Part shown: in pieces, positions 1 through 64,000 of the stretch
Numbering within the stretch: position 1 is the first letter of the stretch
Layout of the letters: every line of letters starts with the position of its first letter
Assembly (NCBI GenBank): GCA_029237825.1
Contig: JAQZBQ010000002.1
Span: forward strand, 372,001 to 436,000
From: Bacteroidota bacterium
GTDB lineage: Bacteria; Bacteroidota; Bacteroidia; B-17B0; Aurantibacillaceae
Reading direction: 5' to 3'
Length of the DNA stretch: 64,000 bases
The notes under the pieces: generated by a model
What the model saw: the letters and a program-made list of their open reading frames with translations, nothing else
Told to the model about the DNA's origin: nothing
The model's database searches: none
Made by a program: the position numbers and the translations under genes

Positions 1-74
1 GTGATATAACCTCCGGTTGAAAAGACATTAACAGAAAAGAACAAGGAAATAAGGAAAAAGTAAATTTTCTTCAT
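1..74 (-). CDS. Partial secreted protein, N-terminus only
   Basis: An ATG at position 74 on the minus strand opens a frame that runs off the window edge. The 24 visible residues begin MKKIYFFLISLFFSVNVFST, a basic start followed by a hydrophobic stretch, which is a typical Sec signal peptide. Nothing of the mature protein is visible, so no function can be given. It lies 136 bp downstream of gldD on the same strand. Confidence 0.55.
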   Translation of the reverse strand, partial: MKKIYFFLISLFFSVNVFSTGGYI

Positions 75-210
75 AGTACTTAATTTTAGATGCAAGGGAT
101 TACCTAAAACTAAATATAAACAGGTTTTTGATGATTTTTAAGTTGGAATTTCAATTATTATTTTGTATGCTCAATTGAACCGACAGTGATATAAATGGAT
201 ACTAGCTTAA

Positions 211-810
211 CTAATTTTTCCAATTGAATGTTTTGATCAGGTGAACGATATCCTTTCTGATATAGTCGACCACAACTTTGAGCGAATCAATATTAGGTGC
301 AACGTTAAAATATAACGCGCCCCGCATGAAATGGCGTGTACTGTCAGTTAAGTAAAACTGAATATTGGAGGCAGTGTTCCCACTGATGTCATAAACCAAT
401 CCAAAAACTTTTGCGCTGTCTCTTATTATTATGGTTTCATCCAATCCGGTGGCTTTAATCTGATGTTTGATGGCAAAATCGCGGCTGTCATTTAAAAATG
501 TATCCAAATTATTGGTAACAGACTTATAACTCAGATGGATTTGTGCATTGTATTTCGGGAAATTCACGTTTATCCAGCAAGGATCCGCCCCTTTATGCCT
601 GTCATTGTCAATATAGGCGTAAGTGGGGATTTCGAACTTATAAGGACATACACTATCAAACAACCGGTACGATTTTTCAGGGAAGTCGATTCGCGGATAA
701 CCTTTTGGTTTAGGTAAAAAAACTTCATCCTCATCGTCACCGCATGACGGAATAATAAAAACGATAGTACTTATTAATAAAAGTCCCGGGATGAGTTTTA
801 TGATTTTCAT
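211..810 (-). CDS. gldD: Gliding motility lipoprotein GldD
   Basis: A 199-residue lipoprotein. The N-terminus is a signal peptide ending in a lipobox (IIPSC, Cys about residue 23). The body carries features I recognise from GldD: PKPKGYPRIDFPEKSY after the lipid anchor, CPYKFEIPTYA, a CWINVNFPKYNAQIHLSY strand, NNLDTFLNDSR, and the conserved end FYLTDSTRHFMRGALYFNVAPN followed by a short tail ending in W-K. GldD is needed for gliding and T9SS function in Flavobacterium; its exact role is not settled. It follows ssb by 62 bp on the same strand and is probably cotranscribed with it. In Flavobacterium the order is ssb-gldE-gldD; gldE is not present here. Confidence 0.88.
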   Translation of the reverse strand: MKIIKLIPGLLLISTIVFIIPSCGDDEDEVFLPKPKGYPRIDFPEKSYRLFDSVCPYKFEIPTYAYIDNDRHKGADPCWINVNFPKYNAQIHLSYKSVTNNLDTFLNDSRDFAIKHQIKATGLDETIIIRDSAKVFGLVYDISGNTASNIQFYLTDSTRHFMRGALYFNVAPNIDSLKVVVDYIRKDIVHLIKTFNWKN

Positions 811-872
811 CCGGCAAATTTATTAATAAAAAACATCAAATGGCATTAGCCATTATTAATTATGAATTTCAA

Positions 873-1292
873 TTAAAACGGCAAACCATCTTTTTTGCCG
901 AGGTCGTCGAAATTGGCATTGTTATTTTCTTCTGAAATATTTGGGTTTGGAATGTTGCTGTCTTTTCGTTGAAGGACTAAAAACGACTCGCCAACAACTT
1001 CGGTGATATTGCGTTTGTTACCTTCTTTATCAATCCATTGCCGTGTTTGTAATTTCCCTTCCAGATATATCTGGGACCCTTTTTTCAATAGTTTTTCAGC
1101 ACTTTCAGCCATACTTCGCCAAACCACAATATTATGCCATTCTGTTTGTTCAATCCTATTTCCGTTTTTGTCTTTATGAAATTCACTGGTTGCAATACTG
1201 AAATTTGCCCGTGCGATGTTACCTTCAAGGTATTTTAATTCCGGGTCTTTACCCAGATTTCCCACTAATATTACTTTATTTATTCCTGCCAT
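873..1292 (-). CDS. ssb: Single-stranded DNA-binding protein
   Basis: A 139-residue SSB. The OB fold fills residues 1-105, with the usual opening AGINKVILVGNLGKDPELKY, the FSIATSE strand, the TEWHNIVVW strand and the KGSQIYLEGKLQTRQW strand. A short Asn-rich linker leads to the C-terminal tip DGLPF, the variant of the DDDxPF tail that recruits repair and replication partners. It coats single-stranded DNA during replication and repair. It is divergent from the UvrD-type helicase, with about 180 bp between the two starts, and is followed by gldD. A TTGCTTTG sequence about 37 bp upstream resembles a -7 element with one mismatch. Confidence 0.95.
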   Translation of the reverse strand: MAGINKVILVGNLGKDPELKYLEGNIARANFSIATSEFHKDKNGNRIEQTEWHNIVVWRSMAESAEKLLKKGSQIYLEGKLQTRQWIDKEGNKRNITEVVGESFLVLQRKDSNIPNPNISEENNNANFDDLGKKDGLPF

Positions 1293-1456
1293 AATCCGAG
1301 TTTGAAAGTGTTTTGATTTTTAACAAACAAAGCAACAATTTTTTATTTATGCAACTCGTTCATCTACATATATTGCCGGTTAATGTGAAAACAAAATAAT
1401 TGACAGGCGTTTACAAAAAATTATGTTTCTTCCCACGCAGAACCCCCATAATTCCG

Positions 1457-1464
1457 TAACTTTG
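1457..1464 (+). promoter_or_regulatory. -7 promoter element of the helicase gene
   Basis: TAACTTTG matches the Bacteroidetes -7 consensus TAnnTTTG exactly and ends 5 nt before the ATG at 1470. No TTTG is visible at the usual -33 distance. Placement implies transcription starting at or within a few bases of the start codon. Confidence 0.55.
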
Positions 1465-1469
1465 TAAGA

Positions 1470-3890
1470 ATGAGTGATTATTTAAATGAATTAAATCCGG
1501 TTCAAAGACTGGCCGCAGAAACAACAGAAGGCCCGGTTATGATTATTGCCGGAGCAGGTTCCGGAAAAACGCGTGTATTGACCTATCGTATTGCCCACAT
1601 TATGCAAAAAGGGAATGATGCGTTTAATATTTTGTCTTTAACTTTTACTAATAAAGCGGCTCGCGAAATGAAAGAGCGTATCGCTAAAATAGTGGGGAGT
1701 AAAGAAGCAAAGAATATATGGATGGGTACCTTTCACTCAATTTTTGCTAAAATTCTTCGTTTTGAAGCCGAGAAACTGGGATATCCCCCCAACTTTACAA
1801 TATACGATACCGATGATAGTAAAAGTGTGATTAAAGATATTTTAAAGCAGATGAACCTGGATGATAAGGTATATAAACCCTCATTGGTTTTAAACAGAAT
1901 TTCTTCTGCAAAAAATAGCTTGATATCTGCGAATCAATATGCAAATAACCCTATCACCCAGGCTGAAGACAGGGCTTCGAACAAACCTTTATTGGGACAG
2001 GTGTATCTTGCTTATCAAAAGCGGAACTTTAAATCGGGTGCCATGGATTTTGATGATTTGCTTTATAATACCAATGTGCTTTTACGCGACTTCCCGGAAA
2101 TATTAATCAAGTATCAAAGTAAATTCAAGTATATTCTGGTGGATGAGTACCAGGATACTAACTTTTCACAATATGTAATAGTTAAGCAACTTGCTGCCCG
2201 GTATCAAAATATTTGTGTGGTAGGTGATGATGCGCAAAGTATTTATTCATTTCGGGGAGCAAACATTCAAAACATCCTGAATTTTGAAAAGGATTATCCG
2301 GAATTAAAAACATTTAAGCTTGAGCAAAATTACCGCAGTACTCAAACTATAGTGAAAGCAGCGAGTGCGGTTATTGCTGTAAATAAGGACCAGTTTAAGA
2401 AAAATATTTTTACGGATAATGAAGAGGGTGAAAAGATCAAAATCATAAAGTCCAGTACGGATAATGAGGAAGGTCAGAAAGTTGCATCTGCGATATATGA
2501 AACGCATTACACACAGCAGGCGCATTATAAAGATTTTGCTATTCTATACAGAACCAATGCGCAGTCGCGTTCTTTTGAGGAAGCCATGCGTAAACTAAAC
2601 ATCCCTTATAGAATTTACGGTGGACTTTCGTTTTACCAAAGAAAAGAGATAAAGGACGCGTTGGCCTATTTCCGTTTATCCATTAATCATAATGATGACG
2701 AATCATTAAAACGTATTATTAACTATCCGACTCGTGGAATTGGTCAAACTACTATTGATAAAGTGATGCTTGCCGCAATGGAACATGATATCAGTATGTG
2801 GCAGGTGTTAGATAACCTTCGTGATTTTAACATCGGCATAAATAGCGGAACGGCACTGAAAATTTCGGAATTTACCACGATGATTAAAACGTTTTCTGCA
2901 ATGATTCCGTATAAAGATGCATTTGAATGCGCCAATCATATTGCGGTTACAAGCGGAATTGTTAAAGACCTTTATCATGATAAAACTCCTGAAGGCGTGA
3001 GTCGTTATGAGAACATTCAGGAATTATTAAATGGTATTAAAGATTTTGTGGAACAGGAGCGCTCGCCGCAGGAAGAAGAATTAAAGGAAGCAATCGCTAA
3101 TACTTTAGAAAAAAATCCAGTAGAATTATTTGATTCTGCAGAACAGAATCCCGAAATAAAGACACTGGATGAGTTTATGCAGGAAATTAGTTTATTAACG
3201 GATGTTGACAAGGAAAGTGAAGATGAAAAGAATTCCGACAAAGTTTCTATGATGACCATTCATGCGTCTAAAGGTTTGGAGTTTCCGTATGTTCATATTG
3301 TTGGTTTAGAAGAGAATTTATTTCCCTCTCAAATGGCTTTAAACAGCCGAAGTGAATTGGAGGAAGAAAGACGATTATTCTATGTTGCCATTACCAGGGC
3401 AGAGAAAAAGGCAACGATCAGTTTTGCTACAACCCGGTACCGCTTCGGAAATATTATTTATTGCGAGCCTAGCAGATTCATCGATGAACTTGACGAAAGC
3501 TGTGTAGATTTTCCCGTAGAACAAGAACGAAACAGGTTCAGTGACGGGGTGTTTTCGAAATCTTCTCGTTTTTCCCAGTCGCCCATAGATAGGGCGAATG
3601 TATCTACCAATAAAAATATTAGCCACGCAGAGCCAAAATCAATTAATTTTTCTCAACCAAAAAAATTGATCCCTCTCGCTAAACGCATGGCAGTTACAAA
3701 TACACCCACCGATAATAGTGCTAATGCTAAACTTCGTGTAGGTAGCGTTGTGGAACATGAGAAATTTGGTATTGGCGAAATTAGTGCAATTGAAGGTGTG
3801 TTTCCTGAAGCGAAAGCCAGTATTCAATTCAGAAACTCGGGAGAAAAAAATCTTTTGTTGAAATACGCGAAATTAAAGGTGGTGCTTTAA
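1470..3890 (+). CDS. uvrD: UvrD/PcrA-family superfamily 1A DNA helicase
   Basis: An 806-residue ATP-dependent 3'-5' helicase. The start LNELNPVQRLAAE is the Q-motif region, Walker A is GAGSGKT at residues 28-34, motif II is VDEYQDTN, motif III GDDAQSIYSFRGA, motif IV EQNYRST, motif V MTIHASKGLEFPYV and motif VI VAITRAEKK. This order and length fit UvrD/PcrA/Rep, which unwind DNA in nucleotide-excision and mismatch repair and remove recombination filaments. The C-terminal 60 residues, VGSVVEHEKFGIGEISAIEG and following, form the Tudor-like fold common in PcrA that contacts RNA polymerase. Divergent from ssb. The start is ATG with a -7 element immediately upstream. Confidence 0.93.
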   Translation: MSDYLNELNPVQRLAAETTEGPVMIIAGAGSGKTRVLTYRIAHIMQKGNDAFNILSLTFTNKAAREMKERIAKIVGSKEAKNIWMGTFHSIFAKILRFEAEKLGYPPNFTIYDTDDSKSVIKDILKQMNLDDKVYKPSLVLNRISSAKNSLISANQYANNPITQAEDRASNKPLLGQVYLAYQKRNFKSGAMDFDDLLYNTNVLLRDFPEILIKYQSKFKYILVDEYQDTNFSQYVIVKQLAARYQNICVVGDDAQSIYSFRGANIQNILNFEKDYPELKTFKLEQNYRSTQTIVKAASAVIAVNKDQFKKNIFTDNEEGEKIKIIKSSTDNEEGQKVASAIYETHYTQQAHYKDFAILYRTNAQSRSFEEAMRKLNIPYRIYGGLSFYQRKEIKDALAYFRLSINHNDDESLKRIINYPTRGIGQTTIDKVMLAAMEHDISMWQVLDNLRDFNIGINSGTALKISEFTTMIKTFSAMIPYKDAFECANHIAVTSGIVKDLYHDKTPEGVSRYENIQELLNGIKDFVEQERSPQEEELKEAIANTLEKNPVELFDSAEQNPEIKTLDEFMQEISLLTDVDKESEDEKNSDKVSMMTIHASKGLEFPYVHIVGLEENLFPSQMALNSRSELEEERRLFYVAITRAEKKATISFATTRYRFGNIIYCEPSRFIDELDESCVDFPVEQERNRFSDGVFSKSSRFSQSPIDRANVSTNKNISHAEPKSINFSQPKKLIPLAKRMAVTNTPTDNSANAKLRVGSVVEHEKFGIGEISAIEGVFPEAKASIQFRNSGEKNLLLKYAKLKVVL

Positions 3891-4016
3891 TCCGAAGCTT
3901 ATCATTCTATTTCCTCCAATCATTTCTTTGCCGAAAGGATATAAGGATTTTTTTATTTCATGTAACTGAATTTCTGCTTCGCAGTCGGAACTTTGTATAA
4001 ACCAATATTTAATGTT

Positions 4017-4181
4017 ATGAAAACGGAAATAATCAATATGGCTGGCAAAGGAAATAAGAGTGGGCACTCAAAAAGTCAGGATGTTTTAAAGAAAGGAAGC
4101 AGAAATAATGATATGGGTCTTTCCAAGAAAACCTCTACAACTGACGGAGGCTCTAAATCTAACAAAGCACGCCGTAAATAA
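4017..4181 (+). CDS. Small basic hydrophilic protein, unknown
   Basis: A small lysine- and serine-rich protein of 54 residues from the ATG at 4017, or 47 residues (MAGKGNKSGHSKSQ) from the ATG at 4038. It is rich in Lys, Gly, Ser and Asn, ends in KARRK, and has no predicted membrane segment or signal. A TTG further upstream at 3993 is unlikely as a start because it lies inside a GAACTTTG sequence that resembles a -7 promoter element. It is followed by another hydrophilic small gene 29 bp away and may form a pair with it. I do not recognise a family. It could be a disordered nucleic-acid-binding or stress protein, but that is only inferred from composition. Confidence 0.5.
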   Translation: MKTEIINMAGKGNKSGHSKSQDVLKKGSRNNDMGLSKKTSTTDGGSKSNKARRK

Positions 4182-4210
4182 TTTACAGCGCAAACTAAAA
4201 AATTGAAATC

Positions 4211-4546
4211 ATGAAAGAAAATGAAAAAAATAAGCCAATTGGTTTTAAAACCGATTCGCAGTCCGAGAAGGAGCAGGATCCTAAAAACAAAGATTCAAAA
4301 AATAATCAAACCGATAATCCTACCGATGTAAAAGATGGAGAGGAAGGTGAGATCAACAATCCTGAGAAGAACAGGGAACATGATGACCGTGACCATGAAC
4401 ACGATTATAAAACACCGGGAGATAATCCAAATAAAAATAAAGAACAAAATCAGGGCGAAGCGCATAATCAAAAGCCGAATCAAACCATTGATAAAACAAC
4501 TGGCAATCAAACCAGTAACAATCAGGGAATAGATCCGGGAAATTAA
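4211..4546 (+). CDS. Asn/Lys/Glu-rich disordered protein, unknown
   Basis: A 111-residue protein made almost entirely of N, K, D, E, Q, P, G and T, with no hydrophobic core. Runs such as KNKDSKNNQTDNPTD and GNQTSNNQGIDPGN indicate intrinsic disorder. No signal peptide is visible. It follows the small basic gene by 29 bp, has its own ATG after an AT-rich leader, and ends just before a strong bidirectional terminator. No family is recognised. The composition resembles hydrophilin-like stress proteins, and the neighbours (cold-shock and BON proteins) would fit, but this is inference. Low complexity makes the coding call less certain than for other genes. Confidence 0.55.
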   Translation: MKENEKNKPIGFKTDSQSEKEQDPKNKDSKNNQTDNPTDVKDGEEGEINNPEKNREHDDRDHEHDYKTPGDNPNKNKEQNQGEAHNQKPNQTIDKTTGNQTSNNQGIDPGN

Positions 4547-4562
4547 AATAACTGGTTTTAAT

Positions 4563-4602
4563 AAAAAAAGAGGCTATCTCACTTTTGAGATAGCCTCTTT
4601 GT
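4563..4602. terminator. Bidirectional intrinsic terminator
   Basis: A perfect 13-bp stem (AGAGGCTATCTCA at 4569-4581 with its complement at 4586-4598) with a 4-nt loop, flanked by an A-run on the left and T-run on the right. It serves both converging units: the small plus-strand genes and the minus-strand cold-shock gene. Confidence 0.9.
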
Positions 4603-4619
4603 ATTTACTAAACCGCTTA

Positions 4620-4808
4620 TTAGATCCGTGTTACATTTACAGCACTAAGGCCTTTTCTTCCTTCTTGCATATCAAAAGTTACTTCATCATTTTCCTGTAT
4701 TTCATGTATTAATCCAGTGGCGTGTACAAACACATCTTGACCGTTTTCACCTTTAATAAATCCGAAGCCTTTAGCATCGTTAAAAAATTTTACTGTTCCT
4801 TTATTCAT
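4620..4808 (-). CDS. cspA: Cold-shock protein (CspA family)
   Basis: A 62-residue cold-shock-domain protein. RNP1 is KGFGFI and RNP2 is DVFVHA, separated and positioned as in CspA. The family binds single-stranded RNA and DNA and melts RNA secondary structure. The ATG at 4808 (MNKGTVKFFND) is preferred over an upstream in-frame ATG at 4832, because the family starts with this segment. A CACCA-GAA-TGGTG hairpin lies just upstream at 4832-4844. A consensus promoter about 290 bp upstream predicts a long leader, as in other regulated cold-shock genes. Confidence 0.95.
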   Translation of the reverse strand: MNKGTVKFFNDAKGFGFIKGENGQDVFVHATGLIHEIQENDEVTFDMQEGRKGLSAVNVTRI

Positions 4809-5090
4809 ATTGTTTTTTTTTGTTTTACTCACCAGAATGGTGTTTGGTTATTATTTGTTTTTAATCTTATTTTTTTGTCTCTCTACGTTGTTTATCTGTA
4901 ATAGATATTCATTGAAATTTCCATTTTAGTTTACCAATCTATATAGCTCGGAATGCATTTTATAGATCTTCTGTGATCACAAACAAAGCTCTTAAAAGAG
5001 ATATCTACGTTAATGCTCGGGAAAAATGTAAAAATTATGAATTGTACTTGAGATGTTACAAGCCAGATTGAGATACAATCTTCTTAAGAA
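4809..5090 (-). promoter_or_regulatory. Putative long 5' leader of the cold-shock gene
   Basis: This 280-bp stretch has no gene. The predicted transcription start near 5090 would make it the untranslated leader of cspA. It starts on a perfect 14-bp palindrome (TCTTCTTAAGAAGA, 5079-5092) and ends with a CACCA/TGGTG hairpin about 23 nt before the ATG. Long structured leaders act as thermosensors in E. coli cspA; the same role here is inferred. Confidence 0.5.
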
Positions 5091-5095
5091 GACTT

Positions 5096-5127
5096 CAAAG
5101 GTACAACAATCATTTGAAGTAAACAAA
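5096..5127 (-). promoter_or_regulatory. Promoter of the cold-shock gene
   Basis: On the minus strand, TTTG (5127-5124), 20 nt, then TACCTTTG (5103-5096). Both elements match the Bacteroidetes consensus TTTG-N19..21-TAnnTTTG. The only gene downstream is cspA. Confidence 0.65.
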
Positions 5128-5187
5128 TGTATGTTTCAAAACTCAATTAACTTATAGTCACAGATTTTTTTGACAAATTTTTAAAAA

Positions 5188-5220
5188 AGAAAAGCTGCCC
5201 TTTCGAGCAGCTTCTTTTTC
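5188..5220 (-). terminator. Intrinsic terminator after the BON gene
   Basis: Stem AAGCTGC (5192-5198) with GCAGCTT (5207-5213), flanked by T-rich runs on both strands. It lies 50-80 bp beyond the stop of the BON-domain gene and upstream of the cspA promoter, so it isolates the two units. Confidence 0.75.
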
Positions 5221-5270
5221 TGATAATTTAATTTGTGAGTGTGGAAACGGGACGAATCCAATGGACAACA

Positions 5271-5651
5271 CTAGGCTTTTCCTGACAGGTTGTTTGTTAC
5301 GATTACTAAATTTGTAACACCTGTAACACCCTTGATGTCTCGGGCAAGCAGTCCAGCCTTTAATCGCTTATAGTCCATGTCTACTGTTCCTTCAAGAGTT
5401 ACCCAACCGTTTTTTACTTCAATCCTGATTTTGGTTTCATCTATTGAGCTATTCCATTTAATAATGGCGGCTACAGATTTTTTAAGCTCCAAATCATCAT
5501 GCGCCGAAGGTTTTTGGATGTATTTTTCAGAAAAAGTTCTGCTGGAAAAATGTTGATTTTTCATTCCGTTTGCTTGGTTAGTTTCACTGTTATTTGCGTT
5601 CCAGTTAAATGCTCCTTTTCCGTCGTTTGGATGTTCCATTCCCGTTTTCAT
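5271..5651 (-). CDS. BON-domain protein
   Basis: A 126-residue protein. Residues 1-50 are hydrophilic and Asn-rich with no signal peptide. Residues about 52-122 form one BON domain: an N-terminal helix (DLELKKSVAAIIKWN), the strand KIRIEVKNGWVTLEGTVD, a helix (DYKRLKAGLLARDI) and the closing KGVTGVTNLVIV. BON domains bind phospholipid or other ligands and occur in stress proteins such as OsmY and in mechanosensitive channels. Without a signal peptide this one would be cytoplasmic. A TATCTTTG -7 element lies at 5732-5739 (minus strand), giving a leader of about 75 nt, and a terminator follows the gene, so it is monocistronic. Confidence 0.8.
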   Translation of the reverse strand: MKTGMEHPNDGKGAFNWNANNSETNQANGMKNQHFSSRTFSEKYIQKPSAHDDLELKKSVAAIIKWNSSIDETKIRIEVKNGWVTLEGTVDMDYKRLKAGLLARDIKGVTGVTNLVIVTNNLSGKA

Positions 5652-5876
5652 AACTTCTAATTTTTATATATTGATTGTATTTTGATTTGTAAGAATGTAT
5701 TTTTTATATCAAATCGCTTACAAACCTGTATCAAAGATAAAGGGGGACGAAGCTACAAAAGGGAAAAATTAGGTTAAAATGCTAAATAACCGGTTAGTGT
5801 GCTGGATTTAAAAGACAAGTTAATTCTTTACAACACCAATTGTAAAAAACGCTTGAAAACAAAAGGAACCGGTTTA

Positions 5877-6920
5877 TTATTTGTACGTAGGCTTGTTTAC
5901 ACTGTTTCCAAGCGATTTACCGTATCCGGGGCTTGTATTAAATCGCAGGCTGAATTCTAAACCGCCTTTAGCTTTTGAAACACCGGCAAGTTGAGATGTA
6001 TTAAGGTCATAACTTACACTAAAAGCATATTTGTCATATTGAAAAAGTAAGCTTGGGATAATAGCATCACCCACCCGATAAAAAGCACCCAATGCAATAG
6101 CACAAGGTTTTTTTATTCCGGTGTAAACCGATTGGTCCTGAATAATATATTTGAACATGCAACCCACATTAGTTTCCTGGGACGGCCCCTGGCGGGTATA
6201 AAGAAAACTTGGCACTATCGCCATTCCGGCATTTTTTATACCAATGTCGAAATTTGAATGCACTGCGAATTTTGCGAATTGTTTGTCGCCACTGTTTGTA
6301 AAGGAATAAGAGGGCATGTTATAATGGAATGCTGAAATCCCAATGTCAAATTTTGTTCCGTCCTGAGCGCTGATAAAACGTTCACTTTTAGCGTAATGGT
6401 AAGCCAAACCCCCAACGAAGTCGGCCTGCAAAAACGAACTTCGTGGCGTGGATTCACCTGAAGTAATCGCTCCGTCATAAACTGAACCATTGTATTGACT
6501 TTCCCATTGCAATTTAGAAGGGTTGATTGTTCTGTAATTTACGCCTCCTCCAATGCCTGCGGATAATTTTTCATATTTACCGGTTTTTATAACGGCATTA
6601 AAGCCAAGATTTACCAATAATGAACCCAGCCCAGCATCACCGGCTTTATCATTGTAAATGCTTAGGGACATTCCGGTATAAGCTTTTTTTAATTTTAAGT
6701 GTTTCAATGCGCGCTCAATGCTTATGCCATAAGTTTGGAACGGGCTGGTAACACTTGCCCATTGGTTTTTATAATTGGCAATAATCCGAGTATCAAACGC
6801 GGTGCAACTCATGGCTGGATTTATTAAAACCGGCGTTTCGTTGAATTGTGAAAAGTGAATATCCTGTGATTGCCCAGCATATGCTGAAATGAAAAGGATC
6901 GAACTTAATAGTTTTTTCAT
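5877..6920 (-). CDS. PorP/SprF-family type IX secretion membrane protein
   Basis: A 347-residue outer-membrane protein. A signal peptide (to AYAGQSQ) is followed by DIHFSQFNETPVLINPAMSC, the hallmark opening of the PorP/SprF family, then RIIANYKNQWASVTSPFQTYGIS. The rest is alternating beta-strand sequence ending in a barrel-like C-terminus. Members sit in the outer membrane and anchor or assist secretion of a partner T9SS adhesin. It begins 29 bp after the stop of the giant adhesin gene on the same strand, the same order as sprB-sprF, so the two are almost certainly one transcription unit and functional partners. Confidence 0.9.
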   Translation of the reverse strand: MKKLLSSILFISAYAGQSQDIHFSQFNETPVLINPAMSCTAFDTRIIANYKNQWASVTSPFQTYGISIERALKHLKLKKAYTGMSLSIYNDKAGDAGLGSLLVNLGFNAVIKTGKYEKLSAGIGGGVNYRTINPSKLQWESQYNGSVYDGAITSGESTPRSSFLQADFVGGLAYHYAKSERFISAQDGTKFDIGISAFHYNMPSYSFTNSGDKQFAKFAVHSNFDIGIKNAGMAIVPSFLYTRQGPSQETNVGCMFKYIIQDQSVYTGIKKPCAIALGAFYRVGDAIIPSLLFQYDKYAFSVSYDLNTSQLAGVSKAKGGLEFSLRFNTSPGYGKSLGNSVNKPTYK

Positions 6921-6948
6921 GTGAAAAGTTTTTAATAGCTTATTCCTA

Positions 6949-9900
6949 TTATCGCATTAACGTGATATTTCCTTTTAAATTAAATGATTGACCGTCAATT
7001 GAGATTCCATCGGCTTTATATACAAAAACACCTGTATCGAGCTTCTGCCCGCGGAAAGTTCCATCCCAGCTTTCTGTAAGTGAGGAAGTTTCAAAAACCT
7101 TCTCACCCCAACGGTTAAATATTTGCAGATTAAATGTTGAGATACAACGACCATGCACATTGATATAATCATTTAGTCCGTCACCGTTTGGTGAAAAAAC
7201 ATTTGGAATAAAAAAGTCACCGCAATTCACATCTACGGTAACCGTAACAGTATCCTGAACCTTACAGTAAATTGAATTTGAAATCACAACAATGTATTGC
7301 GTTGTTACAGTGGGTTGCACCACAGTATTTGAACACGTAGGGCATGCGATCGTACCATTTACATTGGGCGACCAAAGGTAACTTAAACCACCACTTGCAA
7401 AAATTTCTGCTGATTCGCCAATATTTATGGTGGTATCATTTCCGGCTAATCCTATTGGGTAATCAAAAACGCTAACAAAATTGTTTTTTACCACCGTATC
7501 TATCCCGCAGGCATTTTCTGCGACCATCATTACCGAAAAACTTCCCGCAGAAGGATAACAGGCTTCTGGGGCAACTCCTACAGAAGATGTGCCAACTCCC
7601 ACTTCATAATACCATTTATAAGCAATTGGGGAACTTCCTGTTGTAGTTGAACTGAAGGTTACACATCCACCGGTACAAATAGTGTCGTTATTAAGCGTCA
7701 TGAAATTTCCAATGGGCGGTGTTCGAACACCGATTTGAATTGTATTGGTTCCTATGCATACACCATTGGAGATTGTAACAGTGTAGATGACTGACGAAGT
7801 AGAAGGCGGACTCGCAACTATGCTTGCGGTATTGCTTGCGCCAATAATAGCAGAAACGGGTTGCCAGGTATATGTGAGGCCGCTCGCTGCGGGTGAAGAG
7901 ATGCTGACTGTTTTAGTAAGACAAACAGTAGGACTTGAAGCTGTTAATGTAGGATTAATTGTAGGCAAAACACTTACTGTAATCACTGCCGGCACTTCCA
8001 GGCAACCCTGGCTGGTTTGACCAATTACAGTATATGATGTCGTACTAGTTGGATTAACAAACAGTGTAGGAGTAGTTACAGAGCCAGAGGACCAGGTATA
8101 GGTTGCGGCTCCCGAGGCTGTAAGAGTAGAACCAGTACCACCAACACAAATAACAGAATGACTCATGGAGGCGGTCACCGTACTCATGGGTGGAACATTA
8201 ATCGATACTGTATCGGAAGATGTACAGCCGCTGGAAGTCCCCGTTACCGTATAGATAGTGGATATGGTGGGACTTGCTGTTACCACTGAGCCCGACGTTG
8301 CGCTTAAGCCGTTAGACGGCGACCAGGAATACGTTGATGCTCCATTGCCTGTTAAAGTAACTGAAGGTACGCCCACACAATAGACAGATGAGCTTGACGA
8401 AGCGGTAGTAGTAATAGTGGTTGTATTTATGGTAGCAGTGGCATTTCCAAGACATGTACCATCTGTTCCTATAACTGTGTAAGTAGTTTGAGAAGTAGGT
8501 ACTGCGGTAAACGTTGATCCGGTACTGAAACCGGGTACCCATGTATAACTGCTAGCGCCGGAAGCGGTTAAAGTAGCGGTATTTCCAAGGCAAATAGTTG
8601 TATTGGATGGAGATATGGAAACCGTTAAATTCGGAGAAATACTCACATTAGCGACAGCTTGTGCGGTACATGCTCCGGTCCCTGCCAGTACTGTATAGCT
8701 TGTAGTTATCGTCGGAGATACAACCACTGTGCCGGTAGGCGACGGATTAGAACCCGAGCTGGGGGTCCAAACAAATGGACCTGAGCTTCCGCTTACACTT
8801 AAAGTGGAAGACTGGCCAGCACAGATAAGCGTAGGCGTTACTACAACACTAATAGATAAAGTAGGTGTTATGGATACAGTTGACACGGCTTGTGCAGTGC
8901 AAGCGCCAGTTCCCGAAATTACGGTATACGTGGTAGTGGATCCAGGGGTAACGGTTACAGTTTGGGCCGAAGCAGGATTGGTTCCGGAACTGGCCAACCA
9001 GTTAAAGGGCCCAGGGCCGCTCGCTGAAAGTGTTGCACTTTGTCCTAAGCAAATGGATGTAAGAGATGGCGTTATTGCAATTGTTGACGGCGGGCCAACA
9101 TTTACTGTAGCCACCGCAGTGGCGGTGCAACTTCCTGAACCAGATAACACCGTATATGTGGTAGTGGAAGCCGGTGTCACTGTAACATTAGCCGCACTTG
9201 TTGGATTAGCACCACTGCTGGCAGTCCACGTAAATGGACCAGCCCCGCTGGAGGACAAAGCCTGGCTTTGCCCATTGCAGATGGTTGATACAGACGGTGT
9301 AATATTGATTGAGGGTGTTGTTGAAATTGAAACCGTGGCAATAGCTGAGCTTGTGCAGGTACCAGCGCCCGAAACAACCGTGAAGGATGTGGTTGTAGCG
9401 GGAGTAACGGTTACTGTTGCCGCCGCAGGAGGGTTGGCACCACTGCTTGCTGTCCAGGTGAACGGTCCTGTTCCACTGGCACTTAATACCTGGCTTTGTC
9501 CAGCGCAAATGCTGGTGATTGAGGGTGTGATTGCCGTAGTTGGAGTTGCGGATACCGAAACAGTTATCACCGTTGAGCTAACACAGGATCCGACTGTTTT
9601 CGTAACGGTATAATTTGTTGTAGTGGTTGGAGAGGCCGCTGTGACTGAAGAAGAGGGGGACGTTAGCGATGACCCCGGTGACCAGGAATAGGTACCGGCA
9701 CCTCCATTAGCGGTTAAAGTTACCGATTGACCAGCACAAATTGATCCCGCAGGTGTTTGCGTTACTGGAAGTGCGGGTGGTGGTGTAAATGTGAGGGTGG
9801 TTGTTTTAACAATAGCTGTGCCAGGGCACGTATTTACATCGGAATAGGAAAGAGTATAGATTGTTGTACCTGTAGGATTTGCAGTAACTACCGTTCCGGT

Positions 9901-10821
9901 AGTGGCAGTTAAACCTCCCGTTGCAGGAGCCGACCAGGTGTAGGTACCGGATGGAGCAGCGCCGGCAGCGGTTAAGGTCACGGTTTGCGCGCCGCATATT
10001 GTTGAAGGACTTACCGCAGCTGTTATCGTTGGGGATCCTATACAGGATATTCCATTCACATCTAAAAATACGCCAGAATCATATAAATCATCACCCACAT
10101 CCCAAACCCCAATGGTCATGGTATATTGGCTACACGGAATAACCTGGGTACTAGCTGTCAATACCGTAGTGGATCCATCGTAAACCATACCTGCAGGAGA
10201 ACTTACGTAATACGAACAATTTGTACAAGTTGCCGGAAGAAACGGTGGAAACCCAGGATCATAATTCACATTATCAATGGAAACCGGTAGGTTTGTTCCA
10301 GGAACTAAAGCAATGTTTGTTTGATTATAGCTTCCACCAAGTGGATTTGGGCCATCGATAACGAAACCAAATACATCGGAAACTCCGCCACCCACATTTT
10401 CCGGGTATTCCTCTGAAGCGAAAACATATTTGATGGAAAGGGTGTTACAACTTGGTGTAATCATAAATTTTATGGAACATTCGTCGTTTGTACCGTTTCC
10501 TGATTGATCAAGGTTATCTCCAACAGCAGAGCCTGGTGTTCCGTTAGAATAATCCTGATTTACACCAGAGGGTTGAACATTAGCCGCAGAGCCCGTTGTA
10601 AGTAGAATTCCGGATGATAAGCCTGACAAAGCCCCTGTTCCGCCACTATACAAGGCATAAGCGCCTGACGGGCAGGTGAGTACAACGCCACTGATGGTGA
10701 TTCCGTTGCCGCTCAGCTTCTGTGTAATTTGCGCAATCGTCGGGTTTACCGTGGTTGTTACCTGCGCTAAGCTCACCGCGGTTAATGCAAAAAATGTAAA
10801 AAACAAATAAAGTTTTCTCAT
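6949..10821 (-). CDS. Giant repeat adhesin with CHU_C gliding-motility C-terminus
   Basis: A 1290-residue secreted protein from the ATG at 10821 (MRKLYLFFTFFALTAVSLAQ, a clear signal peptide); a longer frame to 10881 adds a non-signal leader and is rejected. Residues about 22-260 form a choice-of-anchor L domain (SIKYVFASEEYPENV, SDVFGFVIDGP). Residues 268-1035 contain ten degenerate Ig-like repeats of about 76 residues, each with IC-x-GQ near the start and TTTYTV before a second Cys. A PKD-like module follows (1040-1120), then a further beta module and the CHU_C domain (about 1200-1290: FIPNVFSPNGDGLNDY, IFNRWGEKVFE, WDGTF, GVFVYKA), which directs T9SS export and surface attachment. Its likely role is adhesion or gliding, with the adjacent PorP/SprF protein as partner. 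Confidence 0.92.
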   Translation of the reverse strand: MRKLYLFFTFFALTAVSLAQVTTTVNPTIAQITQKLSGNGITISGVVLTCPSGAYALYSGGTGALSGLSSGILLTTGSAANVQPSGVNQDYSNGTPGSAVGDNLDQSGNGTNDECSIKFMITPSCNTLSIKYVFASEEYPENVGGGVSDVFGFVIDGPNPLGGSYNQTNIALVPGTNLPVSIDNVNYDPGFPPFLPATCTNCSYYVSSPAGMVYDGSTTVLTASTQVIPCSQYTMTIGVWDVGDDLYDSGVFLDVNGISCIGSPTITAAVSPSTICGAQTVTLTAAGAAPSGTYTWSAPATGGLTATTGTVVTANPTGTTIYTLSYSDVNTCPGTAIVKTTTLTFTPPPALPVTQTPAGSICAGQSVTLTANGGAGTYSWSPGSSLTSPSSSVTAASPTTTTNYTVTKTVGSCVSSTVITVSVSATPTTAITPSITSICAGQSQVLSASGTGPFTWTASSGANPPAAATVTVTPATTTSFTVVSGAGTCTSSAIATVSISTTPSINITPSVSTICNGQSQALSSSGAGPFTWTASSGANPTSAANVTVTPASTTTYTVLSGSGSCTATAVATVNVGPPSTIAITPSLTSICLGQSATLSASGPGPFNWLASSGTNPASAQTVTVTPGSTTTYTVISGTGACTAQAVSTVSITPTLSISVVVTPTLICAGQSSTLSVSGSSGPFVWTPSSGSNPSPTGTVVVSPTITTSYTVLAGTGACTAQAVANVSISPNLTVSISPSNTTICLGNTATLTASGASSYTWVPGFSTGSTFTAVPTSQTTYTVIGTDGTCLGNATATINTTTITTTASSSSSVYCVGVPSVTLTGNGASTYSWSPSNGLSATSGSVVTASPTISTIYTVTGTSSGCTSSDTVSINVPPMSTVTASMSHSVICVGGTGSTLTASGAATYTWSSGSVTTPTLFVNPTSTTSYTVIGQTSQGCLEVPAVITVSVLPTINPTLTASSPTVCLTKTVSISSPAASGLTYTWQPVSAIIGASNTASIVASPPSTSSVIYTVTISNGVCIGTNTIQIGVRTPPIGNFMTLNNDTICTGGCVTFSSTTTGSSPIAYKWYYEVGVGTSSVGVAPEACYPSAGSFSVMMVAENACGIDTVVKNNFVSVFDYPIGLAGNDTTINIGESAEIFASGGLSYLWSPNVNGTIACPTCSNTVVQPTVTTQYIVVISNSIYCKVQDTVTVTVDVNCGDFFIPNVFSPNGDGLNDYINVHGRCISTFNLQIFNRWGEKVFETSSLTESWDGTFRGQKLDTGVFVYKADGISIDGQSFNLKGNITLMR
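7717..10020 (-). repeat. Ten tandem Ig-like repeats, about 228 bp each
   Basis: Coding repeats inside the adhesin. The first conserved Cys of each unit falls at residues 276, 362, 439, 515, 591, 667, 744, 815, 892 and 967, so the period is 71-86 residues and mostly 76. Units 3-6 are the most alike (GPFTWTASSGANP and close variants) and look recently duplicated; outer units are more diverged. Confidence 0.85.
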
Positions 10822-10991
10822 ATGTGATGTTTTGTTAACTGTAAACATGTTATAAATATAATCAAAGCCGCCAGCTTGCACAAATTATTATAAACTCTAT
10901 CGAGTAAGGCAATCAATTAACTTAGTCAAGTATTCTATGACGCCTACCTTTATTTTAGGTGAAAATCAGTATCTTCAACCAAATTAAAAAA

Positions 10992-11858
10992 ATGATCCAG
11001 ATAGGAAGAACCAATAATTTAACCATTTTACGCCAAACCCCTCCTGGAATGTATTTAGGCGATGACGAAAACGAAGTGGTGCTGCTACCAAATAAATTTA
11101 TTGAACCTGATTTTAAAGTTGGAGATAAGATTGATGTTTTTATATATCGGGATTCAGAGGACCGTTTAATAGCAACACGGTTTAAACCTTTTGCAGAGGT
11201 AAATCAGTTTGCGTTTTTGTGTGTTTCGGAAGTTTCAAAGATTGGAGCGTTTTTAGACTGGGGACTGGAAAAAGATTTGTTTGTTCCGTTCAAAGAACAG
11301 AAACAAAAAATGATTGAAGGACATAGCTACGTAGTATATATTTATGTTGACGAACTTAGCGAGCGTATAGTTGCGTCGAGTAAAATCAATAAGTTTATCA
11401 GTAACGAAGTGTTAAAGGTTGAACAAGGGCAGGAGGTTGATTTATTAGTGTATAACGAAACAGACCTGGGCTTTACCTGCATTATTAATGGGATGCATAA
11501 GGGTTTAATTTATCATAATGATGTATTTACGGATTTAGCAATTGGCGACCAAACAAAAGGTTTTATTAAACTGATAAGGGAAGGAAATTTGATTGACTTA
11601 AGTTTACAAAACCTTGGATTCAAGAATGTTCTTTCCTCTACAGAAAAAATCCTGGATTATTTGAATAAGCACGAGGGTTATCTCGAGCTCACCGACAAAA
11701 GCTCGCCAGACCTTATTGAAAGGAGATTTGACATGAGTAAATCAACATTCAAAAAATCGATCGGTGTTTTATATCGTCAACGTAAAGTGACACTACATGA
11801 AGATGGAGTACGGCTTGTGAACACAAACGACGGTGATACTACTAATCAAAAAGTTTAG
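10992..11858 (+). CDS. CvfB-like S1 RNA-binding protein
   Basis: A 288-residue protein from the ATG at 10992 (MIQIGRTNNLTILRQTPPGMYL), the usual family start; a GTG at 10959 would add eleven unrelated residues. It shows the CvfB/YitL layout: an S1-like barrel with the DDENEVVLLPNKF segment, a second S1 domain (about 60-130: GAFLDWGLEKDLFVPF), a third (about 140-200: VDLLVYNETDLGFTCIINGMHKGLIY), and a C-terminal winged-helix (YLELTDKSSPDLIERRFDMSKSTFKKSIGVLYRQRKV). CvfB in Staphylococcus binds RNA and affects virulence gene expression; the role here is unknown. Its stop lies 2 bp from the stop of the convergent permease gene. Confidence 0.85.
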   Translation: MIQIGRTNNLTILRQTPPGMYLGDDENEVVLLPNKFIEPDFKVGDKIDVFIYRDSEDRLIATRFKPFAEVNQFAFLCVSEVSKIGAFLDWGLEKDLFVPFKEQKQKMIEGHSYVVYIYVDELSERIVASSKINKFISNEVLKVEQGQEVDLLVYNETDLGFTCIINGMHKGLIYHNDVFTDLAIGDQTKGFIKLIREGNLIDLSLQNLGFKNVLSSTEKILDYLNKHEGYLELTDKSSPDLIERRFDMSKSTFKKSIGVLYRQRKVTLHEDGVRLVNTNDGDTTNQKV

Positions 11859-11860
11859 TT

Positions 11861-13084
11861 TTATTCGTTTAAATGTACGAGGTCGTTCCTGGTAAATACT
11901 CTTACGGGATATACTGCAGCCACAAAACCGATCGCCATCACAACTCCTAATATCCAAATGAAATCGTTCAACTGCATCTTTATTGGATAATAGGGAATCA
12001 CCGACATGTCATCAAAGGTAACAAGATGGTATTTTTGTTGCAGGAGGCAAACAATCAACCCGATAACGAGGCCACAAATAGCCCCAACGGAAGTAATCAG
12101 GAAGCCTTCTTTCATAAATATCGTTCGAATAAGTGTTTGGTCAGCCCCAAGATTATAAAGCGTTTTGATATCTTTCTTCTTCTCAATGATCAGCATGGTA
12201 AGGGCGCCAATGATATTAAATGTGGCAATTACCAATATAAATGCAAGGATTAGAAACGTCCAGAGTTTTTCTGTTTCCAGTGTTTTGAATAAGACATCAT
12301 TTAACTGGTATCTGTTTTTAATGAGGTATTCAGGGCCTAATACTTCCTGTAGTTTCTCCTGAACGGTTTTCAAGTCATTCTTATTGGATACGCTTAATTC
12401 AACGAGTGAAAATGCGTCAGGACAATCGAATAACTTTTGAGCCGCTTGCAAATCAATTAAAACGAACTTGTAATCAAAATCGTCGTTTAATGAAAAAATG
12501 CCACTAGGGCTAATGGAAATTTTATTGAAGGCGTCTTCCGGATTAATACTTTCAACTTTCCCTCTTACTGGTGCGTATAAAGAAATGGGAGTTACGAAAT
12601 CGTTTATATTAATATCCATTTTATTGGCTACTCCGCGTCCAAAAACACCATAATATTGGTTTTCGTAAAAAAAACGGTATGAGCCCTGCACAACAACTGT
12701 GTCAAAATGCGTTAATTTCCTAAATGCATCATCAACACCTTTTATAGTTACTACCGCCTGGCGGTCATCGAGTTTTATAAGGGCGTTTTCTTCAATTGAA
12801 AATGAGACAGCATCAATTCCTTTTACAGAGTTTATCTTGCTCAAGAGTTTCTCGTCAAAAGTCATATATTTTGAATTGACTGAACTGATTTTCAGATCGG
12901 GCTCAATGGCATGGTACAAATCGGCTACAACAGAAGTGAGTCCGTTCATAGCGGAAAGAACGATAATCAAAGCCGCCGTGGTAATAGCTATCGCAACAAT
13001 ACTTATCCATGAAATGACATTGATAGCATTGTTAGATTTTTTGGAAATTAAATAACGCCTGGCTATGAAAAACGAAAGGTTCAA
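11861..13084 (-). CDS. LolC/E-type ABC transporter permease (FtsX/MacB family)
   Basis: A 407-residue inner-membrane protein. It opens NLSFFIARRYLISKK and one membrane helix (about residues 20-48), continues with a periplasmic MacB-type domain (about 50-265), and ends with three helices in the FtsX domain (about 275-400; TLYNLGADQTLIRTIFMKEGFLI is the coupling-helix region). In Bacteroidota this family is thought to act in lipoprotein release from the inner membrane. It starts at TTG (13084); the encoded N-terminus fits the family, supporting that start. The ATPase partner is not adjacent. It lies downstream of rbfA in the same direction, with a plus-strand gene inserted between them. Confidence 0.85.
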   Translation of the reverse strand: MNLSFFIARRYLISKKSNNAINVISWISIVAIAITTAALIIVLSAMNGLTSVVADLYHAIEPDLKISSVNSKYMTFDEKLLSKINSVKGIDAVSFSIEENALIKLDDRQAVVTIKGVDDAFRKLTHFDTVVVQGSYRFFYENQYYGVFGRGVANKMDININDFVTPISLYAPVRGKVESINPEDAFNKISISPSGIFSLNDDFDYKFVLIDLQAAQKLFDCPDAFSLVELSVSNKNDLKTVQEKLQEVLGPEYLIKNRYQLNDVLFKTLETEKLWTFLILAFILVIATFNIIGALTMLIIEKKKDIKTLYNLGADQTLIRTIFMKEGFLITSVGAICGLVIGLIVCLLQQKYHLVTFDDMSVIPYYPIKMQLNDFIWILGVVMAIGFVAAVYPVRVFTRNDLVHLNE

Positions 13085-13229
13085 GTTGTATCGACTATTG
13101 GGTAAATTTAGGAACTTTTAAACTGGAATGAAATTTATAGCTTATGAAATATGAAAATCACAGAGCTTAAATAACATGTAAATTGCCTTTAATTTTTTAT
13201 TATTTTCGGTAAACTTTAAAACATAGTAT

Positions 13230-13931
13230 ATGAAAAAAACTCTACTCTTAGCTGCTTTATTGATAAGCGGAATGTCTCAACTAATTGCTCAATGTACCAT
13301 CACACCTGGCTGTGCGATAGGTTCGGCAGGTTACTGCACAACCCCAGCTACTGCTACACCTCTTCCAAATGGTACGGTATTAAATTCTTATAATACTACC
13401 ATACAAGTGTCAATTGGCACATCCGCTTTTGGCGGTGCTGCTACAATTACTAATGCTACAGTAACTTCAGTTTCAGGCTTGCCTGCGGGTTTAACTTATG
13501 CTGTGAACCCTTCGAACGGTGTAATTAATGGGGGCGGCAATGGTTGTATTCTGATAAGTGGAACTCCTGCCTCAGGATCAGCCGGGAACTATACAGTTGC
13601 CGCAAACATCATTGCAAACACTAATTTTGGACCAGTGCCGGCGTCAGGAACCTGGCCGCTTACAATTGATATGACTACAAGCTTAAAGGAACATTCGAAA
13701 GCTTCTTTTGTAATTGCGCCAAATCCTGCATCTTCGCAACTGGTTATTTCAGCTGACTTTCACTTTGGGAAAATTCAGGTTATTGATGCATTAGGAAAAA
13801 TTGTAATTTCCAACGACGCCAACTATACTTCTCAGGCAACGCTTGACGTTCAGAATTTAAGTAGTGGCGTGTATTTTATTCAAATAAATGATAGCAAATC
13901 CCTGTTAACTAGAAAGTTTATCAAAGAATAA
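13230..13931 (+). CDS. Secreted protein with T9SS type A sorting domain
   Basis: A 233-residue protein with a signal peptide (MKKTLLLAALLISGMSQLIAQ). The mature N-terminal part is Cys-, Thr- and Gly-rich with an immunoglobulin-like look (VTSVSGLPAGLTYAVNPSNG, ISGTPASGSAGNYTV), typical of surface modules. Residues about 155-233 are a T9SS type A C-terminal domain: FVIAPNPASSQLVIS, IDALGKIVIS, LDVQNLSSGVYFIQI, ending in TRKFIKE. It would cross the outer membrane through T9SS and be cleaved or attached at the surface. Function beyond export is unknown. It sits alone on the plus strand between rbfA and the LolC/E permease. Confidence 0.88.
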   Translation: MKKTLLLAALLISGMSQLIAQCTITPGCAIGSAGYCTTPATATPLPNGTVLNSYNTTIQVSIGTSAFGGAATITNATVTSVSGLPAGLTYAVNPSNGVINGGGNGCILISGTPASGSAGNYTVAANIIANTNFGPVPASGTWPLTIDMTTSLKEHSKASFVIAPNPASSQLVISADFHFGKIQVIDALGKIVISNDANYTSQATLDVQNLSSGVYFIQINDSKSLLTRKFIKE

Positions 13932-13946
13932 AAGATTAGATTCTAA

Positions 13947-13987
13947 AAAAAAGCCGAAATATGAATGCATATTGCGGCTTTTTTTAT
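13947..13987. terminator. Intrinsic terminator between convergent genes
   Basis: Stem AAGCCG-AATATG with CATATT-CGGCTT (one mismatch), preceded by an A-run and followed by a T-run. It lies between the T9SS protein gene and the converging rbfA and can serve both. Confidence 0.8.
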
Positions 13988-13991
13988 TTGT

Positions 13992-14336
13992 TTAAATCGG
14001 CTTATTGAACAGCGCATTTATTTTTTCCGCGTAATCGTAGGAATCGTCAAGGAAGAAGTGTAGTTCCGGGACAACACGCACTTGTTTTCCGATATTAAAG
14101 CCTAATAACTTACGAATATGTTGCTTTTGATCGTTGATGGATTTGAATAAAACGTCAACGTCCTGGGTTGCCATTATACTTAGATAAATTTTTGCCGAAC
14201 TTAAGTCGGAACTTACCCTAACGATTGTCACAGTAATAAAACCATTATTAAACATGGTTTTTGAGTTTGCTCTGAAAATCTCCGCTAATTCTTTTTGCAG
14301 TAGCTTCGCAACTTTACTTTGTCTCACACTTTCCAT
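13992..14336 (-). CDS. rbfA: 30S ribosome-binding factor A
   Basis: A 114-residue RbfA from the ATG at 14336 (MESVRQSKVAKLLQKELAEIF); an upstream frame adds five residues not seen in the family. The KH-like fold is recognisable: RQSKVAKLLQKEL helix, GFITVTIVRVSSDLSSAKIYLS strands, and the end RVVPELHFFLDDSYDYAEKI. RbfA binds the immature 30S subunit and promotes 16S 5'-end maturation, especially in the cold. A TATCTTTA element ends 4 nt before the ATG. It follows the TPR-SpoIIE gene by 42 bp but probably has this promoter of its own. Confidence 0.92.
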   Translation of the reverse strand: MESVRQSKVAKLLQKELAEIFRANSKTMFNNGFITVTIVRVSSDLSSAKIYLSIMATQDVDVLFKSINDQKQHIRKLLGFNIGKQVRVVPELHFFLDDSYDYAEKINALFNKPI

Positions 14337-14340
14337 AATG

Positions 14341-14348
14341 TAAAGATA
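14341..14348 (-). promoter_or_regulatory. -7 promoter element of rbfA
   Basis: TATCTTTA on the minus strand matches TAnnTTTG at seven of eight positions and ends 4 nt before the rbfA ATG, predicting a leaderless or nearly leaderless mRNA. Confidence 0.4.
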
Positions 14349-14378
14349 CAATTTTTAGTCGCTAATTGAAACTCAGCT

Positions 14379-16772
14379 TTATATCCTGATACCTATTATT
14401 GTTACATCATCCACCTGCTCCAGATCGCCTTTCCATTGGTTAAACCGGTCTTTTATAATTTTTTCCTGGTGGCTTAAAGGATGTGATTGGATTTCTAATA
14501 GCATTTCTTTGAGTTGTTTGTATTTAAATTTCTTCCCTTTAGTTCCCCCAAACTGGTCTGCATATCCGTCTGTCATCGTATAGATTACATCATTTTCCTG
14601 TATCGGAATAATGTGCTGTTTAAACGGCTTTAAATCTTTTCCGAAAATTCCTACCGGTTGTTTATCACCTTTGTATTCGGTAAGCTCGAAGTTGAATCCA
14701 TTTTTCCGAATCAGATAAAAGCTATGGTTTGCGGCAGCATAATGAAGTGTCATAAGGTTCTTGTCAATCACGCAAACCGTCATATCCATGCCATCCTGTT
14801 GTTCTCCGGATAACCCCTTTTGTCTTAACGCAGTAATCACTTTTTTTCTCAATCGGCTTAATATTAAGGCTGGCTCAGTAAGATCGTGTTCATTTATGAT
14901 TTCATTTAAAAGGGAAACACCCAACATGCTCATAAATCCTCCCGGTACGCCGTGACCTGTACAATCCGCCGTAGCAAAAATAATCTTGCCGTTCTTTTCT
15001 GTAATCCAGAAAAAGTCGCCACTGATGATATCTTTAGGTTCAAAAACGATGAATGACTCGCGGAAGTAGGCTTGAAATTCCTCCTTGAGCGGCATCATCG
15101 CGGTCTGGATTTTTCTGGCGTACTTTATACTGTCTGTAATTTCTTTATTTTTTTGATGAATGGTGCCATGTTGGGCTTCAATGATATCAGTTTTTTCTAT
15201 GAGTTGATAATTTTTAAGGTTGAGGTCGGAGTTTAAATATTGTAATTTTTTTTCTGAATTTATTTTTAAACGGTATTGATATAAACCAAAAATTAAGAGT
15301 GCAGTAAGAATTACCAAACCCACAACGCTCAACAGAATGATTATTTTTTGCTTCCTGCTTTCGGCGTTTGTTTCGGCCAGTTTTTTTGCGACTTCAAGTT
15401 TTTGTATTTCCTGTTTTTTATTGAAGTTAAACTCCAGTTCTTTTCTCACAATTTCTTTGGTCTTATCAATGTTGTATAAACTGTCCCTGAGAACAATAAA
15501 TTGTTTGTAGTGAAAAAGCGCTTTAGTTGAATTATTGGCCTTATCGTAGGAACTGCTTAGTACATGGTGAGCTTCTTTTATAAGATACGGAAGGTTTAAT
15601 TGTATGCCAGACTGTAAGGCGCGCATGCCAGTTTCTATTGCCGCCGGATAGTTTCCCTGTAGGAAATTTATTTGAGTGAGCACAAGTTTCGCTGAAACAA
15701 GGCCTTCTTCGTCGCCGATTGCTTTACGGATGTCAAAACAACTATCTAAATGTAGTTTTGCTGCTTCAAAATTTCCTGTGGAACTAAAGTTTTTAGCGAT
15801 GTTTTCGTGTACTTCTGCGATCCTATTTTTGATGTTTAGTTTTTTACTAATTTCCAATGCACTAAAATGGTAGTTAAGCGCTTTATTAAAGTCTCCTTTT
15901 TCCTGATAGATTTCGCCTAAGTTAGTGAGCCTTCCCGAAACACATTGGAGATCATTTATATCATTACAGATATCGAGGCTTTTTAATTCGGAGGCAAGGG
16001 CTTTATCAGATTCACCAATGTCGATGTATATTTTATATAAGCTGAGGTAAGAATTGGCAAGTCCACGTTTATCGCCTGTTTGTTCCCGTAGTGAAATGCT
16101 TTTCTGGATGAATTCAATTCCCTGCATATAATCTCCGAGATGTGCATAGGTCAATCCTAAAAATGAATAGCTGGCTGCTAACCCAAGGTCGTCGCCAATT
16201 TCACTTTTTATCGCAGCGCTCATTAAGAGCAATTCTTTACTTTTCGAATAAAATCCTTTATCACTATTAATTGATCCCAGAAGATAGTAAGCATTCGACA
16301 GTCCGTTTTTGTCATCAATTTCCTTTGATAGCGAGACGCTCTTATTCAATATTGTTTCCGCTTCTTTAAATTCATTAAGCGCGCTCAAGGCTTTCGCTTT
16401 TATGTTTAACGCTTTAATTACGAACCGGTTCTGATTTTCAGTATCATTTAAAAGTGAAAGTATAGAATCAGCCAGGATAACAGAAGCTTCATATTTGCTT
16501 TCATTGTAATAAATTGTTGCTTCATACGATAACAATGCAGCGTATTCCAGCTGGGATCGTTTGCTTGATGCTTTTAAACGGGTTATGATTGTTTTGGCCT
16601 CTCCGTATTTACCGGCGGTTATTAAATTGTGAATTTCAGTAAAATAGTTGTTTTGGGTTTGGTTAACTTTAAAATAATGGTCGATTAAGTCATTCTTTTC
16701 ACCACTCCTAACTTTTGTCTGGCAAAATGAATACCCACTTAACAAAAAAAATATGAAAATTAATTTCTTCAA
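14379..16772 (-). CDS. TPR-repeat sensor with SpoIIE phosphatase domain
   Basis: A 797-residue membrane protein. A signal peptide (KKLIFIFFLLSGYSFCQ) is followed by about nine tetratricopeptide repeats (residues 40-430; units such as GLSNAYYLLGSINSDKGFYSKSKELL), one membrane helix (about 475-500), a short coiled coil, and a C-terminal SpoIIE/PP2C-type phosphatase domain (about 545-797: SIKYARKIQTAMMP, DIISGDFFW, FATADCTGHGVPGGFMSMLGVSLL, MTDGYADQFGG, VDDVTIIGIRI). The acidic metal-binding residues of the family are present. Such proteins sense periplasmic signals and dephosphorylate a cytoplasmic partner, often an anti-anti-sigma factor. It starts at TTG 16772, supported by the signal peptide, 13 bp after the flavoprotein gene, in an operon with it. 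No anti-sigma partner is nearby. Confidence 0.88.
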   Translation of the reverse strand: MKKLIFIFFLLSGYSFCQTKVRSGEKNDLIDHYFKVNQTQNNYFTEIHNLITAGKYGEAKTIITRLKASSKRSQLEYAALLSYEATIYYNESKYEASVILADSILSLLNDTENQNRFVIKALNIKAKALSALNEFKEAETILNKSVSLSKEIDDKNGLSNAYYLLGSINSDKGFYSKSKELLLMSAAIKSEIGDDLGLAASYSFLGLTYAHLGDYMQGIEFIQKSISLREQTGDKRGLANSYLSLYKIYIDIGESDKALASELKSLDICNDINDLQCVSGRLTNLGEIYQEKGDFNKALNYHFSALEISKKLNIKNRIAEVHENIAKNFSSTGNFEAAKLHLDSCFDIRKAIGDEEGLVSAKLVLTQINFLQGNYPAAIETGMRALQSGIQLNLPYLIKEAHHVLSSSYDKANNSTKALFHYKQFIVLRDSLYNIDKTKEIVRKELEFNFNKKQEIQKLEVAKKLAETNAESRKQKIIILLSVVGLVILTALLIFGLYQYRLKINSEKKLQYLNSDLNLKNYQLIEKTDIIEAQHGTIHQKNKEITDSIKYARKIQTAMMPLKEEFQAYFRESFIVFEPKDIISGDFFWITEKNGKIIFATADCTGHGVPGGFMSMLGVSLLNEIINEHDLTEPALILSRLRKKVITALRQKGLSGEQQDGMDMTVCVIDKNLMTLHYAAANHSFYLIRKNGFNFELTEYKGDKQPVGIFGKDLKPFKQHIIPIQENDVIYTMTDGYADQFGGTKGKKFKYKQLKEMLLEIQSHPLSHQEKIIKDRFNQWKGDLEQVDDVTIIGIRI

Positions 16773-16785
16773 ATGGCAATTGCGT

Positions 16786-18261
16786 CTAAAGAAGTGATTC
16801 TACCGGCGTACAAACGTTGTTTTCACAAACGTAACATTTCAGTTTATCTTTAAAAACAGTAGATTTATAAATGGATTTTCCAAGCAACATCCTTAAACAT
16901 TCCTGAACACCTTCAATGATGCTGGGATGCGGATGCATCATATCGGCCAATTCACGAATACCCTGATTGGTGTGGATCAGGTAAGCCACGGCCTGGATAG
17001 CAGAACTTGCATGTTCTCCAACTACACGCATTCCCAGGATGCGCATTCCGTTGTCGTTTGTAACAATAATTTTAAAAAATCCTTTTGTTTGCCGCATAGC
17101 AATTGCCCTGGCGTTGGTACTGAAATCCACTTTAACAACTTTATGAGGAATGCCTTTTTTGTCGCAGTCATGGGGACTAAGACCTACGCTGGCCACCTCC
17201 GGATTTAAGAACATAATAGTTGAGATATTTTCGTATGAAAGTGGTTTCACAGTGGGTCCGAACATTCGTACAACTGCATGACGCGCTTCCCTTTCGCCTA
17301 CATTTACCAATGCCATCGCTGTAGTTACATCGCCCGCGACGTAAATGTTTGAAACATTTGTCTGCGTATCATCATTGGCAATACTACCTCTTTCATTCAA
17401 CTTAACACCAACTTTTTCAAGATTCAAGTGTTCAACGTTTGCAACACGACCAACCGATATCAAAGCTTTGTCTACAGTAATGATTTCTGTTCGGCCGTCT
17501 TTATATTCAAGTTCATACTCAACCTTTCCATTAATAACTTCCATCCTTTTTAAAGATGATCGATGATGTACTGTTGCCCCATGTTTTTCAAGGCTTTCAC
17601 GTATCATTTCTGATATATCGGTGTCTTCAAAAGGTAAAATACGATCTGCTTTGTCAATGAGGTAAACTTTCGTTTTTCCGAGGTTTGAAAAAATAGTTGC
17701 GAACTCACAACCAATAACACCAGCACCCAAGACCACCAGGCTTTCAGGCAGTTCTTTTAAATTTTTAACCCCATCACTGGTGAGGATGGTTTGTTCGTCA
17801 ATTGCTATATGGGATAAATATCGCGGACGGCTACCCGTAGCTATCAGTATATGGTCTCCGCTGACAAGTTTATTACTTCCATCATCTTTTTTTATCGCAA
17901 TGGTATTTCTATCCAGAAATGAAGCACAGCCTTTCTCATAGCTGAGCATTTCGGGAAATTTTTTCTGTAGCAAATTCAAATGAACAGTCATTTGTGTTTT
18001 CCGTTCAAAAACCGCCTCTTTTATTTTCCGTTCCATATCGGCATAATCGGCCTGGTAGTCAGGTATCATTTCGCGAATCGAGGAAACCTTCTGCGAATAT
18101 TCCCACATGGTTTTTGAAGTTAAGACACCATCATATACTCCGGCACCGCCAAGACGCTTTTTTTCAATTAATAGCACTTTCTTTTTAAAATCGAGTGCAC
18201 GCATCACTCCTGCATATCCGCTTGGCCCTCCACCAATCACTATTAAATCGTAATGTTCCAT
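16786..18261 (-). CDS. FAD-dependent pyridine nucleotide-disulfide oxidoreductase family protein lacking the redox cysteines
   Basis: A 491-residue flavoprotein of the dihydrolipoamide dehydrogenase/soluble transhydrogenase family. It has the N-terminal dinucleotide motif GGGPSGY (10-16), a second NAD(P) motif (LGAGVIGCEFA), YVAGDVTTAM and a C-terminal dimerisation domain with the HPHPSIIE segment that normally holds the catalytic His-Glu pair. The active-site motif GGTCxNVGCxPSK reads GGAGVYDGVLTSK (38-50), so both redox cysteines are replaced (Gly41, Val46). Disulfide reduction is therefore unlikely; a transhydrogenase-like or other NAD(P)H reaction is possible. The C-terminal tail adds three cysteines (KCYVCENNVC). 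It begins 3 bp after the M1 peptidase stop and precedes the TPR-SpoIIE gene by 13 bp. Confidence 0.8.
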   Translation of the reverse strand: MEHYDLIVIGGGPSGYAGVMRALDFKKKVLLIEKKRLGGAGVYDGVLTSKTMWEYSQKVSSIREMIPDYQADYADMERKIKEAVFERKTQMTVHLNLLQKKFPEMLSYEKGCASFLDRNTIAIKKDDGSNKLVSGDHILIATGSRPRYLSHIAIDEQTILTSDGVKNLKELPESLVVLGAGVIGCEFATIFSNLGKTKVYLIDKADRILPFEDTDISEMIRESLEKHGATVHHRSSLKRMEVINGKVEYELEYKDGRTEIITVDKALISVGRVANVEHLNLEKVGVKLNERGSIANDDTQTNVSNIYVAGDVTTAMALVNVGEREARHAVVRMFGPTVKPLSYENISTIMFLNPEVASVGLSPHDCDKKGIPHKVVKVDFSTNARAIAMRQTKGFFKIIVTNDNGMRILGMRVVGEHASSAIQAVAYLIHTNQGIRELADMMHPHPSIIEGVQECLRMLLGKSIYKSTVFKDKLKCYVCENNVCTPVESLL

Positions 18262-18264
18262 AAT

Positions 18265-21200
18265 TTAAAAAGCGCGATTAATTCCTACCATCCACCTGAA
18301 TTGGAAATAATCCTTTTCAGCAAATGGCAATCGGTTGATGAACAATGGCATATCGAAACGAATAGTAAGGGGTTTAATACCATAAAGCGGCCCCCATTTT
18401 TGAATACTTACTGCAACACCCACGCCTGCGTCTGCAATGATATCTGACATAACTGTTGCTTTAGTTGGTGCGTTCGTATTGATGGTTCCCGCATCACCAA
18501 AAAGATAGGGATTAATTTTAAGGGTATTGTTTAATTTTTTAATGTTCATGAAACCAAACAATTCTCCAAATTCAATTTCAACACTAGCAGAGGCTCCTGT
18601 TGTACCTTTATAATTGCTTACAATAAGCCCTTTATCATCTGTTGCGGTTAAGACATATCCTGAATAACCCCTTAAATTTAGTCCGCCACCGGATGTGAAG
18701 TGATTCGTCATTGCACCGTATTGCCCCCATTCAGGTGGGATGAAACCCATTGAACGGGTATACTTATTTTCCATCAGGTCTTCCGGATTGGCCCCCGCAG
18801 CAAACAACATAGATTCATCAGCTAGTTTTGTGCCGAACCCTAATTGTGCAAATACGCGGGTGTTGAGGTTGATTTTCCCAAGATCATTTTTATTGATGGC
18901 AGTGTATTGAAGATTTGAATAATCATAATCACGCGTTAGGGCGCTGGCACGCATGTTCAGGTTCATGAAGCCAATACCTCTATGGTAATTATAATTATGA
19001 TCTATACCAACATTTAAATAGCTGTTCATTTTTTGAATTTGCCATTCATTTCGGTTAATCAAATAAACCAAATCATTTGGCATATCCCTGACCATTGCCT
19101 TATACTGAATATAAATCCTGTTTTTGTCGTTATTGCTCTTCTTCTCGAAGCCCACCAAACCGCTTTCCAAACCATCCAATGATTTTAAAGTCATGTATAC
19201 ATTTGATTTTTTAATAAATTTTGATGTGGAAGTTCTGTAGTTTAAGAGGAAGGAAAAAACATTATAGTTATTAATTTTATCTGTACTGTCAAGATAGGCT
19301 TGACCTAAACCAGAACTAAACCAGGTCGTTATATCAAATACATGTTTGGTGTTCATGTAACCACCATTTAAATGGGCGCCGATTTTTATACCATCGTAAC
19401 CATTATACCAAAGGCTCGGGCGTGCTTTTAATTCATAATGTTTCCAATCTAACGGATTATAAATTTTCGAGTCGAATGTAACATTCACTTTATGATGTTT
19501 TACATTGTTCATCATATCAACATCTGCCAATCTTCTTGATGGATCAATGATGACATTTTTTAACTTTCCTTCAACTTTTACTTTTGCAGTATATGTTGGT
19601 TTTACTTTCCCCCATCCAATCCATCTCGGCAATACGTTTGATTTTACAGGTTTTTCAAACCAGGTATTTGGGATGTAATAATGGTAGGCTGAATCGTTTT
19701 TATCTAGCACCGTAAAATCAATAGGCATCTGCATATCACCTTTACGTTTAAATTTTATGAAATACTCTCCTTTTTCTTTTCCCTTTTTTATACGCCCAAT
19801 TTTATAATCAATTTTTTTGGTGGTTTCCAACCATTGGTCAAAAAACCAGTTTAAATCAACGCCGCTATATTGAATGACAGAATTCCTGAAATCCTCCGGG
19901 TAAGGATGGGCAAATTTCCATTGGTTAAAATAGTGCTGCATACATTTGTCAAAAAGAGCACGGCCTAAAACATATTCCAGGTTTTTTAACATCGCAGCGG
20001 TTTTTGTATACACGGCACTGTATCCGCCACCATGGCGAATTCCTCCATTATAGTCATCACTATGTGTATTTAAAGTCACTTCTTCGCCACGCACAGTAAC
20101 GGCATTCATATAACCGTTATAAATCTGGTCATCGAGGATTCGGTTTTGCTCTGTAAACCTTCTAACATATTTACTTTTTGGTTGCTGTTCAATTTTATTT
20201 GGACCATCAATGAATTGGTAAGTGTCCGCAGTATAAAACTGTGTGAAACCTTCATCTAAAAATGCACGGTAGGTTTCATTGTTACCTACCATTCCAAAGA
20301 ACCAGTTATGCGTTACTTCATGAATCAGTAAATCCCTGTAGTTTGGGTCATAACCGCCATCCAGGGTAAGCATCGGATATTCAACTCCATCCTGGGCATC
20401 GGCACAAATAATTTTAGGATAATGATAAGGTCCAATATTATAAGAATTCACTTCAAGGATTTTTGCGATGTATTGAGGACAGCTTTGCCACCCGGCCGCA
20501 TGTGGTTCCTGAACCAACGCAACGCACTTAACTCCATGCCAGTTATATTCACCAATGCGGTAGGTAGGATCAGCGGTAAGTGCAAAGTCGTGAACATTAA
20601 GCGCTGAAAATTTCCACGTTTTTGTGCTGCCATCCCGTTTAATAATTGTGCTTGGGGGCGAATTCCAGGGTTTCTTTGCGAAATTAGCAATGTCTAATTT
20701 TTGACGAAGAGAATCAGGCAACACTTCATGTTCGTTTTGCAGTATTCCAGTTGCGTCCAGTACGTAATGGTTTGGTAAGGTAAATTCAATATAGAACGAA
20801 CCAAAATCCCCGTAAAACTCATGATCCATATGTTGGTCGGTGTCCCAACCAAACTTCCTGTCGTACACAGAAATTCTTGGATACCAATGTGTAACATCAT
20901 AATGCTTATTACCAAAAGCGTTAAACATTTTCATACGGTTTCGAATTACTTCCCTTGCGTAATACGTTTTAAAATCAATGTTGAAGGTGATGGATTCGCC
21001 CGGTTTAAGCGGACGCTCAAGGTGTACCTTCAAAATGGTGTTGTCAAGTTCCGTTTTTAATTCAATATTTCCAGTTTTAACGCTCAGTACTTCTGTTCCC
21101 TTTCCATCTTTACGGTGCTTGTTAAATTTAAGGTGGTAGTTGTTATTCTTGTATAGGTCTGCCAGGTAAGAATCTTTTGTTTGGGCATTGTTATAAAGAT

Positions 21201-21459
21201 GGAAATAAACAAAATACAATTCTTTTGGAGAATTATTCCAATAGGTCAATTCCTCATAACCGGTAATAATATCTGAGGTATCATTTAAAGATGCTTTTAT
21301 TGAATAATGCACATCCTGTTGCCAGTAATCGGCAAATGGCTTTCTGTTTTTCCAATACAATGGATTGGTTTGAGAACGGTAATCAATGTATTCGTTTTGA
21401 GCATCGATGCTTGAAACAAAAATAAACACGATGAAAAGTAGTAGAAAATTTTTCTTCAT
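18265..21459 (-). CDS. M1-family metallopeptidase with putative C-terminal Omp85-like barrel
   Basis: A 1064-residue protein with a signal peptide (to SSIDAQ). Residues about 40-620 are an M1 aminopeptidase: the zinc motif HEVTH at 380-384 with the third ligand Glu403 exactly 19 residues on, GVEYPM in the place of GxMEN, and a Tyr-rich segment near 478. Residues about 670-1064 are alternating aromatic beta-strands with Omp85-like marks: LRGY at 929-932 (the L6 motif of BamA/TamA is VRGF or similar), FGDAG around 989, and a final strand FQFRWMVGINRAF ending in Phe. I infer a peptidase anchored in the outer membrane by a barrel. It is read before the flavoprotein gene (3-bp gap). The peptidase part is firm; the barrel is inference. 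Confidence 0.82.
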   Translation of the reverse strand: MKKNFLLLFIVFIFVSSIDAQNEYIDYRSQTNPLYWKNRKPFADYWQQDVHYSIKASLNDTSDIITGYEELTYWNNSPKELYFVYFHLYNNAQTKDSYLADLYKNNNYHLKFNKHRKDGKGTEVLSVKTGNIELKTELDNTILKVHLERPLKPGESITFNIDFKTYYAREVIRNRMKMFNAFGNKHYDVTHWYPRISVYDRKFGWDTDQHMDHEFYGDFGSFYIEFTLPNHYVLDATGILQNEHEVLPDSLRQKLDIANFAKKPWNSPPSTIIKRDGSTKTWKFSALNVHDFALTADPTYRIGEYNWHGVKCVALVQEPHAAGWQSCPQYIAKILEVNSYNIGPYHYPKIICADAQDGVEYPMLTLDGGYDPNYRDLLIHEVTHNWFFGMVGNNETYRAFLDEGFTQFYTADTYQFIDGPNKIEQQPKSKYVRRFTEQNRILDDQIYNGYMNAVTVRGEEVTLNTHSDDYNGGIRHGGGYSAVYTKTAAMLKNLEYVLGRALFDKCMQHYFNQWKFAHPYPEDFRNSVIQYSGVDLNWFFDQWLETTKKIDYKIGRIKKGKEKGEYFIKFKRKGDMQMPIDFTVLDKNDSAYHYYIPNTWFEKPVKSNVLPRWIGWGKVKPTYTAKVKVEGKLKNVIIDPSRRLADVDMMNNVKHHKVNVTFDSKIYNPLDWKHYELKARPSLWYNGYDGIKIGAHLNGGYMNTKHVFDITTWFSSGLGQAYLDSTDKINNYNVFSFLLNYRTSTSKFIKKSNVYMTLKSLDGLESGLVGFEKKSNNDKNRIYIQYKAMVRDMPNDLVYLINRNEWQIQKMNSYLNVGIDHNYNYHRGIGFMNLNMRASALTRDYDYSNLQYTAINKNDLGKINLNTRVFAQLGFGTKLADESMLFAAGANPEDLMENKYTRSMGFIPPEWGQYGAMTNHFTSGGGLNLRGYSGYVLTATDDKGLIVSNYKGTTGASASVEIEFGELFGFMNIKKLNNTLKINPYLFGDAGTINTNAPTKATVMSDIIADAGVGVAVSIQKWGPLYGIKPLTIRFDMPLFINRLPFAEKDYFQFRWMVGINRAF

Positions 21460-21573
21460 AAAGCAATAAATAACCCTTTAAATATAGGTATTTTATCGAA
21501 AAAGTAAAGAAAGGAATGTTGCCACGTTGTGTGTGGGGTTTGTAAATTTTTAAGCCAAAAAGGGGAGAGGAAT

Positions 21574-22308
21574 TTACTCAATAAGCGATAAAAATTTCTC
21601 CATGGCTCTGCGTTTGTCCTTGTCAAGATGGTAGGAAATTTTGTTGGTGAGATAGTCAAGCGCTTTATTTCCCAAAGCCAGATTTGGTTTTTCCTCTACC
21701 GCTTCTTGAATGTGTGTTATTCCATACGCCAGGGCTTCATTGAATTCTTTTAAAAATTCATCTTCCAGTTTAACATTGCTCACCCAGCAGGCAAAAACAA
21801 ATGGAAGGCCGGTAAATTTTTGCCATTCGTCAGCTAAGTCATATTGATAGGGATAATGTGTTAATTCGAAAGTTCGGTCACCGATGATCACTGCTCCTGT
21901 TGTACCGGTAATCTGTTGTTCAAAGCCTTTCCCTCCGTTCACAAATTCAATATCCTTTTTCCAAAAATGCTTGTTTAAAACCTGAACCAGCGTAACAGAT
22001 GTTCGGGATTGATAATCCAAAAGCACATGAGTTAATTCTTCCAGGGGTTTTTCTGAGAACAGTTTCACGCTATCTACTTTTCCAACTGCGCCGATACAAA
22101 AATCAGTGATGATGTGATACGATTCCAGTTTAGGTAAAATAGCTACAGGCACAAGACCAATTTCTACTTTTTTGTCCCTGAGTTTTTGAGCGCATACACT
22201 CGGTATATCGAGTTCCTGATTAATTTTAGTCTTAAAGTTAGTATGGTTAATGCCGTATAAAAACGGAGTGGTGTTATAGTAATTGACTATGGATACAGAG
22301 TGTTTCAT
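21574..22308 (-). CDS. mqnA: Chorismate dehydratase, futalosine menaquinone pathway
   Basis: A 244-residue MqnA. It begins MKHSVSIVNYYNTTPFLYG, matching the family opening, and has IGLVPVAILP, a DYQSRTSVTL segment, a GAVIIGDR turn and the GLPFVFACWVSN signature typical of MqnA. It converts chorismate to 3-enolpyruvylbenzoate, the first step of the futalosine route to menaquinone. Other mqn genes are absent from the window. MqnA and MqnD share a fold; the FACWVSN segment favours MqnA. It is 114 bp upstream of the M1 peptidase gene on the same strand and 73 bp downstream of the CysZ-like gene. Confidence 0.88.
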   Translation of the reverse strand: MKHSVSIVNYYNTTPFLYGINHTNFKTKINQELDIPSVCAQKLRDKKVEIGLVPVAILPKLESYHIITDFCIGAVGKVDSVKLFSEKPLEELTHVLLDYQSRTSVTLVQVLNKHFWKKDIEFVNGGKGFEQQITGTTGAVIIGDRTFELTHYPYQYDLADEWQKFTGLPFVFACWVSNVKLEDEFLKEFNEALAYGITHIQEAVEEKPNLALGNKALDYLTNKISYHLDKDKRRAMEKFLSLIE

Positions 22309-22381
22309 TTAATTCACGGGCAAGATAAGAATAGTTTTTATGCTTTGCTTTCTATCACATTTCAAATTCGCAAAAAGGAAC

Positions 22382-23170
22382 TTAAGTCTTCTTGAGATTA
22401 AGAAAACACAAAGTTGCGCCCACCACAGCTACGATGGGCCCAAACATAAGTCCGACAAAAAATGGTAACGTCATAAATAACGAATAAACCATGCCGATTC
22501 CGCAAATTAATCCTTTGTAATCACGAGCGATTTTTATACTTTGAGATATGCTTGTCTTGCGCCGTTCAAAATTGTAGTCAAACATTGTGAAACCTAAGAA
22601 ATACCAGGAAATTAACATCAGGAAAGGACCGGTAACAATTACTATCGGAGGAAAAAATAGCGTAGCAATGAAACACAGCGCAAGGAAGAAGTATTCTAAA
22701 ATCATATTCCTGAAACTCATTACAACCCCTCTGCCAATGTCTTTAAGCAATTGAGATGTTTGAAAAGGGTAGGTGATACCTGTTAGTTTTTTTTCAACAG
22801 ACTCGGATAATAAAGAAAAGAGGGGTGATAAGAAAATCAAGGTCATGTATTTAACAAAGGTTCCTGAAATAAACCAGAAGAAGATCTTGAAAATCCAAAC
22901 CAACAGGAAACTGAAATATCCTGTTAGAAAGGGTTTTGCAAAAGAGAGCAAAGCTCCGGAGTCGGGAATATCCTTGAAATTTAACTGTTGATTTATATAA
23001 TCAGAAAGGTTTATGGCAATGGCCGAAAAAAACCAGATGCTTCCAATCCACATCAACACCCATAAAATTAAGGGATAAAAGATGTAAGGCCACAAACCTT
23101 TTTCAAAGATGAGTATAAAGCCTTTAAAACAATTGTTGATTGCACTAAAAAAATCTGAAAAAAATTTCAT
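22382..23170 (-). CDS. CysZ/EI24-family membrane protein
   Basis: A 262-residue integral membrane protein from the ATG at 23170 (MKFFSDFFSAINNCFKGF); a TTG two codons earlier is less likely. It has the EI24/CysZ layout: an amphipathic N-terminal helix, a hydrophobic pair near residues 25-90, a long helical hairpin (LLSESVEKKLTGI), and helices near 150-195 and 220-255, with the YNFERRKTS and GLICGIG segments seen in the family. CysZ proteins mediate sulfate uptake in proteobacteria; in Bacteroidota the family is less well defined. It lies beside cystathionine gamma-synthase, which would fit sulfur metabolism, but the family assignment alone does not prove sulfate transport. Confidence 0.7.
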   Translation of the reverse strand: MKFFSDFFSAINNCFKGFILIFEKGLWPYIFYPLILWVLMWIGSIWFFSAIAINLSDYINQQLNFKDIPDSGALLSFAKPFLTGYFSFLLVWIFKIFFWFISGTFVKYMTLIFLSPLFSLLSESVEKKLTGITYPFQTSQLLKDIGRGVVMSFRNMILEYFFLALCFIATLFFPPIVIVTGPFLMLISWYFLGFTMFDYNFERRKTSISQSIKIARDYKGLICGIGMVYSLFMTLPFFVGLMFGPIVAVVGATLCFLNLKKT

Positions 23171-23218
23171 CGCCAAATCAGTTTAGCATCAATCTCATCC
23201 TTAGAGGATATAGATTCA

Positions 23219-24376
23219 TTAACCTAAAGCCTGCTTTAAATCTTCAATCAGATCCTCTACATCTTCCACACCTACGCTTAAACGCAGAAGGTTTTCCACG
23301 ACTCCTGCTTTATCACGTTCGGTTTTAGGAATGGAAGCATGAGTCATAGTTGCCGGATGGTTAATCAGAGATTCCACACCGCCCAACGACTCGGCTAATG
23401 AGAAAACTTTAAATGATGAAGCAGTTTTGAATGTTGATTCAAGCGATGCACCTTTTAAAACTATGGAAATCATTCCTCCAAAATCACGCATTTGTTTTTT
23501 TGCGATTTCATGGTTTGGATGGTCTGTAAAACCCGGCCAGTAAATTTTTTCTATTTTTGGATGCGTTTTTAAGTATTCAGCCACCTTACGTCCATTATAA
23601 CAATGGCGTTCCATCCTCAGGTGTAGAGTTTTAATACCTCTCATTACCAAAAAGCAATCCATCGGGCCAGGATTTGCCCCGCAGCTGTTGAGGATAAAAT
23701 AAATCAGTTCATGCAGTTTGTCGTCATTCATTACAAGTGCACCCATCACCACGTCGCTGTGGCCGCCAAGGTATTTTGTAACAGAATGCATGACAATGTC
23801 AGCACCTAAGGCTAAAGGGTTTTGAAGGTAGGGCGATGCAAAAGTATTGTCAACAGCAAGTAATAAATTATTGGCCTTTGCGATAGAAGAACATGCAGCG
23901 ATGTCGATTATTTGCATGGTAGGGTTCGTTGGTGTTTCAACCCATATCAATTTCGTATTTGCATTAATGTATTTTTTAATGTTTTCTGCATTCGTGAGAT
24001 TGATGAAATGAAATTTAATACCAAAGTTCTCATAAATTTTGGTGAACATTCTATAGGAACCTCCATACAAATCATCTCCGGTTATTACTTCATCACCCGG
24101 TCTCAGCATTTTCATTACCGCGTCGGTTGCTCCCATCCCGCTGCTAAAACATACACAGTGCTTCCCGTTTTCAAGGGCGGCAATGTTTTTTTGCAAGGCT
24201 TCACGCGTGGGATTTTTACCACGGGCATACCCGTAACCTTTATTGGTTCCCGGTGACTCCTGCACATAAGTTGATGTTTGAAAAATAGGTGTCATGATAG
24301 CACCCGTAGAAGGGTCGGGATCGGCACCTGCATGTATTGCCTTGGTACCAAATTTATGTTTGGAAAAGTCGGTCAT
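23219..24376 (-). CDS. metB: Cystathionine gamma-synthase
   Basis: A 385-residue PLP enzyme of the Cys/Met metabolism family. The cofactor Lys is K201 in SVTKYLGGHSDVV, Asp176 in LLLAVDNTFASPY contacts the pyridine nitrogen, and YGYARGKNPTRE is the substrate-phosphate loop. The C-terminus has LAESLGGVESLINHPATMTH, which is general to the family. It joins an activated homoserine to cysteine in methionine synthesis, or may act as a gamma-lyase in reverse; sequence alone does not separate the two. No SAM riboswitch is visible, since only 32 bp separate it from the divergent lipoprotein frame. It precedes the CysZ-like gene by 48 bp on the same strand. Confidence 0.85.
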   Translation of the reverse strand: MTDFSKHKFGTKAIHAGADPDPSTGAIMTPIFQTSTYVQESPGTNKGYGYARGKNPTREALQKNIAALENGKHCVCFSSGMGATDAVMKMLRPGDEVITGDDLYGGSYRMFTKIYENFGIKFHFINLTNAENIKKYINANTKLIWVETPTNPTMQIIDIAACSSIAKANNLLLAVDNTFASPYLQNPLALGADIVMHSVTKYLGGHSDVVMGALVMNDDKLHELIYFILNSCGANPGPMDCFLVMRGIKTLHLRMERHCYNGRKVAEYLKTHPKIEKIYWPGFTDHPNHEIAKKQMRDFGGMISIVLKGASLESTFKTASSFKVFSLAESLGGVESLINHPATMTHASIPKTERDKAGVVENLLRLSVGVEDVEDLIEDLKQALG

Positions 24377-24408
24377 GGTTTATTATTTAGGGCGAATTTA
24401 AGCTTATT

Positions 24409-25179
24409 TTGTATTGTGTATGCTATAAATTATTAGTAATTTTAATCATCAGACATTTCAGGAATATAGTTGTTTTTCTCGCTTTTTTCGGGCTGTTAGC
24501 GTGTAAAAAGAAAGTTGAAGAGGCTCCGGACGTAGGATACGATTATGCTCCCACGGTGCTGGGAAAATTTATTGTTTACGATGTGGATTCTACGGTTTAT
24601 GATGACAATAATATGGATACCATCAATTACCGGTACCGCATTAAGGAAAAGCTTGAAGAAAATTTTTTTGATAATGAAGGCAGAGCTGCCGTAAAATTGG
24701 TTCGGTATATAAAAAAATACAATCCATTAGTGAGTTATGATAATATACCCTGGAGTTTAAAGGATGTGTGGAGTGTCGTAAAAACCACTACCACTTTTGA
24801 AGTAGTAGAAGAGGACGTGAGGTTTACCAAATTGGTGTTTCCGGTTAGGGAAGCTGCTGAATGGAATGGAAATGCATTTAACACTTTGGGTGAATGGCCT
24901 TATACGTATTTATATACAGATCGGAAAGAAATGATCAATGGTTCAACCTTTGACAATGTATTGTGCGTGGAGCAGAAGGATGATAAGCGAAAAAATGCCA
25001 TTCATCGCCAGTACTTTATTGAAAAGCACGCTAAAAATATCGGATTGGTTTACCGAGAAATCAAAGATCTATATTCAAATACTATTAAAGTAAGTGGAGG
25101 AGCTGTTACGCCGGTTGAAACGCGTATTGAAAAAGGAATTATATTTAAACAATCTTATATCACACATGGAACTGAATAA
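24409..25179 (+). CDS. Lipoprotein of unknown function
   Basis: A predicted outer-membrane lipoprotein of about 235-256 residues. The segment NIVVFLAFFGLLACKKK is a signal peptide with a lipobox ending in LLAC. The start is uncertain: TTG at 24409 is the longest option but overlaps a TTATTTTG sequence that resembles a -7 promoter element, and no ATG occurs before the lipobox. The mature protein is acidic and aromatic, with no domain I recognise. Its stop lies 14 bp inside the following subtilase gene, so the two are translationally coupled. Role unknown; partnership with the protease is likely from the overlap. Confidence 0.7.
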   Translation: MYCVCYKLLVILIIRHFRNIVVFLAFFGLLACKKKVEEAPDVGYDYAPTVLGKFIVYDVDSTVYDDNNMDTINYRYRIKEKLEENFFDNEGRAAVKLVRYIKKYNPLVSYDNIPWSLKDVWSVVKTTTTFEVVEEDVRFTKLVFPVREAAEWNGNAFNTLGEWPYTYLYTDRKEMINGSTFDNVLCVEQKDDKRKNAIHRQYFIEKHAKNIGLVYREIKDLYSNTIKVSGGAVTPVETRIEKGIIFKQSYITHGTE

Positions 25180-26818
25180 ACTTCGCATCGCTCTTTTATC
25201 CTGCTTTATTTTCACATTAACCGGATCGTCTTTTGCACAAACTCCTTCAAAATACTGGGTGCGATTCAAAGACAAAAACGGGTCACCCTATTCAGTCTCC
25301 ACTCCAACCGCATACCTTTCTCAAAAATCGATCGACAGACGGGTTGCGCAGGGAATTGCTATTGATATTACTGACATTCCTGTTAACCAATCTTATATCA
25401 ACCAGGTAAATAGCACAGGAGCCCAGGTTTTTCAGCGTTCTAAATGGATGAATGCAGCGATCGTGGTAGTAACCAACACAGTTCAATTGGCCGCAATTAA
25501 TAGCCTCACCTGCGTTTTAGGATCTCAACGGGTAGGTAAACTCATTAAAACAAGTGATCCAACGGTATATTCAGTTTATGATCAACAGGTTCATAAAGCC
25601 TCACAAAACACCGCGTATAATTACGGACCTTCATTTACGCAAAACGCTCAAATTGGGGCAGATTGCCTTCATGAGAATGGATACCGGGGTCAAAACATGA
25701 CGATAGGAGTTCTTGATTCAGGCTTTGATAATGTAAATAATAACGATGTGTTTGATTCCCTTAGAAACGAAGGAAGAATTCTTGGAACCCGCGATATTGT
25801 CGCCGGCAATTCATCCGTTTATGAAGACCATGATCACGGGGCGATGGTTTTATCCTGCATATCAGGTAACACGCCGGGGCAATTGATTGGTACCGGACCA
25901 AAAGCTCAAGTGTATTTAATACGTACAGAAGATGTTTATTCAGAAAAACCAATTGAGGAGAATAACTGGATCGTAGGTGCAGAGTATGCCGATAGTGTAG
26001 GGGTGGATATTGTGACCACATCCCTGGGGTATACAACGTTTGATAGTCCGTATACCAGTCACGTTTACAGTGATTTAAACGGAAGAACCGCCCCGATGTC
26101 TGTTGCAGCTACTATGGCAGCCAGAAAAGGGATATTTGTTTTGAATGCTGCCGGAAATGACGGAAACGGTGCTTGGAACTATATTGGAATTCCAGCTGAT
26201 GCAGATAGCATCTGTACTGTTGGATCGGTTGACGGTTCGGGCAACCATTCGGGATTTAGTTCAGTTGGGCCAACTGCTGATGGAAGGATTAAGCCTGATT
26301 TGAGCTCGATGGGTCAAGGTTCATATGTATGTTCGCCATCTGGCAGTTTTTTTGGAGGTAATGGGACATCTTTCGCTACGCCTATTCTTGCAGGTGCAGT
26401 TGCATGCTTATGGCAGGCGAATCCAACCCGAACCAATATAGAAATTTTAAATGCATTAAAAACCACAGCGTCCAGATCTTCAAACCCGGATAATAATTTT
26501 GGCTGGGGTATCCCAAATATGTGTGAGGCTCATAATTTGCTAAACGGAACATCGTTAGGGGTATCCAATCCTGCGACTTCAGTACAATTTAAGCTGTATC
26601 CAAATCCCGCACAGAGCGAATTGCGTTTTTCATCTCCAAAAGAAGTAGAAGAAATTTTTTTAGGTGACGTGCTTGGAAGGTTAATCCCTTTCAACCTTCA
26701 ATCTTTGGCAAAAAATGAATACAAGGTTGTTTTTGCTGAAGAAATGGTGCCGGGTGTATATATTCTTTCCATTAAGTCTGACGGCGGAATCATCAACAGT
26801 AAATTTATAAAAGAATAA
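25166..26818 (+). CDS. S8-family subtilisin-like protease with T9SS type A domain
   Basis: A 550-residue secreted serine protease from the ATG at 25166, followed by a signal peptide (to SSFAQ); a longer frame adds a non-signal leader. The catalytic triad is visible: Asp184 in GVLDSGFD, His224 in DHDHGAMV and Ser402 in GTSFATP, with Asn331 (NAAGND) as the oxyanion residue. Residues 30-130 look like a short prodomain-like segment. The C-terminal 70 residues form a T9SS type A domain (FKLYPNPAQSELRF, GVYILSIK, ending KFIKE). It is predicted to cross the outer membrane by T9SS. Its start overlaps the stop of the upstream lipoprotein by 14 bp; an intrinsic terminator follows. Confidence 0.92.
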   Translation: MELNKLRIALLSCFIFTLTGSSFAQTPSKYWVRFKDKNGSPYSVSTPTAYLSQKSIDRRVAQGIAIDITDIPVNQSYINQVNSTGAQVFQRSKWMNAAIVVVTNTVQLAAINSLTCVLGSQRVGKLIKTSDPTVYSVYDQQVHKASQNTAYNYGPSFTQNAQIGADCLHENGYRGQNMTIGVLDSGFDNVNNNDVFDSLRNEGRILGTRDIVAGNSSVYEDHDHGAMVLSCISGNTPGQLIGTGPKAQVYLIRTEDVYSEKPIEENNWIVGAEYADSVGVDIVTTSLGYTTFDSPYTSHVYSDLNGRTAPMSVAATMAARKGIFVLNAAGNDGNGAWNYIGIPADADSICTVGSVDGSGNHSGFSSVGPTADGRIKPDLSSMGQGSYVCSPSGSFFGGNGTSFATPILAGAVACLWQANPTRTNIEILNALKTTASRSSNPDNNFGWGIPNMCEAHNLLNGTSLGVSNPATSVQFKLYPNPAQSELRFSSPKEVEEIFLGDVLGRLIPFNLQSLAKNEYKVVFAEEMVPGVYILSIKSDGGIINSKFIKE

Positions 26819-26837
26819 ATTATTGTGCAGATTAAAT

Positions 26838-26870
26838 AAAAAAGCTCCGTTTTAAACGGAGCTTTTTTTA
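26838..26870. terminator. Bidirectional intrinsic terminator
   Basis: GCTCCGTTT (26844-26852) and its complement AAACGGAGC (26854-26862) with A- and T-runs on the flanks. It sits between the subtilase gene and the converging accC. Confidence 0.9.
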
Positions 26871-26879
26871 GCATTCTTT

Positions 26880-28223
26880 TTAAGCATTTACATAATCCCA
26901 GGTTTCCATGAACTTGGTCGTATAGTTCCCAGCTTTAAAATCCTCATTTTGCATGAGTTTGATATGGAAAGGGATGGTGGTTTTTACTCCTTCAATAACA
27001 TATTCACTAAGTGCCCTGTGCATTTTAGCAATAGCTTCTTCCCGTGTTTGTGCAACAGTAATTAGTTTTCCAACCATGCTATCATAGTTCGGCGGAATCC
27101 GATATCCGCTATATACGTGTGAATCAACACGAATCCCATGTCCGCCAGGTGTGTGTAATGTTGTGATTACCCCCGGAGATGGCGTAAAGTTTTTAAACGG
27201 ATCCTCTGCATTAATCCTGCACTCAATGGCATGCAATTGCGGATAGTAGTTTTTACCTGAAATGGGTACGCCGGCAGCAACTAATATTTGTTCACGGATT
27301 AAATCGTAATTAATAACTTCTTCGGTAATCGGGTGTTCCACCTGAATACGTGTGTTCATTTCCATGAAATAGAAGTTGCGGTGTTTATCCACCAGGAACT
27401 CTACAGTACCTACACCCTCATACCCGATGGATAACGCAGCTTTCACGGCGGCATCTCCCATTAATTCCCTCAGTTCAGGTGTCATAAATGGCGAAGGTGT
27501 TTCTTCTACCAATTTTTGATGGCGTCGCTGAACGGAACAATCACGCTCGCTGAGGTGACATGCTTTTCCATGAGCATCCCCTACAATTTGAATTTCAATA
27601 TGACGAGGTTCCTCAATGTATTTTTCCATATACATGGCACCGTTTCCGAAAGCGGCCGTAGCCTCATGCGTGGCACTGTCCCATGCAGCCTGAAAATCTT
27701 CCTCTTTCCAAATGATACGCATCCCTTTTCCACCACCACCGGCAGTTGCCTTAATGATTACAGGATATTTAATCTGCTTTGCAAGCTCTTTTCCCTGGTC
27801 TGCGCTTTCCAGTAAACCTTCCGAACCAGGAACACAAGGAACACCTGCATTAATCATGGTTGTTTTAGCGTTACTTTTATCACCCATCTGATTGATCATT
27901 TCAGGGGAAGCTCCAATAAACTTAATTTTGTTCTGGCGGCAGATTTCAGAGAATTTCGCGTTCTCACTCAAAAAGCCGTAACCAGGATGAATGGCATCCG
28001 CATTGGTAATTTCTGCCGCCGCTATGATATTGGCCATGTTCAGATAGCTGTCCTTACTAGGAGGGGGGCCGATGCACACGGCCTCGTCAGCAAATTTCAC
28101 ATGCAAAGAATCTTTATCTGCAGTAGAATACACCGCAACCGTTTTGATTCCCATTTCCTTACAGGTTCTGATGACGCGTAAAGCAATCTCGCCCCGGTTG
28201 GCAATTAATATTTTTTTAAACAT
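26880..28223 (-). CDS. accC: Acetyl-CoA carboxylase biotin carboxylase subunit
   Basis: A 447-residue biotin carboxylase from the ATG at 28223 ([17 protein letters not shown]), the standard start; the open frame to 28268 adds a leader that is not seen in the family. The ATP-grasp domain has GGGGKGMR, and [29 protein letters not shown] and the [15 protein letters not shown] end are intact. It carboxylates the biotin of AccB with bicarbonate and ATP, the first half of malonyl-CoA synthesis. It follows accB by 80 bp and shares its promoter. Confidence 0.97.
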
Positions 28224-28303
28224 CTGTGTAGATTTAAAGTTAAAAGTTGAAAAACCAAGATTTGACAATCTGTGAATTTCGAATTTTACGCCTTGAATTA
28301 ATA

Positions 28304-28804
28304 TTAAGACGGATCAACCAGGAATAACGGCTGGTCATATTCAACAGGTGTAGCATCATTCACCAGAACTTTAACAATCTTGCCTTTGATTTCACTTTCA
28401 ATTTCGTTGAAAAGCTTCATCGCCTCAATGATACATACCGGTTTGCCTACTGAAATTTCATCACCTACGTTTACAAATGGTGGTTTGTCTGGTCCGGCAG
28501 AACGGTAAAATGTACCAATCATAGGGGATTTAATCGTAACGTATTTTGAATCATTTGACGCCTGACTCTGCGCGGCAGGGTTTTGCGTGTTTTCCGCTAC
28601 CGGGGCTGGATTATTAGCAACTGGAGCAGCCACTACCTGGGCTGGCGCGGTGGTTATCTGAGCAGGTGCCGCCTGGTACATGACCGGAGCCGCTTGTTTT
28701 CCCGTTTTAATAACGATTTTAATTTCTTTCGTTTCCAACTCCACTTCGTTTACCCCACTTTTTGAAACGAATTTTATTAAATCCTGAATTTCCGTTAATT
28801 TCAT
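28304..28804 (-). CDS. accB: Biotin carboxyl carrier protein of acetyl-CoA carboxylase
   Basis: A 166-residue BCCP. Residues 1-35 form the N-terminal strand region, 38-85 an Ala/Pro-rich flexible linker, and 86-166 the biotinyl domain with EAMKLFNEI, where Lys130 is the biotinylated residue. The protruding thumb (residues about 97-112, [16 protein letters not shown]) marks it as an acetyl-CoA carboxylase carrier rather than a general lipoyl domain. It swings the carboxyl group between AccC and the carboxyltransferase. First gene of the accBC unit, with a consensus promoter at 28830-28862. Confidence 0.97.
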
Positions 28805-28829
28805 TTTTAGTTGTTTTAGTTAGTGGGGA

Positions 28830-28862
28830 CAAAAGTATCATTTTTTTATAAAAATCATCAAA
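28830..28862 (-). promoter_or_regulatory. Promoter of accBC
   Basis: On the minus strand, TTTG (28862-28859), 21 nt, TACTTTTG (28837-28830). Both elements match the Bacteroidetes consensus and predict a leader of about 20 nt before the accB ATG at 28804. Confidence 0.65.
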
Positions 28863-28961
28863 ATTGATACGGTTTTGAGTAAAAAACGGCTAATTGTTTA
28901 AAAAAACCGTTAATTATCAACAAATTAAAATTAGGGAAGAAAGTAGGATAATTTTAAAAAA

Positions 28962-29408
28962 TTACCTAATGCGGTCGGCGCTCCGTACCATTTGTTCATC
29001 ACGTTTAATGAAATGTGATGCAAAATACGAGAAGATAATGCTAATAACAGGTAAAAATGCGCCTACCTGATAAGAAAGTAAGGATCCTTGTTCCATGATG
29101 GCAAAATCCAACAGAAAAAATAGACCTAAAATCATCACGTTAAACAAAACCAGAAGGTTTGCTAACTTAAATTGATAAACCCGTTTTTTATAGAGAAATA
29201 TGGTGGCCACACTTATAATAAGGACAAGCGTGTTTAAAATCATTGGAAAATATATATTGGATGTCAGGTGCCCCTGGCTACAGCCTGGCATCAGGCAAAT
29301 AGGCCAAACAGAATCCTGAATGGTCAATTTCTGAAACGGCACAAAAAATAAAATGATGGCAATTATAGCAACAGCGAGCAGAAATAAAGTTTGTTTTCGT
29401 TGAATCAT
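28962..29408 (-). CDS. DUF4293-family membrane protein
   Basis: A 148-residue integral membrane protein with four predicted helices (residues about 7-25, 55-72, 80-100, 112-130) and a basic C-terminus (HFIKRDEQMVRSADRIR). The opening MIQRKQTLFLL, a variable loop, then a cluster of hydrophobic segments match the DUF4293 family, found mainly in Bacteroidota. Its function is unknown. It lies between accB and the arginine decarboxylase gene, divergent from the latter, and does not look cotranscribed with accBC, because the accBC promoter lies between. Confidence 0.8.
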   Translation of the reverse strand: MIQRKQTLFLLAVAIIAIILFFVPFQKLTIQDSVWPICLMPGCSQGHLTSNIYFPMILNTLVLIISVATIFLYKKRVYQFKLANLLVLFNVMILGLFFLLDFAIMEQGSLLSYQVGAFLPVISIIFSYFASHFIKRDEQMVRSADRIR

Positions 29409-29514
29409 GCGGTAAAAATACTATTTAGTTTCAAAAACGAGCCTTTTTGTAAAAAAAATGCAACTTTCCAACTTGCTACGTAATTGCAAATATCTAATTA
29501 AGTTACATTGGGGC

Positions 29515-29545
29515 TTTGAACTACCATGTAAGTAAGTTACTTTTG
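29515..29545 (+). promoter_or_regulatory. Promoter of arginine decarboxylase gene
   Basis: TTTG (29515-29518), 19 nt, TACTTTTG (29538-29545); full consensus with correct spacing. The -7 element ends 4 nt before the ATG at 29550, so the transcript is predicted to be leaderless. Confidence 0.65.
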
Positions 29546-29549
29546 GAGA

Positions 29550-30947
29550 ATGGAAAATAAGTATCAGAATTTAATTGAACAAACGTTTGATTTCCCGCAG
29601 GAATCGTTTGAAGTAGTAGATAATGAATTGTATTTTAATGATATCCCCTTAATGGACATCATTAAGCAATATGGTACGCCTCTCAAAATTACTTATTTGC
29701 CTAAAATAACTTCCCAGATTCAGAAAGCCAAACGCATGTTCAATGTAGCTATGGCCAAAGCGGATTATAAAGGAAAATACGTTTATTGTTACTGTACTAA
29801 AAGTTCACATTTCAGCTTTGTACTGGATGAAGTTTTAAAAAATGAGGTCCACATTGAAACGTCCTCGGCCTACGATATTCAAATCATCCGGGAGCAAATC
29901 AAAAAGAAAAAAATCAATAAGGACACTTATATTATATGTAACGGTTATAAGAAAACGAATTATAAACAATACATCTCGGATTTGCTAAATGATGGGTATA
30001 ATGTGATACCCGTTTTGGATCATTTGGATGAATTTGAACATTATAAAAAGAATGTAAAAGTACCGAAATGTCAACTCGGAATCCGGATTAGTACAGAGGA
30101 GGAACCATCCTTTGCGTTTTATTCCTCCCGTTTGGGGGTGAGGTACACCGATATCATCAGTCTATACAAAGAAAAAATTCAGAACAACCCCAAATTTGAA
30201 TTGAAGCTCCTGCATTTCTTTATTAATAATGGAATAAAAGACACGATTTATTATTGGACCGAATTAAATAAATGCCTTAACATCTATAAAGAACTGAAAA
30301 AGATTTGCCCCGCATTGGATTCTCTGAATATCGGAGGGGGCATGCCGATCCGTACCTCGTTAAGCTTCGATTATAATTACGAGTACATGGTTGAAGAAAT
30401 TGTCTCTCAGATTAAAACTTTTTGCCGGCAACATGAAATTGACGAACCACATATTTTTACAGAATTTGGGTCGTTTACAGTAGCGGAAAGCGGCGCGACT
30501 TTGTATTCAATAATTGATCAAAAGCAGCAAAATGACAGGGAACAATGGTATATGATTGACAGTTCCTTTATTACAACTTTGCCTGATACCTGGGGAATTA
30601 ACCAGCGCTTCATTCTATTGGCGGTTAATAACTGGGATAAGCCGTATGTTCCTGTAAACTTAGGTGGATTGACCTGCGACAGCATGGATTATTATAATAG
30701 CGAGGCACATACCAATCAGGTGTTCCTTCCTAAAGTTTCCAAAACCGATAAGCAGCCTTTGTATGTGGGCTTTTTCCATACGGGCGCATACCAGGAAGCG
30801 CTCAGCGGTTATGGCGGCACACAACATTGTCTCGTTCCCGCGCCAAAGCATGTATTGATTGATAAAGACGAAGAAGGGAAGCTAACCACTAAACTTTTTG
30901 CTAAAGAACAAAGCTATAAATCCATGTTAAAAATTTTGGGATATTAA
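29550..30947 (+). CDS. speA: PLP-dependent arginine decarboxylase (Bacteroidetes type)
   Basis: A 465-residue fold-type III PLP enzyme. The PLP Lys is K84 in YCYCTKSSHF, followed by HIETSSAYDIQII and IICNGYK. Glycine-rich LNIGGGMPIR binds the cofactor phosphate, and LGGLTCDSMDYYNSE carries the active-site Cys-Asp pair. The C-terminal block YVGFFHTGAYQEALSGYGG is conserved. It matches the short Bacteroidetes arginine decarboxylase rather than the long E. coli SpeA. It makes agmatine, a polyamine precursor. It could in principle prefer another basic amino acid; the family in this phylum is annotated for arginine. Monocistronic by context. Confidence 0.85.
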   Translation: MENKYQNLIEQTFDFPQESFEVVDNELYFNDIPLMDIIKQYGTPLKITYLPKITSQIQKAKRMFNVAMAKADYKGKYVYCYCTKSSHFSFVLDEVLKNEVHIETSSAYDIQIIREQIKKKKINKDTYIICNGYKKTNYKQYISDLLNDGYNVIPVLDHLDEFEHYKKNVKVPKCQLGIRISTEEEPSFAFYSSRLGVRYTDIISLYKEKIQNNPKFELKLLHFFINNGIKDTIYYWTELNKCLNIYKELKKICPALDSLNIGGGMPIRTSLSFDYNYEYMVEEIVSQIKTFCRQHEIDEPHIFTEFGSFTVAESGATLYSIIDQKQQNDREQWYMIDSSFITTLPDTWGINQRFILLAVNNWDKPYVPVNLGGLTCDSMDYYNSEAHTNQVFLPKVSKTDKQPLYVGFFHTGAYQEALSGYGGTQHCLVPAPKHVLIDKDEEGKLTTKLFAKEQSYKSMLKILGY

Positions 30948-30999
30948 ATTTGTCGGTTTAAATCAAATGCTTACCTTTCGATTTCTATAACTAATCCTT

Positions 31000-31686
31000 T
31001 TGGTAGCAATTAAACGAATACATTTATTTTTGTCTTTTGTGTCTCTTTGGGTTTTGTCATCTTGCGGTGACTCCAGAAAAACCGAAAATGCTTTAACGGA
31101 GGGAACCATCGAATACAATGCGGAGGTTGTGGATCAAAGTCACCCAATGGCAGGCTTAGCGCCGGGTTCAGCTACTGTGAAATTCAAAGATAACCGCCTT
31201 CAGGTTGAAATGAGCACAATGGGAATTTTTAATACAATTTTCATCAGTGATCCGGGAAAGAAAACCCTTACTCAAATGGTGAAATTTATGGATATTAAAA
31301 ATGCCTGTATCCAAACAGAAGCCGATCTTATCAAAGAAAATAAGGATTATGAGTTGAAACTCGAAGAAACAAAGCAGACGAAGAAAATTGCGGGATACAC
31401 CTGTAAGAAAGTAAAAGCGAGCTTTGTGAATGACCCATCCAATACATTTGATGTGTATTATACAGATGAACTTGGTTTGGATAGTATCAATAATATTGGC
31501 CCTTATAAAGAGATTAAAGGGATGTTGATGCAATATCGCCTGAAGAAATTAGGCCTAGAAATGTGTTTTACTGCAACCTGCGTTAAAAAGGACGAAATAA
31601 ATGAAGATGTATTTGAAGTGCCTGCTTTTTACAAAATTGTAACCCGTTCGGAAATGGAAAAACTGTTTGAAGACATTCAAAAATAA
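31000..31686 (+). CDS. Lipoprotein, DUF4412-like
   Basis: A 228-residue protein beginning at TTG 31000, with signal sequence KRIHLFLSFVSLWVLSSC and a lipobox ending SSC. The mature part contains EGTIEYNAEVV, a TVKFKDNRLQVEM stretch and ETKQTKKIAGYTCKKVKASF, ending EVPAFYKIVTRSEMEKLFEDIQ. It is clearly related to the next gene (ETKTIAGYECKKA, MTMDELKAM end), so the two are paralogues in tandem about 100 bp apart. The pattern resembles DUF4412 proteins; the function is unknown. Probably outer-membrane anchored. Confidence 0.72.
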   Translation: MVAIKRIHLFLSFVSLWVLSSCGDSRKTENALTEGTIEYNAEVVDQSHPMAGLAPGSATVKFKDNRLQVEMSTMGIFNTIFISDPGKKTLTQMVKFMDIKNACIQTEADLIKENKDYELKLEETKQTKKIAGYTCKKVKASFVNDPSNTFDVYYTDELGLDSINNIGPYKEIKGMLMQYRLKKLGLEMCFTATCVKKDEINEDVFEVPAFYKIVTRSEMEKLFEDIQK

Positions 31687-31788
31687 TTTTCTATTCTATT
31701 TAGCAAATTTTCACATTTAGAAATCATAGAAATTGTAAATTGGCCTTTACATTGATATTATAACACCGAACTTTAAAATTTAAAACAC

Positions 31789-32469
31789 ATGAAAAAACTA
31801 TTCTCAACTTTGGCTGTTGTTGCGTTAACAGCGTTTTCGTTAAATGCACAGATCAAAGAAGGCTCCATTACGTATGATATGAAGATGGAAGGTTTACCTC
31901 CAGAGCAAGCAGCGATGATGGGAGATATGGAGTTAAAAACCACATTTAAAAACGATAAAGTCTTATCTGAAATGTCTTCAATGATGTTTAGTAGCCAAAC
32001 CTGTGTTGATGAGAAAGGAATGACTATGTTGATGGAACAGATGGGAAATAAAATTGCCATTAAGCAAACCAAAGAAGAAATGGAGAAAGAAGCAGCGAAA
32101 TCAAAAGACAAACCAACTGATCCAAAAATTGAATACCTAAACGAGACAAAAACCATTGCAGGTTATGAGTGTAAAAAAGCTGTTATCACTACAGTAGGAA
32201 AGGATAAAAAAGAAGAAAAAATGGAGGTTTGGTATAGCGATAAGTTTGAGAATCCAAATAAGGAAGGAAAAGGCCGAGGCCAGGGTTTCATGAAAGGTTT
32301 TAAAGGCTTACCATTTGAATTTTCAAACGCACAGGGCGGTATGAAATTTACCATGATTGCAAAAGCAGTTTCAACGGATCCGATTGATGATTCTAAATTT
32401 AATTTGTCGACTGATGGTTATAAAATGATGACTATGGATGAATTAAAAGCCATGCAGGGTGGAAAGTAA
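31789..32469 (+). CDS. Secreted DUF4412-like protein
   Basis: A 226-residue protein with a signal peptide (MKKLFSTLAVVALTAFSLNAQ, no lipobox). The mature part begins IKEGSITYDMKMEG, is rich in Met, Lys and Glu, and has ETKTIAGYECKKAVI and EVWYSDKFENPN, then a short Gly-rich stretch and FKGLPFEFSNAQGGMKFTMIAKAVS. It shares the ETKxIAGYxCKK core with the preceding lipoprotein. It lacks any catalytic motif I can see. The unlipidated member could be periplasmic while the lipoprotein is membrane-bound. An intrinsic terminator follows. Confidence 0.75.
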   Translation: MKKLFSTLAVVALTAFSLNAQIKEGSITYDMKMEGLPPEQAAMMGDMELKTTFKNDKVLSEMSSMMFSSQTCVDEKGMTMLMEQMGNKIAIKQTKEEMEKEAAKSKDKPTDPKIEYLNETKTIAGYECKKAVITTVGKDKKEEKMEVWYSDKFENPNKEGKGRGQGFMKGFKGLPFEFSNAQGGMKFTMIAKAVSTDPIDDSKFNLSTDGYKMMTMDELKAMQGGK

Positions 32470-32487
32470 TTGACAGTTTTTAAAAGG

Positions 32488-32514
32488 AAAGCCCGGTAAT
32501 TCCGGGCTTTTTTT
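32488..32514. terminator. Intrinsic terminator
   Basis: A 9-bp stem AAAGCCCGG (32488-32496) with CCGGGCTTT (32502-32510), 5-nt loop, then T-rich sequence. It ends the DUF4412-like unit and may also serve the convergent carboxypeptidase-regulatory gene. Confidence 0.9.
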
Positions 32515-32539
32515 ATTGTCTTAACTGAAGATTACTCTC

Positions 32540-33481
32540 TTACTTTTTGCCTTTCTTTTTATAGGTGACCGTTGCCGCAATAAACGTCATATTAACGAGA
32601 GGTACTTTGATCCATTCGTCCATTATACTCTCGCGTATCAGTAGGTCGGTTGAGCCAAACATTGCGGGTTTCGCTCCGATATTCATCTGTGAATTTGACG
32701 CATAAATACACTCTACCGCAATTATAAAATCATCGTTAACTTCAATGTTTTGCTTTGAGATGTCAATTTCGTGAACTTCCGTTTTGCCAACAGAGCGGAT
32801 GATAAGAGGTTCTTTTAGTTCATTGTTTGAGTTAATTACTTTAACCATCCCAATGGGTGTTAAAACACGCTTAACGGTTTTACCTTCAGAATAAATATTG
32901 ATCCTAAAAATAGCTGTGTCTTGTGGCCCTAGACATGCCTTAAATTGAATTTTATCTAAAAACGTTTGCTGACCCTTCTTTATTGAAATTTTATTTCCTA
33001 TTTCAATGCCGGCAGATTTTTCGCTAATGCCCTTTTCCCGGTAACGCCTTACGGAAGCAGAATCCTTTTGTTTCAAGCCACTCAGGTTAACGCATTCCAG
33101 ATCCTCTACACTTGGGGTTCCCAAAACTTTGGTTTCGTATTCATCCGGGCGAACGGTAGTAGTATGTAACTCGTAAACGGCCTCCGTTAACGTAACCGGA
33201 GTGTTTAGTTCGCACAATTTTTTAAGGTCTGTCACACTCATCACAATGGGATAATACCCTATCGATGTGAACTGCAGGGTATCTGTTTCTTTTTCCGATG
33301 TAATTTTTAGTTTAAAGGCGCCATTTTCATCGGCAATGATGCCGAAAGCTTTGGAAGGAATTCCAATGTTTACGTACGGGATGCCTTTTTGATTTTTATC
33401 CTTAACAAAACCGTTTAATTCCTGGGCGATTCCATGTTTCAAAGATAAAAACACAGTAATCAGAAAAATGGTGTATTTCAT
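32540..33481 (-). CDS. Carboxypeptidase-regulatory-like domain protein
   Basis: A 313-residue secreted protein from the ATG at 33481 (MKYTIFLITVFLSLKHGIAQ, a signal peptide); a longer frame would overlap der and lacks a signal. Residues 20-105 are a carboxypeptidase D regulatory-like (CarbopepD_reg_2) domain: ELNGFVKDKNQKGIPYVNIGI, GIIADENGAFKLKI and LQFTSIGYYP. The remainder is beta-rich with no recognised domain. Such domains appear at the N-terminus of TonB-dependent receptors but here no barrel follows. It starts 13 bp after the der stop, in one unit with it. Function unknown. Confidence 0.78.
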   Translation of the reverse strand: MKYTIFLITVFLSLKHGIAQELNGFVKDKNQKGIPYVNIGIPSKAFGIIADENGAFKLKITSEKETDTLQFTSIGYYPIVMSVTDLKKLCELNTPVTLTEAVYELHTTTVRPDEYETKVLGTPSVEDLECVNLSGLKQKDSASVRRYREKGISEKSAGIEIGNKISIKKGQQTFLDKIQFKACLGPQDTAIFRINIYSEGKTVKRVLTPIGMVKVINSNNELKEPLIIRSVGKTEVHEIDISKQNIEVNDDFIIAVECIYASNSQMNIGAKPAMFGSTDLLIRESIMDEWIKVPLVNMTFIAATVTYKKKGKK

Positions 33482-33494
33482 AGCTTCAGAGCGT

Positions 33495-34805
33495 TTAACT
33501 TTTTGCCCTAAAATAAAAGGATAAAGGAACACCGGTAAAATTGAAACTCTCACGAAATTTATTTTCTAAAAACCGTTTGTAAGCATCGGTAAGGTATTGT
33601 GGAGAATTGCAGAAGAAAACAAAAGCACACGTGTCTTTAATTTGAGTTACGTATTTAATTTTCACAATTTTTCCCTTTACCGCCGGCGGAGGATAGTGTT
33701 CAATAAGTGGAAGAAAATATTCATTCAATTTACTGGTCGGAATTTTGGTGGTACGATTTTGATACACTTCCATGGCTGTATCTATAACCTTCATAATCCG
33801 TTGTTTTTCTGTTACCGAAGTGAAAATAATGGGAACATCTTTAAATGGCATCATGCTAACACGTATCTGCTCTTCAAAATGTTTAGTGGTCATTGTATTC
33901 TTTTCTTCGATTAAGTCCCACTTGTTGACAACAATAACAAGGCCTTTATGGTTTTTAACGATCAAATGAATGATGTTTAAATCCTGAGATTCAATTCCCA
34001 GCGTAGCATCAAGCATCAACACACACACATCCGATGTCTCAATAGCGTTAATGGTCCGCATTACACTATAAAACTCAATGTCCTCATGCACTTTCGCTTT
34101 TTTACGCATCCCTGCGGTATCAATCAAGAGGAAGTCATGCCCGAATTTATTGTATCTGGTATGAATTGTATCTCGGGTAGTTCCGGCTACCGAGGTAACA
34201 ATATTACGTTCTTCTCCTAAAAGCGCATTAGTTAGTGAGGATTTTCCTACATTCGGACGACCTACAATGGCTATTTTGGGCAAATCACTGCCTTCAATAG
34301 CGCCAGAATCTTCCGGGAAAGTTTTAATCAAAGCGTCTAATAAATCGCCTGTTCCCATCCCACTGTTCGACGAAACACAAAATGGATCGCCCAGCCCTAA
34401 ACTGTAAAACTCAGCAGCGTATGAATTACGTTCACTGTTATCAACCTTGTTCACTACAAGTAAAACCGGCTTTTTACTACGACGGACAATGTTAGCAACA
34501 TCTTTATCAAATTGTGTAACACCATCTGTCACGTCCACCATAAATAAAATGCTGGTACTCTCATCTACTGCAATTTGTACTTGTTTACGAATTTCTTCTT
34601 CAAATATATCATCACTACCTTTTATATATCCGCCGGTATCAACTACCGAAAATTCAACACCATTCCAGTTGGATTTTCCATAATGCCTGTCACGTGTTAC
34701 GCCCGGCTCATCATCCACGATGGCTTCGCGCGACTCGGTTAATCGGTTAAAAAGGGTTGATTTACCCACATTGGGGCGACCTACAATGGCTACTAGATTT
34801 GGCAT
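33495..34805 (-). CDS. der: Ribosome assembly GTPase Der (EngA)
   Basis: A 436-residue tandem GTPase. The first G1 is GRPNVGKST (residues 8-16) with DTGG and NKVD motifs; the second G1 is GRPNVGKSS (about 183-191) with DTAG and NKWD. The C-terminal KH-like domain follows (about 350-436, ending FYFRAKS). Der acts in assembly of the 50S subunit and is essential in most bacteria. A TACCTTTG -7 element lies just upstream. It is followed in the same direction by the carboxypeptidase-regulatory gene. Confidence 0.96.
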
Positions 34806-34812
34806 AATGCCG

Positions 34813-34820
34813 CAAAGGTA
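34813..34820 (-). promoter_or_regulatory. -7 promoter element of der
   Basis: TACCTTTG on the minus strand, an exact TAnnTTTG match, 7 nt before the der ATG at 34805. No -33 TTTG is visible at the usual spacing. Confidence 0.5.
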
Positions 34821-34868
34821 ACAAAAAGCCCTTAAAGATCAGGATATAAAAGGTGAAGAAACCTAAAA

Positions 34869-36002
34869 TTAAGCGATAACTGCTTTCTTGTTTTTAACGG
34901 TTTTCATACTGGTTACGAAATCATCAAACAAATACCTCGAATCCAATGGTCCGGGGCATGATTCAGGATGGTATTGAACAGAAAAAACCGGTTTATTTTT
35001 GAGCCGTATGCCCTCTATGGTTTGATCATTTAAGTTGACGTGCGTGATTTCGATATTCGAATTCTTCGCAATATCATCTACCTTAATGGTGAATCCGTGA
35101 TTTTGAGAGGTGATCTCACATTTTCCGGTCATAAGATTTTTAACAGGGTGGTTAATTCCACGGTGGCCTGCATGTAATTTAAAAGTCGAAATTCCCTGTG
35201 ATTCTGCTAATAACTGGTGTCCAAGACAAATACCAAAAATAGGAATACCTGAATCAACGAGATCTTTCACTACAGAAATTTCGTCTTTCATCACTCCAGG
35301 GTCTCCTGGGCCGTTGCCCAGCATAATTCCATCCGGATTAAATGAAAGGATTTCCTCTTTGGTTGTTTTCATTGGAAATACCTTCAGAAAACAGCCTCTT
35401 TCGGTTAAACAACGAAGGATATTTTTCTTTACCCCGTAATCCAAAACAGCAACTTTGAACTCTGAATTTTTTTCACCCAATTCATATGCTTGTTTTGTTG
35501 ATACTTTTGACGATAATTCAAGCCCTTCCATTTTTGGCACCTTTGCCAACTGCGCTTTTAGCGCATCAATATCCATATTATCTGATGAAATAATACAATT
35601 CATAGCACCTTTGTCTCTGATGTAACGCACGAGCGCTCTTGTATCCACTTCACAAATTGCAACTACACCATCATTTATGAAATATTCCTGCAAGGATAGT
35701 TGTGCTCTCTTTCTGGAAAAACCATCATTGAATTTTTTGCAAATCATTCCAGATATTTTAATGCTATCGCTTTCAATTTCACTGGCTTCAATGCCGTAAT
35801 TTCCAACGTGTACGTTATTCATTACCACAATTTGCCCGTAATAAGATGGATCTGTAAAAATTTCCTGATACCCGGTCATGCCTGTATTAAAACAGATTTC
35901 ACCGGTTGTGGTACCAATTTTTCCTGCCGCTTTCCCTTCAAATCCTTTACCGTCTTCCAGTAAAAGAATTGCTTTAGGCTTGGTTTTATATTTTAACTGC
36001 AT
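34869..36002 (-). CDS. carA: Carbamoyl-phosphate synthase small subunit
   Basis: A 377-residue CarA from the ATG at 36002 (MQLKYKTKPKAILLLEDGKGFEG); the open frame extends ten codons upstream but this is the better start. The N-terminal domain has GEICFNTGMTGYQE, the C-terminal class I glutamine amidotransferase domain has the nucleophile Cys259 in FGICLGHQLL and His345/Glu347 in QYHPE. It supplies ammonia from glutamine to the CarB subunit for pyrimidine and arginine synthesis. CarB is not in the window. der begins 63 bp downstream in the same direction but has its own promoter element. Confidence 0.96.
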   Translation of the reverse strand: MQLKYKTKPKAILLLEDGKGFEGKAAGKIGTTTGEICFNTGMTGYQEIFTDPSYYGQIVVMNNVHVGNYGIEASEIESDSIKISGMICKKFNDGFSRKRAQLSLQEYFINDGVVAICEVDTRALVRYIRDKGAMNCIISSDNMDIDALKAQLAKVPKMEGLELSSKVSTKQAYELGEKNSEFKVAVLDYGVKKNILRCLTERGCFLKVFPMKTTKEEILSFNPDGIMLGNGPGDPGVMKDEISVVKDLVDSGIPIFGICLGHQLLAESQGISTFKLHAGHRGINHPVKNLMTGKCEITSQNHGFTIKVDDIAKNSNIEITHVNLNDQTIEGIRLKNKPVFSVQYHPESCPGPLDSRYLFDDFVTSMKTVKNKKAVIA

Positions 36003-36132
36003 ATTTTTTAGAAGGATGATTCTAAAAACCAAAGGTGCGAAATTTTTGAGGAACCCGAAAGCCTTGTTAATAGGTTTTTAATAAATACAACTTAAATGAT
36101 GTTAAGAACAGAGCGGTGGCGTGTGATAAACT

Positions 36133-38952
36133 TTACAGTTTCAATTTTAAATACTTCGCTGTATGACTAAGTTTATGTTTTGCAACGTCTTCCGGCGTTC
36201 CTTCAGCAACGACTGTTCCACCATTTTCGCCACCTTCCGGACCAATATCAATGATCCAGTCGGCACATTTAATTACATCCAGGTTATGTTCAATCACGAT
36301 AATCGAATGACCACGATCAATCAGGGCATTAAAGGATTTCAGTAATTTAGCAACGTCGTGAAAATGAAGTCCGGTTGTTGGTTCGTCAAAAATGAACAAG
36401 GTTTGGGTGGTTGAATTTCCTCCCACTAAAAAAGTTGCAAGTTTAATGCGCTGTGCTTCGCCACCACTTAAAGTACTGGATGACTGACCAAGTTGAACGT
36501 AACCTAAACCTACATCCTGCAATGGTTTCAATCGTTCAATGATGCGCTTACAGATTCTGTCGGATTCATTTTCTCCAAAATAATTAACCGCGTCATCAAT
36601 CGTCATTTCTAAAACATCAGAAATTGATTTTCCACGGTATAGAATTTCGAGAGTTTCCGCTTTAAAACGTTTGCTGTTACAGGCCTCGCAAGGGAGTGAA
36701 ATATCAGCCATGAACTGCATTTCAACGGTAATGGTGCCCTCGCCTTCACACACTTCACATCTTCCTCCGTCAACATTGAATGAAAAATGAGATGGCTTGT
36801 AATTACGCGCTTTTGCCAGTGATTGGTCAGCAAACAAATTTCTTATTTCGTCGTAGGCTTTGGTATAGGTAACAGGATTACTGCGGGAAGATTTACCTAT
36901 CGGGTTTTGATCAATGAACTCAACGTTTTGTATTTGCTTTAAACTGCCTGAAATTTTATCACTTTTAGCATTCGCGAAATATCCATCGAGGTATTTGCGA
37001 ACATTTGGATAAAGAACTTTTTTTACCAGGGTAGATTTTCCCGATCCGCTCACGCCCGTCACACAACATAAACTATTTAAAGGGAATTTAACGGTAATGT
37101 TTTTCAGATTGTTTTCAGTAGCGTCTTTCACCTCAATGTATTCTTTCCATTTACGGCGGCTCTTAGGCACTTCGATCCGCAATTTGTTTGTGAGGTATTT
37201 CGCTGTAAAACTCTTTGAATCCTTCATCAATTCATCATGGTTCCCCTGAAACACCAATTGTCCGCCGTTTGTTCCCGCTTCCGGCCCGATATCAATGAGT
37301 TGATCGGCAGCATTCATAATCTCTTCATCGTGCTCAACAACAATTACAGTATTTCCCTGAGCTTTCAATGATTTTAATACGCCAACCAGTTTCTCAGTAT
37401 CTCTAGAATGTAAACCTATACTTGGCTCGTCGAGAATATATAAGCTGCCTACTAAACTACTTCCCAGTGAGGTTGCTAAATTGATGCGCTGACTCTCGCC
37501 TCCGCTCAATGTGTTGGCTACCCGATTCAGACTTAGATAACCCAATCCTACATCCAATAAAAACTGAAGGCGGCTATTGATTTCTACTAACAACCTTTTC
37601 GCAACAAATGTATCGTGCTCGTTCAGCTTTAAATTTTTAAAAAATTGACTGATCTCCGATACCGGCATTAGAATTAATTCGGATATGCCTTTGCCGCCAA
37701 CTTTTACATAGTTGGCGTCTTTACGTAAGCGCGTTCCCAGGCAATCGGGGCAAGTAGTTTTTCCACGGTATCTTGCCAGCATTACACGGTACTGAATTTT
37801 ATAACTCTCTTTTTCAAGCATTTTAAAGAACGCATTGATGCCGTCGAAATATTCGTTGCCCTTCCATAATAGATCATATTGAGATTTCGTGAGCTGTACG
37901 ATGGGTTTATGCACGGGAAAATCAAATCGATGTGCATTTTTTACCAGTTGGTTTTTATAATATGACATTGATTCTCCATTCCAACAGGCTACGGCACTAT
38001 CAAAGACTGAAATACTTTTATTAGGAATTACCAAATCAGGATCAATTCCAATGATGCTTCCAAAACCTTCGCAGGTTTTACATGCTCCAACCGGATTATT
38101 GAAACTGAAAAAATTCATATTCGGCTCTTCAAATGCAATGCCGTCTGCTTCAAAGCGGTTTGAAAAATGATGGGATTGATAGGTTTTATCCGGCATTTCT
38201 AACAACAGATCGCATTCACCTTCACCCTCAAAAAAAGCAGTTTGAACGCTGTCTGCTACGCGGTTTGGAAAATCTTCATCAGAGATATCCACCACTATCC
38301 GGTCAATGAGCAAATAAACAACATCTGTTTTTTTTGATTTTTTAGCGTCGAAATCTGTTATTTTAGTTATCTGACCATTTACAAGGATTCTTGCAAACCC
38401 TTGCTGATTCAGTAAATCCAGGTGTTTTTTCAAGTCCCGGTCTTTTGGAATAACAAGTCTTGAAACAACCATGAATAGTGTTTCATTAGCTAAGGTGTTC
38501 ACGAAATCTACTACATCGGTTACGGTATCCCTTTTAACCTGCTTGCCCGAAACCGGACTAAACGTTTTACCTACGCGTGCATAGAGTAATTTAAGGTAAT
38601 CATAAATTTCGGTGATAGTACCCACAGTACTTCTTGGGTTTCGAGAAATGACCTTCTGCTCAATAGCAATTGCCGGCGAAATTCCCTTAATGTAATCTAC
38701 TTTTGGTTTTTCAAGACGCCCTAAGAATTGGCGAGCATAAGCTGAAAGACTTTCTACATAACGCCTCTGTCCCTCTGCATACAGTGTATCAAATGCAAGA
38801 GAGGATTTTCCGGAACCCGAAAGTCCTGTAATAACAATGAATTTATTTCGTGGCAGTGCAACATCAATTCCTTTAAGATTGTGCATGCGTGCGCCTTTAA
38901 TGATAATATATTCCCGGGGATCGAACGTTGAAATTTCTTTTTCTTTGGCCAA
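36133..38952 (-). CDS. uvrA: Excinuclease ABC subunit A
   Basis: A UvrA of about 939 residues. Two ABC ATPase halves are present: Walker [10 protein letters not shown] near the start and GVSGSGKST in the second half, each with an LSGGE signature ([20 protein letters not shown]) and a downstream DEPS/DEPT. Zinc-binding pairs include [16 protein letters not shown] and CEVCEGEG with CEACNSK. UvrA finds bulky DNA damage in nucleotide excision repair. The start is uncertain: TTG 38979 overlaps a TATCTTTG promoter element, so TTG 38952 (giving [15 protein letters not shown]) is preferred. The UvrB gene is not in the window. Confidence 0.95.
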
Positions 38953-38974
38953 AATGAGATCTGTTTTTAAGCTG

Positions 38975-38982
38975 GGCAAAGA
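38975..38982 (-). promoter_or_regulatory. -7 promoter element overlapping a uvrA start candidate
   Basis: TATCTTTG on the minus strand, an exact TAnnTTTG match, overlapping the TTG that would otherwise be read as the uvrA start. It argues for a start further downstream. No clear -33 element. Confidence 0.45.
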
Positions 38983-39052
38983 TACGAGAATACCCCCGGA
39001 ATCGTTTGAATTTTAGTATTAACAAATGTTATTTTGTATACAAAAATTGAAT

Positions 39053-39622
39053 TTAAGAAAGACGTTTAGAAATGATTTTGGAAATGTTCCCAAAAACCTG
39101 GCCTGGGGAAAATTTGCGCCACTCAAAATTATTGAGTTCACCTCCGGTATTAAAATAATAATCCAGGTTTGATTTTTTGAATTCTTTTAATACGTGGTCC
39201 TGAAAATTTAAGAACACGATCCATCCATCGGGCTGAACATCTTCAAACCATTCCTCGTAATAAGAATCGTCCGAATGATGAAAATTAAGTACGTTTTCGC
39301 CAATCAGAATAAACTTATTAATGCCATGAAAAGCCAGATCGTCAATGATATCCCTCTTTAATAGCATGATGTCGTTATTAATCGCATCGTTCCATTCGCC
39401 GATTAATTCAATGATGGCATAATTTTCTTCATAATCCACGAAAAGAATTTTCAGGTAAAGGGTTTCGCTTCCCATATCGTCCCACTGTGGATGAATGTAA
39501 TAATTGTAAACGGTGTTACTAAAAGTAAATTCACTATACTCAGCGCCATAAAATGGCGAATCCTCATCCTCAGATGCGATGTACAGATGCTGCCAGTTAT
39601 AAAATGGTTCGAGTTCGTGCAT
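39053..39622 (-). CDS. Conserved hypothetical protein
   Basis: A 189-residue soluble, acidic and aromatic protein (MHELEPFYNWQHLYIASEDE). No signal peptide, membrane segment or catalytic motif is seen; the FILIGENVLNFHH and GWIVFLNF segments suggest an alpha/beta fold. I do not recognise a family by name. It begins 7 bp after the exonuclease gene and belongs to the recF-dciA-ispH-exonuclease run on the minus strand, which suggests conserved cotranscription but not a function. Confidence 0.7.
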   Translation of the reverse strand: MHELEPFYNWQHLYIASEDEDSPFYGAEYSEFTFSNTVYNYYIHPQWDDMGSETLYLKILFVDYEENYAIIELIGEWNDAINNDIMLLKRDIIDDLAFHGINKFILIGENVLNFHHSDDSYYEEWFEDVQPDGWIVFLNFQDHVLKEFKKSNLDYYFNTGGELNNFEWRKFSPGQVFGNISKIISKRLS

Positions 39623-39629
39623 TTTATAG

Positions 39630-40436
39630 TTAACTTGTTTTCATACTCAAACGAATTTGAGTGACAATCTTTTTTGTGTAGAGTGGAAAGTCTCCATTCA
39701 TAATCCAGTTATAATAAGAAGGTTCTTTTTCAAAAACGTCTTTCACAGCCTTGTCTTTATGTTTACCAAAATTAAACACTTCCACGTCTTTTTCGTTATA
39801 TACAATTCGGCCGGCCAGATCCACATTTCTTGTACGCGCAGTAAGACTGCTTAACACCGACATATCATTTTTTACAGGTATGGTTTTATTTCCTTTTTCG
39901 TCTTCTACCTCCAGGTTCTCATATTTTTTTAACTGCGCTTTAAAAATTTCGAAGGTTGCTAATGTATCCGCTTCTGCTGAATGAGCATTAATGAGTGGTT
40001 TTTCGCAGTAAAATTTGTAGGCAGCACCTAAATTGCGAGGTTCCATGATGTGAAAAATATTTTGCACATCAATGAGTTTCCTATTCCTTAAATCAAAATC
40101 CACATCAGCGCGAAGGAATTCCTCGAGCAAAACCGGTACATCAAATTTGTTGGAATTAAACCCAGCCAGATCGCAATTGGTTAGGAATTTGGAGAGCGTA
40201 GGCGCGAGTTCTTTAAAAGTCGGGCAATCAGCCACATCTTTGTCGTAGATCCCATGTATTTTAGATGTTATTTCAGGAATTGGAATTGTTGGATTCACCT
40301 TACGGGTTAAAATTTCCGTGGTGTTATCCACATTTACACGTACAATGGAAATTTCCACAATGCGATCGCTGGCTACATTTACACCAGTAGTTTCCAGGTC
40401 GAAAAATGCGAGCGGTTTAGTTAAGTTTAAATGCAT
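39630..40436 (-). CDS. 3'-5' exonuclease, DnaQ/DEDD family
   Basis: A 268-residue exonuclease. Exo I is FFDLETTG (residues 12-19), followed by SDRIVEIS, with Exo II in DLAGFNSNKFDVPVL and a catalytic histidine and Asp in INAHSAEADTLATFEIF (HxxxxD, DEDDh type). The C-terminal third (about 190-268) contains FNFGKHKDKAVKDVF and YYNWIMNGDFPLYTK, a short module found after the exonuclease domain in this phylum. It resembles the DNA polymerase III epsilon family but as a free-standing enzyme. It starts 3 bp after the ispH stop and 7 bp before the unknown gene. Confidence 0.87.
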   Translation of the reverse strand: MHLNLTKPLAFFDLETTGVNVASDRIVEISIVRVNVDNTTEILTRKVNPTIPIPEITSKIHGIYDKDVADCPTFKELAPTLSKFLTNCDLAGFNSNKFDVPVLLEEFLRADVDFDLRNRKLIDVQNIFHIMEPRNLGAAYKFYCEKPLINAHSAEADTLATFEIFKAQLKKYENLEVEDEKGNKTIPVKNDMSVLSSLTARTRNVDLAGRIVYNEKDVEVFNFGKHKDKAVKDVFEKEPSYYNWIMNGDFPLYTKKIVTQIRLSMKTS

Positions 40437-40439
40437 GGG

Positions 40440-41660
40440 TTAATTGGATAAATGTTTAATTGCTTCTTCAACGCTAATGGTTCCTGAAAAAAAGCTGTTT
40501 ATTTTGTGTATTACACCTTCCATCACGGAGTCAGGACAAGAAGCTCCGCTGGTTAAAATGATGCGCACCGGTGTTTTATCGGGTAAAAAATTGTTCGTAC
40601 TTAAATGTTTTTTATTGGGATAATCAAAATGGTGAATTGTATGCGCGTCGATAATTTCTTTTTCCGAATTGATAAAAAAGGTTGGAAATTTCCGCTCACA
40701 TAATTCAACAAGATGCGAAGTGTTGCTACTGTTGTAACCGCCTAACACAATAGCAAGGTCAGCTTTCGAATCTAAAATGCCATAAGTGGCATCCTGGTTC
40801 TCGTTTGTTGCATAGCATAATGTATCGCGTGTATCGGCAAAGTGGCTGGAGATTTGATCATGACCATATTTACTGATCATCACATTCTTGAAAAAATCGG
40901 CAATTTCCTGTGTTTCACTGGCGAGCATGGTTGTTTGATTAATCACGCCAATGCGCTCCAAATCTTTTAAATTAAAATCCTTTGAATAACGCCCCTTAAA
41001 ATCATTTTCAAATTGTTCAAAGGTTTTGCTGCCAAGGATATATTCGGCGAGGACTTTGGATTCTTCGAGATCACGTACAATAATGGCTTTATTATGTTGA
41101 TCGCTCCTTGAAAAGGTTGCTTTAGTTTCTTCATGATTATGTTTACCATGAATAATAATGGTGTAATTATCTTTGCCGATCAATTCAGATTTTTTCCAAA
41201 CGCGCTCCACAAAAGGACATGTTGTGTTGTAGGCTTCGGTTTTAATGTTTTTAGATTCGAGGATTTCCAGAATATCCAATGGCGCACCAAAAGCAGGAAT
41301 AATCACCACATCTTCCGGTGTTAATGAGTCGAACGGAATTAACTGGTTCCCGCTTGTATCCTGCAGAAATTGAACACCTCGTTCTGTCAGATCTTTATTA
41401 ACGTCGGGATTATGTATCATCTGACTCAGAAGAAAAATGCGTTTGCCCGGGTTCTCATCTAAAGCCCTGAAAGAAATTTCAATAGCGTTTTCTACGCCGT
41501 AACAAAAACCAAAATGCCGGGCAATCAGATATTGTACTGGTCCAAAATCCAGTAGAGTAGGGGTATTATCCTTCTTCCTGGGATCCTGTATTTTACGGTA
41601 TTGTTTAATTTTGCTTATAATCGGGCTTCTGTAAAACTCCGGTACCTTAAATGCTTTCAT
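40440..41660 (-). CDS. ispH: 4-hydroxy-3-methylbut-2-enyl diphosphate reductase
   Basis: A 406-residue IspH (LytB), the last enzyme of the MEP isoprenoid pathway. The three Fe-S cysteines are visible: Cys53 in HFGFCYGVENA, Cys148 in NTTCPFVERVW and Cys375 in SGASCPDSVMEGV. HGKHNHEE and the TMLASET segment are also conserved. It is about 90 residues longer than E. coli IspH; the N-terminal extension before the first Cys is about 40 residues, as in the long IspH form of plants and cyanobacteria. It lies 54 bp after the DciA-like gene. Confidence 0.93.
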   Translation of the reverse strand: MKAFKVPEFYRSPIISKIKQYRKIQDPRKKDNTPTLLDFGPVQYLIARHFGFCYGVENAIEISFRALDENPGKRIFLLSQMIHNPDVNKDLTERGVQFLQDTSGNQLIPFDSLTPEDVVIIPAFGAPLDILEILESKNIKTEAYNTTCPFVERVWKKSELIGKDNYTIIIHGKHNHEETKATFSRSDQHNKAIIVRDLEESKVLAEYILGSKTFEQFENDFKGRYSKDFNLKDLERIGVINQTTMLASETQEIADFFKNVMISKYGHDQISSHFADTRDTLCYATNENQDATYGILDSKADLAIVLGGYNSSNTSHLVELCERKFPTFFINSEKEIIDAHTIHHFDYPNKKHLSTNNFLPDKTPVRIILTSGASCPDSVMEGVIHKINSFFSGTISVEEAIKHLSN

Positions 41661-41714
41661 TCTTACTTTTTTATAATGACGCTTCCTTTGTGCTATTAGC
41701 GTCTTTGCTCTATT

Positions 41715-42008
41715 TTACTTCAATACCAGTTCCTTAATCAACCTCTTACCTACAAATTTGTTTACCTTTTCTATAATAGCGGCTTTTGCATACGACGCTT
41801 CATTCCGGATAATGGAAGAATCGATGGAGACAAAAAGAATACCCTGGGCGTAATTTATCTGTGTTGTATGGCGGGCAACCGTTTTACCCACAATTCCTTC
41901 CCAGCCGTTGCGTATAGCGAAAATGCTATACTTTTCATCCAGTTTTTCTTCTTTAAAGATCTGAGAAATGGCGTCTCCTAATTTTATGAGGTTGTTATTC
42001 TTAGCCAT
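41715..42008 (-). CDS. DUF721/DciA-like protein
   Basis: A 97-residue protein with the DUF721/DciA core: NGWEGIVGKTVARHTTQINYAQGILFVSIDSSIIRNE. DciA loads the replicative helicase DnaB in many bacteria that lack DnaC. Its ATG lies inside the recF stop region (8-bp overlap), so translation is coupled to recF. This recF-DUF721 link is common in Bacteroidota and supports a replication role; the specific DciA function here is inferred. Confidence 0.8.
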   Translation of the reverse strand: MAKNNNLIKLGDAISQIFKEEKLDEKYSIFAIRNGWEGIVGKTVARHTTQINYAQGILFVSIDSSIIRNEASYAKAAIIEKVNKFVGKRLIKELVLK

Positions 42009-43107
42009 GTTTTTGTATTGAGCCGTTGTTTACCAGATAAATTAAGTGTTGGGAATGATTTTTTTCAAACATTGCCTGGATTCTGTCGGGATGGGTATCA
42101 GTAATAAACACTTGTCCGAAATCGTCACCGCTTACTAATTCTATGAGTTGTTTAAAGCGGCTTTCATCGAGTTTATCATATATGTCATCAAGCAGCAACA
42201 AAGGTTTTGTATGCTTTTTTTCTTTAATCAATTCAAACTGCGCTAGTTTGAGGGCAAGTAAATACGATTTTTGCTGACCCTGGGAGGCGAATTTTTTCAG
42301 GCTGTTATGTTGCAACTTAAAATTAAGGTCGTCACGGTGCGGGCCCACAGTTGTGTGATGTGAAGCGCGATCTCTTGGCAAAGCCGCTAATAACACGGTT
42401 TTGTATGAAATATCTTTAATGGAAGAATCGTATTCCAAACTCACTTCTTCATTGCTCCCGCTAATAAAATGATAGTTTCGGATAAACAATGGTATAAATT
42501 CTTCCAAAAAATGCTTGCGAATCCGGATAATTTCCTGTCCGTAGATAACAAGCTGCTCATCCCAGATTTCAAGGCTTATGGAATCAAATGTGCGGTTCTC
42601 ATAAAATTGCTTCAACAAAGCATTGCGTTGATGCAATACATGATTGTAAGAAATTAGTTTTTCAAGGTAAACTTTATCATACTGTGAGATAATACTGTCC
42701 ATGAATTTTCTGCGCACCTCGCTTCCATCCCATATGAGTTCAATGTCGGATGGTGAAATCATAACCAACGGGTACAACCCGATGTGTTCAGACAAACGCT
42801 CGTATTCTTTTTTGTTGTGTTTGAATTGTTTTTTATGCCCTCGTTTTACCCCGCAGAAAATTTCATGCGTTTCGTCATTTTTTTGTATCCATGCCTGCAA
42901 AGCAAAAAACGGATGATCGTGTTTGATGTTTTGGCTATCAATTGCGTTAAAAAAACTTTTACAAAAAGAAATGTAATGAATTGCATCGAGTAAATTGGTT
43001 TTACCCATGCCGTTATTCCCTACAAAGCAATTAAATTTCGGACAAAACTCAAGCTGAGCTTCGTCGTAGTTTTTAAAGTTAATGAGGGATAATTTCTCTA
43101 AAATCAT
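42001..43107 (-). CDS. recF: DNA replication and repair protein RecF
   Basis: A 368-residue SMC-like ATPase. It starts MILEKLSLINFKNYDEAQLEF; Walker A is GNNGMGKTN (about residues 32-40), the signature motif lies in FASQGQQKSYLLALKLAQ, and Walker B is LLLLDDIYDKLD with the D-loop nearby. RecF loads RecA at single-strand gaps with RecOR. A TACCTTTA sequence ends 7 nt before the ATG, a near-match to a -7 element. It is the first gene of a run with dciA-like, ispH, exonuclease and an unknown gene. A terminator separates it from secDF. Confidence 0.94.
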   Translation of the reverse strand: MILEKLSLINFKNYDEAQLEFCPKFNCFVGNNGMGKTNLLDAIHYISFCKSFFNAIDSQNIKHDHPFFALQAWIQKNDETHEIFCGVKRGHKKQFKHNKKEYERLSEHIGLYPLVMISPSDIELIWDGSEVRRKFMDSIISQYDKVYLEKLISYNHVLHQRNALLKQFYENRTFDSISLEIWDEQLVIYGQEIIRIRKHFLEEFIPLFIRNYHFISGSNEEVSLEYDSSIKDISYKTVLLAALPRDRASHHTTVGPHRDDLNFKLQHNSLKKFASQGQQKSYLLALKLAQFELIKEKKHTKPLLLLDDIYDKLDESRFKQLIELVSGDDFGQVFITDTHPDRIQAMFEKNHSQHLIYLVNNGSIQKHG

Positions 43108-43223
43108 TGAACCTTAAAGGTACGAATGAAAACCGTTGATTGGCGAAACTGTTAATTAATTTAGGTTAATTCCCTTCCCATACCAAATAGGCATAAAATG
43201 CATTTTAGGATTTTTCAAAAAAT

Positions 43224-43262
43224 AAAAAAGCCTCATTTTCCGAAGGAAATGAGGCTTTTAAG
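43224..43262 (-). terminator. Intrinsic terminator after secDF
   Basis: A stem of 12 bp or more (AAAGCCTCATTT with AAATGAGGCTTT) with flanking A and T runs, ending 13 bp past the secDF stop. It isolates secDF from recF. Confidence 0.9.
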
Positions 43263-43274
43263 TTCAAACTGAAA

Positions 43275-46200
43275 TTATTTACGTTTATCGAAATCTACAA
43301 CGATAGGTGTAGAGATACATAATGATGAATAGGTACCGATGATACGCCCAATTAACAACGCAAATATAAATCCTCGAATACTTTCTCCGCCGAATATGAA
43401 GATAACTAACAATACGAAGAATACAGTTAACGATGTTAAAATCGTACGACTTAAGGTACTGTTTAACGCGTAATTGATAAGTGTATTACGCTCTGCAGCT
43501 GTAGAATCAGCTTTGTCATTCTCAGCTAAACGTTCACGAATCCTGTCAAATACAACTACCGTTTCTGTCATGGTATATCCCATTACCGTTAAAATTGCCG
43601 CGATAAAATCCTGTCCGATTTCTAAAGAGAAAGGAACGATACCGTCAAGGATGGTATAGAAAGATAATACCACTAAAACGTCATGGAATAAAGCCACAAC
43701 CGCACCCAGACCATATTGCCACTTCTTGAACCGTACAACAATGTATACAAACATTACAAGGCATGAGAATAAAATTGCCGCGTAAGCTCCGTATAAAATA
43801 TCCGTAGCGATCGTTGGTCCAACTTTTTGCTGGCTTACAATTTCATGCTTAACATTTAAGGTATTCAATCCGTCGTTCAGGGCCTTTTCAACTTCAGAAT
43901 CCACGGTAGCTGAATTATCAGAAACACGATAAGACGTTGTAACCTTCATTTGATTATTCGCGCCAACAGTTTTTACTTCTAAAGAGGCATCTTCAAATGC
44001 TGATTTCAAAGATTGCTTTACATCTTCAGTATTCATTTCTTTTTCAAAGCGAACCAGGTAAGTACGTCCACCTTTAAAGTCTACACCTAATTTTAAGCCA
44101 CCATGTGCAAAATACATTACGGTTCCTAAAACAATGATGATCGTAGAAATCGCGTAATAAATCTTTCTGCGCCCTACAAAGTTGAATGCGACGTTTTTAA
44201 AGGAATTGCGTGTAGCGTTATTATCAAAAGGAATTGCCATTTTGCGCTCAAGCATCCAGTCGAAAATAACGCGGGTAATTAAAATAGCTGAAAACAATGA
44301 TGCACCAATACCAATTAATAATGTTGTTGCAAAGCCCTGAACCGGACCTGAACCAAACACCATTAAAATAATAGCTAAAATGGCCAGTGTAACGTTTGAG
44401 TCAATAATAGAACTCATCGCATGCTTAAACCCTTCTCTGATAGAGTGGGAAACATTTTTACCAAGCGCGAGTTCTTCACGAATACGTTCAAATATCAGGA
44501 TGTTCGCGTCAACCGCTAAACCAATGGTGAGCACGATACCGGCAATACCAGGAAGCGTTAACACGGCATTCATTGAAGCGAGAATACCCATGATAAAGAA
44601 CATGTTTGCTATCAACGCAATGTTAGCAACCATACCGGCTTTATTATAATACAAGTACATGAAAACTAAAATCACAATTAAAGCAATCACAGTTGACATT
44701 AAACCTGAGTCAATTGCTTCCTGTCCTAATGTCGGACCAACAACGCTTTCTTCAACAATACGGGCAGGGGCAGGTAATTTACCAGCGCTTAATACCGCGG
44801 CTAATGTATTTGCCTCTTCAACCGTAAAGTTTCCGGTAATTTGAGATTTACCTCCTTTAATTTCTCCGTTAACAGTAGGTGCAGAATACACCATGTTATC
44901 CATTACCACAGCAATCGAACGGCCTTTTTTGTCTCCCTGTGGAGAATTATCTTTGGTTAATTTTGCCCATTTCGTAGCTGCATCCCCCGTCATTGTCATA
45001 CTAATGTAAGGATGACCGCCGCTTTGTGCATCAAAATCAGGACGGGCATCGGTAATGATGTCACCAAACATAGCTGCTTTTCCGTTGCGATCAGTTACTT
45101 TTATCGCATATAATTCATAATAAGAACCGATGATTTCGCCTGATTCGTTTTTTACTTCTTCAGGTTTAGCTCCCCACATAAATTTCAATTTATTTGGCAG
45201 GTAGGATTTTAATGCAGGATGCCTTAATAAAGCGTTTGCTTTCGCCGTATCTTCCTTGCTATAAGCTCTTGCTACAACAGGTCCCGGAAGGAATTGCTCA
45301 GGTTGCTGCGTTTGCTGATTGAAAGATACATTAGCCTTTAAAGGACTTGGCACATTTCCAACATAAATTAAAGGAAAACGCATGTTAAAGGAATCCAATG
45401 AAGTTGGAGCAGAAGAATTGGGTTTAACGGTAGCAACCGCTGTTGAGTCACCTTTCTTTAAAGTGTCATTTGCAGCTACCGATGGCGATGTTACTGCCGT
45501 TGTATCAGTTGGTTTAACAGCAGCGGTGTCTTTTTTACCGCTATCAAAGTTAGGATACAAAGCTTTTGACAATTTATCATTGGCCCCAATAAGTAAATTT
45601 CCGAGTTCTGTATTTTCATACGTTTCCCAAAATTCAAGATTTGCCGTTCCCTGTAATAATTCACGAACACGTTCTTTATCCTTTACACCCGGAAGTTCTA
45701 CCAAAATACGTCCGCTATTACCCAGTTTTTGAATGTTTGGCTGCGCAACACCAAATCGGTCGATACGTGAACGGAAAGTCTTTTCTGAATTTGAAATGGA
45801 CTCTTCCACTTTTGTGCGGATGAACTTTAAAACTTCAGCATTAGTGGCATTATATGCGATACTACCCTTTAATTCGATGGTTTGAAATAATGGCGCTAAT
45901 TGCCCGTTTGGAGCGTTCGCTTTATACTTTTTCTCAAACAGAGTCAGGAAATCATCGTTGTTGCCAACGCCCATGCTTGCCTGGGCTTCTTTAATGGACT
46001 GGTTAAACGCTGCATCAGGATTATTATTTGAAAGATTTTTTAAAATGTCGGCAACCGAAATTTCAAGGGTTACGTTCATACCACCTCTTAAATCCAAACC
46101 AAGATTGATCTCGCGTTTCTTGCATTCCTCGTAGGTATAGCTTGCAAAAATAAGGTCGTAAACCGGAGTAGTTTTAACGGAATCAAGGTAGCGGTCAACT

Positions 46201-46421
46201 AACTTTTCTTTAAGAGAATCAACATAAAACAGCTCTCTTGTAGCGTCGCCATTCGCGTATTTTTTTGCCGTATTCTGAACTCCTGGCGTAGTTGAAATAG
46301 ATTCCGCATATTCTTTCGCTTCATTTTCAACTCCACGTGTTACCCAGGTAAAGGATAAATAAAAAATACAAGCAAGCGCTAAAAGTATAGCGAAAATTTT
46401 AATGGCACCTTTGTTTTGCAT
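43275..46421 (-). CDS. secDF: Protein translocase SecDF fusion
   Basis: A 1048-residue fusion of SecD and SecF, the usual form in Bacteroidota. The N-terminal membrane helix is followed by NLGLDLRGGMNVTLE (the SecD motif), a P1 periplasmic domain, SecD helices 2-6 (about 575-745, with VDANILIFERIREE), then SecF (about 760-1048, with GVDFKGGRTYLVRFE and TMTETVVVFDRIRE). It uses the proton gradient to complete Sec export. A Pro/Thr/Ala/Asp-rich insert of about 45 residues lies within the first periplasmic domain, near residues 293-338. A consensus promoter lies 34-65 bp upstream and a terminator follows. Confidence 0.95.
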   Translation of the reverse strand: MQNKGAIKIFAILLALACIFYLSFTWVTRGVENEAKEYAESISTTPGVQNTAKKYANGDATRELFYVDSLKEKLVDRYLDSVKTTPVYDLIFASYTYEECKKREINLGLDLRGGMNVTLEISVADILKNLSNNNPDAAFNQSIKEAQASMGVGNNDDFLTLFEKKYKANAPNGQLAPLFQTIELKGSIAYNATNAEVLKFIRTKVEESISNSEKTFRSRIDRFGVAQPNIQKLGNSGRILVELPGVKDKERVRELLQGTANLEFWETYENTELGNLLIGANDKLSKALYPNFDSGKKDTAAVKPTDTTAVTSPSVAANDTLKKGDSTAVATVKPNSSAPTSLDSFNMRFPLIYVGNVPSPLKANVSFNQQTQQPEQFLPGPVVARAYSKEDTAKANALLRHPALKSYLPNKLKFMWGAKPEEVKNESGEIIGSYYELYAIKVTDRNGKAAMFGDIITDARPDFDAQSGGHPYISMTMTGDAATKWAKLTKDNSPQGDKKGRSIAVVMDNMVYSAPTVNGEIKGGKSQITGNFTVEEANTLAAVLSAGKLPAPARIVEESVVGPTLGQEAIDSGLMSTVIALIVILVFMYLYYNKAGMVANIALIANMFFIMGILASMNAVLTLPGIAGIVLTIGLAVDANILIFERIREELALGKNVSHSIREGFKHAMSSIIDSNVTLAILAIILMVFGSGPVQGFATTLLIGIGASLFSAILITRVIFDWMLERKMAIPFDNNATRNSFKNVAFNFVGRRKIYYAISTIIIVLGTVMYFAHGGLKLGVDFKGGRTYLVRFEKEMNTEDVKQSLKSAFEDASLEVKTVGANNQMKVTTSYRVSDNSATVDSEVEKALNDGLNTLNVKHEIVSQQKVGPTIATDILYGAYAAILFSCLVMFVYIVVRFKKWQYGLGAVVALFHDVLVVLSFYTILDGIVPFSLEIGQDFIAAILTVMGYTMTETVVVFDRIRERLAENDKADSTAAERNTLINYALNSTLSRTILTSLTVFFVLLVIFIFGGESIRGFIFALLIGRIIGTYSSLCISTPIVVDFDKRK

Positions 46422-46454
46422 AAATCGGTAGTATTTCTAGATAAATTAAGGGTG

Positions 46455-46486
46455 CAAATATAGTTTTATCACTTATATAATGCAAA
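46455..46486 (-). promoter_or_regulatory. Promoter of secDF
   Basis: On the minus strand TTTG (46486-46483), 20 nt, TATATTTG (46462-46455); full consensus, with a predicted leader of about 27 nt before the ATG at 46421. Confidence 0.65.
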
Positions 46487-46554
46487 TAATTTTGTGTCTG
46501 AATATTAAGTAGTTAGCAAATATTTTAGTAAATTAAATTGTATTTTTGAGGTAA

Positions 46555-48783
46555 ATGAAACACTCTAAATTTTTACTCTTTTTCCAGTTATTAACATTTC
46601 TGCTTGTAGGGCAAACACAGGTTTACCGTGACACTATCCCTGTTTTTGAAGATGGCGTCCGCTTAAAAATGCCCTGGGCTGGTGGAATTAATTTCAGTTC
46701 TTTCACCCAAATTGATTTAAACTCAGATGGAAAACAGGATATCGTAGGTTATGATAAAATCTGTGGTTCCGGTGGCAGACTCCGGGCATACATGAACGTT
46801 GGCGGCCCCGGGGAAACACGTTACCTTCACGCATATACGCAGCAGGAACAGCTCCCGGATGTTAACGAATGGGCATTGTTTTTTGATTACAACCAGGATG
46901 GCAAATCGGACATATTTACCTATACCACTGGTGGTATTAAAGTGTTTAAGAATACAAGCATCGGATCCAATCTGAGTTTTGCACTAGCGAAAGGACTTTT
47001 AATGAGCGACTATAATCCAGCGGGTTCACCCAGTTTATCTAATCTTTATTGTAATGCGGTTGCCTATCCCGGAATAGCTGATATTGATAACGATGGTGAC
47101 GTGGATATTTTAAGTTTTTCTGTTTTCGGAATTCAAATTGAATACCATAAAAATATGAGCCAGGAATTATATGGACATTCAGATAGTTTGGTCTTTGACA
47201 TGGTTGATGATTGCTGGGGCGATATGAAAGAAAATAATTGTGCCGTAGAATTAAATACCTGTCCGTTTATGAAATTGTATCAGGAGCACCTTGAACAGAA
47301 TAGCGATAAAGTACGTCATTCGGGATCGTGCCTCATGTGTTTTGACCGGAATGGTGATGGTGACCAGGAATTAATTTTGGGCGATATTTCCTGTAGCACT
47401 GTATTTTTTGTTGAAAACGAAGGAAGCTCTTCAAATGCACACATGGGTGATAGCACAGCGCTTTATCCTAATTTTCCTAACAAGGCCAGTACACACCCAA
47501 TAAAACTCAATTCATTCCCCTGCACTTTTAACCTCGATGTGGATAACGATGGATATAAAGATCTCATCGCAAGCCCGAATGCAGTTGCAGGTTCTGAGAA
47601 TTTCCAGAGTGTCTGGCTTTACAAAAACGCTTCATCCACGCCAACTGTGAATTTTGTTTTTCAAAAGAAGAATTTTTTGCAGGAAGATATGATGGAATTT
47701 GGAGAAGGGTCCTACCCGGTATTATTCGACGCTAACGGAGATGGGTTAAAGGATTTAATAGTTGGAAATTTAGGATATTACATCACCAATACGAATAAAG
47801 CAAGTTTGGCCTATTACCGAAATACAGGTACGTTAACATCGCCTAGTTTTTCTTTGATCACACGCGATTACCAGTCGCTGTCTTCCTACAATATATTTTC
47901 AATGGCGCCTGCGTTTGGCGACCTTGACAGCGATGGTGATGTTGATCTGCTGATTGGAGACGCCTTTGGTAAACTGCATTATTTTGAGAATACAGCAGGC
48001 CCTTTAAATACGGCTGTATTTTCGAATTACATTCCGAATTATCAGGGGATTGATGTTGGGACTTCGGCTTTCCCGCAACTGTTTGACGTTGACAAAGATG
48101 GAAAATTAGATCTGGTATCTGGTTCACAAAACGGTAAGATTGAATACCGAAAAAATACAGGCACTTCCACCTCTCCGGTTTTTACCTTGCAAAGTTCATT
48201 TTTTGGCGGAGTAGATGTGAGGCAGCCCGGGTGGTTCACAGGGTATAGCATGCCGCAGTTTTTCAGGGACGGAGGCATCACAAAATTATTAGTGGGAAGC
48301 GAAACAGGTAACTTGTTTTTGTATGATAATATTGACGGGAATTTAACCGGTAGTTTCAATCGGATTGATACTGCCTTGTTTGGTGTAAATGAAGGTCCGC
48401 GCTGCGCACCTTATTTTGAAGACATTACAAATGATGGCAAAAGGGACTTGTTTTTAGGTAATTACGCGGGTGGTCTGGCATTTTTTAATTCATCTAATGT
48501 AAATGATGTAAGCGTAAAAGAGTATTTACATGACAGCGATGTAGACGTATATCCTAATCCGGTTTCCCAAACGGTTTTCGTCTCGATTAAAGACCATACG
48601 TATTCTCAAGTAAAGGTGCAATGTGTGGACATGCTTGGAAATGAAGTTTTTGGCTTTTCAAGTTATAATAAAACATTATCGATAGATGTTTCAGGATTAG
48701 CATCGGGAGTGTATTTTTTGTCGCTTCAATTCAACAATGCATTGGACGGAAATGTCATCACAAAAAAAATTGTGGTGCAATAA
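46555..48783 (+). CDS. FG-GAP/VCBS repeat protein with T9SS type A domain
   Basis: A 742-residue secreted protein with a signal peptide (to LLVGQTQ). Nine calcium-binding FG-GAP/VCBS-like motifs are spread over residues about 55-640, such as DLNSDGKQDI, DYNQDGKSDI, DIDNDGDVDI, DVDNDGYKDL, DANGDGLKDL, DLDSDGDVDL and DVDKDGKLDL, consistent with a beta-propeller. The C-terminal 75 residues are a T9SS type A domain (VDVYPNPVSQTVFVS, VDMLGNEVFGF, GLASGVYFLSL, ending KKIVVQ). It is a probable surface or extracellular protein of unknown ligand. A TATTTTTG -7 element (46541-46548) ends 6 nt before the ATG; the secDF promoter is divergent. Confidence 0.9.
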   Translation: MKHSKFLLFFQLLTFLLVGQTQVYRDTIPVFEDGVRLKMPWAGGINFSSFTQIDLNSDGKQDIVGYDKICGSGGRLRAYMNVGGPGETRYLHAYTQQEQLPDVNEWALFFDYNQDGKSDIFTYTTGGIKVFKNTSIGSNLSFALAKGLLMSDYNPAGSPSLSNLYCNAVAYPGIADIDNDGDVDILSFSVFGIQIEYHKNMSQELYGHSDSLVFDMVDDCWGDMKENNCAVELNTCPFMKLYQEHLEQNSDKVRHSGSCLMCFDRNGDGDQELILGDISCSTVFFVENEGSSSNAHMGDSTALYPNFPNKASTHPIKLNSFPCTFNLDVDNDGYKDLIASPNAVAGSENFQSVWLYKNASSTPTVNFVFQKKNFLQEDMMEFGEGSYPVLFDANGDGLKDLIVGNLGYYITNTNKASLAYYRNTGTLTSPSFSLITRDYQSLSSYNIFSMAPAFGDLDSDGDVDLLIGDAFGKLHYFENTAGPLNTAVFSNYIPNYQGIDVGTSAFPQLFDVDKDGKLDLVSGSQNGKIEYRKNTGTSTSPVFTLQSSFFGGVDVRQPGWFTGYSMPQFFRDGGITKLLVGSETGNLFLYDNIDGNLTGSFNRIDTALFGVNEGPRCAPYFEDITNDGKRDLFLGNYAGGLAFFNSSNVNDVSVKEYLHDSDVDVYPNPVSQTVFVSIKDHTYSQVKVQCVDMLGNEVFGFSSYNKTLSIDVSGLASGVYFLSLQFNNALDGNVITKKIVVQ

Positions 48784-48895
48784 ATAGCTTAGGATTTAGT
48801 AGGAATCTAGATTTAAGCAGAAGGAAAAATATTTTTATTTAATTTTTAATCAATAAAAAAATAGTTACATTTACGACCTCTTAAAGAAAAGAGTA

Positions 48896-48982
48896 GGTGA
48901 GGTGCCTGAGAGGCCGAAAGGACATGTTTGCTAAACATGCGTACGGGTAACCGTACCGAGGGTTCGAATCCCTCCTTCACCG
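48896..48982 (+). tRNA. tRNA-Ser (GCT)
   Basis: An 87-nt tRNA. The acceptor GGTGAGG pairs with CTTCACC (one G-U), the anticodon stem CATGT/ACATG holds loop TTGCTAA with anticodon GCT at 48930-48932, the long variable arm GTACGG/CCGTAC marks a serine tRNA, and the T arm is GAGGG-TTCGAAT-CCCTC. The discriminator base is G; CCA is not encoded. TACATTTA about 25 bp upstream resembles a -7 element. A terminator follows at 49000. Confidence 0.96.
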
Positions 48983-48999
48983 CTGAATAAAACAAATAT

Positions 49000-49024
49000 A
49001 GTCCTGCTCTGCAGGACTTTTTGT
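49000..49024 (+). terminator. Intrinsic terminator of tRNA-Ser
   Basis: GTCCTGC (49001-49007), 3-nt loop, GCAGGAC (49011-49017), then a T-run. Confidence 0.88.
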
Positions 49025-49142
49025 TTTCCGGGAAGTACAGCAAAGTTTACGTTATAAAATTGTAAAGCGGCACATTTGATATTGACTTCCAGCGAGCAAA
49101 TCATTTAAGATTATTTCCAGAGACTTCCAGGCTTTTAAAATT

Positions 49143-49835
49143 TTACAAATTACCCGGTAAAGTTCGGTTCATTGTTCCTGATTTTTTTTGCCTGCACTCT
49201 TCCAGGAAATGCGTAAGCTCTTTGGTAAATAAATCCAACTCTGAAACATTTGATTTGATATGATTTAAAATAGTCTTAATCTCTTTTTCATTGGGGGCAA
49301 ATTCGCCGTCAAATTCCAAAAGTTGAATCAAACCCATACAAGTACAAAGAGGAGCCCTTACTCTGTGAGAGGTCATAAATAGCATATCTTCCAGTTCAGA
49401 TAAATATTTAAAAAGCTCCTGCTCGGTTTTTTCTTTAGCGGACTGATACATTTTAATTCGTGATCGGATAGTAGACACCAAAATTTCTGGGTCAAAGGGT
49501 TTTACCATATAGTCGTCCGCACCTAACGCAATAGCCTGTCGGTTGATTTCAATCTCGTTTTCACCCGTTAAAAAAATAAAAGGCAGTCCAGCAGTTTTTA
49601 AATTCTTATTACAATTTAAATAAACACCAAAACCGTCCAGCACGGGCATATTAATGTCACAAAGTATCAGATGGGGAATCTCTTTCTTCATCAGGTCTAG
49701 GCCAACCTGACCATTTTCTGCTGTCAGTACTTTAAATTTTTCAAGTTCCAGTATTTCAGTAATATTTTCTCTGATATCCTGGCTGTCATCAATTACTAAT
49801 ATCGTTTCCATAGCGGTGTCTAACGTATCCGCCAT
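49143..49835 (-). CDS. Receiver domain fused to a histidine-kinase DHp helix
   Basis: A 230-residue protein. Residues 10-128 are a CheY-like receiver: acidic pair Asp16/17 (VIDDS), phosphoacceptor Asp60 (LCDINMP), Thr90 (FLTGE) and Lys112 (VKPFD). Residues 130-215 form a coiled coil with an H-box-like segment, MTSHRVRAPL, where His157 lies in the position of a HisKA phosphoacceptor, followed by a second helix. There is no ATPase domain. The start may be ATG 49835 or 49811. Possible roles are a histidine phosphotransfer or docking protein; this is inference from the architecture. No kinase gene is adjacent. Confidence 0.82.
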   Translation of the reverse strand: MADTLDTAMETILVIDDSQDIRENITEILELEKFKVLTAENGQVGLDLMKKEIPHLILCDINMPVLDGFGVYLNCNKNLKTAGLPFIFLTGENEIEINRQAIALGADDYMVKPFDPEILVSTIRSRIKMYQSAKEKTEQELFKYLSELEDMLFMTSHRVRAPLCTCMGLIQLLEFDGEFAPNEKEIKTILNHIKSNVSELDLFTKELTHFLEECRQKKSGTMNRTLPGNL

Positions 49836-50037
49836 TCATTTTTTCAAGTTCGACGGTCAATTTTATAAAGTTAAAGGATAATTACATTTTTTCAAAACCG
49901 TTGGTCATTTTGCTTAGGTTATTAAAAATTTCCTCTCAAAACGTTACGAATCAGATAGAACGAAAAAAAGTAAAAGTTAAATTTGATTCGTGATAAAAGA
50001 AAAAACACAGATTTATTTAGCTTTGTAGTACAAATTT

Positions 50038-50433
50038 ATGAAACAAGAGGAATTAACTAAAAGGATTAAGGAAGGAGAGAAATATAATGTGCTTTTACTC
50101 GATGATAACGATGTAGATAATTACATCCACACGAAACTTTTTGAGCGATACGATGATTTTCGTTGTAACATGTTTCGTTCCGCAAAAGAAGCACTCGATC
50201 ATTTAAAAGAAACACACACCCGTTACGATTATTTATTAGTGGATATATATATGCCGGTAATGGATGGGTTTACTTTTGTATCGGAGTTTAAAAAGTGCGG
50301 CCTTCAACAAAAGCATGGGGAAGTGTGTATTTTAACCTGTAGCTTGAGCCCTGCTGATAAAAACGAAGCCGCAAACTTTGGAATAAAATATTTGGAGAAA
50401 CCTTTGGCAATTGAAAAGATTTTAGCTTCTTGA
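50038..50433 (+). CDS. Single-domain response regulator
   Basis: A 131-residue CheY-like protein. Acidic residues LLLDDNDVDN (22-24), phosphoacceptor Asp69 in VDIYMPVMDGF, Thr in ILTCS and Lys in LEKPL are all present. There is no output domain, so it probably passes phosphate or regulates a kinase. It is strongly similar in layout and motifs (DDNDxDNYxHxKxFE) to the receiver at 55873, a paralogue. A TAGCTTTG -7 element lies at 50018-50025. Its stop is 20 bp from the convergent ligD stop. Confidence 0.88.
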   Translation: MKQEELTKRIKEGEKYNVLLLDDNDVDNYIHTKLFERYDDFRCNMFRSAKEALDHLKETHTRYDYLLVDIYMPVMDGFTFVSEFKKCGLQQKHGEVCILTCSLSPADKNEAANFGIKYLEKPLAIEKILAS

Positions 50434-50452
50434 ACTAAATTCTTCTCAATAC

Positions 50453-52546
50453 CTATTTTTTTAAACTCGCTTCATATTGTTTCACTACTTTTAATAAATC
50501 AATCCCTTTTCCCAAAACGGGCTTAAACAAATCTCCAATACTACGGATGCGCTCAACGGCATTATGAATGTGGAAATCGCTCATTTTTAAACCTTTCTTT
50601 ACTTCAAACCATTCCAGTGGCATAGATACGGTAGCATCTGGTTTTGGCCTTACTGAATAAGGAGCTGAAACCGTAGCCTGTGGCCGGTTCTGTAAAAAGT
50701 CAATATACATTTTTCCTTTCCGGTTTTTCACCGCCCGTTCGATGCTCGTAAATTTAGGAATGCGTTGGTGAACCAAAGTTGCAATAGTTCGGGCAAATTC
50801 TTTGGATTGTTCATACGAATACTTCGCACCGAGCGGAATGTAAATGTGTATTCCGGTAGAGCCACTTGTTTTGGGATATCCTTTAACTCCAAGTTCGTCC
50901 AATACATCTTTTGTTACCAATGCGGCCTCAATAACTTCATTGAATGTATTTTTTGCCGGATCAAGATCAATGATGCACCAATCTGGAAAATCTTCATGGG
51001 TAGCTTTACTATGCCATGGATTCATTTCAATGCAGCCAAGAGATGCCATATATAGTAAACTTGATTCGTCTTTAGCCACCAGGTACTCCTTTTCTTCCTG
51101 GTCGGCTTCACTGTAATATTTGTAAGTTTCTACCCATTCAGGGGCTTTCCCTTTAATGTTTTTGTAAAAGAAACTAAAACCATTAATGCCGTCAGGGTGC
51201 CTGAGCATCGATTGCGGCCTGTCCTTTAAATATGGTAAAATATAGGGAGCAACCTGATAGTAATAATTTAAAAGGTCTCGTTTCGTAATTTTTTCTTTTG
51301 TCCAATAGAGTTTACTCAGGTTGGTAAATTTTAATTCATGACCATTTATTTTCCTTACCTGAGTTTCATCACTTGGGTTCAGTAGGGTTTTTCGTTCACT
51401 TTTGATTTTTGGATTGACGATTTTTTTTGTCCCGGGGGTTTTATGGATAACGTTTTTGGTGTCGCTTGCTCGTTCAGCCACAACATCTTTAGCCTTTTTA
51501 TCAATCCGCATACCTTGAAACGAAGGATGACGTAAAATACCGTCGGTTGTCATTTCTGTGAAAGCAACTTCACAAACCAGACTTGGTCTGAGCCACGTGA
51601 CGGTGGCATTAGGTGGATTTGGGCGAAAACGCGAAGGTTTATTAATGTCTGGTGTCTGATAAAACGGACAGGTTTTAATGATCAGTGGTTTGAACTGTTT
51701 CATTAATTCCCGCTGCGTATCGGTGTTAAAGCCGGTGCCAACCTTACCCGCATACACCAGATTTTCTCCGTTAAAAACACCAACCACCAACGAACTAAAG
51801 GTTTTCGAACTATCATCGTTCCGGGTGAAGCCGCCGATTACCATTTCCTGTCGCTTATTCGCTTTAATTTTCAGCCACTCTTTAGATCGGCTTTTGGAAT
51901 GGTATTCGCTGTCACTTTTTTTTGCAATAATGCCTTCCAGCCCCATGTCCTTAGCCGCTTCAAAAAATTCAATACCGTTTTCAGCGAAGTAATCCCCAAC
52001 CCGAATAAGTTCGTTTTCTTTCAGAACGGCATTCAGAATTTTTTTTCTATCCAATAAGGGAAAGGATGTCAGGTCCTTACCGTTATACCACATGATATCA
52101 AAAGCGTAAAATAACAGATCCCCGTCCGCTTCACTCCTCCAATTCTGTAAGTCACCAAAATTGGAGATGCCATCTTCGCCCACTACTACAATTTCTCCGT
52201 CAATCACAGCATTCAAATTCAGTTTCTGAAAAGCCTTCGTGATGGGGTAAAATTTGTCGTTAAAAGATTTGTCGTTCCTTGACTTTAATTCAACTGCTTT
52301 TTTATGGCAAAGTGCTACCGCACGATAGCCGTCCCATTTTACTTCATAAATCCAACCGGGCTCATCAAAGGGATTGTCAACCAGTGTTGCCAGCATCGGT
52401 GAAATTTTATCAGGCATTAAAGTCTCCGGTGCCTTTTTTAAAATAGCTTTTAATTCTTTGTCTGAAATATTTTTATCATTGAACACACTAACCGCATTAG
52501 GTTTAGCAGGCTTAGAAGTCACAGAAGTCTTTTTTTTCGCTGGCAT
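50453..52546 (-). CDS. ligD: DNA ligase D (ligase-polymerase, no phosphoesterase)
   Basis: A 697-residue LigD. Residues about 48-345 are the ATP-dependent ligase: catalytic Lys70 in YEVKWDGYR, then DGEIVV and EGIIAKK, followed by an OB fold (to about 345). Residues about 400-690 are the primase-polymerase (PrimPol-type) domain with the metal-binding pair Asp527/Asp529 in IIDLDP and SGSTGIHIYIPL. The order is ligase-polymerase and the N-terminal 3'-phosphoesterase domain of some LigD is missing. LigD with Ku carries out bacterial non-homologous end joining; no Ku gene is visible in the window. Convergent with a response regulator gene. Confidence 0.92.
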   Translation of the reverse strand: MPAKKKTSVTSKPAKPNAVSVFNDKNISDKELKAILKKAPETLMPDKISPMLATLVDNPFDEPGWIYEVKWDGYRAVALCHKKAVELKSRNDKSFNDKFYPITKAFQKLNLNAVIDGEIVVVGEDGISNFGDLQNWRSEADGDLLFYAFDIMWYNGKDLTSFPLLDRKKILNAVLKENELIRVGDYFAENGIEFFEAAKDMGLEGIIAKKSDSEYHSKSRSKEWLKIKANKRQEMVIGGFTRNDDSSKTFSSLVVGVFNGENLVYAGKVGTGFNTDTQRELMKQFKPLIIKTCPFYQTPDINKPSRFRPNPPNATVTWLRPSLVCEVAFTEMTTDGILRHPSFQGMRIDKKAKDVVAERASDTKNVIHKTPGTKKIVNPKIKSERKTLLNPSDETQVRKINGHELKFTNLSKLYWTKEKITKRDLLNYYYQVAPYILPYLKDRPQSMLRHPDGINGFSFFYKNIKGKAPEWVETYKYYSEADQEEKEYLVAKDESSLLYMASLGCIEMNPWHSKATHEDFPDWCIIDLDPAKNTFNEVIEAALVTKDVLDELGVKGYPKTSGSTGIHIYIPLGAKYSYEQSKEFARTIATLVHQRIPKFTSIERAVKNRKGKMYIDFLQNRPQATVSAPYSVRPKPDATVSMPLEWFEVKKGLKMSDFHIHNAVERIRSIGDLFKPVLGKGIDLLKVVKQYEASLKK

Positions 52547-52634
52547 GAAAAGAATGTTGTTAGCCTAATATAGTAACGCTCAGGTTGTCAACTATTATAT
52601 GATTTTGGAAATTGACTCCGTGGTAGATCAACGA

Positions 52635-53078
52635 CTATAAATGTTCGGATTTAATCTCCAGGATAGGCGGATCCAGACAATCCCTCCAGTAATCAAGAAT
52701 AACGTTCAGTTGGGTTTTTAACTGTGTCATGTCTTCCGTTTTAGCAAAATATCCCTGAACGAATAATTCATACGCCTCTTTAACTTCTGATGGTTTTAAT
52801 GATGCGGTTCTAAAAACAAACGGGGTCCCTTTTTTTCTTAGGTAAGGATTTGCTGCGATTTGCCGGCGAAACTCAATGCCATCCATTATCGGCATCCGGA
52901 TATCCGAGAAGATGATGAATGGATCTTCCCGTGTAGTTTTTAGGTAATCCAGTGCATCACGGCCATTATCAAAAAACTGCAATTCATTTTTTATCCCGGA
53001 TGATTGAAGGATGTTCTTATAAATTCCCTGTTCCTTTAGTTCATCTTCTACTATAACGATTGGACCTGTTTTTGACAT
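52635..53078 (-). CDS. Single-domain response regulator
   Basis: A 147-residue receiver protein. Acidic Glu11/Asp12 (VIVEDE), phosphoacceptor Asp59 in IFSDIRMPIMDG and Thr in FRTAS are present, with Lys in FAKTED. The C-terminal tail of about 25 residues has no known output domain. It is on the same strand as ligD, 88 bp upstream of its start, and could be cotranscribed with it, though there is no obvious functional link. Confidence 0.85.
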   Translation of the reverse strand: MSKTGPIVIVEDELKEQGIYKNILQSSGIKNELQFFDNGRDALDYLKTTREDPFIIFSDIRMPIMDGIEFRRQIAANPYLRKKGTPFVFRTASLKPSEVKEAYELFVQGYFAKTEDMTQLKTQLNVILDYWRDCLDPPILEIKSEHL

Positions 53079-53226
53079 AGCGACTTAAATTTAACGATTG
53101 ATTTCGGTTCACTACTTTCAAATATACAGTCCGCAATTTTCACGGGAGGTATTCAATAGCCGAAAAGGTAATTTAAGTAGTTAAAGACAGAGAATTGTTT
53201 CTTTAATCAAAATTAAGGGAAGGGGG

Positions 53227-53454
53227 TTAGCTCACCATTTTCAGTTCAGTTCTCCGGTTTTCTTTATACAATTTTTTTAGGGAATTTATGTCGTAAAGCG
53301 GATAGTCAATACCGAGGTTTGAATAATAGAAGCCACTGTCTTTTAAAACGATTTCAAATTTATCTCTCGAAAATACTTTTATAAGTTTATTTGATTTCAT
53401 GGTGTCTTCCATAAATCCAAACTGGGCAAGGGTTTGTATACTGAGGTTTGTCAT
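53227..53454 (-). CDS. Small hypothetical protein
   Basis: About 75 residues from the ATG at 53454 (MTNLSIQTLAQFGFMED); an upstream ATG at 53505 gives 92 residues but adds a less typical leader. The body is MKSNKLIKVFSRDKFEIVLKDSGFYYSNLGIDYPLYDINSLKKLYKEN in parts, a mix of charged and aromatic residues with no motif I know. No signal peptide. Its upstream region is AT-rich. Coding is plausible from composition but unconfirmed. Confidence 0.45.
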   Translation of the reverse strand: MTNLSIQTLAQFGFMEDTMKSNKLIKVFSRDKFEIVLKDSGFYYSNLGIDYPLYDINSLKKLYKENRRTELKMVS

Positions 53455-53505
53455 TGTTTTTGGTACTTTGACTGTACGTATAAAAGATTGCAACATGTAT
53501 ACCAT

Positions 53506-53849
53506 AACTTTATTCTTTACGTTTTTTAACTATAACTCAATTTTTCAAATTAGTCACAAGGTGTTGTAAGAATGCTTTTTATTACCCGTATTATCTTTTG
53601 CGCTTAATCTTCCATCAAGTTACATCTTTTTAAAGTTGAGTCCGGGAGTAATCGGTGAAAAAGGAAAAAATCTTGGTAAACCTTCAATCTGTATATTTTA
53701 ATGCACCTCATTTATCCTTGCAACATTCTAGAAATGTGCTAAAAACTGCCTAAGTGGTAATAGTGGAATCAAAAATTTTTCATAATCTTGATTCTCTATA
53801 CAGTTGTATACGTTCAGTCCTTCAATGTTGCACTTCAAAACGCAAATCT
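53506..53849. other. Intergenic stretch, nothing clear
   Basis: About 340 bp between two small unknown genes. It is AT-rich, has no convincing frame of its own, no strong hairpin-T-run, and no full promoter match. An open frame from 53754 continues into the next gene but its first 32 residues look non-coding. Confidence 0.5.
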
Positions 53850-54161
53850 ATGGACTCAAAAAATTTAAGTTTGATCTTCGGTAATTCTGCTATTTGGGAT
53901 TTTTATCTGAATAACGAGCATGTAGAAAGCATCAAGTATGATACGCAGAACAAATTTGTAACCGGTGATGGCACAGCTTACAGTATTACCAATATCCGGA
54001 TTTGTCTCACTTCCGGTGTGTTATCCTTTGAGAAAAAGTCGCCGGGAACAAAACCAGTTAAAGCCAGCCTTGTTTTTATAAAAGATAAATCGATATTAAT
54101 TGGCTTTGAAGGTGCACGACAAGTGAAGTACATTAAAACGTCCAAACGGAGTTTTTTATAA
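53850..54161 (+). CDS. Small hypothetical protein
   Basis: A 103-residue protein from the ATG at 53850 (MDSKNLSLIFGNSAIWDFYL); the frame is open further upstream from 53754 but that part (SCIRSVLQCCTSKRK) looks non-native. No signal peptide or membrane segment. The beta-strand pattern SAIWDFYLNNEHV, CLTSGVLSFEKKS, KASLVFIKDKSILIGFEG suggests a small beta fold. No family recognised. It stands alone between two other small genes. Confidence 0.5.
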   Translation: MDSKNLSLIFGNSAIWDFYLNNEHVESIKYDTQNKFVTGDGTAYSITNIRICLTSGVLSFEKKSPGTKPVKASLVFIKDKSILIGFEGARQVKYIKTSKRSFL

Positions 54162-54329
54162 CAGCTTTCTGAAAATATCATCACGGATTCATCTGTTTCA
54201 CTTAAAGAATATATGTTTAAATGAATTCCGTTTCCACCGGCGAGGCAACTTTATCATATTGAATAGGGGATGGATGTAAGACTTTTGTGATTTCTAACTT
54301 TTAGTTTTGCAAGGTTCCCTTTTTGTACT

Positions 54330-54614
54330 ATGACTCATTATGATAAACTTGAGCTTCTTACGTTAAGAAGTATTCTTACCCAATTAAAAGTTGATACGCC
54401 TTCCGTTTTGAGCCAGGTTCTTTCGGAACTTGACCTGAGCCTTAACAGTGAAAGTATTCTTATTTACAGAAATCTGAACGAACTGTTTTTGTGTATCAAC
54501 ACACACCATAAGGTTGATGATAATGATTTTCGGGAAATAAAGTCGAACCTGATCCGTCAGATCGATTTAGCCATTAAACCAGCCCGCCATTTAACCCCCG
54601 TGCATTTGCAATAG
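54330..54614 (+). CDS. Small helical hypothetical protein
   Basis: A 94-residue protein (MTHYDKLELLTLRSILTQLK), mostly helical, rich in Leu, Asn, Asp and Ser, with no signal peptide. No family recognised. A TAGTTTTG sequence at 54302-54309 matches the -7 consensus and a TTTG lies further upstream but at shorter than usual spacing (14 nt). Confidence 0.5.
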   Translation: MTHYDKLELLTLRSILTQLKVDTPSVLSQVLSELDLSLNSESILIYRNLNELFLCINTHHKVDDNDFREIKSNLIRQIDLAIKPARHLTPVHLQ

Positions 54615-54763
54615 GTTTTTGTTTACCATACCAGGTTTTTTATTCCCAACTTTTAAATGATTTGAAATATAAAAGTTCTTTCGTTTTTTTTACAAGATGA
54701 TTACGGAACGACTTATCTACTTTTGTTTTGCAATTGTAAAGTATTGATCCTAAAAATGTTGTT

Positions 54764-54925
54764 ATGAAAAAAATTCTCATGTTATTCTTTTTCTTCAGTT
54801 TGTTAACTGTTGCCTGTGGTGATAAAGAAAATACCGGTAATGGCGCCGATGATAAAAAAGAGGAAGGTCCGTACCAGTACACTAACGAGGGTACTCCCGA
54901 TTCAGCCGCCACTCAAAACCATTAG
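54764..54925 (+). CDS. Small lipoprotein
   Basis: A 53-residue lipoprotein: MKKILMLFFFFSLLTVACGD, with a signal peptide and a lipobox ending in VAC, then a short hydrophilic tail of about 36 residues rich in Asp, Glu, Gly, Thr and Lys (GPYQYTNEGTPDSAATQN). A TACTTTTG -7 element at 54718-54725 gives a leader of about 33 nt. The mature peptide is too short for a fold and is probably a membrane-anchored tail. No family recognised. Confidence 0.65.
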   Translation: MKKILMLFFFFSLLTVACGDKENTGNGADDKKEEGPYQYTNEGTPDSAATQNH

Positions 54926-55208
54926 TTAAAACAAGGCTCCTGAGCAATTCGCGTTTTCCAAACAGTGAGAATCATTTGGAAATTTTCTATAGAATAGCTT
55001 CGCGTGCTCTAAAATTTAGAATTTTAATGATTTAGTTCTCCAAGAGGGGAGCATTGTTTTATTCTCCGAATTAGTATTAATTTAGGTTAAGCCTTCTCTT
55101 TTTGGAATCCACAAAAATCACAAAAATCTTACATCCCTAAACATTGGTGTTTAAATTGTAAAATTTGAACCCGGCCTTTCTGTTTAATTTGTACAAAAAA
55201 CAGAGAAT
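54926..55208. other. Intergenic stretch, nothing clear
   Basis: About 280 bp, AT-rich, without a frame of note or a convincing terminator. TTTG at 55164-55167 and TTAATTTG at 55184-55191 may form a weak promoter for the next gene but the -7 match is one base off and the spacing is only 16 nt. Confidence 0.45.
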
Positions 55209-55832
55209 ATGAAAAGGCTTGTGATTCTTTTAGCGGTATTATTTTTAATCAGTTCTGCCTGTGTGGGTAATACAATCGGAATAGAAAACCTGACTGTTAC
55301 CGGCAGTAAAAGCGAAGTTTCGCTGTCGTGGAACTGCAAAGTTGCCGAAAAAGGACACTTCTTTATTGTAGAAAGAAGTTCGGACGCCCTCACTTATAAT
55401 TTCATAGACACCATTTATTCTGTAGCTTTTTTAGAACAGTATGCCTGTAAAGATAAGAATCCCATTAATGGCATATCCTATTACAGGATACGGTGCTTAA
55501 CCTTGTCGGGTAATGAAGTATCGTCTATGATTTCCTATATTGAATTATCTGAAGTCGAAATCAGTGAAACTTTTCGAATTGCAGGACTTTACCCTTTGCC
55601 TTTTGCCGACAGGTTTAATATTGTAATTGAAAGTAAAAGGGATGTCACATTAACCTTCAGGTGCAATAACCTTGATGGCACCCTGGTATTTGAATTATCT
55701 AAGGCCTTTCCTAAGGGAGTTACCACCTTCAATATTTCCGATTTTACAAAACTTGAGAACGATTCCTATCTGTTAACGGTTTCTGATGAGCACTTGTATT
55801 CAAATACCCGACACCTTATACGTTTTGATTAA
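55209..55832 (+). CDS. Secreted protein, FN3-like with degenerate T9SS-type C-terminus
   Basis: A 207-residue protein with a signal peptide (MKRLVILLAVLFLISSACVG; SSAC could also be a lipobox). Residues 22-110 resemble a fibronectin type III-like module (ENLTVTGSKSEVSLSWNCK, HFFIVERSSDALTYNFI, NGISYYRIRCLTLSGNEVSS). The C-terminal half begins IAGLYPLPFADRFNIVIES, similar in layout to T9SS type A domains (YPNP), but the motif is changed and the usual ending is absent. Export through the Sec system is likely; T9SS use is doubtful. Confidence 0.7.
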   Translation: MKRLVILLAVLFLISSACVGNTIGIENLTVTGSKSEVSLSWNCKVAEKGHFFIVERSSDALTYNFIDTIYSVAFLEQYACKDKNPINGISYYRIRCLTLSGNEVSSMISYIELSEVEISETFRIAGLYPLPFADRFNIVIESKRDVTLTFRCNNLDGTLVFELSKAFPKGVTTFNISDFTKLENDSYLLTVSDEHLYSNTRHLIRFD

Positions 55833-55872
55833 CCTTTTGTGCTGACTTAAATTAACGTTCGCTATTCGGCTT

Positions 55873-56259
55873 ATGAAAAAGGAAAACCTTAATTCTAAAG
55901 AACACATATTGCTTTTACTCATTGATGATAATGACATTGATAATTATGTGCATGTAAAAACCTTCGAGCATTACGGCGACTATAACTGTACCATATTTAA
56001 GTCGGCGTATGAAGGGTTTGAGCATTTGAGGCAAACAAGCCGACGTTACGATTATATTATTCTTGATATTTATATGCCAGAGATGGACGGCTTTACATTT
56101 GTGGAGCATTTTAACCGGCTAAAACTGACGGAAATACACGGCCCGATAATTTTTCTTACAGCAAGTTTAAATCCTTCAGATCGTGTTAAAGCAGACGAAA
56201 TGGGATTACAATTTATTGAAAAGCCATTGAAGATTGATAAGCTCGTTGGGATCATTTAA
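55873..56259 (+). CDS. Single-domain response regulator
   Basis: A 128-residue CheY-like protein: LLIDDNDIDNY (Asp18/19 region), phosphoacceptor Asp65 in ILDIYMPEMDGF, Thr in FLTAS and Lys in IEKPL. No output domain. It is a paralogue of the receiver at 50038, with the same DDNDxDNYxHxKxFE start. It begins 40 bp after the secreted FN3-like gene on the same strand and may be cotranscribed. Its stop lies 1 bp from the stop of the converging AraC gene. Confidence 0.88.
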   Translation: MKKENLNSKEHILLLLIDDNDIDNYVHVKTFEHYGDYNCTIFKSAYEGFEHLRQTSRRYDYIILDIYMPEMDGFTFVEHFNRLKLTEIHGPIIFLTASLNPSDRVKADEMGLQFIEKPLKIDKLVGII

Positions 56260-56260
56260 C

Positions 56261-57157
56261 TCAACGGTATCTGATACCGAAAGATTTCCGGTAGCGTTTC
56301 ATAAATTCAGAAGCGGAGAACCCCGTTTTAATTTTAAACAAGCGTGAAAAATAAGCGGGATCATCGTAGCCAAGTTTTACTGCTACTTCAGATACGGCAA
56401 CATCTCCGGAAGCCAATAACCGTTTTGCTTCTAATATAATTCTTTCATGTATCACATCGCCAACCGATTGTTTGACTGTACTTTTACAAATCCTGTTTAA
56501 ATGCCTTTCTGAGATATGCATTAGCTTTGCATATTCACCTGGCGATTTTATGGCTTTGTATTTTTTAGATATGAGTTCCTCAAGCCTGATGAATTTTTTT
56601 AAATAAGGGCCATTTTGCTCCCAGTGCTCCTCCTGGGGATTATATATCCGGGTGGCATCAGTATAGATGATATCAATTAGAGAACATATTTTTGAAAGTG
56701 ACATTAAAGTATTTAAATGAAATTCGCTAACCACTAAATCAAAAAGCGATTTGAAATAATTTAAGTCTCTCTGTGCCACCTTTACACAGGCGGTATTATA
56801 GATTGAACAGAAGAATGGAAAATGGCTCACCCTTTTATGCGTGAAATTGAGGTCATAGAAGTCTTTTGAATGTAGAAATATTATTCCTTCAATATCTTTG
56901 GTGAATTTCCAACTGTGAACCTGGCCTGGTGCAACGAAAGAAATATGCCCACGGCTTATCCTGTGTGTGGTGAAATCGATTTCATGAATTCCTAAGCCTT
57001 GTGTGAAAAGTATGGTGATAAAATAATACGGTTTATCGGGTATGATTAAGCCGGGGTATTTTTTTAAGTGAGATGATAAAATGTCGCAATGGATAGTGTG
57101 TTGAAGCGCAAAATCATTAAAATTTTCTATGTTAAAAACCGGTACACTTTGCTTCAT
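56261..57157 (-). CDS. AraC-family transcriptional regulator
   Basis: A 298-residue regulator from the ATG at 57157 (MKQSVPVFNIENFNDFALQH); the open frame to 57292 adds a leader that is not typical. Residues about 10-145 are a cupin-type ligand domain (SRGHISFVAPGQVHSWKF). The C-terminal 100 residues hold the double HTH: SPGEYAKLMHISERHLNRICKSTV and VAVSEVAVKLGYDDPAYFSRLFKIKTGFSASEFMKRYR. TACCTTTA ends 4 nt before this ATG, supporting the start. The target is unknown. It is divergent from the second AraC-type gene. Confidence 0.87.
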   Translation of the reverse strand: MKQSVPVFNIENFNDFALQHTIHCDILSSHLKKYPGLIIPDKPYYFITILFTQGLGIHEIDFTTHRISRGHISFVAPGQVHSWKFTKDIEGIIFLHSKDFYDLNFTHKRVSHFPFFCSIYNTACVKVAQRDLNYFKSLFDLVVSEFHLNTLMSLSKICSLIDIIYTDATRIYNPQEEHWEQNGPYLKKFIRLEELISKKYKAIKSPGEYAKLMHISERHLNRICKSTVKQSVGDVIHERIILEAKRLLASGDVAVSEVAVKLGYDDPAYFSRLFKIKTGFSASEFMKRYRKSFGIRYR

Positions 57158-57362
57158 TAGGTAAAGGTAGGCGCAAAATGTCCTGAATGTCCATGCAATG
57201 GTGTAAATACGCAAGCTGTTATAGGAATGTTGTAAATATCTTTGTTTGCCTGTAGGGGTATAATTTGACATCACAATTACACAATTTATCATTTACCACT
57301 AAATGGCTTATAGTGATATTTGAAAATGCTTGAACAGGAATTAAGAATGGATAAAGGTACTG

Positions 57363-57926
57363 ATGATTGAAATTGTTCTTAGTTCAAGGGAAAAGACCTA
57401 TAATTTAACTGTCGAAGATCCAATTGCATCGGCGATTTTGGTTACTATTGATGACTTCATTAAAGACTACCATCACCCGGGAACAAACAAAGAGCTTTTG
57501 GTTTCTGAGTACCTTAAATTCCTGGTGCTACGAATAGATCGGGCAGCACATCACCATGCAACTTTTGAAAGTGATGATGCGGACCAACGGGTTTTTCAAA
57601 AATTTATAGGGCACATGGAGCGGGAACTTTTTGAATCCCGCAAAATCTCCTACTACTGTAAACATTTGGGCGTTTCGCCACGGAAGTTATCCTTGGTGTG
57701 CCATGAGTTTCGCGGACAAAGTGCTAAGAATATTTTGGATGAACGGTTATTAAATGAAGTCAAATATTTGTTACTTCACACCACGTATTCGATTAAGTAT
57801 ATTTCCTCTTTAGTAGGCTTTTCGGATCAGTATCAGTTCAGTAAGTATTTTAAAAAACATTTACGGGTTTCGCCAACCCGTTACAGGGAAGTTAAAAGGC
57901 CGGTTCAGGTTGGGGAAGAAGCGTGA
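57363..57926 (+). CDS. AraC-type HTH regulator
   Basis: A 187-residue protein. The N-terminal 80 residues have no clear ligand-binding domain. The C-terminus is an AraC-like HTH (HTH_18): RKISYYCKHLGVSPRKLSLVCHEFRGQSAKNILDERLLNEVKYLL and SIKYISSLVGFSDQYQFSKYFKKHLRVSPTRYREVKR, in pieces. It overlaps the start of the next gene (PAS kinase) by 17 bp, so expression of the two is coupled. It probably regulates local genes or works with the sensor kinase. Confidence 0.85.
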   Translation: MIEIVLSSREKTYNLTVEDPIASAILVTIDDFIKDYHHPGTNKELLVSEYLKFLVLRIDRAAHHHATFESDDADQRVFQKFIGHMERELFESRKISYYCKHLGVSPRKLSLVCHEFRGQSAKNILDERLLNEVKYLLLHTTYSIKYISSLVGFSDQYQFSKYFKKHLRVSPTRYREVKRPVQVGEEA

Positions 57927-60150
57927 TCATATTCAAAAAAAGGGTAGTCTCACAAGTTTGTTCGAAAGTACAGTCAAAGGTTACGCGTTAGTTGATACAT
58001 CTTATAAGGTTCTTGCTTTAAATCAAAAGTTTGCTGAGTTATTTTATCGAATCACTGGTTTAACTGTCAAAAAAAATACTGATTTTCTAAAGTTAATTCC
58101 ATCCGGTTCCAATGAAGGATTTATATCCGGTATCAAAAATGCTTTTTGGGGACATACCATTTCAGAAGATCAGAATTATGCTTTAGCTGAAGATGTTTGG
58201 GTTAAAATGCAATTCACACCCTATTATGAGGATGAACTGAATAGGGAAGCCGTACTGATGAGTATTACAGATATTTCAACGGATAAACAATTTGAGAAAT
58301 TAGCCTCCGGACAAAAACATTTAATGACTTCGGTGTTTGATACCGGGGCTGGTATTGCTTTGCTCACCAAAGAGGGTGAACTAATAAAAGTAAACAATTC
58401 ATTTTGCCGAATTTTAGGATATACGCATGATGAGATAATCAATACCAATTATTTTGATTTGGTTTTTAAGCCGGATCGAAAGATTTCAAAAGAACGTCAC
58501 GCGCAATTTTTTGTTGAACAACGCTCCGGTACTAATGAAGTCAGATTAATTCACAGGGATGGTTCTGTTTTGATGGTATTAAACCAAACTTCATTTTTAA
58601 ATAATTTCAATGGAAATCCGTTACTCATCCTTTCTATTGCAGATATTACGGAACGCAAACAGGCGGAGCAGGAATTGAAGGCCCGGGAGATGTTTTATAA
58701 GGCCTTGCTGGAGCGTAGCGCGGATATGAAAGTGCTCACCTCCGCGCAGGGCAAGATTATCTTTGCCAGTCATGCACTCACAAAATATTTAGGATATTCA
58801 GCTGACGAACTATCAGGCCGGAATGCTTACGATTTTGTGCCGTTGGAAGATTTTCCGCATTTATCAATATTGATTGAAGAGGTGTTGAGGGAGCCTGGTA
58901 TTTCCGTTATGGTGCAACAGCGTATCCGTCATAAAGACGGAAACTGGCGTTATTGTGAAGGCACAATAACAAATCTTTTACACGACCCAAATGTGGGAAC
59001 CCTTGTTGCTAATTTCCGTGACGTTACTGAGAAAATACTTTCAGCGGAGCTTTTAAAAAATTCGGAAATAACGCTCCGCACCATCTTTAATAGCATCGAT
59101 ATCGGAATTGTACTGCTAAACGCGAACATGGAAATCATTCAGTTTAATGCGGTGGCAGCTAACTGGTCGAAAGTTACATTCCATAACGACCTTACAACGG
59201 GCGAAAATTTTTCGGAATACATCAGCCCTGATGAAAATAGGCAAAAATTTCGGCTAAATTTTAAGTCCGTACTTAATAATTCTGTTTTTGATTCAGAAGC
59301 CCAGTATAAAACGCCCACGGGGTCAACCGTTTGGTACCATATAAAAATGTCGCCTGTGGTAGCTGAAGACAATGAGGTAACGGGTGTTTGTATTACGGCA
59401 TCGGATATAACCGTTAAGCGTTTGGCAGAAATTGAAAAAGAAAAAATTACTCAGGACCTTATTAAGCGAAATAATAACCTTCAGCAATTTACCTATATTG
59501 TTTCCCACAATTTAAGGGCTCCAACAGTCAACATCATTGCTCTTACTGATCTGCTCCAAAATTACCATAACCTTAAGCTATCGGATAAATCAGCCATCCT
59601 TGATGGTCTGAAAAAATCTTCGACTCAGTTAGATACAGTGATAAAGGACTTAAACTATATACTTCAGATAGACAGTAATGTGCTTACAGAAAAACGTGAA
59701 GTGGTATATTTTTCTGAACTGGTGAATGACCTGCTCATCGCAATTAACCATCTCATAAAAAAGGAAGAGGCTGTTATTCAGCTTGATTTTGATGAGGCAC
59801 CAGGAATTGAAAGTATTCGGCTGTATTTATACAGTATTTTTTATAATTTGATTACCAATAGTTTAAAGTACCGAAAGCCTGATGAAACGCCGGTTATCAC
59901 GATCCGTTCGAAGAAGGTACATGGCGGCATTGAGTTAACATTTTCGGATAACGGTCTGGGTATTGATCTGGGTATGCATGGCGAAAAAGTATTTGGGTTG
60001 TATAACCGTTTTCATCTTCATAAGGAAGGAAAAGGGATGGGCTTATTTATTGTAAAATCTCAGGTGGAAACCTTGGGTGGTAAAATTCACGTAAGGAGTG
60101 AATTAGGAAAGGAAACTGTTTTTGTTATTCAGTTAAATACCGGAGAATGA
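57910..60150 (+). CDS. Multi-PAS sensor histidine kinase
   Basis: A 746-residue soluble kinase starting at TTG 57910 inside the AraC stop region. Four PAS-type sensor domains are visible (about 15-130, 140-255, 260-375, 385-505; e.g. VFDTGAGIALLTKEGELIKVN, PAC segments such as RHKDGNWRYCEGT), then a HisKA helix with His533 in YIVSHNLRAPTVNI, and a HATPase_c domain (about 620-745: NLITNSLKYR N-box, DNGLGIDL, GKGMGLFIVKSQVE). No membrane segment is present, so it senses a cytoplasmic signal. No receiver is fused or immediately adjacent; a free receiver in the cluster could be its partner. Confidence 0.88.
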   Translation: MGKKRDHIQKKGSLTSLFESTVKGYALVDTSYKVLALNQKFAELFYRITGLTVKKNTDFLKLIPSGSNEGFISGIKNAFWGHTISEDQNYALAEDVWVKMQFTPYYEDELNREAVLMSITDISTDKQFEKLASGQKHLMTSVFDTGAGIALLTKEGELIKVNNSFCRILGYTHDEIINTNYFDLVFKPDRKISKERHAQFFVEQRSGTNEVRLIHRDGSVLMVLNQTSFLNNFNGNPLLILSIADITERKQAEQELKAREMFYKALLERSADMKVLTSAQGKIIFASHALTKYLGYSADELSGRNAYDFVPLEDFPHLSILIEEVLREPGISVMVQQRIRHKDGNWRYCEGTITNLLHDPNVGTLVANFRDVTEKILSAELLKNSEITLRTIFNSIDIGIVLLNANMEIIQFNAVAANWSKVTFHNDLTTGENFSEYISPDENRQKFRLNFKSVLNNSVFDSEAQYKTPTGSTVWYHIKMSPVVAEDNEVTGVCITASDITVKRLAEIEKEKITQDLIKRNNNLQQFTYIVSHNLRAPTVNIIALTDLLQNYHNLKLSDKSAILDGLKKSSTQLDTVIKDLNYILQIDSNVLTEKREVVYFSELVNDLLIAINHLIKKEEAVIQLDFDEAPGIESIRLYLYSIFYNLITNSLKYRKPDETPVITIRSKKVHGGIELTFSDNGLGIDLGMHGEKVFGLYNRFHLHKEGKGMGLFIVKSQVETLGGKIHVRSELGKETVFVIQLNTGE

Positions 60151-60199
60151 TTGGCTAAAAACGAGAAATTCATTAGCGTTTAAAAGCGGTTTTCGGATT

Positions 60200-61348
60200 T
60201 TAAATTGTTTTCACCGTTTTTTTCAGGCTGAGTTTGAGCCCAAAGAAGCCAATGGTAGCTGCCGCTACAGAACCAATTATAATGGCAATTTTCGACACAT
60301 TGATGATTTCCGGATTATCAAATGCTAACAAGGTGATAAAAATAGACATGGTGAAACCGATTCCAGCTAAAAACCCTAACCAAAGCAGGTGTACGCGTTT
60401 TACACCCATTGATAAGGAAGCCCAACCCAACGAAATCGCTGTAACTGAAAATAAAAATATCCCTGCCGGCTTTCCAAGCAATAATCCAACAATAATTCCG
60501 AGTGTGTTTGACGTTCCTAGTTCACCCAGAAGTGATCCCGGAATCACGATTGCCGTATTTGCCAATGCGAAAAGCGGCAACACCACGAAGGCCACGGGGA
60601 TGTGCAGCCAATGCTGTAATTTATAGGAAATGGATGCTTCATCACCTTTGCCAAACGGCAGCGCAAACGCAAGAAGAATTCCGGTAATGGTGGGATGAAT
60701 CCCTGATTGGTATAATAACCACCACATCACAATTCCTAATATTAAATAAATCCAGAGTTTATAAACCTTCAAGCGGTTTAATACCAGAAGAATTGCAAAT
60801 ACCAGCATTGACATTCCAAAATAAAAGAGCGAGAAATCATTGGTGTAAAATAGTGCGATAACAAGGATGGCACCTAAATCATCAATAATAGCTAGTGCAG
60901 TTAAGAATATTTTAAGCGTGATTGGAACCCGCGACCCGAGTAATGATAAAATGGCGAGTGAAAAAGCAATGTCGGTAGCCATCGGAATCCCGAACCCGCT
61001 TTGCGTCGGTGTATTGATATTAAATCCGAAATGGATAAGCGCCGGTACCACCATTCCGCCAATTGCGGCAACCACCGGGAGCATGGCTTTTTTGATATGA
61101 GACAATTCACCTGCATAAATTTCGCGCTCCATTTCTAATCCTACCAACAGAAAAAAGATAGTCATTAAGCCATCGTTAATCCAGAATTCAAGGGGTTTGC
61201 CTAAAACAGTTAAATGCCAGAAATGCAGGTAAGCCTCACCGGATGGTAAATTAGAAAGACCCAACGATACAATTGTGCAGGCTATTAACACCATCCCTGA
61301 TGAACGCTCGCTGTTTGTAAAATCATTAAATAGTTTTGTAAACCGCAT
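60200..61348 (-). CDS. nhaA: Na+/H+ antiporter NhaA
   Basis: A 382-residue inner-membrane antiporter with about 11-12 helices. The family marks are present: FFLLVGLEMEREIYAGEL, PMATDIAFSLAILSLLG (the ATDIAF motif, with the ion-binding Asp), LTALAIIDDLGAILVIALFY (the IDDLGA motif, Asp-Asp pair) and GVKRVHLLWLGFLAGIGFTMSIFI. It expels Na+ using the proton gradient. A TATCTTTG -7 element (61356-61363) lies 7 nt before the ATG, but no -33 TTTG is seen at the usual spacing. Convergent with the PAS kinase gene, 49 bp apart, without a clear terminator. Confidence 0.94.
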   Translation of the reverse strand: MRFTKLFNDFTNSERSSGMVLIACTIVSLGLSNLPSGEAYLHFWHLTVLGKPLEFWINDGLMTIFFLLVGLEMEREIYAGELSHIKKAMLPVVAAIGGMVVPALIHFGFNINTPTQSGFGIPMATDIAFSLAILSLLGSRVPITLKIFLTALAIIDDLGAILVIALFYTNDFSLFYFGMSMLVFAILLVLNRLKVYKLWIYLILGIVMWWLLYQSGIHPTITGILLAFALPFGKGDEASISYKLQHWLHIPVAFVVLPLFALANTAIVIPGSLLGELGTSNTLGIIVGLLLGKPAGIFLFSVTAISLGWASLSMGVKRVHLLWLGFLAGIGFTMSIFITLLAFDNPEIINVSKIAIIIGSVAAATIGFFGLKLSLKKTVKTI

Positions 61349-61415
61349 GATGTGTCAAAGATATCACTTATCTCGTTCGCCGAGTAAAAAGCTTGGGTTT
61401 AAATAAAGAATGAAT

Positions 61416-61823
61416 TTATTCCGTTAGATCTTTGAGCAGCTTTTCAACGTCCGGGTTAGATTTTCGGTTAAAGTCGAGCGGTTTTACAATATATCCTGCA
61501 ATATCAAAGTGTTGTGCCGACATTTTATCATATTCTTCCGAAGAGGTTGTGATGATGTAAATTTTTATTTGCTGAAGGCTAAAATAGCTTTTTACAATTT
61601 CAAGAAATTCAAGTCCGCTCATTTTAGGGAGGTTAATATCCAAAAGAATGATATCCGGGACAATTTTATTTTCATTGGTAGTAAGGCTATTCAATGCATC
61701 CGCTCCATTATGGGATACGTGTAGTACATGTGGGACCTGCGCTTTTTTAAGTGCGCGCTTTACACTTTCTACATCCAGGTAATCGTCTTCAATTAATAAA
61801 ATGGTCTTCATTTTCTTATTCAC
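61416..61823 (-). CDS. Rcp1-like single-domain response regulator
   Basis: A 135-residue CheY-like protein of the Rcp1 type. Acidic residues in LLIEDDYLDVES, phosphoacceptor Asp62 in ILLDINLPKMSGLEFL, Thr in IITTSS and Lys in YIVKPLDF. No output domain. Its ATG overlaps the stop of the upstream sensor kinase by 8 bp, so the two are translationally coupled and almost certainly form a kinase-receiver pair. Confidence 0.9.
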   Translation of the reverse strand: MNKKMKTILLIEDDYLDVESVKRALKKAQVPHVLHVSHNGADALNSLTTNENKIVPDIILLDINLPKMSGLEFLEIVKSYFSLQQIKIYIITTSSEEYDKMSAQHFDIAGYIVKPLDFNRKSNPDVEKLLKDLTE

Positions 61824-63294
61824 TTTTTGTTGGTTTCATATTCTTTGGCCATGTAAAAATAAATGAGCTGCCTTTTCCAACTTCTGATTCTACTTTTATG
61901 GTTCCTTTATAGTCATCAATGATTTTTTTCACTATCGCTAATCCCACGCCTGTACTTTCAAACGCGTCTTTTTCCTGAAGTGTGTGAAAAATCACAAATA
62001 TTTTTTCGAAATATTCTTTCTGTATTCCGATCCCGTTGTCTTTTACAGTAAACTCATAATAATCCTTTAAGTCACGTGATTTAATAACGATTTTTGGATG
62101 TTCACTCTGATTGTATTTAACCGCGTTGGCAATGAGGTTTGAGAACACCTGTTCAATATGGAGTTTCTCAGTGGTGATAAATGGCATTACTCCATCAATT
62201 TGAACAGTAAATTCTTTAGGAACAATCAGGTCGATGACTTCACGAACGAGTTTTAAAACATCAACTGTTTCTGCTCCTTTTTGAACTTTGCCTACTTTGG
62301 CATATTCCAGTAACCCATTGATCATATTCTCCAGGCGTGCAGTTCTGCTGATAATCAGGTTTAGGTTTTTTTTAATTTCAGGCGAAATTTCAACTTCAAG
62401 GTCTTCTTCCATCCAAAGTACAATGTTGTTAATTCCTCTCAAAGGGGTTTTTAAATCATGTGAAACGACATAGGCAAACTGGTCGAGTTCCTTGTTTTTC
62501 TTGGTTAATTCATTAAAGGTTTTTTTCAGCGTCATCGACATTTTATTCAATGCAAACGACAAACGGTTTAATTCATCATTTTTATGATCACTTATTTCTT
62601 TAAAATCTCCGGTTGATATTTCTTCTGCCAGTGATACCATATTCGAAATCCGTCGGGTAATCATATTAATGAAGTACGTGCCAAATAGTAATGCTAGTAA
62701 GATTGATAAAATAGTAACGGTTAACGTAATGGTATTGGTGGTTACCACCGATTTTTGAAGTGCGATTTTACGTTCCTGCCGTAACTGGTATTCGTAATTG
62801 TCAAAGGTTTTAAAGATCTCTTTAATTTTATCATTTAATTTCTTGCCAACTTCCATCCGCAACTTTGTTTCAAACAATTCAATATACTTTGCGTTTGCCT
62901 CAGGCAACGTATCCAGTTTGGTAGAAATAAGTGAATTGGCATATTTCACCCATTTTAAATGAATGGTAACGATAGAATCTAAACGTTGTCTTTGGGGAAG
63001 CGTTGACTGAAGCGCTTGTTGTTGGGCAATGATCAGTGGAACGGTTTGTAACCCTTCGTAAAAGGGGCTGAGAAAAACTTCCTGACCGGTTAGTAAAAAC
63101 CCACGGAACCCACTTTGCATCTCAATAATATTTTTGTGCAGCATGTTGGAATTCCTGATAACTGCCTCCGAATTATTAAGGTATGTGGTGTTTTTTTCAA
63201 TATTAGCCGACAGCCTTTTATTAACGATAAAGTCTATCAGGAAAACCAATGTTAATACCGAAAATCCAATAAGTAACTGCGCTCGAATTGACAT
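61816..63294 (-). CDS. CHASE3-HAMP sensor histidine kinase
   Basis: A 492-residue membrane kinase. A membrane helix (about 8-25), then a CHASE3-type periplasmic sensor (about 30-180; SGFRGFLLTGQEVFLSPFYEG is the marker segment), a second helix (about 186-210), HAMP (about 212-265), HisKA with His279 in YVVSHDLKTPLRGI, and HATPase_c (about 370-485: NLIANAVKYN, DNGIGI, GVGLAIVKKI, GKGSSF). It senses an extracellular signal and phosphorylates the overlapping Rcp1-like receiver. No output domain. The Crp/Fnr gene lies 112 bp upstream in the same direction. Confidence 0.92.
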   Translation of the reverse strand: MSIRAQLLIGFSVLTLVFLIDFIVNKRLSANIEKNTTYLNNSEAVIRNSNMLHKNIIEMQSGFRGFLLTGQEVFLSPFYEGLQTVPLIIAQQQALQSTLPQRQRLDSIVTIHLKWVKYANSLISTKLDTLPEANAKYIELFETKLRMEVGKKLNDKIKEIFKTFDNYEYQLRQERKIALQKSVVTTNTITLTVTILSILLALLFGTYFINMITRRISNMVSLAEEISTGDFKEISDHKNDELNRLSFALNKMSMTLKKTFNELTKKNKELDQFAYVVSHDLKTPLRGINNIVLWMEEDLEVEISPEIKKNLNLIISRTARLENMINGLLEYAKVGKVQKGAETVDVLKLVREVIDLIVPKEFTVQIDGVMPFITTEKLHIEQVFSNLIANAVKYNQSEHPKIVIKSRDLKDYYEFTVKDNGIGIQKEYFEKIFVIFHTLQEKDAFESTGVGLAIVKKIIDDYKGTIKVESEVGKGSSFIFTWPKNMKPTKSE

Positions 63295-63406
63295 GTTAAT
63301 TTATTTCGTTGCGTAAGATCCGCATTTCATCAGCTTTGTCTCTTACATTTATTTGTTATTATTATTGCTACTATTTCAAATAGTGTTGTTTTATATTCTT
63401 GTTGTT

Positions 63407-64000
63407 TCAGATATTTTGAACCATTTCAACAAGCGTTTGCCATTTTAGGATGGTAATTTTTGTTCCCTTAGTGGTTATAATATTTTCATCTTTAAACGTT
63501 CTCAGCATTCGTACTAAAGTTTCTTTGGCTGTTCCTACGAAACCGGCAAAGTCATCGCGGTTAATTGTTATAAATACATTTTTAGTATCATCGTTCCGTT
63601 GGTAAACTTTATGGAGGATTAAGAGGCTTAGGGCTACGCGATCTTTTACGCTTTGCTGGGAGAACACCGTCATTTTGTTTACCCACACCGAAAATTCTTT
63701 GGAAAGGTTGATGGTTAATTCTTTTGCTAGTGAGGAAGAATGTAAAAAGAGTTTCAGGAAATGTTCCTTTGGCAGGAATGATACAACAACGGAATCCATT
63801 GCAACTGCGGAAACCGGATGCGGCTCATCTGCAAGCAAAGGACGGTATCCAAAATAATCTCCTTTTTTATATATGTAAACAATGCTTTCTTTTCCATCTG
63901 CATTGGTTTGAAATATTTTTACCTTTCCTTTTTTTAGAATATAAATACCCTTGGAAAGCGTTTCTTCTTTAAACAGGATTTCGTTTTTAGCAAACTCTTT
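63407..64000 (-). CDS. Crp/Fnr-family regulator, N-terminus cut by the window edge
   Basis: The frame is open to position 64000, giving 197 visible residues of a Crp/Fnr protein. The cyclic-nucleotide-binding-type beta-roll is seen in EILFKEETLSKGIYILKKGKV, YKKGDYFGYRPLLADEPHPVSA. The dimerisation helix and C-terminal winged helix (VKDRVALSLLIL, INRDDFAGFVGTAKETLVRMLRTFKDENII) follow; the recognition segment is TAKETLVRML. There is no cysteine cluster in the visible part, so it is not an obvious Fnr oxygen sensor. It lies just upstream of the CHASE3 kinase in the same direction and may be cotranscribed with it. Confidence 0.92.
   Translation of the reverse strand, partial: KEFAKNEILFKEETLSKGIYILKKGKVKIFQTNADGKESIVYIYKKGDYFGYRPLLADEPHPVSAVAMDSVVVSFLPKEHFLKLFLHSSSLAKELTINLSKEFSVWVNKMTVFSQQSVKDRVALSLLILHKVYQRNDDTKNVFITINRDDFAGFVGTAKETLVRMLRTFKDENIITTKGTKITILKWQTLVEMVQNI

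Follow-up and report, generated by a model that had tools for sequence, protein, structure and literature searches.

The question raised by this locus is whether a single gene in the stretch of DNA analyzed here (64 kb, the window) encodes both a zinc peptidase and an outer-membrane barrel, and, if it does, on which side of the membrane the enzyme would work and what the barrel would do for it. The initial annotation had proposed an M1 metallopeptidase fused to an Omp85-type barrel, analogous to the patatin-Omp85 fusions, and this proposal is now supported by fold matches and by homologues with both parts. By computation, the gene product is an M1-type zinc peptidase joined to an Omp85-type barrel, in a conserved architecture.

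A conserved fused gene

The features of the gene are the following.

18265–21459, minus strand: whole gene, M1 peptidase plus Omp85-type barrel (1064 aa, ATG start, fused frame kept in relatives)
21400–21459, minus strand: probable Sec signal peptide, residues 1–20, without a lipobox cysteine (from the sequence; helix 3–19 in the model)
19525–21324, minus strand: M1 peptidase module, residues ~46–645 (PF01433; 1z1w fold match; ends of short homologues)
20374–20388, minus strand: GVEYP, residues 358–362, at the presumed position of the GxMEN exopeptidase motif (conservation of E360)
20308–20322, minus strand: zinc motif HEVTH, residues 380–384 (conservation of H380, E381, and H384)
20251–20253, minus strand: third zinc ligand, Glu403 (conservation in aligned rows)
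18268–19437, minus strand: Omp85-type 16-strand barrel, residues 675–1064 (models, fold matches, TamL profile match)
18598–18825, minus strand: long loop between strands 11 and 12, residues 879–954, at the Omp85 L6 position (strand lists)
18664–18675, minus strand: LRGY, residues 929–932, VRGF/Y-like (R930 in 22 of 30 rows)
18487–18501, minus strand: FGDAG, residues 987–991, in strand 13 (D989 in 27 of 30 rows, G991 in 29 of 30)
18268–18297, minus strand: C-terminal strand to Phe1064, residues 1055–1064 (F1064 in 19 of 30 rows; strand 1057–1060)

The cleavage site of the signal peptide is one that we infer from a reading of the sequence. As to the integrity of the frame, homologues keeping both parts are found across relatives: among the matches listed, 48 of 60 genomes, own genome included, match the query to residue 1060 or beyond, most of them in single frames of ~1000–1190 aa. 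An artefact of frame or assembly was rejected, since the fused frame is conserved across these relatives. The same genome carries two further homologues, in frames of 1042 aa (L002) and 787 aa (L003).

The peptidase half

Pfam recognizes one domain in the protein, Peptidase_M1 (PF01433), at residues 375–543 (E 1.1e-14, 55 bits, cut-off 27.7), and three M1 models of NCBIfam are matched far under their cut-offs. A further NCBIfam match, to T9SS_sortase_N (E 0.024, 14.8 bits versus a cut-off of 40), was taken as chance and not as a part of a type IX secretion system. When the protein is searched by sequence against solved structures, the matches listed are ten M1 sequences, the best at E 0.063, and comparison of the full-length model with solved folds places tricorn factor F3 first (1z1w; Z 30.7 over 463 residues at 3.0 Å), with M1 enzymes only among the matches listed, which is why the barrel was folded and searched by itself. 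The M1 aminopeptidases, of which tricorn factor F3, ERAP1, and leukotriene A4 hydrolase are examples, share with this protein the N-terminal, catalytic, and beta-sandwich parts, along with the zinc site. Classical M1 enzymes, however, carry a helical C-terminal domain, which is replaced here by the membrane barrel, and GVEYP or GMEYP stands at the place that we take to be that of their GxMEN motif. The short M1 family metallopeptidases of Bacteroidota (~610–690 aa) possess the same peptidase module but not the barrel.

The zinc site, of the HEXXH-(18)-E type, is found where the initial annotation had placed it (HEVTH 380–384 and Glu403), with H380, E381, H384, and E403 all present and invariant in 30 of 30 aligned long proteins. 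In a larger alignment the long rows keep H380 and H384 in 57 of 59 cases and E381 in all 59, while E403 and, in the GxMEN-like motif, E360 are kept in 58 and 57 of these, respectively, and in all 54 short rows. Judged by these residues, the active site is intact; we infer an aminopeptidase specificity for the M1 half.

The barrel half: predicted structure

The region of about residues 670–1064 had been read as a barrel from its strand pattern and motifs, and both AlphaFold models agree. The full-length model (30-row alignment A2) has a mean pLDDT of 85.7 and a pTM of 0.81, and the model of residues 655–1064 alone (alignment A4) a mean pLDDT of 86.2 and a pTM of 0.84; the two use related alignments, and the rows of A1, A2, and A4 were hand-picked as long members. 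The strand lists of both, read by eye, give 16 barrel strands between residues 675 and 1060, the last one short, a count that leaves aside a strand at 658–662 before the barrel and three strands of 3–4 residues within the long loop. The predicted structure is thus a 16-strand barrel in both models, and a soluble C-terminal domain was rejected accordingly.

LRGY and FGDAG are correctly placed and correctly read in the initial annotation, as is Phe1064 as the last residue. We take their places to be those of the Omp85 motifs VRGF/Y (in the loop between strands 11 and 12) and FxDxG (in strand 13), and in close relatives a conserved stretch precedes LRGY in the long loop. With the barrel model as the query, Foldseek gives 95 matches at E<=0.001, of which the best 50 consist entirely of TamA and BamA chains, topped by TamA (4c00, E 1.6e-9) and BamA, at moderate TM-scores of 0.37–0.49 by query length. 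The 50 VIA matches listed are chains of mitochondrial SAM, BAM, and TamA structures at Z 18.0–20.8. A 16-stranded outer-membrane barrel of the Omp85 fold is described as the defining feature of the superfamily (PMC4104836).

The barrel half: sequence evidence

Fold matches leave the question of whether the relationship can be recognized from sequence. In this respect PF01103 itself matches neither the protein nor 20 long homologues (alignment A1) at E<=1, and a PF01103 search of the genome places nothing at the position of the gene at E<=0.01, while the fold search and a TamL profile are both positive. No Pfam barrel family matches the protein or the 20 long homologues, nor does Pfam find a POTRA domain in any of them, and the region upstream of the barrel is common to short M1 proteins that have no barrel.

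The sequence evidence comes from profile comparison. Omp85 proteins of related genomes were collected with PF01103 and divided into BamA-like (n=12) and TamL-like (n=14) sets. Comparison of the barrel profile with the TamL set by hhalign gives a match of Prob 95.8, E 8.3e-9, and score 71.5, versus control scores of 16.9 for the reversed profile, 27.3 for the best of 30 column shuffles, 18.2 for the M1 half, and 14.2 for PorP. The latter, a PorP/SprF-type outer-membrane protein of the type IX secretion system, is itself encoded in the window (5877–6920, minus strand; PF11751, E 5.3e-36). It entered the comparison as a single sequence, as did L145, an Omp85 protein of 430 aa, which scored 34.9 (Prob 30.7). 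Against BamA of the same genomes the barrel profile scores 20.1, with no sequence similarity, but BamA and TamL, a true pair, score just 33.6, so that this miss says little.

Not every subgroup carries the similarity to TamL when taken alone. Four of eight do so to varying degrees (far 88.0, close 47.2, Rhodothermal 37.9, and f13 90.6), while the other four show none (other 6.0, paralogue 4.4, f22-type 0.9, and f21 0.1%); for each of the f13, paralogue, f22-type, and f21 groups, one or more of the remaining M1-barrel groups is matched above 90. The reverse search, with the barrel profile against genomes, met proteins of 733–803 aa. Six of these were compared with the TamL set by BLAST, and all matched it (E 9e-28 to 4e-119); all three submitted to Pfam possess Omp85 and POTRA domains.

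The alternative that the C-terminal part is a barrel of another type, or a soluble beta domain merely resembling Omp85, may draw on the lack of a match to any Pfam barrel family and on the moderate TM-scores, but it would have to account for sixteen strands in both models, for fold matches that are all Omp85 among those listed, and for a match to TamL made from sequence in both directions, and we consider it most improbable. The Omp85 assignment rests on the fold, the TamL profile similarity, and the motifs, because PF01103 gives no match; taken together, these data support a POTRA-less, TamL-related Omp85 barrel.

Distribution and history

The M1-barrel fusion is old and common. The query is matched at E<=1e-10 in at least 195 of 296 genomes of the phylum, this count being a lower bound, as at most two candidates per genome were scored, and the barrel is matched at the same threshold in 166 of 295 genomes of the class, with most of the listed places in frames of ~1000–1190 aa. 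The family set consists of 124 rows, of which 3 are cut by contig ends and 121 were classed by length, as 54 short (~606–693 aa), 66 long (~975–1138 aa), and one of 769 aa; the length estimate wrongly counted as long one protein (L189) whose true frame is 614 aa. The short M1 homologues end at about query residue 653, at the edge of the barrel.

On a tree of the M1 half (114 rows) the division into long and short proteins takes two changes, of which one stems from a short row whose frame is broken by an in-frame TGA (L027), suggesting that the architecture changed rarely. The long rows of this tree are labelled Bacteroidota, Rhodothermota, Ignavibacteriota, Calditrichota, Fidelibacterota, and Krumholzibacteriota. 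Both this tree and that of the barrel are quick trees with long branches; the former omits the three rows cut by contig ends (L094, L047, L098) and the near-copies L113–L119 and leaves L079 unplaced, and the latter omits L189, L190, and one row of middle length.

No operon partner emerged from clustering of the neighbors of 17 loci and the window, as none is common to more than 5 of the 18. Among plasmid records, 24 have a match, none of which spans 80% of the query. In a single genome two genes of the M1-barrel type lie head to tail (L021, G164:C11:139335-144610).

Barrels without an active peptidase

Not all barrels of this family are joined to a working enzyme. One example is presented by the stand-alone barrels, in frames of 400–472 aa, found with the barrel profile in 29 of 198 genomes of the phylum at E 1.1e-39 or better. 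By the rows listed, 25 of these genomes belong to group f24 and 4 to f22, and 21 of the loci (L159–L175, L177–L180) form one group on the barrel tree, adjoining the fused barrels. Pfam gives no match for the three stand-alone barrels submitted to it. Group f24 is probably Balneolaceae, as the M1 tree has five rows from it, all of them short, and a Balneola protein clusters with one of these. The possibility that a stand-alone barrel adjoins a peptidase of its own was rejected for the loci scanned (L160, L165, L170, L172, L177, and L178), since the neighbors submitted to Pfam include no M1 protein; Pfam recognizes acetate kinases at L160, L170, and L178, a polysaccharide-synthesis protein at L172, and caspase-like and epimerase-like proteins at L165, and the neighbor at L177 has no match.

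Another example is a protein (L189; genome G335, 1100–2920, minus strand) whose barrel is 40% identical to that of the window and from which the M1 half is missing, the N-terminal part being ~200 aa without a Pfam match. A third example is a full-length protein (L190; genome G332, 1616–4657, minus strand) that has lost HEXXH and has an M1 match below the cut-off, a probable pseudopeptidase, to judge from its residues, on an intact barrel. As far as their sequences go, these two are the two long rows that fail in several active-site columns. That barrels occur alone, with a degenerate M1 half, or with none suggests that the barrel probably does more than anchor the enzyme.

These natural variants also bear on the alternative of a barrel that is itself active in assembly or translocation, as other Omp85 factors are, with the peptidase as an accessory that processes clients or peptides at the gate. 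This reading has on its side the stand-alone barrels, L190 with its degenerate M1 half, and the M1-less L189, as well as the maintenance of VRGF/Y-like and FxDxG-like motifs (R930 and D989, at the frequencies given above). It appears distinctly unlikely all the same: no POTRA domain was found, the same genome has BamA- and TamL-type Omp85 hits for these tasks, and PlpD uses such a scaffold for an enzyme. A related proposal assigns these proteins to an old subfamily of Omp85, not recognized by Pfam, that Bacteroidota share with related phyla and whose barrel would be a real gate for translocation or assembly, working together with an aminopeptidase in the periplasm. We regard it as rather unlikely, though a function of the barrel's own would explain why barrels exist by themselves, joined to a dead peptidase, or lacking M1. 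If it were true, peptides or client proteins would be processed while crossing or entering the outer membrane.

Comparison with known systems

The closest parallel is provided by the patatin-Omp85 proteins (PlpD of Pseudomonas aeruginosa and FplA of Fusobacterium, "type Vd"), which likewise consist of an N-terminal enzyme and a C-terminal Omp85 barrel. The enzyme differs, however, being an M1 zinc peptidase here and a patatin lipase there, and a Pfam patatin match is absent from the protein of the window; PlpD also has a POTRA domain, while none is found in the M1-barrel protein. By sequence profile the closest barrel is that of TamL, a TamA-like Omp85 lipoprotein of Bacteroidota, but TamL has POTRA domains in the place where the M1 peptidase stands. 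PF00149, which marks the "Metallo" subfamily of Omp85, is presumably the metallophosphatase family and not M1. TamL is described as carrying a lipid anchor (PMC12045153). Section 10 of one review of the superfamily distinguishes ten Omp85 subfamilies, including patatin, WD40, "Metallo" (PF00149), and noNterm, and describes no M1 fusion among them (PMC4104836). As presented there, "Metallo" and noNterm are also POTRA-less Omp85 barrels, the former joined to a hydrolase domain, and it is the latter that the stand-alone barrels described above resemble.

The open-access papers that literature searches listed, judged by title and abstract opening, include no M1 peptidase with an Omp85 or other outer-membrane barrel, although an earlier description may exist elsewhere. 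The part of the literature that we found holds few enzyme-Omp85 fusions, while the M1-barrel fusion is common (more than half of the class genomes, as counted above) and old. Pfam and NCBIfam report just the M1 half, the barrel going unrecognized by protein-family databases. The protein represents an enzyme-Omp85 fusion with another enzyme, without POTRA, that is common and has been only half annotated. It suggests that the outer membrane has a proteolytic unit not yet studied, and its natural variants (fused, apart, with a degenerate active site, or with M1 missing) offer a means to probe the role of Omp85 barrels beyond assembly.

Side of the membrane and proposed role

An outer-membrane anchor need not imply surface display: in PlpD, whose layout is the analogy used here, the enzyme domain is reported to reside exclusively in the periplasm (PMC11116518). 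A barrel with an even number of strands has both ends on the same side of the membrane, which, in combination with the PlpD result, favors a periplasmic enzyme over one displayed at the surface. The ~30-residue linker that leads into strand 1 decides nothing, as it would not in itself bar passage through the barrel.

Surface display would mean that the barrel carries the M1 half outside, in the manner of type Vd autotransport, for the digestion of external peptides. PlpD has been cited, in an earlier view, as bringing its enzyme to the surface (section 10 of PMC4104836), the short linker could thread a barrel, and no POTRA domain is there to keep the N-terminus periplasmic. However, in addition to the periplasmic location of the PlpD enzyme, FplA is cited as undetected on the surface (PMC11116518), a folded M1 module of ~600 aa would need to cross, and no passenger mark was found in the sequence, and we therefore consider surface display unlikely.

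It seems probable, instead, that the protein is an M1 peptidase on a POTRA-less, TamL-related barrel, anchored on the periplasmic side of the outer membrane and trimming short peptides. The protein would be exported by Sec and its barrel inserted into the outer membrane by BAM, with the folded peptidase remaining in the periplasm, presumably below the mouth of the barrel. There the enzyme would trim short peptides N-terminally, the likely substrates being peptides imported through the outer membrane or leftovers of envelope proteases. The barrel would at least anchor the enzyme and may also feed or gate it.

Other features of the window

A subtilase with a type IX secretion sorting tail is encoded at 25094–26818 (plus strand), so that the genome exports peptidases by another route too. 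At 50453–52546 (minus strand) lies a gene for a LigD-type protein with ligase and primase-polymerase domains. The G+C content reaches 0.444 within 8001–12000, under a frame of 1310 aa (6949–10881), the other 4-kb blocks ranging from 0.358 to 0.413.
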